Assembly (NCBI GenBank): GCA_037974965.1
Contig: JBBPFI010000002.1
Location: forward strand, 682,001-746,000
Source of the DNA: Dacryopinax spathularia
Taxonomy: Eukaryota > Basidiomycota > Dacrymycetes > Dacrymycetales > Dacrymycetaceae
Direction of reading: 5' to 3'
DNA length: 64,000 nucleotides
Part shown: positions 1 to 64,000 of the stretch, piece by piece
How positions within the stretch are numbered: position 1 is the stretch's first letter
Layout of the letters: every line of letters begins with the position of its first letter
Notes under the pieces: model-generated
The model's database searches: none
What the model saw: only the letters and a program-made list of their open reading frames with translations
What the model was told of the DNA's origin: nothing
Program-made: the position numbers and the translations under genes

Positions 1-470
1 CGCGGCCCATGCGCCAACTCTCTTCGATCCACCACCTTGGCCTCTAATATCGTTCGCTATAGTGATCGTAAGTCACCTCTAGCGCCACCACTGATGTCGC
101 TCACTCCCGGGAAGATATACCACATCTTGTGCTCTTTTAGGACCGGCACTTTGCAAGAAGAGAGAGTGGGAGAGTCCGAGAAAGAAGCGTACAACGAGAT
201 GTGTGAACTGTTGGCCAAGTTTGTCCACAGGTCTCCTGAGAAGTCGCAAAAATTCAGAGAAAGTTTGAGTCGGTTCTGCTTGTATGCCGACTGTTTCCTC
301 TATTCACTTTGTCTACTAACATGTTCTGGACAGCGCACGGTTCGGAATCCGGCAAGATCCGACACCAAAGGCCTTTCCTCTGCGGAAGTTCGACCTCAAC
401 CTCATGGACGAGCCGTGATCGCCCGTCGAAATATTGGATATTGTACTATAACGGATACATGTAGGTTATA

Positions 471-2833
471 ATGTATGGATCTGACCTCATATCGCGCCTT
501 CCTCGATCGGAATCGCTCGGCTGTGTTGTAGCTGATCCATTCGGGCAATCAAAGGCATTTGAGATAAGGACATTGAGGGGACTTTTGCGTCGAGTTGTCG
601 AAGTCAGGGAGCGGCAGGAAGAGATCCGAAGACGGTCGAAGCCAATGAGGTAAGCAAAGTCTTGGTTCCTGAACGCGCGCGCAGCCCTAGCACTGATACC
701 ATCGCCATCATCTTCTATCACGATGCTCACTCGAACAGGTGCTCGCATCTCCTATCGACAGGTGAATCCCAACCACATCATCTGCAAATGGTTTTAAAAG
801 TTCCTTAGGCTTCCCAAGTAGACGAAGATGGAGATCGATCCCTGGCGGATTCCGTAGAAATTGAGGTACAGTCCAATCTCACACCCTTTAGCATACATCG
901 ATGCTGATTTCGTTCTAGACCATACCACCATTCAAGACGCCAGCGAGGGGCTCTGTGAGACGTGAGCGCTCAGCCCCTTCAAAATCACATTGTGTGTAAC
1001 GCGGACAGGTCGGCCGGAAGACTCTTCGGCATCTCGCCAGTGTCCGTGTGTGTCTTCTCTCAGGACGGCCAATATGCTGATAATGTTCCCGAAGCTATAG
1101 TTTCCGGCGAGAGAGTGCTCTTAACGGAGCGGCAATGTGAGTTGGATTCGTCTCAGAAGACGTTACTGACGATGATCGTAGACAAGACGATACAGGAAAT
1201 AATGGCCATGTCCGACATACCTGATACGATGATGTCGCCAGGCGAGGTTCCGCGCACTATGCACCCGCGAATAGGTCGTTGGATCTCTTCTTCAGCGGAG
1301 TTCCCGCCCCTTGAACTGGACGAGATTTGGAGGTCTTCAACAGCGGTGCCCAAAGCACTGGTAGTATCCGGAGCTACAGACGATGGGTGGCAGATCGATG
1401 CAGACGGTTCGTGTCCCATCATGAGGTCAATCACCTTGTTTACTGATTTGACCGTAGATATGTGGGAAACAACCGAATGCCAGCTTTACCACGTATGGTG
1501 CTTATCACCCCTTAAATCGTAGGCTTACCTATCCCGTAGGTATTTCATGGTATCGACATCAGCCAGATGGTAGGAATCTGCATTCCGGACAGGGGTGAAG
1601 GAAAGGTTCGTTCAGCTCGCTTTTCCTCGTTCTTGCTGTGAAAGAGCCTACCCCTTCCGCAGGTGAGCTCAAAGAAGAACAAGCAACCGCTCGGTGGCTC
1701 AAGTAAGCGAAGGAGGAAATCGGTTCGTACCCTTTGCATCCAATTTTCCGCCCCTCTCACCCGTTGAACAGAAAGGCAAAGAGGTCTCGAGCGCGACGTC
1801 TCCTGGCATGCGGAAAGAAGGTCGTCATCTGTTAAAACCGAGGTTGCACGACGCGTGGCAGCTACAAGCCTACGATGAAGCGATGCAAGCTCGAATAGAA
1901 GTGGCGAAAGCGTGGTGCAAAGCATTTACCAGCCAGGTGGTACCCTTCCCGGCTTCCGAAGAAGAGCGCAGAGAACTTGTTTTGAAGTCTATTGCGATGA
2001 CCAACAGCTATCGAGAAAAGGATGAACCGAAAATTGACCTGCGCCTGTATCCCTTCATCTACTGGGCCGTAAGCAACAATTCTTGGGCAAGATGCTGTGC
2101 TCAATTGGCGCCAGGTTGACGATGTTGCACAATGGCTACGCTCTAAACTTCGGGCGACAGCCATGAAGGTTGTACCCCAGTACTGGAACGATGTTCTCAA
2201 GCAGTCGAAAGAGGGCGTGCAAACATGTATTCGGCGCCTGCTGAAGAACGCGAACTTTCTACAAAGAAACTTTGACGCCACCGTTGTACGTGCCTTAGAC
2301 TTTCCGTCGGTGGTAATCTGACTTTGCGTCAGGAAGGTGGTGTTGGAAAAGGACCGTTTCGCAACCCTGTTATCGTCTGGATAACTGCGCTCATGTATTA
2401 TGCTAAAGCGGGTGGCGCTGGAAATATGCCCGAACAGTTCGACGCAGCCGCGAAGCCCACACTCGCTTTGGTAGCCACCTATGTGAGTTATCGTGCCATA
2501 GTAATACGATCTCCCTAACGGGGATAGTAGATCCGGCACGTCCTGGAGCATTACCGAAAAGGCCAAAATTCCCCCTTCCAGGCTAAGTTCTCGGTCGAGA
2601 GAGAAGCCTATCTCTCTCATCTGAAGCTCCTTGATGAGTATGAGCGCCTGAAGCCAACGCAGTGGTTTTCTCTGCAAAAGGAAATCAGACAGAAATGCTC
2701 GTATGCTTGCTTCCTTTCCGCCTCGGCATATCTAACCAACTTAAGGCATCAAGACACACTAGAAGAAGCGATCTGCGTTTCCAATGGTCGGCTCCTCGAT
2801 CTCGACATAGATATGAATTTTGACTCTGACTGA
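471..2833 (+). CDS. DUF6532-domain protein, copy 1 (5' exons unresolved)
   Basis: The spliced C-terminal half fits the basidiomycete DUF6532 family, whose function is unknown. Exons read in one frame across introns 1493-1539, 1606-1662, 1723-1771, 2069-2114, 2286-2332 and 2483-2530 (46-57 nt, all GT...AG), stopping at 2831-2833. A basic stretch (SSKRRRKSKGK, about 1700-1785) looks like a nuclear localisation signal and precedes the domain (about 1830-2700). Inside the domain, the segment KPTLALVATYIRHVLEHYRKG near 2450-2560 has the family's helix-plus-glycine pattern. Exons at 471-649 and 739-1492 are plausible, but their joins are ambiguous, and a further exon may start before the window (a possible intron lies at 68-140). 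The gene is tail-to-tail with the deaminase-like gene at 3356-5521, about 520 bp away. A second DUF6532 gene lies at 33,772-37,197. Domain assignment is from memory of the family pattern. Confidence 0.65.
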
Positions 2834-3355
2834 GTGTTTGAGAGGTGGGGTAGCCTCTGAAGCTCTGCTTTCCATGGCTGACTTTCGAAGAGCAGTCTGT
2901 GGACCTCCGACGATGCGCCTTCCCGTTGAAAGTACTGTAGATATCACCAACGGCGGCCCCAATACGAAAATCTTGAAGGCAATATCTCCAGAGCTGCGTC
3001 TCTCTGCTTAGCAGATGTGACGATTACCTTTTGGCAGCCGTTCTCCCCCTCTCGATGTCGTAGGCCTTGCCAGGGATTATTCTATCATAGATACTTTCAG
3101 GAGCCGTAGGTATACGTCGTATGTATGCCTGGTCTTCTAATATGGCGAGAGAATAGAAATAACCCGATGCCCGAGACTAGATATAGGCCACGTGCAGCCC
3201 TCAAGTGTGCGCCATTCACAGCATGGAGTAGCAATTGCCATAACAGGTACATCGTTAACAGTTTGTTACAGTTCCATCCAAAAGCGTATTGACGCATATG
3301 ACAACAACGAGAGTACAATCCCCACTACAGTCCATGCATCTGCGCCGGACACTGG

Positions 3356-5521
3356 TCATCTCGTGGTTTTCGAAGCCTTTCGATTCCAGCCATTCTTCTG
3401 GAACGAGGATATGAGAGTGCGGCGAAGCATGTCCGCAACTTCTCTCGCTTCTTCCTCCTCGAGGCCGAAAGGGCAACAGCCAACATAGACTCCCAGGTTC
3501 TCGCATGTCGGCGGACGACGCTCGGGTGGCAATGCCATCCAGTTGCACACTGCACATTGTGAGTTCGGTGTCGTGGCGGTTGCGTAGGAACGCTATGAAG
3601 CATAAGAGACATGGGATTGTGTGCAAATGTAAGCCGACTCACTTGCAGCACCAGCAACACTCCAGGTTGAGCGTCCAAGAGCTTATACAGCTCACAACGC
3701 CGATCTTCGTGGACGCATTCCAGCAGGCAGCGGATACGGGAAGTATGAGCATATTGGCGCATCCCTGCTAGAACGGCTTCCGGATGGAAGGTAGCACCTG
3801 TCCGCATTGTTTCCAAGATAGGGTCAAGCCGAGAGAGGGATCCGGGACTAAGACCAGCCTCGGAGAGGGCCGAGTGGATGTATTCTTGCGGCCTGCTACT
3901 AGGCTGGAAGGGACTGGAGAGCCCAACCAACTCTGCTGTTATTACCATGTATTCGAGCGGCTCCATCCTGGCCTCCAGAGGCAGACATCCGAAGCTCGCT
4001 ATCCTGTTTCCAGCCTCTATCCAGAAGCAAAGCTCCTTGACATGCTCCCAAAGGGGAAATGCGATCGATCTCACATGTTCTTCTAGCCGTGCAAAGAGCG
4101 TCAGAAGAGACAGATCTGGCTGCCGCTGTAGAAACGCACTCATGCTATTTCTCAGAAAGTCGCTGAGTCCAACCCGGTCGTCGGTCAGGAGGATTGCTAG
4201 CAACCCCTGACTAGTTGACGACGTACGCCTGTGCGAATAGCCATAGACGAAGCTCCAAAGGATTTCCAGATGTATGCATAGGCGCATCCAGGCGTCCCGC
4301 TCGTCTTGACTCAGGGAGCTTGGGGGCCCTCGCGACGGCTGACAGCGATTTGCGTGGGCTCTCTGACATGCACTGACCGTTTGAGTAGAGAGGTGAATGA
4401 TATCGAGCAGTTCGGCAAGAGCGCCTGCCCAGTTTGCAGAAGTACTGGGTTCGAGTACAGCGACGAAGGATCCGCCGATCTTTTCGGTAAGGGAATCCCA
4501 TTTCGCTGCCGAAAGATGGTCGCCAATTTTCCGATATTGGTAGACCTTGGATCGAACGAATCGAAGAGCAGCGGGGGCTAACTTGACTCTCACAGCATAG
4601 TAAACGGTGTCGTACGTCCTGCCCAGATGCAGGGCCCAGTTGGAGAGCATGTCTAAGACCGGGGCTGTGTACATTTCCCAGATGGCTGCTATCGATCCCT
4701 CGAGGTCGCAGACGTTGTTATACAGCACATACTGTACAATACGCCTGTGTCTCGATCAGTACACGAGAGGTACTTGGCAGACCTGGCGGATGACCTACCA
4801 TTGCCATCTATGCCAGCACTCCTCGGAGTCAAGGGGCGATTCAAAAAGCGGACCACATCTTAGCAAGCCTGCGATGTTTCGAACCAAGAGCTTTGGGCTG
4901 CCGCAGAAGCAATCATAGATGCTATAACCGATGAGAACCGCAGGGTAATTGCAGAAGTGGACCTACTTTGAATCAATAGTTCGCTGCAATGCTTCAAACT
5001 CGGCTGGACTGCAATGCAACTGCGACACAGTCCAGCGGATCTTGCCCTGATCGTGAGAACCACCGACGGCTTCTTGTCCAGCACCTGTGGAAATCGTCAC
5101 AAAGCTGAGCTGCTTCTGCAACGGCAGACGACATACGGTCAACAGACTCTCTACCACATCCCTCGGAGACCTCCTGAGCACGTTTGGGTAGTCGGTGAAG
5201 CACTTCTACCGCAAGGAGCCATGGCCTTCCATACTTTTGTAAGAAGGCGGTAGCGCAAGCTTCTATATGCGTCTCATTCGCGCGAGATTTCTGCAAGAGC
5301 CATGCGAGAAGGCTGAGAATGTTCGGGAAGGCCTCAGTTGAGCGGTTGAACTCATAATTGATGTCAAACAACGGGCTGCGACAGGGCACCGTGTTCTCAT
5401 CAGACCACAGGCGTTCAGCGGAACAGCCAGTCAATGTCCCGAGGAAAGACGTCATAGTGACAATAGCTTCCAGTGGTGACAAAGCAGGACCATATTTGCT
5501 GTCCCCGGCTTCGACCATCAT
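3356..5521 (-). CDS. Nucleotide/nucleic-acid deaminase-like protein, copy 1
   Basis: Five exons (5521-5137, 5084-4967, 4921-4799, 4744-3643, 3592-3356) join in frame across introns of 52, 45, 54 and 50 nt into 654 residues with no internal stop. The C-terminal part carries the zinc-binding signature of the deaminase fold: H529-P-E531 (in FHPEAVLAGM) and, across the last intron, C589-A-V-C592 (in NSQCAVCNWM). Such proteins hydrolyse the amino group of cytosine or adenine in bases, nucleotides or nucleic acids, with the Glu as proton shuttle. The long N-terminal region, about 500 residues, is helical and unrecognised. It resembles fungal OTT_1508-like deaminases in layout, and the substrate cannot be told. 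A paralogue with the same layout lies at 26,991-29,325. HxE-to-CxxC spacing is about 60 residues in both. The gene is convergent with a DUF6532 gene, as in the second copy. Confidence 0.7.
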
Positions 5522-6008
5522 GACACACGGTTATTGTTTAGACAGTCAAGACCAGTGAGGCTTTGCGGCAGAAAGGGGAGGGCGGTGGCAGGCAGGAACA
5601 ACAGACGAACGACGGCGCCGACAGGAAAACGTCCATATGCATCACCGCCCTCAGCTTAGTACGCATACCGCCTCATGATCATCCGTCCGACCCATGGGAC
5701 GCGTGGTCTTTCCTCTGCTGGCGGCGGAGCCTTTCTAAGTTAGCTCCGGCCGGTAGAATGCGGGAGCACAGCCACGTGTTCTTCGGAGAACATCCCAGGC
5801 AATATTAGCGGAGTCGCCACCACGCGATTATTACCAACAACAAAAACTCTGCATAATGAGATGCTAGCTAGGCGGTCAAACGACAACAGCAGTTCTGAGA
5901 AGTAGTAGACCGAATGCATGTCATGGAAGACGAAGAACAAACTTCTCGGAACTGACCAATGGAAACCCTAGTAGGTCTAGCCTTCAGCTCGCGAGCATGT
6001 GAGTCTAT
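5522..6008. other. Intergenic, deaminase 1 upstream region
   Basis: These 487 bases lie upstream of the deaminase start and downstream of the helicase stop, with both genes on the minus strand. I see no coding signal and no clear TATA box. Confidence 0.5.
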
Positions 6009-8655
6009 CTAGGGCATCCAACTCTGCGCCCAGCGTAGCACAGCAGGATCAGTTCGAATCTGTAGCGACATAAGGTGTCAGTGACACATCAAGACAATCA
6101 TTGTCTCACCTTTGATTCCGGAAACTGAAGCACTCGTAGGCCGGCGAGAGTCATCGCCCTGGAGACGGCACTGTAGATGTGACCTGAGACAATCAGCAGA
6201 AAGCAGCGTAGGCTGCTGAGACAAGCACACCATGCTCCCATGCTCTGCCAACGTCTACCTCGACAAACTCTTCTGATTGACCTTGAAAGCTGTGCACAGT
6301 ACTGGCTCCCGCCAAGATAAGAGGCAGCTGGCGCTCCTCTCAGTTGACGGTTAATCAAAAAATTTGATCCGCACCTGTGTTCGCCAGCCAGCGCAGCACA
6401 CTATCCGACCACGTCCATCTTCTTTTGTCACCTCGAAATCCACCGGACCTACCAGCACAAACTTCGTTGGACAGTGTGCGACAGGCGTGAATTCCACAAC
6501 TGGTAATCTCGTCTCTTCAGCGGACAAGTCCCGGAACTGGCCTTGTGGCGGCTGCTCAAGATCCGCAGGTGAGACCGAGCTGAAGTCAGCACCACTCTCC
6601 TGCCACTGAGATCTAGTCAGGAAACCGCGAACGTAACCAAATCGACCTTTCACGAGTTCACTGTCTTGAGGGAGATTTCGACGTAACCGAACGGAGATGC
6701 CCCGCTTCAGGTAGAGTACCGTGGGAATATCGATGTTCTCCCACATCTTCCTCACTTGCCAGGGCCGGAGGGTTACAGGCTCCTTGACGTCCTTGGCGCG
6801 GAATACGAAGTCGGGACCAGGAAACTGCAGCAAATAGTCTAGGTTGGCAAACCTCGCTTGAACACGATGGGTCACTCTGCAACGCTTTAGCGGGTTGCGA
6901 TCGCCTACTGTGCTGGGCTTACATTCGCACAGGATGACGACCAGCAGGGCATTGAAGGGGTTCTCGTATTTCTTTGAGGACCTCCCGAGATCTCGCGGTC
7001 AGCGATCCAAAGCGCAGGTCGTTCAATAGAGTGAGCAGATCTACAGAGATGCATTAAGTAGATCGAAGGCAGTTGGCTCGCGACAGACAAACCCGGCTCT
7101 GTTTGTCGGTAAATCGTGGACAAGTATATCATGTTCGCTTGCGGGAAGCAACGGTTCCAGCAGTCTGCTTGGAAGGCAAACGAGCCCTCTCTCTCCTCAT
7201 TCTTGTTGACGGGCAGAAGCTGAAAGAAGTCGCCGGTGAAAAGAAGCTGTACAATGTCAGATAATCATGTCACACCAGTACAATGCTCACACGAACCTGT
7301 ATTCCCCCGAATGGCCTGTTATTGCCCCGAATAGCGCGAATCACTTCATCCAGATCGGATAGGAGTTCTCCGCTCAGGAGCGATACTGGTCTTCTTGTCA
7401 GCGTTCCGAAACGGAGGCTGATATCTACACTCACATTCATCCAGGACCAAGAGCTTAGTGCGTTTCAATCCATCGACAAAATGCTTCTTTCTCTGAAGCC
7501 ACGGGATAAGCCGATCCAGAGGAAGGTCTCCGTACCCAATTCCAGACCAACTGTGGATGGTCCTCCCACCTATGAGCAGGGCGGCAAGGTGGGTAGTGGC
7601 TGTCACTGCTACAGCGCTCGGATTGTCATGGTGCTTCTTCCGCATTATCTCAATGCTGTGGAGTAAGAGACGAGTTTTCCCACATCCTAGAGACAAGGAT
7701 GAGGAGCCTAAGTGCTGCGTCTACAAACAGGGAATGGGAACATACCAGCAGGACCTGTGAAGAAGCAATTTTGGCCCCTCTGCATGAGGTCCAAGACGAG
7801 CATCTGCTTATCGTTCCAATCAAGAGATCCGCTACCATCATTGGACTCTCCTGCTAGCTTAAAGGTGGTTTCAGGCAATGCCCACCCATCCACTGTGGGC
7901 GGTGGACCTGCGGTAATTGCGACTTCGACCGGCGTCCATGCATTGGATCCGTAAGCTCTTCGGTTTGAGGCACGCACCTCTTCTGCATTCGAAGTGAGAA
8001 TCCGCGCCTTCGAAGTGCTCCCTCCTTCTATCGATTGTAAATCTCCCTGCCCAGACAATGGCCGAGGAAGGCTGCCTTCAACGCGTGCGAGCCGCTCGTA
8101 CGAAGGCTCGCCATGTTGAGATGCTCGCTCAACTGTACTCGTAGATGACAACAGCGCTCGTCCCAGCTCTTCATGCGGGTCTCGGGACAAAGATTGAAGC
8201 AGGTCGGAGGGGGCGATGGAAACACACGGGAGTCCGGCTGAACGACCGCCAGCGTGTGCTGAGATGGCGCTACCGGACTCAAGACACTCCCTCTGTTTCT
8301 TACCTGTTGATAGTGTACGCATTCCTGCGCGTCCGAGAGCAGTTCGTAAGACAGGGGTATCAGAGGATCCAGGTAACAGAGTGGGAGCGATGGACGGCCA
8401 CACCCCTGTCGTAACCCGCTGAGGCTGGGGATCTTTGAGGTGTGCTTTCGGAGGGAGCTGTCCCGTCGCCGGCAGAGTTCTTGGATGTTGGCAACGAAAA
8501 GCGCTGAGATCGTGTTCCGTTAGTTTGCTCGTCCAGTCCATCGGCAGTGTCAATCCACGTGTCTGGGAGCGTTCCCGGTTTCGAGTTCGCGGTGAAGACG
8601 AGAGGTGACGAGAGCCCAACGATGAGTCGCCAGGCAAGCCATAATCAGACGACAT
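6009..8655 (-). CDS. PIF1-like ATP-dependent DNA helicase
   Basis: Nine exons join in frame across introns 7687-7745, 7386-7434, 7247-7296, 7041-7092, 6877-6922, 6328-6374, 6184-6230 and 6060-6109 into 748 residues. All SF1B/PIF1 landmarks appear in order: Walker A GPAGCGKT (301-308), GGRTIHSWSG (motif Ia), LLVLDELSLLSGELL (Walker B, D386-E387), FTGDFFQLLPV (motif III), then YRQTEPDLLTLLNDLR, LYLKRGISVRLRRNL, TQLPLILAGASTVHSFQGQS (motif V) and YSAVSRAMTLAGL (motif VI, about 711-723). PIF1 enzymes unwind DNA 5' to 3'. The first ~270 residues are Ser/Arg-rich and probably disordered. There is no Rep/HUH domain, so this is not a Helitron RepHel protein. The start at 8655 is the first ATG of the open frame, and an upstream exon cannot be excluded. 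The gene appears intact. Confidence 0.88.
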
Positions 8656-8916
8656 CAGAGAACAAGAGGATTACTAGGCACAATCTGTGGTCGGGGCGTG
8701 TAGCGATGGTAGTCAAGTCTTACCACAAGACGGCGACACTGATGCACAGTGCTAAGCTTAGAAGCATCGTGACGAACAGGTTCACCGTTCAACTGTCACG
8801 ATGTCCCGGGGGAGCGTTAGTCACGGTAGCCCGCGTCTGCTTCCGTAGTTCTTGAAGTTCGACGTCCAGGTCTTCTTTGCACTCACTAAAGCTTTGACCT
8901 CCACGACACACAAGAC
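8656..8916. other. Divergent intergenic region
   Basis: These 261 bases separate the divergent helicase and F-box-like genes and presumably hold both promoters. I see no obvious TATA or repeat. Confidence 0.4.
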
Positions 8917-9910
8917 ATGGCTCTCTTTCCGCTTGAACTTCTGCTTAACGTCGCCGACTCTGCCGCAGATGCAAGGGAGTTCCAAACAATTCTCGCGCTA
9001 CGGTCCGTATCACGGGAACTCCTGGCACGCACGAGCTGCATTCTATATCGCGCTCCGCATATAGTCGGCGAATTCATCGAGCTGGCTTCTAAGCAATTCG
9101 AGCTTTGCTGTCTATTGGCATGCCGACCAGACCTCGCATCGCATGTACAGGAACTCCGTCTCACGAAGGTCAACACGGCGAACTCCAGCACAGGCCATTG
9201 CTTCGTCGCCAGAAAGGTCTTAGAAGCACTCCGTAACATGACGGCTCTCAAGTACCTTTACATCACGGCAGATGTATGCGCCTTTATGTGTGAACATATT
9301 CACCACTCTCCACCGGAGATGCTCTTTGAAGGCTCTTTTCCCAGCCTCTTATCCATCTCTGTCTCTGCCGACCTGGCTCTCCTTCTGCTTACGAACCGCT
9401 CGATGCGCTTCGTAACTCTGCTTTCGGATCCTTCGAGCAGTTCTCTGGCGGAGCAGCTGGGCGAGAAGCTCGTACATGCGGGTATAGAGTACCTGGAATG
9501 GCATACTGCGTCAACCGCTGCTGTGAAACAATTTGCTCCTCCATTGTTTCACGAAGACAACCAAATCGTGTTGGTAGTGCTCAACTTGCCCAACGACAAG
9601 AGCGTGCGTGGAGAGATCCTGGTCTGTATCACCACCTGATCATCCTTTCTGACAGATTTTCGATTCTTTGCAGAACCACGAAGTAGTCGGCTGCTTCAGC
9701 GCGCTTCGCCAACTCATGGGCCTTACGTTTAACCTTCGGTTATCGCCCTTGCCTTCCTCCGAGTTCGAATTCTTCTGCGAAATATATCACTCAGTATTGC
9801 CAGGGCTGCATACAGTGAAGTTCCGCCACTGCAGTACCAGAAAGTGGGTGAAGTATACGATATCGCCGGAGGACTGCCGCAACTGGGAGCTGGCTGAGGC
9901 ACATGCGTAA
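8917..9910 (+). CDS. F-box-like protein
   Basis: Two exons (8917-9621 and 9674-9910) join across a 52-nt intron into 313 residues. The N-terminus (FPLELLLNVADSA... LALRSVSRELLARTSCILYR) has the LP-x-EL...L..S..L....LYR pattern of fungal F-box proteins, which recruit substrates to SCF ubiquitin ligases through Skp1. The rest has a leucine-spaced pattern (for example HVQELRLTK, ALKYLYITADV, TVKFRHCS) compatible with degenerate leucine-rich repeats. F-box families of this sort are large in Agaricomycetes. The F-box is divergent, so I call it F-box-like. The exon junction is phase 0 with a TTGCAG acceptor. Confidence 0.6.
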
Positions 9911-10241
9911 TCTCGCGGTCATGCCTTCAGCGCAGGATCAGCTAGGTTTCTAGCGTGGTGTAGAAGTACGGGAATTCAATCAATCCAGAATTTTGTTGCC
10001 CACCATTCCAGTCGCATGAGATGTAAGAGTCATCACCCTAAAGTAGGTAGTGCGCGGCGTCGTAGCGCCTATGAATTAGCGCCCGTCGAACGATTCCGAG
10101 GAACTTGAAGTTTCGACCAGCGTGGTACTTAGTCTATATCCGCCCTCCTCGACTCATCACCTTACCCATGCCTAGTGCCATACCATCATCAGCCCACCCC
10201 TAGTTACACTCACTCTACAGAGACATTCTTGGACCGTATCA
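9911..10241. other. Intergenic
   Basis: These 331 bases separate two plus-strand genes. The last 100 bases before 10,242 are pyrimidine-rich (for example tcatcaccttacccatgcc), as is common upstream of fungal starts. Nothing else was recognised. Confidence 0.4.
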
Positions 10242-13200
10242 ATGTCTTCTCATCTTGACATGCCATCCGAAGGCGACGTGGTCAGTCGGGCGACTGCTGA
10301 TCCTCCGACTCCTCGCCGCGACCTGGCTAGCATACAGAAGATACTAGCCCTGTTCCTACCAAGCTTCGTGGATACAACTATTGAGACGCTCTGGGAGTGC
10401 TGGGGAGAACAAGAGCGGGTCGGAGGACAGTCACCATTAGCCGATGCGAAAGAGATAGGAAGGAAAGCAGATCACCTGGTGCGCGCTTCCTATCTCTCCT
10501 CCGAATGTGCTGACGATCACTTAGAAGGCGTTTATATGCTTCTACTACTTCTGCGGACTGTCAAACCGTCATCCTCCTACGCTCAAGCAACGCATATGCG
10601 AGGTCCTATCCGAGATCGAGACGACGTGGGTTGCGAGCGGTTTCAACGACGCTGTCGTGGACAAGGCGTTCCGCTTTGAAGCAGCCTATATGCCGTCCGA
10701 GTACTTCGATAATGTCAGTTTCGTCGAACTTCAATCACTGCAAGACCTTCCGCGTCCTGCTATGTATCTCGACGATGACGAGACTCTCGATCTTTGGACG
10801 CGCGACGAAGCCGCCGAGCGCCCGATTACTGTGTCGTGGAACTCCGCCCTGGCCCTCCTTTTCGCTCAAATGGTCATTGGCCTACTTTCTCGAATCCCTA
10901 GCCCACCTGACGTTGTGATCAGCACGCGCGCGAATAAAGACCGGAAGGAGGAGATCGTCCGTTGGCTGACCATAGAAGGCCAGATCTGGGTAGGGAAATC
11001 CAGCATGCCTCGTCTGCGGATCGCTGACTGGGTTCTGAAGGACGCAGCCTTGAAAGCCGCTTCAGTCCTCACACTTGGGGAGCTTCCGGCCATCCTACAG
11101 CTGCGCATGCTACAGGACCTTCAGTATGCCAAACTTGCATGCCCCCTGCTGGATATTCCCTACGCCGATGTCTTTTTCTTCGGGCAAGACGTGCCACAGG
11201 CACTTCAAGCATACGTGCTTGGTCAGTCGCCTTACGCCTTGCAGTCTTTGGCCGGTCAGCTTGGCCGCCAAGTTCCCTTCTGCGAGCAGTGGCTTCAAGA
11301 CTCAGAAAGGACTCTGAAGCCTGCATTGGACGAATGTCATGCGCTTTTCACCTCCAGATACGGTCCTCAAATAATGGAAGCAACCCTAAGTGGTCGGCAT
11401 TGGAGTTCGAGGCCGACTAGTCGTCATGCCGTAGAACTCTATCTTTGTCACGCTACCAACGCCGCTGTGAGTACAAAATTAGCGGTCACACTCGATATCT
11501 TGCTAACCGAAATGGATCAGACTCTGTACTTGCTACAATGTCGCTTTGTTGGCATAGCTCCTTGCTCAGAGCTCGCCAAAGCCATTCGCGATATTCTCAG
11601 ACAGCTTAATGACCTTCTCCGTATGGATCAATCCACCGCCATTCCTATACCTTACAACCTGTTACCCCTTGATGATCTTCCGCTTGAAGCCACGCGGCGG
11701 TGCTTGGAAATGCCCTGTTGCGAAGCAGGACAGGAGAAGTCCGTCCCTCACGACGCCTGGAACAGGGCCATGGAACGCGTGCTGGTTGCCGATATCGCTC
11801 AGCCTTGTGCAGTGAATCTTTTGACGACGCAATGTCGCTACTTAGTAAGTTCGTCCCTTTCGCTCGTAGATGGAAACCTGACACGTAGTATGCAGAGCAC
11901 TTACTACTCCGCCTATGCAGTAGATGCATACTGTGACCCTGCAGTCGATACTCTCCATCCCATTCTCTTGGCGAAGCTTGCCAATATCGCCAATTGCATC
12001 GAATCGAAGTATCCCGAACTTCGGCAGGAGCTACCAGATGTTCGTGTGATCCCAGGTTGGATACGGGAGCAGTATAGAACGCGGATGGGATACTCAGGAG
12101 GTGCATCGGGAGGGCACCTAGGCCGTGCATACAAGCAGCTCGCTCCCCTCCGCAGCGCGTTAGCCACTCCGTCCTCGCGAAGAGCTTCAAGTGCGGGCGG
12201 GAAGGGCCCGAAGGTGAGGTGGTTTCCGATGGTCCATGTGCGGCGCTTCCCCCACCGGGACCCGTCGCCTCCACCATCGAGCTCTACAGAAATCAACCAC
12301 GGGTCGGAAAGAGCGTCTCCTACACCTGCTCGAGGCGTTCCCTCAAGCGGAACGGCTCTGTCAAGAGTTGAGATTGCCGGCAACATTTGTCAGCTGCGGT
12401 CTCCTTCAACATCACATCGATCGCATAGCAGACTGCCGACGACCGTCGCTATTGAGGATGACTACGAGCCGAACTCATCCACGTCACCAACGCCCATTCA
12501 CGATATTGTCGAAGTGGAAGACATAGACTATCATGCACACCATCGCTCTCCGTCGCCAGAGATAGTAGTGCTTTCTCAGGAGTCTGTGACTGCGAACGGG
12601 CCTCAACGTCACACCGGCGTTGAGCATACAACTGCGTCGGCTGTTCCGCGGTCAGCTGTTGGGGACCCTAACGCGGGTGGGAGCCAAGCTGTCGGTGGGT
12701 CCAATGGACAGCGACGCGGCACAGACAGTGATGAGGATTGGCTTACGGCTGAACTCGACACTGGCTTGGACCTGATATCGATGATGGATCTGGTGGGCGA
12801 CTCCCCACCAGGCGCGACGGAAGGCCCTACTGATACAAACGAGGCTTGGAGCGCCGAGCGATCATCTGGAGGAGATTCACAGAAACTGCCGGATTGCGAG
12901 TCGTCGTCGTCACACGTATCCAGCAATGTCATGACGGCTCAACAACAAGATATGCTTGAATTGTCTGATGGACTCGTCAACAACGCTACAGGCGCTAACA
13001 GCGTGTCGGACCACCAGGCAAGCAGCGATGTTCTCCTGTCATCTGGGGATCAGCAGCCTGCAAGAATCGATTCGGATTCGAGTATTGGAGCAACCGCAAG
13101 GGGCAGTAAACGACGAGGGGCCACACCGGATTCTGTACGCGCTGTCAGGCAGCGCACGAATTCCAGTCCAATCTCAAGTCAAGGATTAGCCGCTCGCACC

Positions 13201-14080
13201 GCAAGCTCGACCTCGTATTCTCGGTCACTGGATGAAGATCCTGTAAGAGCGCTGCTTGCCGCATTCTACGAGGGGCATTCTTTTGATGTGCCGATCTGGA
13301 TGTCATATAAGATCGCCCACAGGAAGCACAATGTCGTTCGCTATACTCCCCCGCATGGCGAATCCGGTTGGCATGAATTTGAGGCCAAAGTCTTGCCTCA
13401 CGCGGAGGTCTCCGCTGCGCTTATTCGGAAATGGGGCTGGGTTGTTACTGCGTGGCCAGAGGAATGCAGTGTCATAGTGCGTATGGATGGTTTGGCCAAC
13501 ACCCCTGAGATTGACTATCTTAGCTTGCTCATGGAGTCTACCGGTGTCAAGATTGTCAAACTACCGAGCATCCCGATGACAGTTTCATTCTGAAGAAGGG
13601 AGGACGCAAAGCAATCAAGACGTTTGGGCTGATTGACCCTCTGGAATCAGACGAGATCCGAGTAAGGCGTGCACCTGAAGGGACCGACCCCTCTGGATCG
13701 ATTGCGCTGCATCGACTCACTGAGATATGCGTTACCATTCCCGAAGAAGTCTGCGTGTCATGTGCCAGCCGCGGAAGGAAATGCCGATGGTGTAAAATGG
13801 CCTTGAAAGACAGTGCGTGTAATGGCTGACTTCATTCATGACAATTGACTTTTGCGCAGTTCCGCGCGAGGTGTATGCTCGACCAACAGCCCAATGGGCT
13901 CCCGGAAAGCGTCCTTCAAACGCTCAGCTACGCGCCCGCCTGGCTGCCTTGCAGGGCTGGACGGACCCCATTCCTCTGACGAAAAACGACAAGGCGCGAC
14001 TTTCGCGGGAGGCCAGCCGGCTGAACGACTGGAACACCACCCAAGATGACGAACATGAGAATCGAAGCAGCAACGTTTGA
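10242..14080 (+). CDS. Large unrecognised protein with C-terminal Cys-pair (zinc-binding) module
   Basis: The frame from 10,242 joins the frame around 10,590 through an intron I could not fix (one candidate is a 58-nt intron ending near 10,589). From there the protein is open to 13,476. Introns at 13,477-13,523 (47 nt) and about 13,810-13,857 lead to the stop at 14,078-14,080, giving roughly 1,230 residues. The first ~500 residues look folded and helical. The middle (about 12,150-13,200) is Ser/Pro/Asp-rich and disordered, with KRRGATP-type basic patches. The C-terminal part has paired cysteines, C-x2-C (YRCQDCQTTEH) and later C-x2-C-x5-C-x2-C (VCVSCASRGRKCRWCKMAL), suggesting zinc binding, then a short basic tail. 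I do not recognise the family. DNA or chromatin binding is only a guess from the disorder and the zinc module. Confidence 0.6.
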
Positions 14081-14744
14081 GCGTCGAAGACAACGTCTGT
14101 GGTAATACTCTGCTGATTCTCACACCAGTTTGATCCGCGGTGTCTAAGTCTCCATGGCTCTCTTGAATACGGCTTCCACATCGAAAGTACAGCTGGGGAG
14201 CTATCTGCTCACCTCACACATTCTTGGACGTTTGTACCTGAATTGTATCTTCCCTTGTGCCAGCGGACGCTGTCCGAAGGAGAGTGACTCCGCAGTTCGC
14301 AAACTTGCGGACCCTGTACCTGTACCTTACCGTATTGTATTTCATAGACTGAATTGTAACCCAACCACAAGTGTACGACAAGCAACCTGATGACCTGTAA
14401 TTTCTTATCCTGTCGGACACATTAGACAAAGGTGCAGACACTCAACTGGCTAAGAGTTCTCCCTCTTTCTTTGTCTGCCTGGTTGGGATTGCAAAGCTGT
14501 TTCTCCGCTTACCAAGAAGTTAACTGTGTTGCCCTGAAGATACAGATGTTTTGCAAGCCTACTTTTTACATGTTGTGTCTACCATTCACATAATCAAATT
14601 CACAGCCCTACAACCAATCTCCTATTCTTCAGGTCGCCCCTCTGTTATCTGCTTTACTTGGTCTTTGACTATGAGGATCTCATTACCTCATACAATATAA
14701 AGCACTTCCTACAATGTGGATACTCTCCAGCAAATAGATGAATA
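14081..14744. other. AT-richer intergenic region before the satellite
   Basis: No gene is supported in these 664 bases. Composition shifts toward AT (for example tacaatataaagcacttcc at about 14,690), and the satellite begins abruptly near 14,745 with diverged units. Confidence 0.5.
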
Positions 14745-15399
14745 TCCTATAGAGTCAATCCCATAAACCACATCATGTCCAAGCAACTGCTCGATGTCTC
14801 GCAGTACCCAACGCATCCTGCGATCTCAATATGATCCTGTGGATCACAGCGTATCCTGTAAACTGCATGATGTCCTGCAATATGGAATCGATCCCACAAA
14901 CCACACCACATCCCGCCAACTGCTTGATGTCCTGCAGTACCCAGCGCATCCCACGATCTGAGTAGGATCCTGTGAATGACAGCGCATCCTGCGATCCGCA
15001 TCACATCCCGCGATCCGCATCGTGTCCTGCGATATGGAATCGATCCGACAAACCACACCACATCCCACCAACTGCTCAATGTCCTGCAGTGTCCAGCGCA
15101 TCCCGCGATCTGAGGGGGATCCTGTGAATCGCAGCGCATCCCACGATCCGCATCGTGTCCTGCGATATGGAATCGATCCCACAAACCACACCACATCCCG
15201 CCAACTGCTTGATGTCCTGCAGTGTCCAGCGCATCCCGCGATCTGAGTGGGATCCTGTGAATCACAGCGTATCCCGCGATCCGCATCGTGTCCTGCGAGA
15301 TGGAATCCATCCCACAAACCACACCACATCCTGACAACTGCCTGATGTCCTGCAGTACGCAGCATATCCCGCGATCTGAGTACCATCCTGGCAATCGCA

Positions 15400-18300
15400 G
15401 CATATCCCGCGATCCGCATCACATCCCGCAATCTGCATCGTGTCCTGCGGTATGAAATCGATCCCACAAACCACACCACATCCCGCCAACTGCCTGATGT
15501 CCTGCAGTCTCCAGCGCATCCCGCAATCCGAGTGGGATCCTGTGAATCACAGCGCATCCTGCGATCTGCATCATATTGTGTCAGCAGCATTGCATCCTGC
15601 GATATGGAATCGATCCCACAAAACACACCACATCCTGCCAACTGCCTGTTGTCCTGCAGTGTCGAGCGCGTCCCGCGATCTGAGTCGGATCCTGTGAATC
15701 ACAGCACATCCCACGATCCGCATCGTGTCCCGCTATCTACATCGTGTCCAGCGATATGGAATCGATCCCACAAACCACACCGCATCCCACCAACTGCTCG
15801 ATGTCCTGCAGTACCTAGCGCATCCAGTGGAAATCAGAAGAATCCGGTAGATCACGGTAGAACACAAAAGAAAGCAGAAGGTTGTGATAGTTGGAATCTT
15901 CTTCAGCATTCCCTAAGTGTATCTGATGAACTATTCCATGTCCCACCAAATAGTGCACATCCTGCAGTACCCAGCGTATCCTGCGATCTGAGTACGATCC
16001 TGTGAATCACAGCATATCCCACAATCTGCATTGTGTCCTGCGAGATGGAATCCATCCCACAAACCACACCACATCCTGCCAACTGCCTGATGTCCTGCAG
16101 TACGCAGCATATCCCGCGATCTGAGTACCATCCTGGCAATCGCAGCATATCCCACGATCCGCATCGTGTCCTGCAATATGGAATCGATCCCACAAACCAC
16201 ACCACATCCCACCAACTGCTCAATGTCCTGCAGTGTCCAGCGCATCCCGCGATCTGAGGGGGATCCTGTGAATCACAGCGTATCCCGCGATCCGCATCGT
16301 GTCCTGCGAGATGGAATCCATCCCACAAACCACACCACATCCTGACAACTGCCTGATGTCCTGCAGTACGCAGCATATCCTGCGATCTGAGTACCATCCT
16401 GGCAATCGCAGCATATCCCACGATCCGCATCGTGTCCTGCGATATGGAATCGATCCCACAAACCACACCACATCCCACCAACTGCTCAATGTCCTGCAGT
16501 GTCCAGCGCATCCCGCGATCTGAGGGGGATCCTGTGAATCACAGCGTATCCCGCGATCCGCATCGTGTCCTGCGAGATGGAATCCATCCCACAAACCACA
16601 CCACATCCTGACAACTGCCTGATGTCCTGCAGTACGCAGCATATCCCGCGATCTGAGTACCATCCTGGCAATCGCAGCATATCCCACGATCCGCATCACA
16701 TCCCGCAATCTGCATCATGTCCTGCGGTATGAAATGGATCCCACAAACCACACCACATCCCACCAACTGCTCAATGTCCTGCAGTGTCCAGCGCATCCCG
16801 CGATCTGAGGGGGATCCTGTGAATCACAGCGTATCCTGCGGTCTGAGGAAAATCCTGTGAATCACAGCATGTCCCGCGATCCGCATCACATCCTGCGATC
16901 TGCATCGTGTCCTGCATTACCCAGCGCATCCCGCGATCTCCATCATATCCCTCAATCTGCATCGTGTCCCACAATATGAAGTCAATCCCACCAACCACAC
17001 CACATCCTGCCAACTGCTCAATGTCCTGCAGTGTCCAGCATATCCTGCGATCTGAGTGGGATCCTGTGAATCGCAGCGCATCCCACGATCCGCATCGTGT
17101 CCTGCGAGATGGAATCCATCCCACAAACCACACCACATCCTGACAACTGCCTGATGTCCTGCAGTACGCAGCATATCCCGCGATCTGAGTACCATCCTGG
17201 CAATCGCAGCATATCCCGCAATCCGCATCACATCCCGCAATCTGCATCGTGTCCTGCGGTATGAAATCGATCCCACAAACCACACCACATCCCGCCAACT
17301 GCCTGATGTCCTGCAGTCTCCAGCGCATCCCGCAATCCGAGTGGGATCCTGTGAATCACAGCACATCCTGCGATCTGCATCATATTGTGTCAGCAGCATT
17401 GCATCCTGCGATATGGAATCGATCCCACAAAACACACCACATCCTGCCAACTGCCTGTTGTCCTGCAGTGTCCAGCGCGTCCCGCGATCTGAGTCGGATC
17501 CTGTGAATCACAGCACATCCCACGATCCGCATCGTGTCCCGCTATCTACATCGTGTCCAGCGATATGGAATCGATCCCACAAACCACACCGCATCCCACC
17601 AACTGCTCGATGTCCTGCAGTACCTAGCGCATCCAGTGGAAATCAGAAGAATCCGGTAGATCACGGTAGAACACAAAAGAAAGCAGAAGGTTGTGATAGT
17701 TGGAATCTTCTTCAGCATTCCCTAAGTGTATCTGACGAACTATTCCATGTCCCACCAAATAGTGCACATCCTGCAGTACCCAGCGTATCCTGCGATCTGA
17801 GTACGATCCTGTGAATCACAGCGTATCCCGCGATCCGCATCGTGTCCTGCGAGATGGAATCCATCCCACAAACCACACCACATCCTGACAACTGCCTGAT
17901 GTCCTGCAGTACGCAGCATATCCCGCGATCTGAGTACCATCCTGGCAATTGCAGCATATCCCACGATCCGCATCGTGTCCTGCAATATGGAATCGATCCC
18001 ACAAACCACACCACATCCCACCAACTGCTCAATGTCCTGCAGTGTCCAGCGCATCCCGCGATCTGAGGGGGATCCTGTGAATCACAGCGTATCCCGCGAT
18101 CCGCATCGTGTCCTGCGAGATGGAATCCATCCCACAAACCACACCACATCCTGACAACTGCCTGATGTCCTGCAGTACGCAGCATATCCCGCGATCTGAG
18201 TACCATCCTGGCAATCGCAGCATATCCCACGATCCGCATCGTGTCCTGCGATATGGAATCGATCCCACAAACCACACCACATCCCACCAACTGCTCAATG

Positions 18301-20350
18301 TCCTGCAGTGTCCAGCGCATCCCGCGATCTGAGGGGGATCCTGTGAATCACAGCGTATCCCGCGATCCGCATCGTGTCCTGCGAGATGGAATCCATCCCA
18401 CAAACCACACCACATCCTGACAACTGCCTGATGTCCTGCAGTACGCAGCATATCCCGCGATCTGAGTACCATCCTGGCAATCGCAGCATATCCCACGATC
18501 CGCATCACATCCCGCAATCTGCATCATGTCCTGCGGTATGAAATGGATCCCACAAACCACACCACATCCCACCAACTGCTCAATGTCCTGCAGTGTCCAG
18601 CGCATCCCGCGATCTGAGGGGGATCCTGTGAATCACAGCGTATCCTGCGGTCTGAGGAAAATCCTGTGAATCACAGCATGTCCCGCGATCCGCATCACAT
18701 CCTGCGATCTGCATCGTGTCCTGCATTACCCAGCGCATCCCGCGATCTCCATCATATCCCTCAATCTGCATCGTGTCCCACAATATGAAGTCAATCCCAC
18801 CAACCACACCACATCCTGCCAACTGCTCAATGTCCTGCAGTGTCCAGCATATCCTGCGATCTGAGTGGGATCCTGTGAATCGCAGCGCATCCCACGATCC
18901 GCATCGTGTCCTGCGAGATGGAATCCATCCCACAAACCACACCACATCCTGACAACTGCCTGATGTCCTGCAGTACGCAGCATATCCCGCGATCTGAGTA
19001 CCATCCTGGCAATCGCAGCATATCCCGCAATCCGCATCACATCCCGCAATCTGCATCGTGTCCTGCGGTATGAAATCGATCCCACAAACCACACCACATC
19101 CCGCCAACTGCCTGATGTCCTGCAGTCTCCAGCGCATCCCGCAATCCGAGTGGGATCCTGTGAATCACAGCACATCCTGCGATCTGCATCATATTGTGTC
19201 AGCAGCATTGCATCCTGCGATATGGAATCGATCCCACAAAACACACCACATCCTGCCAACTGCCTGTTGTCCTGCAGTGTCCAGCGCGTCCCGCGATCTG
19301 AGTCGGATCCTGTGAATCACAGCACATCCCACGATCCGCATCGTGTCCCGCTATCTACATCGTGTCCAGCGATATGGAATCGATCCCACAAACCACACCG
19401 CATCCCACCAACTGCTCGATGTCCTGCAGTACCTAGCGCATCCAGTGGAAATCAGAAGAATCCGGTAGATCACGGTAGAACACAAAAGAAAGCAGAAGGT
19501 TGTGATAGTTGGAATCTTCTTCAGCATTCCCTAAGTGTATCTGACGAACTATTCCATGTCCCACCAAATAGTGCACATCCTGCAGTACCCAGCGTATCCT
19601 GCGATCTGAGTACGATCCTGTGAATCACAGCGTATCCCGCGATCCGCATCGTGTCCTGCGAGATGGAATCCATCCCACAAACCACACCACATCCTGACAA
19701 CTGCCTGATGTCCTGCAGTACGCAGCATATCCCGCGATCTGAGTACCATCCTGGCAATCGCAGCATATCCCACGATCCGCATCGTGTCCTGCGATATGGA
19801 ATCGATCCCACAAACCACACCACATCCCACCAACTGCTCAATGTCCTGCAGTGTCCAGCGCATCCCGCGATCTGAGGGGGATCCTGTGAATCACAGCGTA
19901 TCCCGCGATCCGCATCGTGTCCTGCGAGATGGAATCCATCCCACAAACCACACCACATCCTGACAACTGCCTGATGTCCTGCAGTACGCAGCATATCCCG
20001 CGATCTGAGTACCATCCTGGCAATCGCAGCATATCCCACGATCCGCATCACATCCCGCAATCTGCATCATGTCCTGCGGTATGAAATGGATCCCACAAAC
20101 CACACCACATCCCACCAACTGCTCAATGTCCTGCAGTGTCCAGCGCATCCCGCGATCTGAGGGGGATCCTGTGAATCACAGCGTATCCCGCGATCCGCAT
20201 CGTGTCCTGCGAGATGGAATCCATCCCACAAACCACACCACATCCTGACAACTGCCTGATGTCCTGCAGTACGCAGCATATCCCGCGATCTGAGTACCAT
20301 CCTGGCAATCGCAGCATATCCCACGATCCGCATCACATCCCGCAATCTGC
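15400..20350. repeat. 1809-bp higher-order repeat within the satellite
   Basis: Long blocks recur at exactly 1809 bp. An anchor segment starting with gtggaaatcagaagaatccg begins at about 15,827, 17,636 and 19,445. The landmark block ATTACCCAGCGCATCCCGCG lies near 16,916 and again at 18,725. Open-frame coordinates shift by 1809 throughout (15,532/17,341/19,150; 16,771/18,580). Copies are nearly identical over kilobases, while adjacent 133-bp units are not, so the array was recently amplified in 1.8-kb steps. 1809 is not a multiple of 133, because some units inside the block are longer or shorter. Confidence 0.92.
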
Positions 20351-20589
20351 ATCATGTCCTGCGGTATGAAATGGATCCCACAAACCACACCACATCCCGC
20401 CAACTGCCTGATGTCCTGCAGTCTCCAGCGCATCCCGCGATCTGAGGGGGATCCTGTGAATCACAGCGTATCCTGCGATCTGCATCATATTGTGTCAGCA
20501 GCATTGCATCCTGCGATATGGAATCGATCCCACAAAACACACCACATCCTGCCAACTGCCTGATGTCCTGCAGTACGCAGCATATCCCG

Positions 20590-22180
20590 CTATCTGAGTA
20601 CCATCCTGGCAATCACAGCATATCCCACGATCCGCATCGTGTCCTGCGATATGGACTCGATCCCACCAACCACACCACATCCCACCAACTGCTCAATGTC
20701 CTGCAGTGTCCAGCATATCCCGCGATCTGAGTGGGATCCTGTGAATTGCAGCACATCCCACGATCCGCATCGTGTCCTGCGATATGGAATCGATCCCACA
20801 AACCACACCACATCCCACCAACTGCTCAATGTCCTGCAGTGTCCAGCGCATCCCGCGATCTGAGTACGATCCTGTGAATCACAGCGTATCCCACAATCTG
20901 CATTGTGTCCTGCGAGATGGAATCCATCCCACAAACCACACCACATCCTGCCAACTGCCTGATGTCCTGCAGTACGCAGCATATCCCGCGATCTGAGTAC
21001 CATCCTGGCAATCACAGCATATCCCACGATCCGCATCGTGTCCTGCGATATGGACTCGATCCCACCAACCACACCACATCCCACCAACTGCTCAATGTCC
21101 TGCAGTGTCCAGCATATCCCGCGATCTGAGTGGGATCCTGTGAATTGCAGCGCATCCCACGATCCGCATCGTGTCCTGCGATATGGAATCGATCCCACAA
21201 ACCACACCACATCCCACCAACTGCTCAATGTCCTGCAGTGTCCAGCATATCCCACGATCTGAGTGGGATCCTGTGAATCGCAGTGCATCCCACAATCCGC
21301 ATCGTGTCCTGCGATATGGAATCGATCCCACAAACCACACCACATCCTGCCAACTGCCTGATGTCCTGCAGTACGCAGCATATCCCGCGATCTGAGTACC
21401 ATCCTGGCAATCACAGCATATCCCACGATCCGCATCGTGTCCTGCGATATGGACTCGATCCCACCAACCACACCACATCCCACCAACTGCTCAATGTCCT
21501 GCAGTGTCCAGCATATCCCGCGATCTGAGTGGGATCCTGTGAATTGCAGCGCATCCCACGATCCGCATCGTGTCCTGCGATATGGAATCGATCCCACAAA
21601 CCACACCACATCCCACCAACTGCTCAATGTCCTGCAGTGTCCAGCGCATCCCGCGATCTGAGTACGATCCTGTGAATCACAGCGTATCCCACAATCTGCA
21701 TTGTGTCCTGCGAGATGGAATCCATCCCACAAACCACACCACATCCTGCCAACTGCCTGATGTCCTGCAGTACGCAGCATATCCCGCGATCTGAGTACCA
21801 TCCTGGCAATCACAGCATATCCCACGATCCGCATCGTGTCCTGCGATATGGACTCGATCCCACCAACCACACCACATCCCACCAACTGCTCAATGTCCTG
21901 CAGTGTCCAGCATATCCCGCGATCTGAGTGGGATCCTGTGAATTGCAGCGCATCCCACGATCCGCATCGTGTCCTGCGATATGGAATCGATCCCACAAAC
22001 CACACCACATCCCACCAACTGCTCAATGTCCTGCAGTGTCCAGCATATCCCACGATCTGAGTGGGATCCTGTGAATCGCAGTGCATCCCACAATCCGCAT
22101 CGTGTCCTGCGATATGGAATCGATCCCACAAACCACACCACATCCCGCCAACTGCTCGATGTCCTGCAGTACCTAGCGCA
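20590..22180. repeat. 399-bp (three-unit) and 798-bp higher-order repeat
   Basis: In this part, identical blocks recur at 399 bp (for example near 20,613, 21,012, 21,411 and 21,810) and at 798 bp (20,826 and 21,624). That is three and six 133-bp units. A different amplification register was therefore used here than in the 1809-bp section. Because 399 is divisible by three, the minus strand is open for 517 codons across this block. Confidence 0.9.
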
Positions 22181-23504
22181 TCCAGTGGAAATCAGAAGAA
22201 TCCGGTAGATCACGGTAGAACACAAAAGAAAGCAGAAGGTTGTGATAGTTGGAATCTTCTTCAGCATTCCCTAAGTGTATCTGATGAACTATTCCATGTC
22301 CCACCAAATAGTGCACATCCTGCAGTACCCAGCGTATCCCGCGATCTGAGTACCATCCTGGCAATCGCAGCATATCCCACGATCCGCATCGTGTCCTGCT
22401 ATCTGCAACGTGTCCTGCGGTATGGAGTCGATCCCACAAACCACACCACATCCTGCGATCTGCATTGTGTCCTGCCTTACCCAGCGTATCCCGCGATCAC
22501 CCAGCGTATCCCGCAATCTGAGGAAAATCCTGTGAATCACAGCATGTCCCGCGATCTGCATCACATCCCGCGATCTGCATCATGTCCTGCATTACCCAGC
22601 ATATCCCGCGATCTGAGTGGGATCCTGTGAGTTGCAGCGCATCCCACGATCCGCATCGTGTCCTGCGATATGGAATTGATCCCACAAACCACACCACATC
22701 CCACCAACTGCTCAATGTCCTGCAGTGTCCAGCATATCCCACGATCTGAGTGGGATCCTGTGAATCGCAGTGCATCCCACAATCCGCATCGTGTCCTGCG
22801 ATATGGAATCGATCCCACAAACCACACCACATCCCACCAACTGCTCAATGTCCTGCAGTGTCCAGCGCATCCCGCGATCTGAGTGGGATCCTGTGAATCA
22901 CAGCGTATCCTGCAATCTGAGGAAAATCCTGTGAATCACAGCATGTCCCGCGATCCGCATCACATCCTGCGATCTGCATCGTGTCCTGCATTACCCAGCG
23001 CATCCCGCGATCTCCATCATATCCCTCAATCTGCATCGTGTCCCACATTATGGAGTGAATCCCACAAACCACACCACATCCCGCCAACTGCTTGATGTCC
23101 TGCAGTACCCAGCATATCCCGCGATCTGAGTGGGATCCTGTGAATCGCAGCGCATCCCACGATCCGCATCGTGTCCTGCGATATGGAATCGATCCCACAA
23201 ACCACACCACATCCCGCCAACTGCCTGATGTCCTGCAGTGTCCAGCGCATCCCGCGATCTGAGGGGGATCCTGTGAATCACAGCGTATCCCACAATCTGC
23301 ATTGTGTCCTGCGAGATGGAATCCATCCCACAAACCACACCACATCCTGACAACTGCCTGATGTCCTGCAGTACCCAGCGTATCCCGCGATCTGAGTACG
23401 ATCCTGGCAATCGCAGCGTATCCCACGATCCGCATCGTGTCCTGCTATCTGCATCATGTCCTGCGGTATGGAATCGATCCCACAAACCACACCACATCCT
23501 GCTA

Positions 23505-23521
23505 CAGTCGACTCTGTCTAA
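23505..23521 (+). repeat. Left terminal inverted repeat of pogo element
   Basis: CAGTCGACTCTGTCTAA, directly after the TA at 23,503-23,504. It matches the right terminus exactly in inverse orientation. Confidence 0.95.
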
Positions 23522-23587
23522 AAGCATCGCATCCGGAGGGGGGAATTTTGATGCCATTAGAGAGAGTATGCACATAGGGAAGGCGGC

Positions 23588-25270
23588 CTATACATCAAAA
23601 AAGTCCGTGATTTCCGTCTGTTTCAAAGCGTCTGCACAGGCATGCCTGAGGTTACGCATGGCAGGGCCGAGCGTGGCAAGGACTGCAGCATACTCTGGCG
23701 CAGTTTTCAACGTGAAAGCCCGCTGCAACTCCACACAAGCCTCAAGCAGACGATTATCAGACCAAACTGGCACCTCTGGCTTGTCATCATCGAGATTTGA
23801 CAGGTCAATGACCCCCTCCTCTGCCTGCAACTCTGCACGAACCTGTGCAACAATCTCATTGTCCGTCCAAACTCCACCAGGACTCTGCTCTTCAGCCACA
23901 TTAACAAGCTCCTCGGCATCCATCATATCAACCGGTGCAATGGCTCCACCCGCTTCAAGCTCCTCAAGTGCCTCTTCAAGATCGTGCATGGCTGCTTGTA
24001 TGCCGTTGTCTTCTGTGTCGCTTTCAGGTTGCAGGGCAAGGGGGAGCATGTCCGGCGAGTGAAGCCAGGATTCACCATTGATGTTTCGAGGCAAGTCCAA
24101 AATGCCGGCTTTTCGCCAACAGTTGCGGATCGTTTCTGCGGTGACTGCATTCCATGCGTCCTTAGCGAGATTCATGATTTCAAGGACATTGATCTTGTAG
24201 AGGTCGGTTGGAGGTATGTTGGTGAATTGCCGGTGAACTGCTCGTTCACAAAAGAGACGTCGGTAGCGCATCTTGAAACACTGAATAATCCCTTGATCAA
24301 GTGGCTGGATGTGGCTTGTCATGTTGGGAGGTAGGAATTCAACATGGATATTGGTGATCTCGCTCTCTTCATACTTGTGTCCTGAGAAGTTGTCGATAAG
24401 CAACAGGATATGTCGGTTCTCGCTACGCATTTTGCGGTCAAGTTTCTTCATGTACCTTAAGAGGCATAAGCAATACTCAGATGAAGGTGTTTGGAGCACA
24501 TACTCATTAAAGATATCGGACTTCATCCAAGACTTCAGATTCCAGTAGTAAAGGTGCCCATATTCCGCTGCTTTCTTTCCCTGAAAACAACGAGGACTTG
24601 CCCATCGGCCAATCACCAGAGGTTCCAGCTTCTCTGAGCCATCCGCATTCACTGTGAATGCATATGATAGGCGATGTTTCTCCTTCTTCCGCCCAGAAAG
24701 CTGTTTGATAGCAAGAGTGCGGTTGGGCGGCATTTTCCCGAACAAGCCAGTTTCATCCATGTTGAAGATGTCACGAAGCGCATAATGGTCGGTAATCTCG
24801 CGGAGTGCTTGCCGTGCTTTCTCAACTTCGGCCTCATTCACAGAGCCTGCCTCGCCATGCAGAGATTGTCCCTTCAAGCCATGCCGCTTCTTGAACGCAG
24901 TCAGCCAGCCCTCAGAGAGCTCGAGCCATTGACTCGGGGGGATGCCTTCTTCAGTTGCGAACCAGCGCCATTGAGCCCGAAGAATGTCGCCAGTAACTGC
25001 AACATTGTCTGCTTCGGCCTGGACAAGCCACATGGCAAGCATGCGCTCTATTGCAGGATATCGGACAGATCGCTGCCGCTTGGCACTTGGATTCTTGCTC
25101 TCAGAGGCTCGTTTATGGATGCGCTCTTCATCCTTCCGAAGACGAGAGACCGTGGTTTGGTTGACATGGAATTTGGTGGCTATATCCCGCTGCGTAATGA
25201 TTCCATCCCCCAGATGTTGAGCACAGTAATCCAGAATAGCCAGACGTTGTTTATCAGTGAGAGAAGGCAT
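23588..25270 (-). CDS. pogo/Tigger-like transposase with CENP-B-type DNA-binding domains
   Basis: A single exon encodes 560 residues. I chose the ATG at 25,270 (MPSLTDKQRLAILDYCAQHL) because the upstream 29 codons of open frame are low-quality and run past the region where the domain starts. Residues about 1-50 form a psq/CENP-B N-terminal helix-turn-helix (QRDIATKFHVNQTTVSRLRK), and about 65-135 the Tc5/CENP-B-type second HTH (ending SEGWLTAFKKRHGLK). The DDE_1 nuclease follows, with D172 (FNMDETGLFGK), D293 (LLLIDNFSGHK) and D325 (HIQPLDQGIIQC), 31 residues between the last two, as in pogo elements. The C-terminal tail is acidic. All catalytic residues are present, so the enzyme may be active. 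It would bind the 17-bp ends and integrate at TA. Confidence 0.93.
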   Translation of the reverse strand: MPSLTDKQRLAILDYCAQHLGDGIITQRDIATKFHVNQTTVSRLRKDEERIHKRASESKNPSAKRQRSVRYPAIERMLAMWLVQAEADNVAVTGDILRAQWRWFATEEGIPPSQWLELSEGWLTAFKKRHGLKGQSLHGEAGSVNEAEVEKARQALREITDHYALRDIFNMDETGLFGKMPPNRTLAIKQLSGRKKEKHRLSYAFTVNADGSEKLEPLVIGRWASPRCFQGKKAAEYGHLYYWNLKSWMKSDIFNEYVLQTPSSEYCLCLLRYMKKLDRKMRSENRHILLLIDNFSGHKYEESEITNIHVEFLPPNMTSHIQPLDQGIIQCFKMRYRRLFCERAVHRQFTNIPPTDLYKINVLEIMNLAKDAWNAVTAETIRNCWRKAGILDLPRNINGESWLHSPDMLPLALQPESDTEDNGIQAAMHDLEEALEELEAGGAIAPVDMMDAEELVNVAEEQSPGGVWTDNEIVAQVRAELQAEEGVIDLSNLDDDKPEVPVWSDNRLLEACVELQRAFTLKTAPEYAAVLATLGPAMRNLRHACADALKQTEITDFFDV

Positions 25271-25512
25271 GGCTAGTATAGTCCAAGGATGGAAAGACAA
25301 CGATGGCAAAGTTCGACGGACCAAAAAAAAAAAACAAACGGAGGTATCGGGCATCATCGGGCCTCTTCATAACCCGCATATAATTATGGTGACCGCTTCA
25401 ATCTCTATGCAATATTCCCATATGCACGCCGGGGCCATTTTGCACCAATCCCACTGCGGGATGAGCAAAATCTGATGCGCTTAGAGAGGTTATGCGCATA
25501 CGCGGGTTTCCC

Positions 25513-25529
25513 TTAGACAGAGTCGACTG
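25513..25529 (-). repeat. Right terminal inverted repeat of pogo element
   Basis: TTAGACAGAGTCGACTG, the exact complement of the left end, followed by TA at 25,530-25,531. Confidence 0.95.
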
Positions 25530-26575
25530 TATCTGCATTGTGTCCAGCCTTACCCAGCGTATCCCGCGATCTGAGGAAAATCCTGTGAATCACAGCATGT
25601 CCCGCGATTTGCATCACATCCCGCGATCTGCATCATGTCCTGCATTACCCAGCATATCCCGCGATCTGAGTGGGATCCTGTGAATCGCAGCGCATCCCAC
25701 GATCCGCATCGTGTCCTGCGATATGGAATCAATCCCACAAACCACACCACATCCCACCAACTGCTCAATGTCCTGCAGTGTCCAGCGCATCCCGCGATCT
25801 GAGGGGGATCCTGTGAATCGCAGCGCATCCCACGATCCGCATCGTGTCCTGCGATATGGAATCGATCCCACAAACCACACCACATCCCGCCAACTGCTTG
25901 ATGTCCTGCAGTACCCAGCATATCCCGCGATCTGAGTACCATCCTGGCAATCGCACCGCATCCCACGATCCGCATCGTGTCCTGCGATATGGAATCGATC
26001 CCACAAACCACACCACATCCCACCAACTGCTTGATGTCCTGCAGTACCCAGCGCATCCCGAGATCTGAGGGGGATCCTGTGAATCACAGCGTATCCTGCG
26101 ATCTGAGGAAAATCCTGTGAATCACAGCATGTCCCGCGATCCGCATGACATCCTGCGATCTGCATCGTGTCCTGCAGTACGCAGCATATCCCGCGATCTG
26201 AGTACCATCCTGGCAATCGCAGCATATCCCACGATCCGCATCGTGTCCTGCTATCTGCATCGTGTCCTGCGATATGGAATCGATCCCACAAAACACACCA
26301 CATCCCACCAACTGCTGGATGTCCTGCAGTACCTAGCGTATCCCGCAATCTGAGTACAATCCTGTGAATCGCAGCGCATCCCATGATCCGCATTGTGTCC
26401 TGCGATCTGCATCATATCCTGCGACATGAAGTCAATGCCACAAACCACATTACATCCCGCCAACTGCTGGATTTCCTGCAGTACCCAGCACATCCCGCAA
26501 TCTGAGTAGGATCCTGTGAATCACAGATTATCCAGCGATCTGCATGGTATCCTGTGAACTGGTCCACATCCTGGG

Positions 26576-26990
26576 ATACCACTACCATTTGCAAAAGTTT
26601 TGGCCATGACTGTGTCTTTATCTCCTAAAGTTTTGCAGCCTTTTTCTATATTTTGTTTGTTTGTTTTTTCTTTTGTTTGTTTGAAAAGTTGATGGTGTTA
26701 GATCCATGGTATTCAGTTTTGCTGACTAAATACTCTAGAATCACTGGAATTATGTGAAAACAGAAGGAGATGGAAGCATTCAGAGCAGCTGTGCGGCACC
26801 TAGCTGTCACGCCGGTCCTGAGCGAACACGTTTATTCCGCGTGTGTTCGCTGGCGGACTGACGGGCGATGACTGAGACAGCCCGAACCCACCGCTGTACG
26901 TCCCCCATCCAGGTCATCAACACCCCTCACTGTCGACTCAACGGTCTTACCCTTTTCGACAACAGCCTCTCGTCCTTCCACTGATACACA
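26576..26990. other. Intergenic, satellite edge to deaminase 2
   Basis: About 415 bases, with a T/G-rich tract near 26,645-26,690 (repeated tttgtttg). The last ~180 bases are GC-richer and pyrimidine-rich, probably the promoter and leader of the gene at 26,991. No gene is supported. Confidence 0.5.
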
Positions 26991-29325
26991 ATGTCAACGG
27001 TCAGCACGGCCGCTGGCTCGGAACCGACTAAGCCGGACTGGCCGTTCGCACAGATGGCCGACAACAATCCTGGTCGTTTGGCCGCCATCCTCAGCAATCT
27101 TCGGCCTTACCTTGCCAAGGATCCACACGCACCCATCATCGATGTCGCTTGGGCAAATCGAACCCCTCCTCATTCCCTCCGTTTCATGAAGTCCCTCGCC
27201 CTGATGCTCTCTTACGGCCGTACCAGCGGGGACATCCTCAAACTGCCTGCCATCGCTCTAGCTGGCCAGGATACCGTTTCAAAACGTCCTTCCACGACAT
27301 CACTCCCTCCCCTTCTGGCGAATAGAACGATGAGGCAGGTCCTATCCGCAGTGAATCCGGCACAACCTCCTGTTTTGTCTGGTCCGCCCGCGGCTATCCT
27401 CATCTCTCGCAATCCGTCCTCTGCCGAAGATCGTGGTCAGTCCCACGAGTGGACTGTCAACAGGATCGATTCCATCACGCCGGCCGAGGTCGATGACCTG
27501 GTCAAACAGATTGAGAAGAAGTGAATCTCCTCTTTCGGTTCCGTTAAGTGCTCACACTCCGCAGCATCGCAGGCGTACGGGCGCCGGATTCCCAGCATTA
27601 TACGAGCTGCCTTCTTGCACTCTGCCGAGCCCCAAACGTACCTGTTGAGTAAGCCACATCGGTCGTCGCGCGATATAGCCGCTGAAGTACATTTGCCCAC
27701 AGCGTGGTTACCCATTACGCCTATCGCAACTTGATAGCGAAGCTCAGACAGCGGCTACGGACTGTCGATAGAGCTCTCACGGCTCCCCTTGCCGATATCC
27801 TCGCGAGTTTCGCAGTGAGCCCTGTACTCCCACGGGCGGAAACCGATTTCCTTTCCGTGAATGTTGGGGAAGTCGTGACGATCAATCTGGAAGATGAGCC
27901 CATCCTCAAGCGGATCGTACGCTCTTTGGAACGAGGGGACCAGAAAGTCCGTACACACCATATCGAATGGAAGCTTCTCTGGATGAACCCGTCACTGGAT
28001 TTCAAAAGCCAGAAGCATGCTACGTTCAGTCGCCAGAACGTTCATATTTGGTGCGCCCTTCTTTGCCATCTTCTCGACGAGATTCGCCTCCGAATCGACG
28101 CGATACATACGCATGATTCGCGATCGACATCAGCCCCGATGAGCTCTGCTGAATTCAAGGACGCATTCACGAGGCTTTCCGCAGCCAGCGAGGGTCTCTA
28201 TCAGTTCTTCTCTGTAAGGGGCACAACTCGCTCTCCCGACAGCACACTGCCGCACGTTCTTAGCCGACTGCTGGGAGTGCGGCAATTCGGATTCGCTGAT
28301 GTTCTAGGTGAGTATCCGTTGTACGAAACCCGCGATATCCTGATCTTCGGCACAGATGCACATGCGCGCGAAGAGTTTCGCCATGCCAGGAGAAGAGGAC
28401 TACCGGCTGCAGTCCCCTTTCCTTGGGACGTCTTCGATGACGCCGACGCCGAGCTCTTCGAAGATGCACAGACGGCAATGGAAGCTGCCGACTTTGACTC
28501 CTCCGATATGATCGATATCGGGTCGGTCGTGAAATGTACTCTGAACAATCTTTCCGATTTCATCCCTGCCTGCAGGACTGTTATCGAGAGTTTCCGCATC
28601 GACTGGAAGCTGTCCGCTCTACCCCCGACTTACGCTATTCAGGGTGTGAATATGCCCAATTTTACCTTGACTGACGCCGAGATGAGCACGATTAGAGCTT
28701 GGCTGGAATCCAAAACAAACGGGCTGGACGTCAACCAAACACGTATTGCCTCGTTCTACAAGACTGCCTCTGGGGAAGGTTTTGCTCGCCGTCTCCATTG
28801 CGAGGCAATAATAATGGGTCTTGTCTCCCAAGCGACAACTCCTAGACAGCTGTGTCCAACGCAGTGCGGACATTTTGACTATCGATGCGACCTCTTTCAC
28901 GCTGTCGATGCCCATGAGGAACTATGGAATGTTCTCAAGGTCCGTCTTTCCCTTATTCCCTGCTGCATCCCGTTGCTTACGCTTCCTAGAACGTAGTGCC
29001 CACGGTGGTATGCACGAAGAAGGCTTGCTGCCACTGCTATTTCTGCGCTGCTTTCGGAGAGAACAGACCTGTAAACACAGATGGATCGCATGGCATCGCA
29101 TTTAAAACAACTTTATTCGGACTGAAACCCGATGCGGAACGACTTTTCTCTTTGGCGATGTACAACAGCATTCTGTCCGAAGGGCAAGCTCCTCAATCAC
29201 AGCAATCCAGCCCAAACTCTTCTCAGCACGGAGAAAAGGTCGCGGAGCCTACGGCTGACCTTGTGCAAGCTTACCCGTTGCCGCCTGAAGAAGAAGAAGC
29301 CCTCATGCGGAGTTCAAAGAAGTGA
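26991..29325 (+). CDS. Nucleotide/nucleic-acid deaminase-like protein, copy 2
   Basis: Four exons (26991-27520, 27565-27648, 27703-28939, 28990-29325) join in frame across introns of 44, 54 and 50 nt into 728 residues. The deaminase zinc site is visible: H570-C-E572 (ARRLHCEAIIMG) and, after the last intron, C630/C631-H-C633 with a further C636 (KKACCHCYFC). Spacing from His to the CxxC is about 60 residues, matching copy 1 at 3356-5521, and in both genes an intron falls between the HxE and CxxC segments. The N-terminal 500 residues are helical and unrecognised. Family and reaction are as for copy 1, and the substrate is unknown. It faces a DUF6532 gene (33,772-37,197), with a Plavaka transposase gene in between. 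Confidence 0.72.
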
Positions 29326-30042
29326 ACAATGATGGACATTGGGAAAACGATTGACACACATTCTCCCCGCTCTAGCTGGGCGTTCGGATGAGAGCTTTGA
29401 GCGAGGGTTGGCGACATCAGTGACCTCTGTGCGTATATAATGGAGAATGAGCTGCGCTTACTAACATCTGGCAGGTAATTTTACTAGTACGAATGATTAT
29501 GAAACCTTGCTATGATTATATGTTGTGGTCTATGGGGCCGATAGGATGAGGTCGCTCGATTCTTTCACTACCAGAAATGATCAATCCACCGGCCGATGCT
29601 ACGACAGGTGAATAGCATCCTGGCGGAGCCCTTTCAAGCTCAGCGACGACCGATTGATCGACCGGTAGCCCCAGGTCAGTGTCTCCGATTCTCCTCTTCG
29701 CCCATGCGGTATTCCCAAGTGTTCACGGAGTTGTCGACGTGCGGTTGCAAATGCCGTGTTGGGTTCGCACGGCCACTGCAAGACAAACTGCGCACAATCT
29801 GCCTCCAAATCTCCGTCGCATCCCATCGCTCCCATCGCATTCTCCTCCATCGACACACAGTGTTAGCATACACCGCGCATATACGCTTCGTCTACGTGGG
29901 ATCGCTATATAATCAAGAGCTCGTCATGGCCTTGAGCCTTCTCTTCATAACGCTTTAGCTGGTTTCGGAAAGGTGCAAGAGAAAGGTAGAAAGAGATAAC
30001 ATTCTGTCTATAAAAATTACGTCTATGGCAAGCTAGGCATGA
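29326..30042. other. Intergenic between deaminase 2 and Plavaka gene
   Basis: About 717 bases with no supported gene. Short open frames on both strands around 29,600-29,950 have no recognisable product. The left end of the Plavaka element probably falls here, but I could not identify terminal repeats. Confidence 0.4.
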
Positions 30043-33000
30043 CTAAGGGCACACAACGGCGCTCCCTTCGGGATGGCACCCTAGCAGCATAAAGGTCTCC
30101 CAGTCCAAATAGGGGTTAAGGAAGAACGTGTCGCAAAGATCCAAAACAGTATCGGAAGTCCACATGGAGCCCTTTGAATCAGCCGGTTGGAGCATGCAAT
30201 TTCTCTCGACAGACCGCAACTCAATAACGCTCGCCAGTGGCGACCCATGCCCTCTCCGCATTCGTTTCACAATATGCATACCGGAATAATGAATGGTGTC
30301 GCTAGATAACGGCGTGTACCACTCAACATACGCAAGAGGCTCCGATATGTCCTTCTTAAATAGGCTTGCACTGGCGTCGGGGGACAGCTGAAAGATGAGT
30401 TTCAAGCGCGCGACGCGATATGCTGACGAGAGTCAGCAATGCCAGGGGGACGAATAGACGGGTGCTCCGGACATACGGAATGTCTCCGAATTTCTTTCCA
30501 CCTTAACGAGCACGGTATCGAAGCGAGCAGGATGGTCGCGAATGAGACGGTCTTCACCAGCCTTACGCGCGCGACACGCAGTTACTGTCGATACTTGCGT
30601 CTGGGGTGAATTGTCAGTCCAAGCGGAAGCCTGGTGCGCCCTGTATTCGAAGTTGCAGCGGCTCCAGCTTTTGACCTTCGAGAATGGCAGGGGTGTGGAA
30701 TGGGAGGGTAGATTATGTGAGTCGGTTTTCCCCAGGCGTCGATCTGCGTAGTTGCGAAGGGCAGCAACGAAGTCAAGGCAGCCCCATATATTGGGATCCA
30801 CGATTTCCACGATGGGAAGGGAGGGAAAGGTCGGCGTCTTAGGTAAGATGTACGCCGAACCGCGAGCTCCGTTCGGGACGTGGTTGAGATTGTCTTCACC
30901 TGTCTTGAGTGAAGCTGACTGTGCCTCTAGAAGCCGCGTCAGAGTATTTGAACCTTGCGCGCAGAACACACCAACTCAGTCTCCGAGTTATTATGTCATC
31001 GAACGCCCAAACTTTCTCGTGCCGCTGTACCCACATAGCCATTTCTTGAGTAGACGTCTCTTCCCTGCCGCTGCTCTCCCGAAACGGTAATTTTGCTAAG
31101 TCGATGTGAAGTCGTTCCGTCGTCTCCGTGGACCAGTTGTCAAGTGAGCCTGCCTCATACACTGCCCATGCATAATGAACCAGAGCATGGAGCTTGGGAA
31201 TGCAAAAGAGGTTCTCTTCGACAACTTAGATGTGAGCGCGACTGACCAGCTGGGAACCATGTAAGAGCAGACATACCGCCTGCGGCCATATCATCCTGGG
31301 CCTTCTTGCGTGCCCCCAGCTCAACAAATCCTGCCTTGTTTTTGTGAAAAAGAAGTAAGGCAATCCGAAGATTGATTAGCGTCCCGTCTGAATGCAGTCG
31401 AAAGCCGGCAAGGTAGAAAAAATCGAGTATCGCTCGACAAGCCTTGATGACAAGGGCTGCTGCCCCGCCCTTATCCAACAAGGAAGAGACGCCGCATACT
31501 GTTCCTAGCAAAACTCTCGCCAGATCTTTGTATTCTTGACCGGTCATCTGAGTGAGCCCAGAGACCCCCCTGCAGAATCTGCGAGCTCCATGAACTGGAG
31601 GCATTACTTCGAACGCGCTGTCGAGCTCTTTGCTCCCTATGATGTCGTCCATCCAGCTGTAGACATGCTTTAACATCCCTTGTTGTAGCTGGTGAAGGAT
31701 ATCGGGACGCATACACAAATGGATTTGCGCATGTGGAAGGAATTCGAAGAAGGGCTTGTCAATCGGGTTCAGAGATATCGCTTTGCATACCACAGGGGAC
31801 GACCGCAGTTCCCCTTTCTTGGTGTGGGTCAAGTCATTGTGCCGGAGAGTCCAACCCTTCTCTGTACTTGGTTCCAGGCTCGATTCTGGGGCGGCGCCGC
31901 TCTCCTCGGTGTTATCAGCGTTTGGCAGTGGTTGTTCAGAAGCAGAGAGTAGTTGGGAAAGAAGCGAAAGGGTGCTCTTCTGATCTCTTGGTGTACACTT
32001 GTGCACATAAACGTCTTTCGTCGGTGATTCGTTCCCAGTCAGTTCTGCGCCCATCTTGTTGTAGGAGATGTTGCCGATGGGACAGCGCAAATAGCGTGTG
32101 CACGTCAGAAGGCACTGCTCCGGATAATCGGCCATACAGCCAGCCAGAAGGGGAAAGCATAAGCGCTCTTGACCGTCCCCTGAGGTGAGTCGAATGCCAG
32201 AGCGACCAAACGGGATAGTTTCTTCTAAGATATGCTTGAGACAGTGGTGTATTAGCCGATGCCGGGCAATCTTAGCATTCTCCTCACTCAGTCCCAAGTT
32301 ATTCAACTTGTTCGTGGGAAGGTAGCCCAAAAGGATAGTGCCGTGTTGCGTTGGTGATCTTCGAATCGCTTTGGGCAAGTTGCCAATGGAAAGATAAATG
32401 GGGTAGCCATAACGATCTCCGGTATGTTGTGTAAGCAACGTCTTGTCTGTTCCGAGTATCAAGGGGATTATGGTAGCACCGTCCGGAAGCAGGGCCTACA
32501 GGATAGCCTGACTCAGTTTCTGCTTAACAGACGAGCGGAACGCCGACTTACCTGTGTTCTCCACCACCAGTTGGCTGTCCACATTTCGGAGATACGTTGG
32601 GTCTTCTGGTCTTGATCGACGAAATGTTTCTCAGGGGCGAAGTGAAGGTCTGCTGCAAAGCGAGGATCTCCAAATAAGTACTTTACGCCGTCCATGATGC
32701 GACGGTGCCATAGAGCACATATTTCGTCTGTGTCGGGCATGCGGAACTCGGTCTTCTCCCACGATAAACCTCGACCGGGAACTACGTTGTCGACAAGATG
32801 ATTCAATTCGTAGCAGTTCTTGAAGGAAAGATCCAGTGCCTTCACCAGCTACTTCGCTCAGGCGGGTAAATAGGTGCATAATCGGAAACGTACCTCTGGG
32901 TCCAGCAGTCGATCTGCAGCGGATTGGCTGGGGGCTTCCAGTTTGATCCAACGGGCAACCAACCAGTCTAGGCGATGCTTAAAGGGATGGTACGGATTAG

Positions 33001-33445
33001 ACGGTGGCGGCATCGTAGGTGCTGCCCGCCCGCAAGATGGCAATGGCAGCCCAGCTGGTGGCGAAAACGGTACCACATGAGGTGGACGGTCGAAGTCAGT
33101 GAATGCATCGCGTCGGTACGTGTCGCTCAGTGGATCCCTCGCTGTTGAGCCGTCGCGTTTCTCCGAAGTGTTTGCAGATCCGGCACTTCGAGTGATGTTT
33201 TTACGATCTTGGGACAGCACGGAGCGCTGTGCGAGAGGTTCGGGTGGGATGATCGTGTCGTCAGCCGAATCAAACAGGTCGCTCGGGTATTCATTGGCAG
33301 CTTGATCAAGAATTACGGTGTAATCATCTGACCGGAGCTGTTCATCCAGAATTGCAGAGCATGCTGCAGATTTTCGCTTATGGACGTGTTGCCGCAGTTG
33401 GTGTGGTGTGGTGAACCGCTTTCCGCAACCCGCACAGCCCAACAT
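30043..33445 (-). CDS. Plavaka-type transposase
   Basis: This is a transposase of the fungal Plavaka group, CACTA-related DNA transposons common in Agaricomycetes. The start (33,445) is the ATG opening MLGCAGCGKRFTTPHQLRQH, a C2H2/BED-like zinc finger. Exons 33445-32894, 32848-32552, 32495-31277 and 31215-30900 join in frame (introns 45, 56 and 61 nt). Two further exons down to 30,043 are less certain at their joins. Family landmarks in order: LPDGATIIPLILGTDKTLL, GYPIYLSIGNLPKAIRRSP, CMADYPEQCLLTC, RPDILHQLQQGMLKHVYSW, KELDSAFEVMPP, GISxLTQ-type GVSGLTQMTGQEYKDL, RAILDFFYLA, FCIPKLHALVHY, and STETTERLHIDLAKLP. The C-terminal exon has PLAYVEWYTPL and ends FFLNPYLDWETFMLLG. No disruption is obvious. 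Element ends were not found. Confidence 0.85.
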
Positions 33446-33771
33446 CTGACAAAGACGTCCAAGTTCTATCGAGCCGCCAATTGGACCTCCTAGACCCAGA
33501 CAGGAAGGTTCTAGAGCAGAGGTAGTTGGGTGCCCGCAACAAAGAAAACAGCACAACGGACGACGGCAGCCCAGCAACATGAGCCAAGAAACTATCCCTG
33601 GTCAGCTTCCGCTGATGGTCAACCGCCTCCGTTGTTGCTTCGTGTCCAAATATGATTCTTACTGCAGCGCCGTTATGACTACGTAACCCGTTGTTAGAGC
33701 GACTGACTGGCTATCCCACATGGTCCATTGAAAGAAAGTTGTAAATACGGCTAGTCAAGACCTCTTGTACA
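33446..33771. other. Intergenic upstream of Plavaka gene
   Basis: About 326 bases between the Plavaka start and the stop of the DUF6532 gene. I see no gene and no clear inverted terminal repeat matching the other side. Confidence 0.4.
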
Positions 33772-36700
33772 TCATGTGTGAATGCGAGCCAATTTCTTTC
33801 TCACCGAACGAGGTGGAGAAGGATCAAGCCGTTGAACGGGCTTAATGGTTCGCCTAGGTCTACTAATCGTCCCTCCAGCAGAATTGCCTTCATTCTGTGT
33901 CCCAGAAGCACCCACAATCTCTTCAGTTTCCCCACCCGGCTGCACCACAACTTCAGTCGTGAATAAGGCTGACTGGCCGACAGGCATGATGGTTTCAAGG
34001 CTGCCGTACACGTCGTCAATGGTGAGATCAGGCAGCACAGCTTTGCAAGCATCTCGCCGTACAGCAGGGGTGGAGACAGGAAGGCTAGTTCCACCGTCGA
34101 CCGGAAGCGTTGCTGAGATAGAGAAGACATTGGCCGATCCTTCATGGTCCGTGCCATCATGCAGACGGGTTGGGCTCTCTTCCACGACTAGGCTGTCTTC
34201 CACCGAGTCCAGGCGATTCGCAGCTTCTTTTTTAGTGCGGCGTCCTGCTTTCGTCGGTGAGGCCGAAGGCGTCATAGGCCCGCTGAACAAGACAATTGGT
34301 CCATCAGACGTGAGTCCACCGAAGTCGATCCTGCGGATGGACGTGTCACCGAGCATACGCTCTTCTTCGAGGGTTTGTGGTGGGTCCGCCAGGGTGAGGG
34401 GGGGACTCGCCTCTAGGCCAGTGGCACTTTCAGGTGCGGATGGTGTAGTGCGGCCGCTCCCGAGGCAACCTTCAGGTATCAGCGCTGTTGCTGTGACACG
34501 TAAATGTGGATAAACACAGCGAAGAATGGCCACACGTACGCGATTCAGGCGGCAAGGTGGCATCAGCTGATGACGTCGCGGAAGGGGTGGACGATCCCCT
34601 GCGGCCCAGGCGGCTTGAAGGATCGATACGGAAGGTTGGTTGTATCTGAGCAAAGCTTCGCCAAGGATTGATAGACACGTTCGATGCGAGTATAGGTTGT
34701 GGAGCGCTCTTGTTAGGCAGAATATCATTTCCAGATTGTGAGGATCCGCTGCTTGCTGAAGGGGAATCATATCGAGAACTCCTCAACAGGGGCGATGCTT
34801 CCCCGCCAAATGCAGTCTTTGGCCGGTTTGTGAGCGTTTGCCCCTGTTTAACCTTCTGCAAAGAGACGCCGAGGTTCTCCTCGGACATGTCTGTGCCAGC
34901 ATTGTTGAGATTCATGTCGGAATCCTCGTCTTCTCCACCGGACCAGCCTTGAACTGCTCCCCATTCTCCAGATACGTCCCTAGAGCCTTCTGAGCTTGCA
35001 GGGTCTTTGACAGATGAGGTCGAGATGACGGGTGCGGAAGCCAGGCGGTTCGTAGATGTGGAATGGTAGACGGCATGTGTTGACAGCCGGGCTGATGGAG
35101 AACCTTGCCGCAAGGCTGGCACCTGTTCGACTTCCGTTTCGCTGGCAGTGTCATCGCTCACATTGAGCTCCCGTAAGCTCGCTGCAATGCCTTGGCGGGT
35201 TCGCTCCGTCGGCTCGGGAGGCTTTCGAGGGGCGCCACTTCTGGCTCTAAAGCGGAGATGTCAGAACCACCCAGCACCATGGTACATCTACACGCACAGG
35301 CCATTCCGGAAGAGCTCGGCCATCCGCTTTTCAAATTTGTTCGGGAAGCATTCGGCGTATTCCTGCACGTCGATCAAATGTCTATTATACTCCGGGGCCC
35401 ATCTTTCGGTCTTGAATTGGTGCTCTGCATTTGTCTTCTTGACGCCAGTGTCCCACTGAGCCAGAGCACAGTGTAGCTACAAAGTTGAGGTAAGAGGGGT
35501 GCGTGACACTGGAATAGTGCAACACTCACACCAGTAACGATGAAAGCGAGCAGATAAGGTGTACCAACTGAGAACATATCTTTGAAAAGGACTCCGTCGC
35601 TCTTTTGGTGGTGGAAGAATGCGTTGGTATAGACGACGTCAATCGCCGGATGCTTGTATGCCAACTTAGGCTTAGGCGCCTGATGGTTCATGGATATCAG
35701 GAATCGGCGTGACGTACATATTGGTGATAACGCACCCGAATATCCGCATACACAAAGCGGGAGTCCTCCAGCAAGTACTCAATCTCTCGCGCCAGAGCGT
35801 CTGGCCCTCCTGGTCCAACGATAGGTAGACTATAACACTCCAATACGGCCCTTTCAGCCGCACTTTTGATCTCTCCCCGGAGCTGAGATCCACGTTGGCC
35901 AATCTCAAAGGAGGGCATCAGCCCGGCATAAAAAATTATAACAGTGGGCTTACAATCTCAACAATGTCTTCAGCGTAAGATTTATCGACCTTGAACCGCT
36001 TATAATAGTAGCTTTGGAGGTAGCCATACTGTTCGCAAGTCTCCTTGAAGCAGCGCCGGGCAAGAAGTGCGTAGTCCTTTTCGTCTTCAATGAAGGCGCT
36101 GGTATTGACACTGAGCTCAGCGCGATATTTTCGATTCGTCCATCGCACAATTCTTTTAGATCGTTCGCTGAGATCTTGAAGACGCCCATGGGTGCCTTGA
36201 GTGGGTTTTTTGCGAGGAGGCGTTACCGGAACGGGCTTTGACCGTGAGCCCCTCGAGCTCCTAGTCGAGGCGCGTGCAGCAGCCTGCGGTATGGCCTCAG
36301 GTGAATCGCTTCCTGAGTCGCTTTCCCAGTCTATCCCGATGGATTCACCAGACGACTCCCTCGCGTGTCGACGGTTCGGCGGCGCGCGAAGAGTTCGCTT
36401 CTGTCGGTTGGGAGGGGCAACTTCCTTCGAGGAAACTGTCTCGTACTAAAATTGGTTGATTAGCATTGAGCCTCCCAGTTTCAGTCCTCGGACGTACCCG
36501 CAAGCTAGAAATATGCCTCTTTTCTGGCTTCTTCCCCGACTTACGGCTGCGTTCCTTGGGATCTGTCACAAAGTGAGTTTATCTCCATGCCCGTTGCGCA
36601 GGTGTGGACGCACGTATATCCGCATGAAGAGGTCTTCCTCGGTTCTCTCTTATCTCCGGCTGAGACCTCCCGCGACCAGGGGGCGATTTATTTACGCCAT

Positions 36701-37197
36701 GACGCCGAGAGACTCCCTCCTCGTCGTGCGTTCGGCGCTTGTACTGGTGAACCGTGCCAGCTTGTCGACGGGTTTGCGGCTGGGCTCGAGATGTTTCTAG
36801 CTGGGGACGATGTACAGCTCGCGGAGGGGTATCATCTTGGGACGACTCGCCGCTGTCGATTTCTGCATCGTCTATCGTGACCCCGTCGGAGTAAGTTTCC
36901 ACAAGATGTTCTAGTTGAAGCAGGCGTAAATAAGCTTGCTCATCCATGCGTGAGACAAAGGGTCCACGCACCGTCACTACCCGAGCTGTCTGAGCTGAGC
37001 TCGTCCGCCTCCTTCCGAGCCACGGAGCTTAACACCCGCCCCTTCCCCCGACCATGTGCTGCAGCGGAACGTCCTAACGACGCATTGTCATGTGACAGTA
37101 TTGTCTCGCAATCCAGTGACTTACTGGATGTTGTCTCCGCCGTCCGATACTTAGTGTACTCACCTTCTCGCTGCATAGGACCGCCGTTCTGCTTCAA
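33772..37197 (-). CDS. DUF6532-domain protein, copy 2, with long disordered C-terminus
   Basis: The gene reads on the minus strand from an exon at about 37,176 (MQREGEYTKY) through several short introns. Clear ones are near 35,890-35,940 (50 nt), 35,697-35,752, 35,475-35,530, about 35,240-35,290 (46 nt) and about 34,495-34,545 (49 nt, GTACGT donor). The DUF6532 region (about 36,150-35,290) includes WTNRKYRAELSVNTSAF, RGEIKSAAERAVLECYSLP, YKHPAIDVVYTNAFF and TPYLLAFIVTGLHCALAQWD, parallel to copy 1. After it comes about 480 residues of Ser/Thr/Glu-rich disorder ending in a basic tail (RPRRTIKPVQRLDP). Copy 1 lacks this tail as far as I can see. Exons around 36,400-36,600 are not firmly joined. 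The gene faces deaminase copy 2 across the Plavaka insertion. Confidence 0.65.
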
Positions 37198-37859
37198 CCC
37201 CTTTCCAATCTGTGTGGAGATTTGTGATCGTTAGAGGGACTACATGACTCGTTAGCAGGATGGCCTATCTGATACACGTCGATGGAGCTCTCACTGGATT
37301 GGACGGTGGCAACAACGGCTTCCGACCTCAAAATATTGGTTGCCGATTTCCTTGGCAATTCAGCAACGTCACGGCGTCCCCCGTTTCCTGCTCGCGGTCC
37401 GACCGTCGCACGCTCGATTGCACAAACAGGAGCTCAGTCTGTGCGATACGGCTTGGAGCAGCAGGCAGATGGTACGAGATAAAAAGCCGCTCGCGGTGGT
37501 GGAAAAAATGGGGCAAGTTTGCGAAGGGAGCAAAAGAGTCGTCCGTCTCCGTGGATCTACCGTCTAATTCGGAGGTATAATCCTCTCTACCGGTCTCTAC
37601 GGCGGTCGGTTTACCTAATCCACCCATTGATCGGCCATCCCATCCCAAGTCTGGCAATTTCCTGCGTCATGGATTGGATCCACCGAGGCGGAGATGGGGC
37701 AGAGCAGTATTGAAGTGTACTCCGACCACGGGCATGTCAACCAAAATGCAATAGTTACTGTGAGAGAAACTACATCCCGAAACTAGCAAGCGCGTCGTGA
37801 ACCACAAGGATGATTCCCTGAGCGCGGTTCCTGAGGAATCGCCTCCTCCGACCGGCCTA
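37198..37859. other. Intergenic
   Basis: About 660 bases. Short open frames occur on both strands (for example minus 37,657-37,328), but none has a recognisable product. It may include the promoter of the DUF6532 gene and decayed 3' sequence of the H+-ATPase pseudogene. Confidence 0.4.
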
Positions 37860-38520
37860 TCAACCTATGGCGAGAGGATATAGCTGCACATCCTCCAGTG
37901 TACGGGTCTTGTCGGACCAGACGATGGTGAGACCACTGGCACCCAACTGTCCGATGACGGTAATACTGGTGGCAAAGGCTTCAAGCCTGGCGAAATGCTG
38001 AGTTGCAAGAGCGGAGGTGACGGAGAGCGGGGGAGCAATGGCCAGCGCAGCGCCATCGATCAGACGGACAAGCCTCAGGTATGTTATTGCGACCCTCAAG
38101 GGACGGATAGTGGTCTTTCGAGTAGCAGACGAGAATGACGATTCGAGCAGGACGCGGTCACGCGGAGAACAATGGAGGCAAAGGGCCGGAATGGTCGGAA
38201 GTGACCTGTGGTATCGTCGGTCCTGTCCAACAAGGTCGGTACTACGACGGAAGAAAGTATTGGGACCGATGAAGACAACGACACGTTCGACCCTGCACTC
38301 CTTGACGGTCGATATCCCCGATCTTGAAGGCGATCATCTCGCGGGACCGAAATCAGCGAACTCGATCTCCGACCACTCAGGCTGGCCGAGGGGCTTAGCC
38401 TTCACGTTCGCCGACAAGTCGACCGAGTCTTCTTGGCGTTCGACCATCATACTACTCGTAGAAACCATTCGTCGAGCTGACAAGCCAGAAGGGTAGCGAG
38501 CTGGGCGGAATCTTTCCAAA
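37860..38520 (-). pseudogene. Decayed P-type plasma-membrane H+-ATPase (PMA1-like) fragment
   Basis: Conceptual translation of the minus strand follows the type IIIA P-ATPase order. First comes a segment like the IGF-x-EER region (MMVERQEDSVDLSANVKAK), then PEWSEIEFADFGPAR and MIAFKIGDID (actuator-domain GDI motif). Next are RVVVFIGPNTFFRRSTDLV (cf. VVIATGVHTFFGKAAHLV), then LAIAPPLSVTSALATQHFAR and finally IVWSDKTRTLEDVQL. The last equals the phosphorylation motif CSDKTGTLT, but with the essential Gly replaced by Arg. The pieces lie in different frames: a stop follows FGPAR and the frame changes again after GDI. The ATP-binding half and the last membrane segments are missing. It is a dead partial copy of a host proton pump, not a gene. 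Confidence 0.75.
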
Positions 38521-39089
38521 CTGGCGGCATGCAACCACTATTGAAGAACCTGAATCATACCGATCGAAAGATTAGTCCAAGCGAGGGCGAAGCGTTTGCA
38601 CTGGCATCGTGCACGTGAGTGCAGCTCGCGCTCGCCGAAATTGGCGTAGGTTAGGATGCGAAAGTCGCCCTTTCCCAACAATGACTGGAGGTGACTTCTT
38701 GTCCAGGTTTGGCAGCTTTATCAAGAGCTCGGGCGGATGAGCGAATTTCATGAAATCGATATTAGCAAGGACAGTTACAGTGCCTTCTACATGCGCGTAT
38801 ATATGAAGGGTACCTCCCACCAAATGCCTAGGAGAGTGTCCACTTCTTTTCATGATCGATGAGGACTGGGAAGGAGCGAAAAAGGGCAGCCCCAGGCAAG
38901 GAAAACCCAACTTGCTGCCCGATGCGATCCTTTTCAACCATCTCATGGAGAGGACCGCACCATGGGTGCACAGTTCCCGCGTGTGTAGAGTAGATGAGTG
39001 TTTGGTAACAAAAACGAAGGAAAAGACCCGAAAGAAGACTCACGAAATTGTGCTTTCTGTGTGCCATAGTCACTTCCTCTCGTTTGTCG
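38521..39089. other. Between pseudogene and unit U copy
   Basis: Minus-strand open frames at 38,946-38,572 and 39,295-38,828 run through here, but I recognise no product. It could hold decayed N-terminal H+-ATPase sequence or host flank. Confidence 0.35.
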
Positions 39090-39317
39090 CGTAGAAATGC
39101 CTGTAGATCGTTAGTTCGCGACTTGAGATCAAATACAGTCACAGTACGTACCACCGAAGAAGGTATTAGCGAGATGTCCAGCCTGGGTGGTCTTGCTAAA
39201 GCATAGGAACCGATCTGTACGAATGTTTCGACAATTTTTTTTATCCTCCCGTAGATGAATACCGAAGTGCTGATACCTTGGAAAGGAACAGCCACTGCGA
39301 GAGAGAATCAGCAAGCT

Positions 39318-39405
39318 GAACAAGAGGAAGAAGAAGAAGAGAACGATGATGATAGCGAGGAAGAGGAGGAAGAGGAGGACAAGAAGGACGAGGAGGAGAT
39401 AAGAA
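39318..39405. repeat. Purine-rich GAA/GAG microsatellite
   Basis: Imperfect (GAAGAG)n and GATGAT runs inside unit U. They encode poly-Glu/Asp on plus or poly-Ser on minus by low complexity only. Confidence 0.85.
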
Positions 39406-39677
39406 AGACGGGAGTCAAGCCGAGAATAACCTCTCCGAGAGGGGTTGTTCGCGTGCCGACTCTCATATTCCTCATTGCGTGCCCTCCCTTCCCGCCCCAG
39501 CAAGCTTGTACGACGCAGAAATGAGTATGGAGAACCTCATTTACCATTGAAACCACTCCCCCAGCTGAAAGTGCACAGAATTGTAACTAGAGATCCTTTG
39601 AAAAGTAGTTAGCAATGATAATGCGTTGTACGACTTGAACACTCACAGAAAAGCCAGGAACATGCTTAGAAAATGCA

Positions 39678-40076
39678 TCACATCCCCTTATGAACTCCCT
39701 CCCCCACTCCCGCAACCTTCCCCGCCCCTTTCTCCCCTTCGATCAGGCCCAAATCCCTCAACTTCTTCTGCGTCTCCTTCAGGACGTTCAAAAGGTCATT
39801 CAGATCCTGAGCGACCTTGACGAGCACAGGGAGCAGCTCCTTCACTTTGACCGCGAACTTGGTGACCTCCTCGATCGAAAGCCAGCCCCAAACAGCCTGC
39901 GACGGGTCAGTAAAGCATTCCCCCAGAAAGGACTTACTCACCTTTAGATCCTCACATACTTTCTTGCGCCCATCCCAATAAACCCACGCTCCCACGCAGG
40001 CCACGATGGCCACGAAGATGCCGAATCCGATCTGGAGGGGGCCGAAGTTCATGTTGATGTTGCAGATTGGGGCCAT
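39678..40076 (-). CDS. Small membrane-anchored helical protein of unit U
   Basis: Two exons (40076-39942 and 39896-39678, intron 45 nt with GTGAGT donor) encode 117 residues. The N-terminus has one clear membrane segment (GFGIFVAIVACVGAWVYW) followed by basic residues (DGRKK), so the C-terminal part would lie on the positive side. The second exon encodes an amphipathic helix or coiled coil (VTKFAVKVKELLPVLVKVAQ, DLLNVLKETQKKL) and a Gly/Lys-rich tail. It is homologous to the 85-residue protein at 54,489-54,791 by shared promoter, intron position and second-exon pattern (VWGW...FAVKVKELL versus IWGT...FAGQVKDLI). No known family was recognised, and its function is unknown. Confidence 0.6.
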   Translation of the reverse strand: MAPICNINMNFGPLQIGFGIFVAIVACVGAWVYWDGRKKVCEDLKVSKSFLGECFTDPSQAVWGWLSIEEVTKFAVKVKELLPVLVKVAQDLNDLLNVLKETQKKLRDLGLIEGEKGAGKVAGVGEGVHKGM

Positions 40077-40129
40077 GTCGATGTTGCGATCGTTTGAGGT
40101 GGCAGATGATGGTCGAGAGGAAGGAGGAG

Positions 40130-40265
40130 AGAAGGTCGAACGAGGAGCGTTTAAGTATGCGAAAGGGCGCGGACCGGGACTACGCAATGGCTACGTAGTG
40201 CAACGCAGTGAGCTTGCATTGAGCTCGCCGGGTAAGGGGCAGGTACTCACCTCTGTCGTAGCTAT
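40130..40265 (-). promoter_or_regulatory. Conserved upstream block of unit U small gene
   Basis: The minus strand carries GTTGCACTACGTAGCCATTG, CGTAGTC and a TACTTAAACGC box 60-100 bases before the ATG. The same arrangement precedes the gene at 54,489. Conservation here is higher than in the coding exons, which argues for a regulatory role. TACGTA and ACTACGCA...TGCGTAGT form a partial palindrome. Confidence 0.6.
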
Positions 40266-41060
40266 TGACACGTGAGCCAAGCGATTCGGCGGAGGTCAGA
40301 ACGGATGGACTTACGACTCGGACGGGGAAGGCGTGCTGGAGAGGGAGCGGGAGAGGTAGAGGGAGAGCGGGATAAGGTGACCGCACAAGATATGAAGAGG
40401 GACAAGAAAGACTTACGGGACTGCTTAGGCGGGGTAAAGCGAGTGGCTGTAAGTGGGTACAGTAAGCGTCTTCCTCCTGTAGCGTACCTAGAGGAGTGGT
40501 TAGCAGTGGTTAGGAGGTTATGGACTTGCGCAGCCTCACCTTAGTTGAACTTCGTGTACTCTTGGGGTCGTTCTATTGGCGGATGCAGATGGATTAGCGA
40601 GTTTGATAAGGATGAAAATGGGGAAGCTGAAGCTGAGGATGAAGAGGACGTTATTGACCACTCAAGATCGAGCCATTCGTACAGTTAGGGACGGAGTGGT
40701 GCTGTGCAAGTGTTTAGGTTCTGTAGCACTAATCAGAGAACGCTCGCATGGAGGGAACCGCCGCCTTTTTCAATGCCGCCTTGCCTGTTTGGGTATGCCC
40801 AGTAGAGCGTCTTTAGAAGGCGCTGATGGTAACGCGCTGCGGGGGAGATCAGGTTGATCACATTAAAGATGATCGGGGAAGACTTACCCATCCGAATGTA
40901 CCGGAAGGACAAGAGTCTAACAATGATACTATTCCCGGTGGTCGCTAAAGGTAGAAGGGGCGAAGCAGGTGACAAGGTCGTGCCGTCCAAGTCGCCAGAA
41001 AGAGGTCTTGACGCAGAGGAAGCGGGACGAAGCAAGAGGAGTAATATAAAAACGATTTAT

Positions 41061-42939
41061 ATGAATTGAATTTACTGCAGGAAGGTCAATCAGAGTGGAG
41101 TGGGGGAGATCAGGGAACTCACTCAGTAGAAAGCGATCGTGGCCCAGACGCTATCGTCATCGCCGACCTCCCGAGCAGAGCGTGCTGCAGATGCTACCGC
41201 GTCTCCTCATCGATCACCCTGCTCTCATCAAGCCGGTCACCTGCCCCTCCCCTTCTCCCTTCTCTGTTCCCCTCAACACCGACCCTCTGCCTCCCGCACT
41301 CCCATTCTCCGTCCCATGTCCATGTCCAACTCCATCCCTATCTCTACCGCACCTCAGACCCCAACCCATCCAATCGCCGTTCCCATCCGCCCGAGAGCCC
41401 TGGTCTTCCTAACCACGTCTCTCCACTACCCCATCGCCCATCTCTGTCTCAACAGCATTCTCCGAGCGAACTCTTTCCGAACAGACAAGAACCTGACCCA
41501 AACTGGGCAAGCAAGCACCACGCAAATGGTGACAGGAGGAGAGTTTTGCGGGTCGGTTTGATGTCTTCGTCTCGCGGGTTGTCGACCTGGCAAAGGGCAG
41601 AGTTTAGATCGAGAGGAGGGGAAACAAGAGGAAGTGGTGGTAGAGGTGGGAAGAGTGGTTGGGCGGCAGGTGGTGGTGATGTTGGCGGGGTCGGTGGTGG
41701 TGATGGTGTTCGCGACGCGTCCAGGTACCGCCGGGCCTATGCGTGCTCACGAACCCTAGGTCATGTGCATGTGGTCTGGGCCGCGCCGCCCGCATAGGGA
41801 CTGGCCCGGCGCGGCTAGGGAGCCGTTCTGTGCATTTCTCGGCAGGGTGACCAAATTGGCCAACTCGGCTATAAGTGCTATCACCGCAGCCATAGCACCG
41901 CATGGCTCCCATAGCAGGACCCTCTCTACATAGCCACTTCAAAACTAGAGGACCCCGCAGAGGCGCGATATAGGGGTCCTTGCTATGCGTTGTTGATGGT
42001 TTTTACAGATGTACTACTCGTACAACAAGCGTACGTTCACATCCCAGAATAGTAACATGACTGGTCGTCTCAGCGGCCGGAATTCGGTTTCGGCTTCTGG
42101 ACAGGCTGGGAAGGCTGAGCAGACCCGGCTGGTCGCTGAGGTCCAATCGCTGCAGGGCCAACGAGGGGTAGCCCTCTCATCTTGTTCTCATGATTGGCCG
42201 TCTGCGCGGGAGGCCTTTGGGAGCAGTTGTCAGAGTAATGAACGCTGTGCACGGGATACAGGTACTGACGCGGTATTGTCCAAAGAGGGATTGAGAAGAT
42301 AGCTATCGGTATAGGCGCGCTGAGGCCTGTTTGAGATGGTTAACGGTAGGTATCGTCAGAAACAAAGCTGACTTGACGCACAACTGCCTTTGGTTGCTCA
42401 TTGTTGTTAGAAGGGCTGAAGGGTCGGTTTTGAGGGAGGTACGTGGAATGTCTTTGGAGAGACACGAAAGATGGTAGCATATAAGGGCTTCGTGTCCTGG
42501 AGTGGCCGGCGCTTACAATGTCTCGGAAGGTGACGCATCGGCCGCCTGGGTTGTGTAAGACAGATGCTGCCAGCCAGAGCTTATCCAAGCCTGCTGGCAA
42601 CGAACGCATGCGCTCGGCACTCTGAAGGAGGCAAATGGAAGCTGGATCCCGGATTTGCTGCGCTTTCAGAACAGAACAAGTGGGGGCGTATCTCGAAATG
42701 GGAGTGTTCAGGGCCTTGGTAATACCGGCCCGAACGAACCTGCCCGACGTGCACAAGCTCCTCGTCGCCGCATACACAGCCCGCCCCTGCTGTTGGTAGC
42801 ACAAGCGGACCCCGGCTCAGGGGATGTCTCAACATGGCTTGTAGATCTGGGAGATGGTATCAGCGAGCAAGGGATGTACAGCCAACAGTAACTGAGCACG
42901 TTCATTCTGCATACTCAGACCCGATCAATCGGCTCTGTT
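41061..42939. other. No confident gene
   Basis: Long plus-strand frames at 41,066-41,797 are Ser/Pro/His low-complexity and overlap each other in three frames, so I do not call them. GC-rich, hairpin-like sequence occurs around 41,760-41,830 (ctgggccgcgccgcc and its approximate complement). A possible small plus-strand product at 42,009-42,302 and minus frames at 42,340-42,835 are unrecognised. Confidence 0.4.
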
Positions 42940-43185
42940 CTACTTCTTGAGACCATGCTCGGCATGGGTCTGCCCAACATGGGCGCGGCTTGCCCCAACC
43001 CCAATATGGGCAGGACTCGCATGACCATACCCAACCGGGTGCTTAGAGTCGGGCTCAGCCTCATGATCCCCATATTCTTCGTGCTCCCCTTCATCGGGAC
43101 CGTGTTCGTGGCCTTGGGCTCCTCTGATGCGGGGACCAGGACGTGGAACGGGCCGAGGTTGAGGCCGGGGCTGCGGGTTGATCAT
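42940..43185 (-). CDS. Pro/His-rich open frame, doubtful
   Basis: An 81-codon frame with a Pro-Arg repeat start (QPRPQPRPVPRPGPR) and a Gly/His/Glu-rich rest. No family was recognised. It could be an exon of a larger minus-strand gene together with the His-rich frame at 44,093-44,599, but I found no convincing splice path. Confidence 0.2.
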   Translation of the reverse strand: MINPQPRPQPRPVPRPGPRIRGAQGHEHGPDEGEHEEYGDHEAEPDSKHPVGYGHASPAHIGVGASRAHVGQTHAEHGLKK

Positions 43186-43529
43186 ACCATGACCGCCCAG
43201 ATTCGACGCATGTGGAATGTTGCTAGAAGGATGTATGAGACAAGTGCGACATTCCGAGGAAGAGTACCGACTGGTGGGCTACGGCTGCGTTAAGCGCCTG
43301 ATGGTGTTCCGCAGCAGGCTCGGCTTTGCCGCTGGGATCGGCCTTATCAGCGGCAACCCAATGAGTAAGATATGTTCGAGCTTACTCAGCGTGATCGTGA
43401 TGCTGAGCAGACATTGTCGATGGTTCAGATCGCTGGAATGTAGATCAAACGATGGTTGTCGTGGAGTAACAGACAAGTCGACGCCATAAGGTCTTGCGTC
43501 TTATAGTCCCCCGGGCAACAAGGGATGTC

Positions 43530-43985
43530 TCACAGCCCTTGCCGGAAGACAGGGGATTCGGCCGGGCATAGCCAGGTTTCTGCACCGCAGAGCAGGGAGC
43601 TGCAGAGCCCACATGCTTCTTTTTCAGGCGCAGATGTCATGTGAAACGCCATTGACGCCATCGGGCTTCCTACTTGATAAAGAGCTGTGGTTGCAGTGCT
43701 GAGGATCTCGAGCATCATACGAGGCCTAGGATACAAGTAGAACAAGCCAAAGCAGAATAAGAGCGGTAGAATCAGGAAAGTACGTGAGAGTTCGCAATCA
43801 CGAGACAAATCCGGAAACACAAGCAGCGAAGCTCGGTCATCCATCAAATTCCAAACGGAAACAATCGGTCTCGGAGCTTTGTCCGGGGGCCGTTGTCGCC
43901 TTGCCCTCTCATCCGCTCGTCGCAACTTCTCACTGACCTCCTCCTCAATTGACAATGCGATTGCAAACACGTCAAGCATGTACAA
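43530..43985 (-). CDS. Putative single-pass membrane protein, doubtful
   Basis: A 151-codon frame (the second ATG gives MLDVFAIALSIEEEVSEKLR). It has a charged Arg/Lys/Glu-rich N-terminal part followed by one hydrophobic segment (TFLILPLLFCFGLFYLY). The C-terminal part is Cys-rich and irregular. No homologue was recognised. It could be a decayed or random frame. Confidence 0.25.
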   Translation of the reverse strand: MYMLDVFAIALSIEEEVSEKLRRADERARRQRPPDKAPRPIVSVWNLMDDRASLLVFPDLSRDCELSRTFLILPLLFCFGLFYLYPRPRMMLEILSTATTALYQVGSPMASMAFHMTSAPEKEACGLCSSLLCGAETWLCPAESPVFRQGL

Positions 43986-44092
43986 CGTCCAGCGATGCGG
44001 TCGAAAACTTGAAAGTCGGAATACTCATATCGCAAGGAATATGGAAGCGAGCCAATAAGCGCCGATAAGGTCAGAGGAAGGCCTTGAAGCTC

Positions 44093-44599
44093 CTATCGCC
44101 ATGGTGTGTGAGCCCAGTCGCGAGCATCGTGTAAACCTCCACGGTGCTGGAGGTAGACCGGCTCATGCCGTCCATAGCCCGTCTGGCCGCGGTGATGAGA
44201 AGGGCGATGGCCGTGGAGATGTGAAGGATGATGGTGATGGTAATATGGCGTCCATCCGCTCCAAGCGTGAGAGACGCCGTACGGGTACATGGGCGTTCCG
44301 TGGTGATAGATCAGCCTTGAGTACGCGTCGAATGGTGTCGTTGCATGCATCGGATGATATGAACCGCTCGTATGCGGGTGGATGGGTGCGATGGAAAGAC
44401 AGTAAGGCCGAGTGCGAGGATCTTGGGCCCAGGCCCCTGAATCACTCGAGAATGGGTCGGAGTGGGGGTGGTGTGGATGCGGCATCGAAGGATGATGCGG
44501 CCAGGCTCCGTGGGGTGAGATGTAGAATTGTTCCATAGCTTGATCGACTTGGTTGCGACTGCCGTCCGATGAGACATCAGGTAGTGGGATGATCCCCAT
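44093..44599 (-). CDS. His/Pro/Tyr-rich protein, putative
   Basis: A 168-codon frame opens MGIIPLPDVSSDGSRNQVDQ, and His clusters follow (HPHHPHSDPF, YYHHHHPSHLHGHRPSHH). A TATA-like tatatataatg lies about 100 bases upstream on the same strand. Composition resembles disordered tails of transcription factors or metal-binding proteins. No domain was recognised. An alternative frame from 44,688 overlaps it, so an intron or different start is possible. Confidence 0.35.
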   Translation of the reverse strand: MGIIPLPDVSSDGSRNQVDQAMEQFYISPHGAWPHHPSMPHPHHPHSDPFSSDSGAWAQDPRTRPYCLSIAPIHPHTSGSYHPMHATTPFDAYSRLIYHHGTPMYPYGVSHAWSGWTPYYHHHHPSHLHGHRPSHHRGQTGYGRHEPVYLQHRGGLHDARDWAHTPWR

Positions 44600-44699
44600 C
44601 TCGAGGTGTCTTTGGTTGCGAGAGATCGACGATGGTTGCGAGGGTAGGCGTGTTTGAGTCGGAGCATGGTAGGTCTCGCAGACGCCATATATATAATGC

Positions 44700-45279
44700 T
44701 CGCCTCGTGTTGCAGAGGAGTCAGTTCAGTGTCATATCCCGGCGGGCCCCATGTTGATCGTTATACAATGCGGCACGTGTCCGGGACTGTGCTCTCATCA
44801 TAGAGGAGAAGTAAGAAGAAGGTGGCAACGCCCCCGGGACTACATTGCTAATGAGTCACGAATCAAGATCAGATAGGGGCGAGCCTAACTGACCAATGAC
44901 ATCAACACTGCATGTCCTCCTCCAGCTGAGAGTCGCACTGGCCAGACAACCATAACTCGCAAGGCTCACAGATCGATCAGATCATGCTCTTCAAGGTTGC
45001 TACCGCCGCTTGGTGCAATCCCGATCGTGGCCGAGGCCAAATGGGCGAGGGCGCACAGCATTCTCAACTCGCGCTTTCGATGTTGAGAATGAGCCTTGTT
45101 GGAATGTCAGCGTCCAATATTTTTGCATTCCAGTCGGGCAACGGGGCGACCAGGTGAAACAGAGCGTCGTCAAACCAACATACTTGCACATCTCAGCAAA
45201 TTGCTCGGGCGAAGAAGCGAAGTTTCTCCCCAAGTCACTGCGTTCAAGGGTCCGTAGGAGACCCGAAGTGTAGGCGCGT
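44700..45279. other. Intergenic, left flank of copy A
   Basis: About 580 bases. A minus-strand frame at 45,233-45,000 (FASSPEQFAEMCKYVGLTTL) has protein-like composition but no recognised family. A GTGATGGTCCCGTACGCGG palindromic stretch at about 45,278-45,310 may mark the end of copy A. Confidence 0.3.
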
Positions 45280-45379
45280 GATGGTCCCGTACGCGGAGGT
45301 ACGGGCTGTCACAGCCACAGGGACCATAGGGGAAGGGGAGTGTAGCCCGGGTTAGGGCACACTCCCCAAGGTAGGAGCC

Positions 45380-45565
45380 TCTCTTTTTTTTTAAAGTACA
45401 AGTTTTTTATTGTATCTATTAATTGTGTAGTACAAGTAGATACAAAAAAATTGTAATTAATGAAATACAATTATTTTTAAAAATTTGACCTACAAGAAGC
45501 GCGCGCGAGTCCTTGTAGGGTCCCTACAAGCACCTACGCGCGAGTCGTTGCAGGTCACGTGGCTA
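45380..45565 (+). repeat. Left subterminal AT-rich / CTTGTAGG block of copy A
   Basis: AT-rich tract with attgtatctattaattg and tacaagtagatac, then CCTACAAG, CTTGTAGG and CTACAAG within GCGCGCG. The inverse of this pattern is found at 57,181-57,380. Confidence 0.55.
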
Positions 45566-45677
45566 GGGACTCACCGTAGCCTCGAGGCCAACTCATGCCA
45601 GCGCCTACGCTAAGTCCCCAGCTCGTCGTCTACGCCGACGACACCACCACCTTCCCCCCGAACACCACCGCCCACAC

Positions 45678-45775
45678 CACCACCTTCCCCACCACCTTCC
45701 CCACCACCACCTTCCCCACCACCACCTTCCCCACCACCACCTTCCCAACCACCACCACCTTCCCCAACTGTTCCC
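45678..45775 (+). repeat. (ACCACCTTCCCC)-type minisatellite
   Basis: About eight imperfect copies of ACCACCTTCCCC / ACCTTCCCC. Translations on both strands are low-complexity. Confidence 0.85.
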
Positions 45776-46157
45776 CCCTCCACTCGACTCCCACCTTACC
45801 TCTTCCCAGGGCCCGACGACGACGACGACGACCTCAAGCCGCGACCGAGCAGACCTCTTTTTGGAGGGTTGCAGAACAAGACACACGAAGACGAACGACG
45901 AGCTCGAGCTCGAGGACGACGTCACCGAACCTCTGCAAGAGTTGAGGTCGACGTCTCGTCCTCACCCCGAACGCAGCCAAGCAAGAGCTGCGACGAACCG
46001 ATCGTTTCCTACCGTTCGTTACGATAACCCACCAGCGGGTTGTTCTACACGTCGAGCGTGTAGAACGAGCAAGATTCGATATATCCGGAGCGGGTTAGAG
46101 GTTGTAGAGCGCTCTTGAGGTACGTACAGTTAGTCCCATGGCGAGAAATCGCCACAT

Positions 46158-48130
46158 ATGCTGACGTTTCGCACAGATATGACATTCGCAACGTGGGAGA
46201 CCGGCTTTCGCAACGCCCCACGCGAGCGCACCGAGTATGAGGAGAAGGTAGCGGCTGAGCTGGGTTTGCAGGTCGTCAAGTCAACGCCTGCAAAGGTGGA
46301 TGGTAAGTTCGTTAATTGGAATTGTCATTACTCTAACTAACGACATTCCCAGATCCGCCACAAGCCAACTTCAGCGGGTCAAGACACTTTACGCTGTACG
46401 ACCGTTGGCACAAAGACTACGCCCACCGCTTCCTCAACCAACCCAGCACCCTCCGCAGGCGTGTCGACAACGAGACCCTCGCCATGTTCTCCATCGAACA
46501 GTTCCGCACCGCCCAGATCGAGGACGCTGCCGATCTGTTCAAGACATCAACATATGCGGAGCGGAAGACTCGCTTCCTCGACCTTCGCCAGCGATTCCTG
46601 GCGACCCAGAGTGGCCAGGGCGAGGACGAGCTCGCGTTCGTCGCCGAAGACCACGCCAAGAACATGTGGGCGCGAAGTCGACTCGATTGGACCGTCTACG
46701 CCCAGCCGTACGACCCCAAACGGCCCCATCGTCCGTATTGCGAAGGTCCACCGCCAGACGCCACGAACGCCATGGTCTGGTGGGCACCCCACCAGCTCCT
46801 CTGGTTCAGCCCGGTCTCCGTCAAAGGGGCTGCACCATGGACTCGCGGAGAGCTTGAGCAGCTCTATGGCGGCATGGCTGGCTTCCTCAATGCCTGGTGG
46901 GCGAAGACTCTGTGCGACGCACACGATCACTTCCTCAAGACGGCTACCGGCCTTCTCCGCCAGTACGGGGACCATGATCCCATCAAAATCGCATACGGCG
47001 ACCTCAGCAAGTTCTGGGGCGCCAATTTCAACATCGAAAAGCGGGATCTCTTCGATTGCATGACGTACGAGATGGGCAGGCTTGTGTGGCTTCGTGCCCA
47101 AGCCAAAGTACGCGATCTACACGGGATCGTCAACTTCCTGCTCGCCCGCCTCCACCCCAACCCCCACACCCACGACAACCTCCCCACCGTCCACAACTAC
47201 GTGGGCGTCCGTGTAGCCAAGCTCGGCAAGGACGACGCGCCTGAAGACCTGCCAGCAGATGTCTTCGCCAACCTCCTGCACGATGGCGTCCCCGTCCTCC
47301 TGCCCCAGCTCGACCACAGCAAGCTGGAGATTCGTCCGGACGGTACCAGGTGCCCTGCACCTTGGAAGGACCGCAACCTGACCCTCGAATGGGTCAAGAA
47401 GACGCGCAAGTCGATCTACGACGCGCACATTGCGGCAGGCGGGGAAAAATTCGACTACGAAGCCAACGCCATCTCGCCCTATGCCAAGACGCGTGAGCAA
47501 GCTCGTGGATCGAGCAGGAAGGGCAAGAGAAGCCGTCCAGAGTCAGACGAGCCAGCAGCCGGGAGCAGCAAGGCTCGGAAGCTGGATGGCTTCTTCGGCA
47601 AGGTCAGGCAGCGCGTCCACAACCTCAACCAGTCTGGCGAGACGTGGACGCCTGGGATCGGTCGTCCACAAGTCCGATACGCGAGAGAACCGGGAACTGC
47701 TCCGGATGGCATTCAGCTGCCTCCTCCGCCTCAGCAGCAGCAGCAACAGCAGCAGCAGCAGGAGCAGCAGCAGGAGCAGCAGCAGGAGCAGCAGCAGGAG
47801 CAGCAGCAGGAGCAGCAGCAGGAGCAGCAGCAGGAGCAGCAGCAGCAGGAGCAGCAGCAGCAGGAGCAGCAGCAGCAGGAGCCGCTCTTCCTTCGCGAGA
47901 CTCCTCTGCCAGACGGACAGGCTGGCCCCTCCCGGTTCCCTCGCTATCCCTCCCCCTCCCCTCCCTGGTTCGACTCTCGCACACCAGAGCCGCCTCGTCT
48001 CACGCCAGTTCCCTTATTCCTCGCCGACACCCCACCTCCTCCAGCACAGCCCGTCCGTCGCATCAATTTCAGCGACAAAGCTGCCTGGGCTGAGCTGCTG
48101 GCCAAGCTGAGGGCCAAGAGGGAGCAGTAG
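46158..48130 (+). CDS. Unknown 640-residue protein of copy A, Gln/Glu-rich tail
   Basis: Two exons (46158-46302 and 46353-48130; intron 50 nt, GTAAGT...CCCAG) join in frame to 640 residues. The first ~430 residues look like a folded helical protein (FTLYDRWHKDYAHRFLNQPS, KNMWARSRLDWTVYAQPYDP, MVWWAPHQLLWFSPVSVKG). A basic nuclear-type signal (RKGKRSRPESDEP) and GFFGKVRQR follow. Then comes a (CAG)n-based Gln/Glu tract (47,731-47,880), then Pro-rich sequence and a short helical end (DKAAWAELLAKLRAKREQ). I recognise no domain. Position as first gene of the element, with the transposase 314 bp downstream on the same strand, suggests an element-encoded accessory or captured gene. The matching gene of copy B would lie beyond the window. 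Confidence 0.7.
47731..47880 (+). repeat. (CAG/GAG)n coding microsatellite
   Basis: Fifty near-perfect CAG/GAG triplets giving a Gln/Glu tract inside the gene above. A second, independent Gln/Glu tract lies in the transposase at about 48,945-49,215. Confidence 0.9.
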
Positions 48131-48443
48131 CGGGGTTTTCTTTCCTCATAGGTGCATTTTCATTACTAACTAAATTACTGATACTAACTTGGCATACAGC
48201 TAGTTTTAGATCGTACTGTTCTTTTAGTAGGTTAGATATGAATACAACCCGTTAATACCAGCATGCACGAGTGGTTCCCCGGAGAACGATGGCCTTTTCG
48301 GGCACGAGCGTGACTTGGGACCGATTGGGTAAGAATCTTACCATACTAGGCAGCATCCTGGGAGGATCTGCCTGGTCTGCGTGCTTTGAGTCCCACGACT
48401 CAAAACGAGGACCAGACAGGTCTTCCTTCCCCATTCCCTGGAG

Positions 48444-49177
48444 ATGCCTCGGTCAGGCGCCAAGGGGAGGATTGTAGGGGTCAAGAAGTCGTCTGTAAGT
48501 GGGTCGATGATCATTAGAGTCCTACTAACCTACTGTACAGCACGAATATCAACGCAAGGCACTTGAGAGATGCACCTGCCCACTCTGCAAGTCAGTTCAT
48601 CCCGATGGGCAAGACATCAACAAGGTCAAAAAACGCGAACACGAACAACGAGAGCGCCGTGTGTCGAGATGACCAAATCGAACTCAAGCGCCGAATGCGA
48701 TTGCCACGCCAAGCGCAATCCCACGCGAGCACGTCCTCACACAGCTGATGGACGCGCTGTTCGAGCAGACGGATGTGGAGATGGGGGAGGTGGAGAGGGA
48801 GGAGGAGTTGATGAGGGAGCTGGGAGGGTTGGAGTTGGGCGAAAGGGAGGAGACGAGTGGGAGGGGAACGCGCACAGAGGGGGAGGGAACGGACGAGATG
48901 GAGGATAGCTGGGAGACTGCTCCAGTGTGGGAGCCTCTGCCTGAGCAGCTGCAGGAGGAGCAGCAGGCGCAGGAGGAGCAGCAGGAGCAGCAGCAGGCAC
49001 CGGAGGAGCAGCAGGAGGAGCAGCAGGCACAGGAGGAGCAGCAGGCACAGGAGGTGCAGCAGGAGGAGCAGCAGGCACAGGAGGAGCAGCTGGAGGAGGA
49101 GCAGGCGCAGGAGCTGGAGGAGCAGCACGAGCACCAGCACGAGCACCAGCAACAGCACGAGCACCAGCAACAGCACG

Positions 49178-49212
<35 letters not shown>

Positions 49213-52200
49213 GACCAGCAGCCGCCTCAGCCGCCTATGCCACCCTCCGAAGACGACACGCTGGGCAGCATGCAGGAGGTGTACACCAGCCTGCACGACG
49301 CGTCTCTAGTGCGTGCTGTGGCCCTCCTGCTGGTGTTCGCACACGCGATCTACCACCTCCCCTTCGCCGCCTGCAACCTCTTCGCCAACGTGCTGTACGA
49401 CGTCTTGCGACGCGCCGGAATCGACACGCAAGGCGGACCTCGAACGCTCACGACGATCTACAGTCGTCTGGGCATTGAAGATCGATTTGCAGTCAAGGTC
49501 GTCTGCAAGCGGTGCTGGTCGGTCTTCAGAGGTCGATTCGCCGAAGAAGAGGAAGTAGACGCGGACGCCGCCCAAGACCTCTGTTCAAGATGCGGAGAGT
49601 CGTTGTATGAGCCAGTACTGGGCTCAGACAAGGTAGAGGCGCGACTTCGAGCGCCATACGACTCGCTGGCACGACAGCTCCGTGCCCTTCTCAAGGAACC
49701 GGCATTCGAGGACGCCTGCGAGTCTTACCTCGCCAAACAGCCGGGGCCCGATGGCACTTACAGCACCATCTACAACGGCAGCGTTTGGCGCACTCTCAAG
49801 GACGCGCAAGGCAAGCCATTCTTCGCAGCCGAGAGCCTGGAGCCTGGGGAGCTGCGACTGGGCATTATAATCGGATTGGATTGGTAAGTCTGCCTACAGC
49901 CGCTATGGAACTCTCGCTGACGAGAAACCAGGTTCACTGCCTTCACATCCATCGGTGCGCCTGCCTACTCTGCAGGTGCGCTATCGGTCTGCGTGGCAAA
50001 CCTTCCCCCCATCCTTCGGTAAGTATCCTTGACTGTTGACGTGCGCGTAACTGACTGACTTTGCCAGATTTCGCGTACACAACCTGATCCTCGTGCTGAT
50101 GACGCCAGGACCGAAAGAGCCGAATGGGGATGAGCTGGCACGCTTCCTGGAGGAGTTTGTGGATGAGCTGGTGGCGTTGTATGCGCGAGGGATGATAGTG
50201 AGGACGCCGAGGTATCCTGCAGGTGCGCCCCAGTCGTCTTGCCTTCTCTGAGCGTCGCTGACTTGGACGTCAGGTCGATTAGTACGCGTTGCGGTCGTAG
50301 CTGTGGCCTGTGACCACCCAGCACTCTGCAAAGTGTGTGGGTTCCCAGGCCACAGCTCTCGCAAGCGTCCCTGCACTCAGTGCAACGTAGAGACGGCCTC
50401 TCTTGGGGACGAGGCTGGCTACGATGTCAGGAGTGAGTCCTTACTCCTACTCTGTATTGACGCAGTGCTAACGTTTCTCTAGAGGTGTCCCTACTCGATG
50501 GCGAGGCCCACAAGCAGCGGGGACGCGACTATCGGGCATTGGAGAGCGACAAGGACCGGGAGAAGTTCTTCAAGGAGAAGTTCGCCCGTTGGTCTGAGCT
50601 CTCCCGGCTGAGCTACTTCAACCCGGTGACGATGGCGGTCATTGACCCGATGCACACGTTCTTCCTGGGTGAGTCCGCTGCCTGTGTACCTGACGAAGCT
50701 GACATCTGTTCAGGTATCATGCGACACCTGTGGTTCAACGTCTGGGTGCTTGGGGGCAAACAGAAGAAGCCCATCTTCCGCAAGAACACGGCTGCCAAAG
50801 AGCGCAAGCTTGAGCTGGTCAAGGAGGTGATTCGCTCGGTGAGTTCCTACGCGACTTCATTGCCTGAGCGCACTCAACGTATCCAGTGTGAGATGCCCAA
50901 GTGGTTTGGGCGCCTCCCTGCCGAGGTTGGGTCGCCTGCGGGTGGCTCGTTGACCTCGGACGAATGGAAGACGATGTTGTTGGTTGTCGGCCCTCTGTGT
51001 GTAAGTCTCTGTGACATTCTATCTCTTATTCACCCTGCTAACTACTCTGGAAACAGTTCCCCTACATCCTCAAGCAGCTCAGCGTGGCCGACGACCTCGC
51101 TTCTCAAGGACAGGCCCCGGCAGGGGCGGGAACTTGTTTCCTGCACCTTGCCTGCGCCTGCAAGATCATGCTGCAACGACAGGTCACGGAGGAGGAGCTG
51201 GAGCGGGCGAGCGAGCTGTACAGGGAGTTCTACAGGAGCTTTGTACAGGTGAGTCCTCTCACTTCAATACATGCGCATATGCTGATGAGTCTGCAGATGT
51301 TCGGCCAAGAAAACCTTACACCGACCTTCCACTGGCTCGTTCACATGCCAGAGCAGATACGAAGATACGGCGCCGTTCACAACATCTGGACGTTCATCTT
51401 CGAGCGGCTCAACAAGGAGCTGAAGAGCACGGCGACCAACAAGCATGGGAAGGGGAAGATGGAGGAGACGTTTGTGCGAGAGAGACAGAGGAGGGAGAGG
51501 ATGAGACTCCTGGTGCGTGTACTGTGCTCAGGGAATATAATCATTACTAACTACAAGTACAGCTTCGCGTCCTGAGAACGCAGGACGCAGATCCTTGCGC
51601 TCAGAGCACCGCACAGAGGATCACCGAGCACCTCGAGCAGGCCCAAGGCAGGGGCACGCTCGCTACAATGGCAGCGCTCGAACGCGAGCAGGAGGCTGCT
51701 GATCAGGACTGTGAGTACGGTCCTCCACCTTCTTTTATACACACTGACTTGGCCCAGATCGCCTCCCTTTCGGTCTGAGGCAACCCAAAGGCAATCGTAC
51801 GCTGCCCAGGCCAGCTCTCAGGCAGCTCGCAGCGCACTACGCTGCTCAAGCACCCGATCGCCCACTAGCCATCCTGCGCGACACGGCATCCTGCGAAAGA
51901 CCCCACGTTGGCTTTGTGTGCGATCAGGGTGCCTATTACAACACAGTGGTTGTACAGGGACGGCGCGTAGATTGCAGCGCGGATCGCAGCCTGCCTCAGC
52001 ACAATTCGCTCGTCGTGCTCGTGCAGGACGGGCGGAGATGGGTGGGCGAGCTCGAGGAGCTCTTCCTGCACACGCAGACCTCTCTGCAGATGTCTTGCAG
52101 ACTGGCCAAGGTGCGCTGGCTGGTAAGAGCCGAGCATACTGATCTTGAGCCTCTCTACGAGCCCTTGTAAGGGCAGTCCATTTCCCTGCCAAACTCACTC

Positions 52201-52388
52201 ACTGATCGCTTTCACATTAGCCCTGAACTCGAGGTCGACCTTTGGGAGTACGACCAGTACTTAGAATCCGGTGAAGGGGGACCGGACCAGTACGTCTTGG
52301 CAGAAAGACTCGTGGGGTCGGCTGCTCGAGTGATCCTCGAGATTGGCGAGCACGATCGCGTGTGGGCCACGATAGCTCTGTACCGCGT
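48444..52388 (+). CDS. Tnp2/CACTA-like transposase, copy A
   Basis: The gene has many exons. The first joins are exact: 48444-48494, 48541-48660, then 48745-49883, with later introns of 45-51 nt (for example 51,249-51,296). The N-terminus has a zinc-finger-like CTCPLCK (C28, C30, C33). A Gln/Glu tract follows, then a folded region with paired cysteines (VVCKRCW...DLCSRCGE), the segment RPCTQCNVE, and the family hallmark YFNPVTMAVIDPMHTFFLG near 50,620-50,670. Next come WFNVWVLGGK, GGSLTSDEWKTMLLVVGPLC and FHWLVHMPEQIRRYG... FERLNKELK. These match transposase family Tnp2 (Transposase_21) of CACTA elements, which cut and paste the element. The last recognised exon ends at 52,388 and a final short exon is likely. 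Copy B is a clear homologue. Confidence 0.8.
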
Positions 52389-52947
52389 AAGTCCACTCGC
52401 TCAATCCGGTTTCCATTCACTGACATTACTATATAGTAGATATAATGAATACAAATTATTATTACTATTATATAAAGCTACTCGTCCCCTGTCCCCATTT
52501 CCACGCGCCCAGACCTCTTTTTGGAGGGTTGGGCGGCATTTCCCCTTCGCCTTAGACATCCTCAAGGAACGCCGGCAATGCTATCATTGTCAGGCCCTGA
52601 TTCTTCCAATGCCTTCTCAGGGGTAAGTCTTCCCCCGATCATCTACTATCTAATCTATCTAATCTACTCCGCAGTCCCTGGCGATCAGCTTCTCTCAGAG
52701 AAGCTCTCCCCCGCATACCCAAACAGGTAAGGCGGCAATGAAATGGGAGGCGCCAAAGACTGACCCTGTCTTCTGAAGTCATCGGCACACCGCCTCTCTC
52801 CATCGTCCGAACAGTTTCGTCAGCCGGCACAAGCTCGGCAGTCAGGTAAGTGTCGGCCTTCCCTCCTTCTTCTGTAGCTCCCTGACCGCCTTCGCAGCTA
52901 TCAGAAGCACCTCAGCAACAACAACAGCAACCGCAACAGCCAGCAGT

Positions 52948-53404
52948 ATGTTCACCGCCCTTCGCCGCCCTGTTGCCAACTCAGTTGGCCTTCGTCTCGC
53001 GCCCCGCCTCACTCGCATTGTGCCCACCGCCGCTGTGGGCCGCGTAGCAAAGATCGGCATTCGTATCGGGGATGGCGAGCCTGCCAAGCAGGCGATTGAG
53101 CGCATGAGCCTTCGGGCTCGTGCTTCTAAGGTGAGTTTCTCTTTCGGCGTGGATTAATCTACTCACCTTAATGCAGATTGCCCTTCGTTGGGGCTCGGGC
53201 ACCCACAAGGGCCTCATGGCGCTCGGTGCCGGTCTCGTCGCCGTCTATGGCGGCTATCGTTTCATTTGCGCGGAGCTCGCGCGCCTGAACACCGCCCTGC
53301 ACGACTACGAGGATATCAGGGAGCGAGTTCCTCGTGTTTACGAGGATCTGAAGGCGGCGGGGAAAGCGGTTTGGGCGTGGGGTAAGAGGGTTATCGGGAA
53401 ATAA
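52948..53404 (+). CDS. Small protein with mitochondrial-type presequence and one membrane helix
   Basis: Two exons (52948-53130 and 53177-53404; 46-nt intron GTGAGT...ATGCAG) encode 136 residues. The first ~45 residues are Arg-rich, contain no acidic residue and alternate with hydrophobics (MFTALRRPVANSVGLRLAPR), typical of a mitochondrial targeting peptide. A membrane segment (LMALGAGLVAVYGGYRFIC) follows after residue 70, then an amphipathic charged helix (RERVPRVYEDLKAAGKAVWA) and a basic end. No family was recognised. The free-standing unit U copy lacks this gene, so it was either gained here or lost there. Targeting is inferred from composition only. Confidence 0.6.
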
Positions 53405-53754
53405 AGATTTTCATTAGTATTGTGAGTTTCAATTGCCCACGTCAGACCGTTTACTAACTACTTCTACAGAGATTAACTAGTTCTACAGCACCGCTCCGTC
53501 TATAAGTGTAAGAATGGCTCGAAAATGGTGACTAATGTTCCTCTATTCTCTTAATGAGTTGCAGGCGCGTGCCTGCTCCTTTGTTGTTCATTTCCACTCG
53601 TACTCGTGCGCTAAGGCGCCGAGTACTCATCGTTAACTTGCGATATCACCCGGGCAAGCCCCAACTACAAGAGGAGACGAGAGAACTCGCTATGACTGGT
53701 GTAGACCCACTTGGGACCACTTTCTGGTGGGCCCAGGCGGGTTCTACGTCTGTA

Positions 53755-53883
53755 TCATCAGCTTCTTCCTCTTCCTCTTCTTCTTCTTCATCATCCGCAT
53801 CTTCTTCATCATCCGCATCTTCATCTTCATCATCTTCTTCATCTTCATCTTCCTCTTCCTCTTCCTCTTCATCATCCTCATGA
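53755..53883 (+). repeat. TCT/TCA/TTC pyrimidine microsatellite
   Basis: (TCTTCC/TCATCT)n low-complexity tract within unit U. It encodes poly-Ser or poly-Glu/Asp by composition. Confidence 0.9.
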
Positions 53884-54093
53884 AACTCATTTGCTAACCC
53901 ACATCCAGAGCCAACAGAACGACCCAGCACTAGAAGGAATCCGAACCAGGTGAGCCCGCACGGTTCTATTACTCTCTAACTAAAGCGAACTACAATTCTA
54001 GGCCAGATCAAGGAGGAAGACGCCTCCTACACTCCCTTAAAGCCCTCGCCCTTGCCAAGACTCGGTCTACCCGCTGCTACGCACTCGGGTAAG

Positions 54094-54252
54094 TCCCTCC
54101 CTCTCCCTCTCCCTCTCCCTCTCCCTCTCCCTCTCCCTCTCCCTCTCCCTCTCCCTCTCCCTCTCCCTCTCCCTCTCCCTCTCCCTCTCCCTCTCCCTCT
54201 CCCTCTCCCTCTCCCTCTCCCTCTCCCTCTCCCTCTCCCTCTCCCTCTCCTC
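54094..54252 (+). repeat. (CTCCCT)n hexanucleotide microsatellite
   Basis: About 26 near-perfect CTCCCT units directly after a splice-donor-like GGTAAGTCC. The other unit U copy has a short, imperfect form here, so the tract expanded in this copy. Open frames over it (Leu-Pro, Arg-Glu, Gly-Glu repeats) are artefacts. Confidence 0.97.
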
Positions 54253-54344
54253 CGGCACGACTTCGCCGTCCAAATTCGTAAGTCCATCCCCTTCGAACTC
54301 CGCCCAAACGACTTGCTGACGTCTCAGCAGGTGCGACAGAGGTA

Positions 54345-54488
54345 AGTGCGCTCTCTTACCTCTGCCGAGTTCAACGCGCACTGACTACGTTGCACTACGT
54401 AGCCACTGCGTAGTCCGAGTCGCCGCCCATTCGCGTACTTAAACGCACCTTCCGGACGACTTCCTCCTCCAAGACGCCAACCACCACC
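54345..54488 (+). promoter_or_regulatory. Conserved upstream block of unit U small gene (nested copy)
   Basis: GTTGCACTACGTAGCCACTG, CGTAGTC and TACTTAAACGC precede the ATG at 54,489 with the same spacing as in the block at 40,130-40,265. The TACTTAAA box may serve as the TATA element. Confidence 0.6.
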
Positions 54489-54791
54489 ATGCAGTTCGCT
54501 CGCGTCTTTGAAGGCATCCGGGGCTTTTTCAAGGTAAGTAAGGATTACTTTTAGCTGTCTTTACTTACCTTGTAACAGCTCATCTGGGGCACAGCACCTT
54601 CGTTCGCCGGCCTGCTGACATTCGCAGGCCAGGTCAAGGATCTCATCGCGGACATCAACCAGATCATAAGCGGCCTGCAAACGTTGATGCAGGGGATCAT
54701 AGCAATCAGAGGGCTGTGGAGGGAGTTGAGGGATGGAGGGGAAAGGGGGGGAAGGGGGGAAGGGGGGGAAAGGGGAAATAACCATTTGTAA
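54489..54791 (+). CDS. Small helical protein of unit U, 85 residues
   Basis: Two exons (54489-54533 and 54579-54791; 45-nt intron GTAAGT...AACAG). The first 55 residues are hydrophobic/amphipathic (ARVFEGIRGFFKLIWGTAPS, FAGLLTFAGQVKDLIADINQ, IISGLQTLMQGIIAIRGLWR). The end is a Gly/Glu/Arg tail from a purine-rich tract. It is homologous to the 117-residue protein at 39,678-40,076, though its first exon lacks that protein's clear membrane segment. Possibly membrane-associated; function unknown. Confidence 0.5.
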
Positions 54792-55320
54792 CTGAGATTT
54801 CTCAGTAATCTTCTCTAATCTTTCCTGTGAGCGTTTCCAAGTCGTTCGCACTAATTTCATTACTAACTACTTTCGCAGCATTGTAACTTACAGATTGTGC
54901 TCATCTCTCGTCTCCCAACTCATTCCTAATGGTACTTCCCTTTCCCCTCTCTTCCCTCCTTTCGTACTTGTTCCGGCCTTGCTCTAAGACCGCTTTCTGG
55001 CGGGTTTGGGCAAGGTCATTAATATCGTCATTATCATTGTCATTGTCATTGATATTGACAATGTTTTCGTAGGCGTCCAAGGGTCTGCGAGGTAGGAGTG
55101 TTTCGACACTTATCCATGTGAGGATTAGTTTGTCGAAGCATTCTTACAGATCGATATGCTTTTGCGAGCACCGGGCTTTCTCACTCGCTGCTAAGTACTG
55201 TCACTGTATCTCATTCTGAAGTAACTAACTACATTTTACAGGCTTTTCTATACTACTTAGGAGACAGACTAACTACGTAAGTTCTTTTTTTTTGGGTTTT
55301 TTATTGGGTACTTCGGCTGA
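54792..55320. other. Right part of unit U and junction to copy A
   Basis: No gene is supported here, but blocks are conserved with 39,090-39,560. A short frame at 54,932 contains the AAGACCGCTTTCTGGCGGGT motif. The ttattgatattgacaatgt region is AT-rich with ATTGTCATTGTCATTG repeats at about 55,035-55,060. Confidence 0.45.
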
Positions 55321-56890
55321 TCAATCCTCTGAGAAATACAGGTCCTCGTCGATCCAGGGGGCATTTCCCTCAATCGCCTGCTGGAAGATCTCCTCGTTAG
55401 GGAAGCATTCAGGTCTGCCCTGAACGGGCTCCCAATGCACCAAGTCGCCGATATTAGACTCTTCCCACTTCGGATCAACCATCCACTGCCAAGGATCCAC
55501 TCCAGGCAGCCGATCCGACTCGCGATTCAAATTCGCGCGCATGTAGTGAATCTGCGATTTCGTTCCTTTGCCCTTCCCTTTGCTGATCCTGGCCGGTTTC
55601 CCCTTCTTCTTAGAGAGCCTTTCGAGCTGCTGAAGCAGCTGAAATACCTGATGCAGGTGAGTAAGTTTCTTCCCTTGTCCTTCACTGCAGCTGCTTACCG
55701 ACTTCTTCATCCAGGCCGGACGCTGGACCTCCACGACGGACACCTCGTCAGCAACCTGGGCTGCGCTCATACCCAGATTCTTGAGTACCGATCCCCGCCA
55801 ATCGGTACCATCCTCCATCTCGCCGTCAGACACTTGATCGGGCATCCACTCGTGGTCGAGGAGCTCGGTTGGATCCCATTTCGCCTTGTTGATAAACGCG
55901 CGGATGGTTTGCTTGTCCTTGAGTTGGTCGGAGTACTTCAGCATGAGGTGAGCAAGATGGATCTGCGGATGAGTAGAGGGCTTACCACTTTCCGCCTACT
56001 CAAACGCCTGTTTTGCGACTTGTGAGTTTCATTGTTGTCTACTCGCTCGGATTCTGGCTCAACCCCATCCAGCCATTTGCCCTTCATCGTACTCCACGAG
56101 CCCTTCGCGATTACTTCAAGGGCGTCTGATTTGAGGAACTCGGGAGAGCTAAAGGTGTCTGCCTATAGAACGATAAGATAAGTATATGCTCTCTCATAGT
56201 GCGGTATGCTCACATTAATGGTGCGTAGGACGTTGTCGATCGCCTTTTTTATGATGGCCATGTTATCGGGTGCGTTGACGTTTTTAGTGAAGTCGGGGAT
56301 GAGAAACGGCTCAATGCGACCTTCGGGTAGGATAAGGGCTGTGTCGCCCTTGCTGATCATGAGGTTGTACTCCTCATACTCCACAATGGTATACATTTCC
56401 TTTCTGATGTTGTTCTAGCTGACAGTTAGACAGGTTGTTTGACCGCGAAGAGACGAAAAGGACTCACTTGCAACCAGGTACGGTCGTCCTTCTGCTGCTC
56501 GCTCAGCTCCGTCTTCTTCTTCTTAGCAATCTCTTTCCCAGTCTGATCCCCTGGCTCACGCCGCCTCGCTCGCTTCTTGCGAGCTGACTTGGCCGCCTGG
56601 CCTTGTACCAGCTCGCGGAGCTGCTTGAGCTCGGCCTGAAGCGCGTCGATGCGCTCGTCATCGCCTCCCCAGCCATCCGAGGTACGCTGAGTAGGCTGTG
56701 CTGGTGCGAAGGGCCTTTGCTGACGCGCGCGTAGGCTGCTGGAGACTTTTGGTGCGAGGGGAGGCGCTTGCATTAAGGAGGAGAACGGGTCACTGTCACT
56801 GGCTTGGGTAAGTGCCAAGTATATGCGCCCAAACGAGTACTTACCTTTGGCGTAGCTCGCGCTCGTCGCTGTCAAGTCGTTCGAGCTCAT
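55321..56890 (-). CDS. Accessory protein of copy A (homologue of the copy B gene at 57,904)
   Basis: The start is at 56,890 (MSSNDLTATSASYAK), followed by a 42-nt intron (56,803-56,844). Next comes a disordered Pro/Gln part, a coiled-coil stretch (DERIDALQAELKQLRELVQG) and a strong basic signal (KKRARRREPGDQ ... KKKK). Downstream exons carry NNIRKEMYTIVEYEEYNLMI, FLIPDFTKNVNAPDNMAIIK, then RAFINKAKWDPTELLDHEWM, VVEVQRPAWMKKS, a basic KGKGKGTK patch and WQWMVDPKWEESNIGDLVHW, stopping at 55,321. Each block has its counterpart in the same order in the copy B gene, so both are real. A nuclear DNA-binding partner of the transposase, analogous to TnpA of plant CACTA elements, is possible but is inference. 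No known domain was recognised. The join near 55,940-56,030 is uncertain. Confidence 0.65.
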
Positions 56891-57180
56891 ACTCAGTGGA
56901 CGACATCTCGAAGGGAATCGGAAAGCGGGCGGGAGAAGCTGAGGCTGGTCGAGGGGGAGAAGGGAAAGAGAGAGGGAAAGAGAGAGATGTATGCACGATA
57001 GGACGTGCATAGGATAGGCCAATAAATCCCGTCTACCCTCCTCTAGCCCGAGACGAAGGAAGTCGACATAGGAGGGACTACGATAGCCTTTTTGGGTATC
57101 GAGTACCCCCGCGTACGCGCGCTTCCCGGCCGATCATGTACAAGTGCCTGCGCGAAACGTCGCGCACCCCTCAAGCAAGT

Positions 57181-57380
57181 AGATAGAATAATATTTTTGT
57201 ATATTAAATAAACTACATTAATTGTATCTAGTTGTATCTAAAGTACAAAAAAAAACTCCCCAGGCCAGGATGGGGTGAGTATCCGGGCCTGGAGAGAACT
57301 TCCTCATACGCGACCTACAGTCACGTGCGGGGACTTTCTTGTAGGCGCCGTACGCGCGCCTACAAGACCCTGGGGATAGG
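57181..57380 (-). repeat. Right subterminal AT-rich / CTTGTAGG block of copy A
   Basis: Contains attgtatctagttgtatcta, AAAGTACAAAAAAAAACTCC, then TTTCTTGTAGGCGCC and GCGCGCCTACAAGACC, mirroring 45,380-45,565. Confidence 0.55.
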
Positions 57381-57449
57381 GACCCCTGAACGCGGTGAGT
57401 CCGTTCCACGCACGGACCAGGTTGTTCGCCCGCTTCGGCTGAGCCTGTT

Positions 57450-57903
57450 GCGAGCACGCCAAACATGTTCAGTCACCGCATTTAGGGTCCGACATTAATG
57501 GGCCAGGATAGGGAGTTATGGGTCACCTGACCCAGGTTAGAATAGGTTATATAGACTAGAGTAGTATATAGTGTTTTGTACTACCATTTGATGGGTATCC
57601 TAGAGTGTAGGATACCTCTAGGATACACCTTGTATTGTAATATAATTAATACAATATATATTAACTATATTTTTTACAGTCGCGCGCGCGCTGCGAGACG
57701 CGTCCCATGATGTCGCTAGGATTCAGGATCGCCGATTATCTTTCCTGATCCGGTATCATTGTCATTCCTCCGCCCAAACTACTCTAGGATATCACAGACA
57801 ACGTCGTGTCCGCCCTCTCCCCCCTATATATCCCAGCCCATCAACGCAGAGCATATATCCTCCTCCTTCCCCTCCTTCGACCTCACTTCAACTCGTTCTC
57901 GAC
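57450..57903. other. Junction between copy A and copy B
   Basis: An AT-rich stretch with short inverted repeats (GGGTATCCTAGAG / CTCTAGGATACAC; TTGTATTG...CAATATAT) separates the divergent accessory genes. Alternating GCGCGCGCGC occurs at about 57,682. A TATATAT at about 57,831 is probably the TATA box of the gene at 57,904. Confidence 0.45.
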
Positions 57904-59703
57904 ATGGCGCCCGACCCCATCTACTTCGACCCTCAGCTCGGCTTTGATGCAGACGCCGGCACTCGTGAGACGATCGCGTTACGACACGAGCTGAGCTTGA
58001 TGTTGATGGGCATGACACCGGAGCAAAGGATGGTGGAGCTTGAGCGTATGAGTCGGATCTTCGCGGACATGCGAGATGAGGAAGGGTGAGTGGTCTCCTC
58101 GACGCCCAGCACAACTACATCACTCACCTAGCTCCTGCTAGATCTCCAAGGGGCGCGTCCTCCACACCCCAACGGCGGACCGATCGTGCTCTCCCTCCTC
58201 TCCCTCCTCCCCCTCCTTTCTCTCCTTCTCCTAGCGCTTCCTCGGCATCCTCTGGGTTCATGAATACCCCGCAAGGCTCGCCAGAGGTTCCTGGGCCGCG
58301 TTTGGCTGAGACCGACGATGGCAACAAGGCAGACTCGGAAGCGTTGCCCCTCATTCGTCGCACGAGGACCGGCAGCAAGTCCCCCCTCGCAAATCGCCAG
58401 AAGTCGAGGTCGAGGCCGGTGCTGATTACGGCGGCGGAGATGACGTTGGGTCTGGCGGGTCCCGCCGAGCGTGGCCTAGCTGCGCTCGTGCCTCGGCAGC
58501 AGCTGAGCGAGGGTCACCTGCGGGTGAAGAACTACTTGATGGTAAGTCAGTGATTTGCCAGTAGGGTATCGGATTACTTACCAGTTGCAGGGCGAGGTTA
58601 GGAAGCAAATGTATGCTTTGATTGGCTATGAGGGAGGGATGATGCCCGACGAGTCCCTGCCGCTCATCGGGCTGCCTGGGCAATACCTCGTGCCGAACTT
58701 CTTGGCTGGCATTGCCGACAAGGCGAACGAGCTGATTCGGGCTCGTGCAGCCAGGATGGTGCTCGCAGAAGAGAATGTGAGTCCATCTGTCCGACGCCCA
58801 GCACAACTACATCACTCACCTGATGATGTAGAAGCATCCCGACCGCGTCTTTGAGCCATACAGGTCGGTGTGGCTGAAGAAGGTAGAGCTGGCGGAGCTT
58901 GCCAGGTCGTCTTGGCCGAACATGAAGAAGCTGTTCATGGAATGGCGCAGGCAGCAGGCGGATCCCGAGCTTCGCAATGGGCTTAAGGAACGGCAGATGC
59001 GTCGCAACAGTCGCAGGAATGGAGTGAGTGTGATGTAGTTGTGCTGGATGTCTGGTGGCTCACCTCAATCAGCGCGCCAAGCTGTTCTCCCATGGCTTGA
59101 CTAAGTTCTGCTTGGATAAGACGCTCGATGAGGCGAGCACGAAGCTGCTGATGGTTCATGTCGACTGGGTTGGAGAGGAGTGGAGTGCTGATGAAGATGG
59201 CGAGCAAAACGATCGTTGGCGGGATCTGCTGTTGGAGAAGGGCGCGATCAGTGCCAGTGAGAGAGAGGCGACTCACTTGCGCGTGTTTGAGGAGCGTCGG
59301 CCGGTTTGGATGGACATCAAGGTGAGCGTGCAGGGTATTCAAAGGATAGCAAATGGGTACTTACCATTGTCAGTGCTGGACGTGGATCAAGGACTTGATG
59401 TCGAATTACAAGGATCAGCGTGCTTCGACGAGCGGGTACCGTTACATCCGTACCCGTCGAGTCGACCTGGGACGGGTATCCCATCTCATGCCGTCACCCA
59501 CACCTTACGGGTTCATGCTGGATCCGAAGTGGAGAGAACAAGATCTCCCCAAAATGCGCAACTGGACACCGAGGACGGAGTATCCTTCCCACCTGGATGC
59601 GCACATCTGGGCGGCTGTGGTAGGACGTCCAGTGGTCGCCAAGGTCACGGGGGAGCGGAGGGGAGATGTAGGTGGGCTGGAGGACGGGGAGAGCGACTCC
59701 TGA
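57904..59703 (+). CDS. Accessory protein of copy B
   Basis: Six exons. Exon 1 ends at 58,085, followed by introns at 58,086-58,141, about 58,542-58,590, 58,777-58,831, 59,024-59,072 and about 59,323-59,372. A Pro/Ser-rich stretch (RALPPLPPPPPFSPSPSASS) and basic RRTRTGSKSPLANRQKSRSR precede the conserved blocks. Those are GEVRKQMYALIGYEGGMMPD, YLVPNFLAGIADKANELI, MVHVDWVGEEWSADEDGEQN, FEERRPVWMDIK and YGFMLDPKWREQDLPKMRNW, matching the copy A accessory protein in order. Function is unknown; nuclear, DNA-binding or transposase-partner roles are inference. Introns 1, 3 and 4 each contain the 20-bp motif described separately. Introns 1 and 3 are near-identical over 30 bp. Confidence 0.72.
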
Positions 59704-59809
59704 AGAGGAGTGATGTAGTTGTGCTGGACGGATCGGTGAACTGGATTGAAGACAGGTGAGCAAGCGAATCATGAGGCGTGCAGGGATGGCTTACTCATTC
59801 ATTGTTAGG

Positions 59810-62800
59810 TTACTCTATGCGCTGTGCTATCCCCTCCTCTATGAAGATCAACGTTAGCGTGAAAACCCAAAAAAAAAGAAAAGGAGCAAAAACCAAAAAA
59901 AAAGTCTCGCTCGTCGTGTTGATTAGATTGTTCGGCCGTTCTGTGATCGCCATTAGTATAGCTCTAATACAATCCTTATTGGAAACAGTACTTACCTTGC
60001 TGAGGCCGGTGGTGACCCAAATCTTCGTGCCACGGGTGGTGATGGTGCAACGAGCAGCCATGCCGCAGATGTCGTCCGCCGGGATGAGGAAGTCGGGGCC
60101 GAAGTCGCTGTCAGGCTCTTGATAGCGTCCATGCTGCCAGAAGTCGACTTCGAGCTCCGGGTATGGTCGATAGAGGTCCGCGTGATCAGGGGTCTGTTGC
60201 AAGGGGACGAGCCAGGCCACGAGTACAAAGAGAGGGAGCTCACCGAGCTCCATCGCCGTCTGGTGGTGCTCCAAAACGCCTCTGACCTCGCCGACCCATT
60301 GCGTGCCAGGCTGGAACTGGTATAGAACGAGGGAGTCGGATTTGGAGGGCTTGTCCTCCAGAGATTGGATGATGCGCTTGCCATCCAAGGAGAATTGACG
60401 ATAGAACTTGGCTCGGTTGGTGAGCCAGGTGCTATCGTGAGGGGCGGCTGGATCGCTGGGGAGATAGATGTTGATGTAGTTGTGCTGGCGTCGGTACCAA
60501 CTCAGGAGCATGTCCTGCAGTTGGTGGTCGAGGAAAAGCAGCTTGGGAGTGCCCAACGGGACGCAGCGTCGGGTACGATGCCTTTGCTGACCCTCGTCGG
60601 TGGCTTCGGCGGCCATAGCAGCCAGCGAGCCCGTACGAGCAATGTCGCGCGTGCGTTGCTGCAGCTCGCGGGCCAGTAGGCGGGCCAGCAGGTCTTCTTG
60701 TTGGTTGGCCAGTATGTTATTCTGGGATGTAGTTAGCTGGACGTCGGTGAAGGTGAGAAGGATGGGGCGCACCATGCGAGCCAGGCTCATCTCTCTCTTG
60801 AACTCCCTCGCAAACGTAATCTCGACGGCTCCACCCTTGTGCCCGTTGGTCTCAAAGCCCTTGAGGACCTTGTTGAGCCTCTCGAAGAGGAAGGTCCAGA
60901 AGCCGTGGACAGGGCCAAACCGTCGGATTTGATCGGCCATGTGGGTGATCCAATGGAAGGTGGGCGTGACGTTAGAGTCGCCATAGATCTGATATTGCGG
61001 TTCAGCGGGGTTGGGGAGAAGGGGGAGAGGGCTGGGATCATGTAGTTGTGCTGGATGGCGACGTCCAGCATAAACTACATCAGCTGTCCAGCACACACTA
61101 CATCACCGGGTGATGTAGTTGTGCTGGACGGGGGGCTCACCTGCACATACTCCTTGAAGAAGTCGACATAGAGGTCTGATGCTCGAACAAGCTCGCGTTC
61201 GGTGAGCTCTCGTCTGATATAGATCTTGAGCACGGTCGCCATCTTGAGATAGTTGCTGGCCGCTTCAGGGGGCAGTCGATCCCCTGCATCAAGGAGGATG
61301 GGGGGGAGCTGCATGCAATCAGTGGATGTCATTGCGGGCGACGGGTGATGTGCGTACCACAGCGGGTCCGTAGAGGACAGCCAGTGCACGCCATTCATCT
61401 GAGGTAAGACTCCCTCCTGCGGGCTCACCTATTTTGGTCGGCAGTCGCGCATACCAAGCGGGCATTTCGAACTGCGGCGGTGTGAGCTCGGTGGCAGAGG
61501 AGGCGTGGGAGCTCACCGTGGCCAACGCCTCATGGATCTCATCGAGCTCTCGGCGATTGCCTGCCTGTGTGCGAGCGCGCAAGATCTTGTTCTCCTCCTT
61601 GCCCCCGAGGATCCATACATGGTACCAAAGTGTCTTGGTTAGTCCTGGTAATGCGTGAGCAGGCGTGATGGTGGCAGAAGTGAGCACTCGCCTTGTAGAA
61701 ATGTGTGCATAGGGTCAATGACGCCCATGGTTACCGGATTGAAGTAAGGCAGACGGTGAAACTCTGACCATTGAGCACCGCACTGCGCAAAGTACTTGCT
61801 GATCGTCTTCTTGCTGGCGTTCTCTTCCTGAAGGCGATACATTCTTGCTCCTCGACGCTTGTGAAGTTCTCCATCTCGAGGTTGGGCAGCGTTGCGGTTC
61901 CATCCTTGAGTGAGCATAGACTGGCGGTCGATTTCGCACTGTGTGCATGGTTTCTGATTGTGCCGTTGATCGGCAAAGCCCAGCATCTTGCACAGGGCTG
62001 GGTGGTCGCACACTACTGAGATGATGGCAACGCGAACTCTTCGGCCTGTGAACAACACACCAGGTCAGTTGGTGTGATGTAGTTGTGCTGGACGTCAGGG
62101 ACGCACCAGCTGGGTGTGTGGGGGTAGTGATCTCGATTCCATCTGTCCATAGATGGAGGAGATCGTCGATGAAGGGGCGGAGGAAGCGTTGGAGCTGTTC
62201 GGCGTCCGGCTCCTTGGGACCAGGCAAGATCCCGACGATGCACAAGTTGTGCACTCGATACCTTCGTTCCGGGCTGAGGTTGGCGATGCATATCGAGAGA
62301 GGACCCGTCGAATGAGTCTCTGCTACGCTGGACTGGTTTGGGTTGAACCAGTCCAGCGATACAATCGCTCCCAGGCGCAGTTCGGCGTGTCGGGCTGCAT
62401 CCTCGCGCGAACGAGGAAAGAAAGGTGAGCCATCGGGTGCTTGTAAGTCCCTCCACACGCTGCCGTCTTGCAGGCGAGCGTAGACGTCTCTGGGGGACGG
62501 CGAGTCCAGATAAGACTCGCAATCCTCCTCGAAGCCGGGCTGAGCCAAGAACTCTGGCAACTGCAGAGAGAGAAGGTCGTAGGGGGCCTGTCGGCAAGCC
62601 CGAGGTATACCCGATTTGGGCGCCAGACAGTACAAGGGAGAGCTGCATCGACGGCACAAGCTCTGCCAAGCATTGTGAGGCCCAGCGGCGGCTTGGATCT
62701 CGCCCATCTCCTCGAGGAAGTCGCCGTCCACTTCCGCGACCTCGAAGTGCTCGAAGGACCAACACTGCGGGCACATCGTCTTGACGTCAAAGCGATCAGT

Positions 62801-63757
62801 GAGCTGCAATCGCTTGTACATCGTGTTGAGGGTGCGAGGCGGTGCCGAAGCGAGGCTGAATGTGTCTGCCGGTGGCAGGATGGCGAAGAACTCGAAGATC
62901 GCGTATACAATAGTGGCCAGGAAGGCGCAGGCGACATGAGGGAGTTGGTATCGTGCGTGCATGTGGAGGATGAGCAGGCAGAGCGCTCGCACGCCGGCGT
63001 TTGAGTGCAGAGCCAAGTAAAGGTGGAGCGGCTCCTGCCCAGGTGGTCGGAGCTGTGCCGGAGTGCGTGCCATGGACGCAGGTATGCCCAGGTCTTCCAC
63101 AGGTATACCGTCATCGTCTTGAGGGTGTTCCATGTCGAGAGGAACGGAGGGCGAAGGCAGGGGAGCAGTATCCACTGAGGGTTGGAGGGTAGAGGCGTCC
63201 TGCTGCTGGTGAAACGCGGCAGCAGCAGGAGAGATAGGAGGGGGAGGAGAGGGGGGAGGGGGAGGAGGCGGAGGAGGGGGAGGGGGAGGAGTCGGAGGAT
63301 TAGGAGGAGGGGCAGATAGGGGAGGTGATGTAGTTGTGCTGGATGTTGCACCAGCATAGGCGGTTGGGAGTGCATATGTAGTTGTGCTGGTCGTCGCCCA
63401 CGAATCCAGTCGTCCATCCATGGTCGACTCCGCAGCTCCTTCGCCGTGGATGACCTCCTGAAGGAGGTCGTCCATCTCGACATCGGCTTGATATCGATCA
63501 CTCTGCTCGACGCCAACGCCATGCCCAGGCGCGCCCCAATCTTGATTCGGAGGTTCCAGGGCGGGACATTGTGCACGCAAAGTGGCCATTGCCGCTGCGC
63601 GTTCGTGGTTGCGAAAGGCTTGATGAGCCCACGTTCGACCTTGGGGACGTGCAGGAGTTTTGCAAAGTGGGCAGATACATTGCTTCTCCTTCTTGCTCGT
63701 CGAGATGGCCTTGGGTCTTCCTCCCTGCTTGATCACACCTTTACGTGAGAGGAGCAT
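59810..63757 (-). CDS. Tnp2/CACTA-like transposase, copy B
   Basis: The start at 63,757 opens MLLSRKGVIKQGGRPKAIST, and a zinc-finger-like CICPLCK follows. Then come Pro-rich disorder, paired cysteines (MCPQCWS...LCRRCSS), LRLGAIVSLDWFNPNQ, CDHPALCKMLGF, KPCTQCEID and YFNPVTMGVIDPMHTF. Further on are WYHVWILGGK, GGSLTSDEWRALAVLYGPAV and FHWITHMADQIRRFG... FERLNKVLK. All are collinear with copy A and with the Tnp2 family. Two introns of copy A (after GLDW, and before FRVHNL) are absent here. The intron before the FHW block is 152 nt (60,989-61,140), against 48 nt in copy A, because it holds four copies of the 20-bp motif. Intron 62,046-62,106 also holds one. The last recognised exon ends near 59,990. 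The true stop is uncertain and may lie near 59,810. Confidence 0.78.
61040..61129. repeat. Cluster of four motif copies forming two hairpins
   Basis: Copies at 61,040 (+), 61,063 (-), 61,086 (-) and 61,110 (+) form two adjacent near-perfect inverted repeats with arms of 16-20 bp and spacers of 3-7 bases. The whole lies inside a transposase intron. Confidence 0.9.
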
Positions 63758-63810
63758 GGTGCTGGTGATGTAAGTGCTGGACGTCGGGGCGGGTAAGTTG
63801 ATGAGGCGCA

Positions 63811-64000
63811 CCTTGGCTAGTCAACCCTTTGCTCGTGCCCCACTCCTCCTATCCACCTCAGAGCCCCTTGCCACCACTCACACCAAGCCCCAAAGACTGT
63901 CCTGGACGCCGTTGAGTGAGTCGTGTGCTGTACACTCAGCCTTTGACTGAGGAGGTGAAGGGGTCGGCGATCTCGGGGAGAAGGACTTCGGCCAGGGTCC
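63811..64000. other. Window end
   Basis: No gene is supported upstream of the copy B transposase in the remaining bases. It is presumably copy B's internal promoter region. Confidence 0.4.

Follow-up and report, generated by a model that had tools for sequence, protein, structure and literature searches.

Family-specific motif arrays dispersed through CACTA/EnSpm-type transposons of Dacryopinax spathularia

The TNPA sites of the maize transposon En/Spm are repeated, occur in both orientations and are subterminal. TNPA is also reported to activate methylated Spm (PMC10398659, PMC1636069). In Arabidopsis, each VANDAL family has short motifs of its own, located in introns, between genes and in terminal non-coding DNA, and bound by the element's own VANC protein (PMC5735166). 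Among fungal elements, EnSpm transposons have CAC..GTG termini and a 3-bp target-site duplication (TSD), some EnSpm/Plavaka elements carry TET/JBP dioxygenases, and element-borne genes have been proposed to let fungal elements escape methylation-based silencing (PMC12730594). The words 'subterminal' and 'accessory' do not occur in that article, and among 12 of 22 places in it those with 'motif' refer to proteins or termini. Introners, in turn, are marked by repeated sequence in introns (PMC9860276). We found no report of motif arrays of the kind described below for CACTA elements in the open-access literature, the closest system being VANC/VANDAL; given that precedent (PMC5735166), the statement in a first-pass annotation that no element of this kind had been described was too strong.

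A CACTA/EnSpm-type element and its motif sites

We analysed a window of 64,000 nucleotides of the 29.2-Mb D. spathularia genome (contig JBBPFI010000002.1, positions 682,001 to 746,000), which holds two related transposons, copies A and B. Copy B, delimited by its terminal inverted repeats (TIRs) and TSD, is 10,348 bp long (contig C2:739474-749821); its rightmost 3,821 bp lie outside the window and hold five further exact motif sites. The main features are as follows.

45236..57397, minus: copy A, related complete element of 12,162 bp with TSD AGT, in the opposite orientation; compared as a negative
57471..57473, no strand: left TSD of copy B, AGT; the right AGT directly follows C2:749821
57474..64000 (part within the window), plus: copy B, CACTA/EnSpm-type transposon with TIR CACCGCATTTAGGG / CACCGCATTTTGGG and TSD AGT on both sides
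57474..57487, plus: left TIR, CACCGCATTTAGGG
57904..59844, plus: gene 1 (accessory gene), hand-made model with 7 exons, 496 aa (518 aa if another last acceptor is used)
59990..63757, minus: transposase gene, at least 5 exons, PF02992 (tnp2); modelled with a provisional 3' end

Copy B belongs to the CACTA/EnSpm superfamily by its TIRs, its 3-bp TSD and its tnp2 transposase (Transposase_21, PF02992; E 9.5e-9, 35.2 bits, cut-off 28.6). It shares CAC...GTG termini, a 3-bp TSD and a tnp2-type transposase with maize En/Spm, and the first two with fungal EnSpm (PMC12730594). Twelve loci were read for ends, and one (C9) had no TIR pair while another (C12c) had a single end. All 10 delimited elements have CACCGC or CACTGC at both termini, and 10/10 have identical 3-bp flanks, with end candidates ranked first by TIR likeness and second by TSD. 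Plavaka was ruled out for copy B: a scan of three pieces of its transposase gave no match to PF18759, the Plavaka transposase, and the ends are unlike the TGT..ACA or CATCA..TGATG of Plavaka (PMC12730594). Elsewhere in the window, an open reading frame at 31155-32495 matches PF18759 at 6.5e-66.

Allowing ≤3 mismatches, the 20-mer motif matches nine times in the window, always within 58104-63344 (0.00 expected, 100 shuffles); its 15-mer core, ATGTAGTTGTGCTGG, has 11 matches (≤3 mismatches) against 1.36 expected. These comprise 10 exact cores, 8 on the plus and 2 on the minus strand, and one with 2 mismatches:

58104..58123, minus: gene 1 intron 1; leftmost site, minus in 9/9 motif-bearing elements
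58796..58815, minus: gene 1 intron 3; second site, minus in 8/9 elements
59030..59049, plus: gene 1 intron 4; missing from the C3 and C12 copies
59663..59682, plus: gene 1 intron 6; degenerate, core with 2 mismatches
59710..59729, plus: gene 1 intron 6
60471..60490, plus: transposase coding sequence, encoding QHNYI; shared with the C3 and C12 copies
61037..61056, plus: transposase intron after aa 861
61110..61129, plus: transposase intron after aa 861
62074..62093, plus: transposase intron after aa 551
63325..63344, plus: low-complexity N-terminal region of the transposase
63373..63392, plus: low-complexity N-terminal region of the transposase

Three extra copies with small indels were recognised by eye (~61060-61084, 61087-61108 and 63764-63784). 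The repeats described in the first-pass annotation as thirteen copies within 5.7 kb, in both orientations, are thus real and their number is near thirteen.

Searching the whole of copy B with a 14-mer seed (≤2 mismatches) gave 17 sites. Introns make up 8.6% of the element yet hold 9/17 of these (binomial P 3.3e-6), bearing out the intron preference noted at first, whereas coding sequence makes up 70% and holds 5/17; both shares derive from hand-made gene models. Intergenic sites are also present. As had been observed, introns 1 and 3 of gene 1 share 30 identical bases around the motif (58100-58129 and 58792-58821).

Different motifs at matching places in related families

A genome-wide scan with the B motif (≤1 mismatch) gave 42 matches, 40 of them in three copies of one element rather than spread over genes. 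The three copies (B, C3 and C12) are CACTA/EnSpm-type, 10.3-10.4 kb long and flanked by exact 3-bp target duplications. This agrees with the earlier proposal of a motif restricted to one transposon and would fit a protein-binding site. The front 6.5 kb of copy B is only ~59% identical to that of the C3 and C12 copies (3713/6273, B vs C12), and these highly diverged copies keep the exact core at 6/10 of the exact sites in the window. Relatives of copy B therefore largely carry the same sites, an outcome that the first-pass annotation had itself named as refuting its proposal, and this speaks against the recent introner-like spread suggested there; the sites at 59030 and 61037 are exceptions, having no aligned partner in either copy.

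Five related families have other motifs of 20-30 bp, at 10-21 copies per element and in both orientations. The best dispersed 14-mer reaches 10-21 copies in 9/10 complete elements, compared with 2-3 in shuffled sequence (two shuffles each). No B-type word (≤1 mismatch) was found in elements of the other five families, and their own motifs are similarly private: own elements account for 19/23 genome matches of the C1 motif, 18/23 of the C12b motif, 33/33 of the C5/C3b motif and 10/11 of the C10 motif, while all 32/32 matches of the C17 motif lie at two transposase-bearing loci, one of them unread.

The own-family motifs often stand at the same places and on the same strands across families, including in the same introns. 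In the intron after aa 861, 8/9 motif-bearing elements carry their own motif (the place is approximate in K3 and C17), and at the place matching the 59030 site the own motif of family C12b occurs three times. Exceptions exist: family C10 is off the pattern at several places, and the coding-sequence site at 60471 is not found in C1, C5, C3b, C10, C12b or C17, the comparison at that place covering elements other than copy A. In 9/9 motif-bearing elements the outermost sites lie 603-771 nt from the gene 1-side end and 242-429 nt from the other, leaving the outer 600-770 nt on one side and 240-430 nt on the other free of sites (14-mer seed, ≤2 mismatches). Palindromic motif pairs are present, several sites forming palindromes, and local tandem gains are seen in C1 (4 x 53 bp), C5 (4 x 102 bp) and K12 (a 45-bp repeat).

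The motif is thus specific to its family, with many positions conserved and different words at matching places. Identity between 20-mers is 18.9/20 within an element, a value inflated by construction as sites were chosen for likeness to the own-family word; between families it is 12.0/20 at the same place and 12.0/20 at different places. The different words at matching places, with no B-type word (≤1 mismatch) left in the other families, suggest that each family has undergone concerted rewriting of an old array.

In some elements no such array was found. Copy A has no match to the B 20-mer (≤3 mismatches), consistent with the first observation, and k-mer tests found no dispersed motif there: its best dispersed 14-mer has 3 copies, and, besides simple repeats, its top-ranked words of 9-14 bases include just a TTACTAAC-type word. 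Apart from local repeats and a TAGTTAGTAATGA-type word, the A-like relative C12c showed no dispersed word of 13 bases, and C9 gave local tandem words only.

A putative binding-site code and its alternatives

Copy B is thus one of a group of CACTA/EnSpm-type transposons whose families each have a private array, with 10-21 motif copies at largely conserved places and strands. On balance, we think that these arrays are probably bound by a self-encoded protein and may counter silencing, a reading drawn from sequence comparison and from analogy with VANDAL. Each motif would serve as the DNA target of a protein that its transposon encodes, and the two would co-evolve; occurrence in both orientations and as palindromic pairs favours recognition of DNA rather than RNA. 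Binding along the whole body, introns and intergenic regions included, would provide self-specific anti-silencing as with VANC. The arrays probably belong to a system for anti-silencing or activation that resembles VANC/VANDAL of Arabidopsis in its working but is found in a different superfamily. As in that system, related families differ in motif, local tandem repeats occur and an accessory protein is more variable than the transposase (PMC5735166, PMC10398659), and the family-specific motifs are dispersed in non-coding sequence, but some copy B sites are coding. VANDALs belong to the Mutator superfamily, whereas these elements are CACTA/EnSpm with a tnp2 transposase; the consensus is 20-30 bp rather than 8-9, positions and strands are largely conserved between families, and sites also fall in coding sequence.

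The arrays could instead be TNPA-like sites serving transposition, through end synapsis and promoter activation or repression as in maize En/Spm, with their spread through the body incidental. We regard this as unlikely, though as the likeliest of the alternatives: copy B is in the En/Spm superfamily by TIR, TSD and tnp2, and the outermost sites keep within narrow distance ranges from both ends in 9/9 elements. However, subterminal sites would be expected within the outer 600-770 and 240-430 nt, and these stretches contain none; the majority of sites are internal, many within introns of several genes; sites here run throughout the body, unlike the subterminal ones of En/Spm. Because TNPA is reported to activate methylated Spm, this alternative and the anti-silencing explanation overlap. 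Points against a binding-site code with an anti-silencing role include the 5/17 coding-sequence sites of copy B, the departures of family C10, and the consideration that TNPA-like transposition roles would likewise produce family-specific sites.

An RNA-level element, whether a splicing signal, a hairpin or a small-RNA source, would account for the many intronic sites, and several palindromes could fold in RNA. Yet the sites are found on either strand with respect to transcription, and between genes as well, and host RNA machinery offers no obvious reason for family-specific replacement, making this improbable. Still less credit can be given to introner-like or otherwise self-spreading copying of the motif into introns. 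The 30 bases common to gene 1 introns 1 and 3, the site differences between copies (59030, 61037) and the local tandem gains speak for such copying, and repeated sequence within introns recalls introners (PMC9860276). In families with another motif, however, introns stand at matching protein positions and carry other words, so that copying of the B word did not recently make them; non-intron sites occur; and with 40/42 genome matches inside elements, insertion into many genes to make introns, as the introner class implies, was not seen. The site positions shared across copies and families largely refute recent spread of this type, although the introns may derive anciently from an ancestral motif. 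Finally, binding by a host chromatin or replication factor would suit sites spread widely over 10 kb, but six different motifs in one genome, each nearly absent elsewhere, leave it scarcely credible.

If the proposed family-specific binding-site code is correct, another superfamily, and probably another kingdom, would have reached a private, co-evolving code like that of VANDAL/VANC. How a DNA-binding protein and its dispersed sites change specificity jointly is an open question of cis-trans co-evolution; six dialects in one small genome, with known ends and largely matched sites, would allow a direct test of such a change in a protein and ~15 sites.

Candidate binding proteins and VANC target words

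As candidate binders we put forward the products of genes 3 and 4, which evolve fast and lie in a block common to B and the C3 and C12 copies, with gene 1 as second choice. This block is ~93% identical (2959/3161, B vs C12), and its right border lies at the last motif palindrome. Transposase amino acid identities are near-equal (B-K12 54%, B-C1 53%, B-C5 52%), so the transposase does not set the motif-sharing relatives of B apart, whereas the gene 3-4 block does. In the transposase tree, the position of B relative to K3/K12 and C1 is uncertain (bootstrap 59 and 63), and the AU test rejects neither B+K (p-AU 0.185) nor B+C1 (p-AU 0.135). A clade of B with the C3 and C12 copies is present in 24% of 200 bootstrap trees, and the three copies may form one clade by descent; the case for the motif following the gene 3-4 block would then be weaker.

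The dN/dS values between B and K12, the C12 copy (0.29; 0.28 and 0.14), suggest that genes 3 and 4 are genuine. Their homology to genes of other families is uncertain, given that matches to B or K12 are weak (25-60% over 29-171 aa) and that gene 4 exon 2 has a dN/dS of 0.79 between B and C5 with dS saturated. Gene 1 homologues adjoin the transposase in other families, weakly in C17 and copy A. Pfam scans of genes 1, 3 and 4 from copy B gave no match that reached a family's cut-off, and hence no DNA-binding domain was recognised in them; gene 1 has no significant match in PDB, and a below-threshold match of gene 4 exon 2 to PD-(D/E)XK (E 0.011) was set aside. Neither DUF1985, the VANC domain, nor TET/JBP was matched in the proteins scanned, all from copies A and B. 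Without a known domain at the cut-offs used, the candidates could be new sequence-specific DNA binders.

A bolder proposal, which we offer as doubtful, is a second anti-silencing code that is sequence-specific and non-plant: private CACTA motif dialects with a transposon-encoded reader, every site being rewritten when the reader gene changes, and motif and reader exchangeable as a block. Since words targeted by VANC proteins occur in two of the six dialects, the reader may then have a VANC-related fold. The C1 consensus contains AGTTGTAC, the AC-type target word of VANC6, and the C17 consensus contains AGTATTAT, 8/9 bases of the VANC21 word YAGTATTAY. Matches to VANC words in at least two families arose at frequencies of 5e-5 in mononucleotide and 1e-4 in dinucleotide shuffles (20,000 each) in a test chosen post hoc.

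Motif copies in copy B and its relatives

The first-pass annotation had proposed that a motif of about 20 bp spread through copy B, mainly into introns, and window scans bear out its account of the copies. The 15-base core ATGTAGTTGTGCTGG occurs in 10 exact copies at 58106-63390, with 1 additional copy carrying two mismatches and, by eye, about 3 more with small indels. The 20-mer (≤3 mismatches) had 9 window matches against 0.00 expected, none of them in copy A, the related element whose introns at matching places had been said to lack it, and the 30 bases said to be common to introns 1 and 3 of gene 1, the accessory gene, are indeed present in both. On predicted gene models, introns make up 8.6% of copy B yet hold 9 of its 17 sites, while coding sequence, 70% of the element, holds 5. 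Several site pairs form palindromes, one perfect across 36 nt.

Copy B and its two sister copies
Copy B: C2:739474-749821, 10,348 bp, window 57474 to past the window end; complete CACTA/EnSpm-type transposon
Copy B inverted repeats: CACCGCATTTAGGG / CACCGCATTTTGGG; 3-bp TSD, AGT
K3: C3:377589-387973; TSD ATT
K12: C12:884171-894606; TSD AAT

The copy B transposase contains PF02992 (tnp2; E 9.5e-9), and the gene order from left to right is gene 1 (+), transposase (-), gene 3 (-) and gene 4 (+), in predicted models made by hand, by eye and with tblastn. Between B and K12, dN/dS values of 0.29 for gene 3 and of 0.28 and 0.14 for two exons of gene 4 show purifying selection on both genes; the B-C5 comparison of gene 4 exon 2 gave 0.79, with dS saturated at 1.0. 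Copies A and B (window 45236-57397 and 57474-64000) are complete, oppositely oriented and 76 bp apart, with TSD AGT in both. In copy A, the hexamer CTCCCT is perfectly repeated 25.7 times at window 54097-54250.

Using one transposase reading frame each from copies B and A as tblastn queries, we found matches at 15 loci, including both copies. Twelve were read (B, K3, K12, A, C1, C5, C3b, C10, C12b, C17, C9 and C12c), leaving out C5 near 1.570 Mb, C1 near 1.496 Mb and C13 near 0.240 Mb. Exact 3-bp TSDs delimit 10 of the 12; among these 12 loci, no TIR pair was found for C9 and only one end for C12c. One 14-mer (≤1 mismatch) was dispersed 10-21 times in 9 of the 10 delimited elements, compared with 3 copies for the best dispersed 14-mer of copy A and 2-3 copies in shuffled elements (two shuffles per element). 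The nine motif-bearing elements represent six families; B, K3 and K12 are not independent, nor are C5 and C3b.

Family-specific words at shared places

Each family has its own motif, or word. At ≤1 mismatch, the core had 42 genome matches (counts that are possibly lower bounds), of which 38 exact and 2 inexact lie inside B, K3 and K12 and the remaining 2, both inexact, lie outside them; none of the 42 fell in elements of other families. The reversed-pattern control gave 5 matches (1+4) for the core and 0 for each of the other five families.

Consensus motifs and their genome matches (≤2 mismatches for C10, ≤1 for the other families)
B/K3/K12: GTGATGTAGTTGTGCTGGACGTCG
C1: TGAGTTGTGTAGTTGTACCGACCGA; 23 matches, 19 in its own element and 4 in a cluster on contig C4
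C5/C3b: GAAGTGATGTTGTTGTGTTGACCGGCGAAG; 33/33 in their own elements
C10: TGTGATGTGATGTGAATACCGGACG; 10/11 in its own element
C12b: AAGTGATGTGATGGTATCGGGCG; 23 matches, 18 in its own element and 5 in a cluster on contig C17
C17: GGTGAAGTATTATGTTGGCGCATCTC; 32/32 at two transposase-bearing loci, the second being C5 near 1.57 Mb

The clusters (C4:1197750-1200026 and C17:357000-358659) carry variant words (GTTGTGTAGTTGTGCCG and mostly GTGATGTGATGGTGTCGG, respectively), and neither is among the matches listed by the transposase searches. They are possibly non-autonomous elements with intermediate dialects.

Site maps with all elements turned alike (14-mer seed, ≤2 mismatches) place these words similarly. 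All nine motif-bearing elements have minus-strand sites 603-771 nt in from the end on the gene 1 side (first site), at 8453-9579 (the gap separating genes 3 and 4 in B) and 242-429 nt from the opposite end (last site); eight, C10 being the exception, also have one at 1253-1400 (second site). In protein coordinates, the second site falls at intron 3 of gene 1, near aa 256, in B, K3, K12, C1, C5, C3b and C12b, with C17 unmapped there. In the transposase, 8/9 elements have a plus-strand site at the intron that follows aa 861 (all except C10; approximate in K3 and C17), and 8/9 have one at or near that after aa 551: exactly in B, K12 and C12b, and approximately in K3, C1, C5, C3b and C10, in which the intron was read through by the search. 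The nearest C17 site maps before aa 499. Sites have expanded locally in tandem in C1, C5 and C12b, with one such pair in C17.

We compared 20-mers (best of 13 offsets) at seven shared places in B, K12, C1, C5, C12b and C17, the last missing at one place; K3, C3b and C10 were excluded. Words of different families agreed at 12.0/20 whether the two sites shared a place (93 pairs) or did not (558 pairs). Within one element it was 18.9/20 (120 pairs), a value inflated by construction because sites were chosen for likeness to their family's own word. Independent support for word replacement comes from the genome searches, which find no family's word in another family's elements. The same places hold different words, so the layout of the array looks old, its word since replaced.

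Within the B family, 3,713 of 6,273 aligned bases of the front 6.5 kb are identical between B and K12, and 3,648 of 6,234 between B and K3 (gaps apart). Of the 10 exact sites in the window, six (B 635, 1327, 2239, 3000, 3639 and 4603) are aligned and keep the exact core in all three copies; at window site 63328 the aligned K12 core has one mismatch, and sites 59033, 61040 and 63376 have no partner in the alignment with K3 and K12. Because the motif itself may anchor this alignment, intron sites were also checked via proteins. Sites also turn over, as where a pair 45 bp apart in K12 corresponds to a single site in K3.

The gene 3-4 block and side modules

Genes 3 and 4 and the sequence between them form a block (about B 6900-10062; C2:746373-749536) in which B matches K3 at 2935/3162 and K12 at 2959/3161 positions, far above the remainder of the element. 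Its right border, at the last motif palindrome, is abrupt (consecutive 50-column windows of the K3 alignment drop from 36/37 to 16/40), and its left border is gradual, starting just upstream of the transposase start. The B transposase is 54% identical to that of K12, 53% to that of C1, 52% to that of C5 and 48% to that of K3, whose copy is fast-evolving or decayed. Given the high block identity and these undistinguished transposase identities, motif identity thus appears to track the gene 3-4 block, a pattern that is suggestive only because common descent of the B and K transposases was not rejected (p-AU 0.185). Frames of other families at the gene 3 and 4 places match B or K12 weakly (25-60% over 29-171 aa).

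A different side gene, in the A-like elements (A element 706-2496; window 45941-47731), gives another example of a side module that was either exchanged or more strongly conserved: its product is 92% identical in amino acids between A and the A-like relative C12c (C12:728787-730577), while segments over the transposase are 42-88% identical. Module exchange is thus possible from a pattern seen twice, with side-gene blocks >90% identical (nucleotides in B/K, amino acids in A/C12c) and other genes more diverged. By eye, gene 3 of all six families contains PPxY/LPxY-type motifs (L010 1393-2487, and gene 3 elsewhere). Such motifs resemble those of adaptors recruiting WW-domain ubiquitin ligases.

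A putative DNA-binding system and other window elements

The overall pattern is that expected of an element-encoded protein that would bind the motif DNA sequence-specifically, with recognition specific to each family. VANC of VANDAL elements is the best-fitting analogue: two papers describe it as binding family-specific words in introns and in intergenic and terminal non-coding regions, and as taking off silencing marks (PMC5735166, PMC10398659). TNPA of Spm is reported to activate methylated Spm (PMC10398659). Among VANC target words, the C1 motif includes AGTTGTAC, a VANC6 word, and the C17 motif includes AGTATTAT of the VANC21 word. When the six consensus motifs were shuffled 20,000 times per scheme, at least two families matched VANC words at a frequency of 5e-5 with mononucleotide shuffling and 1e-4 with dinucleotide shuffling; the test was picked after the words were seen, and we take it as a lead only.

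Elsewhere in the window, a tandem array at 14871-26561 is built from a 19-bp unit with periods of 133/152/266 bp and has a strongly negative GC skew; a gap in it holds a Tc5/pogo-type DDE transposase ORF (23588-25366, minus strand; PF03184, 6.3e-36). A Plavaka transposase ORF at 31155-32495 (PF18759, E 6.5e-66), which together with the small genome points to a fungal host, belongs to a separate transposon group described from fungi (PMC12730594).
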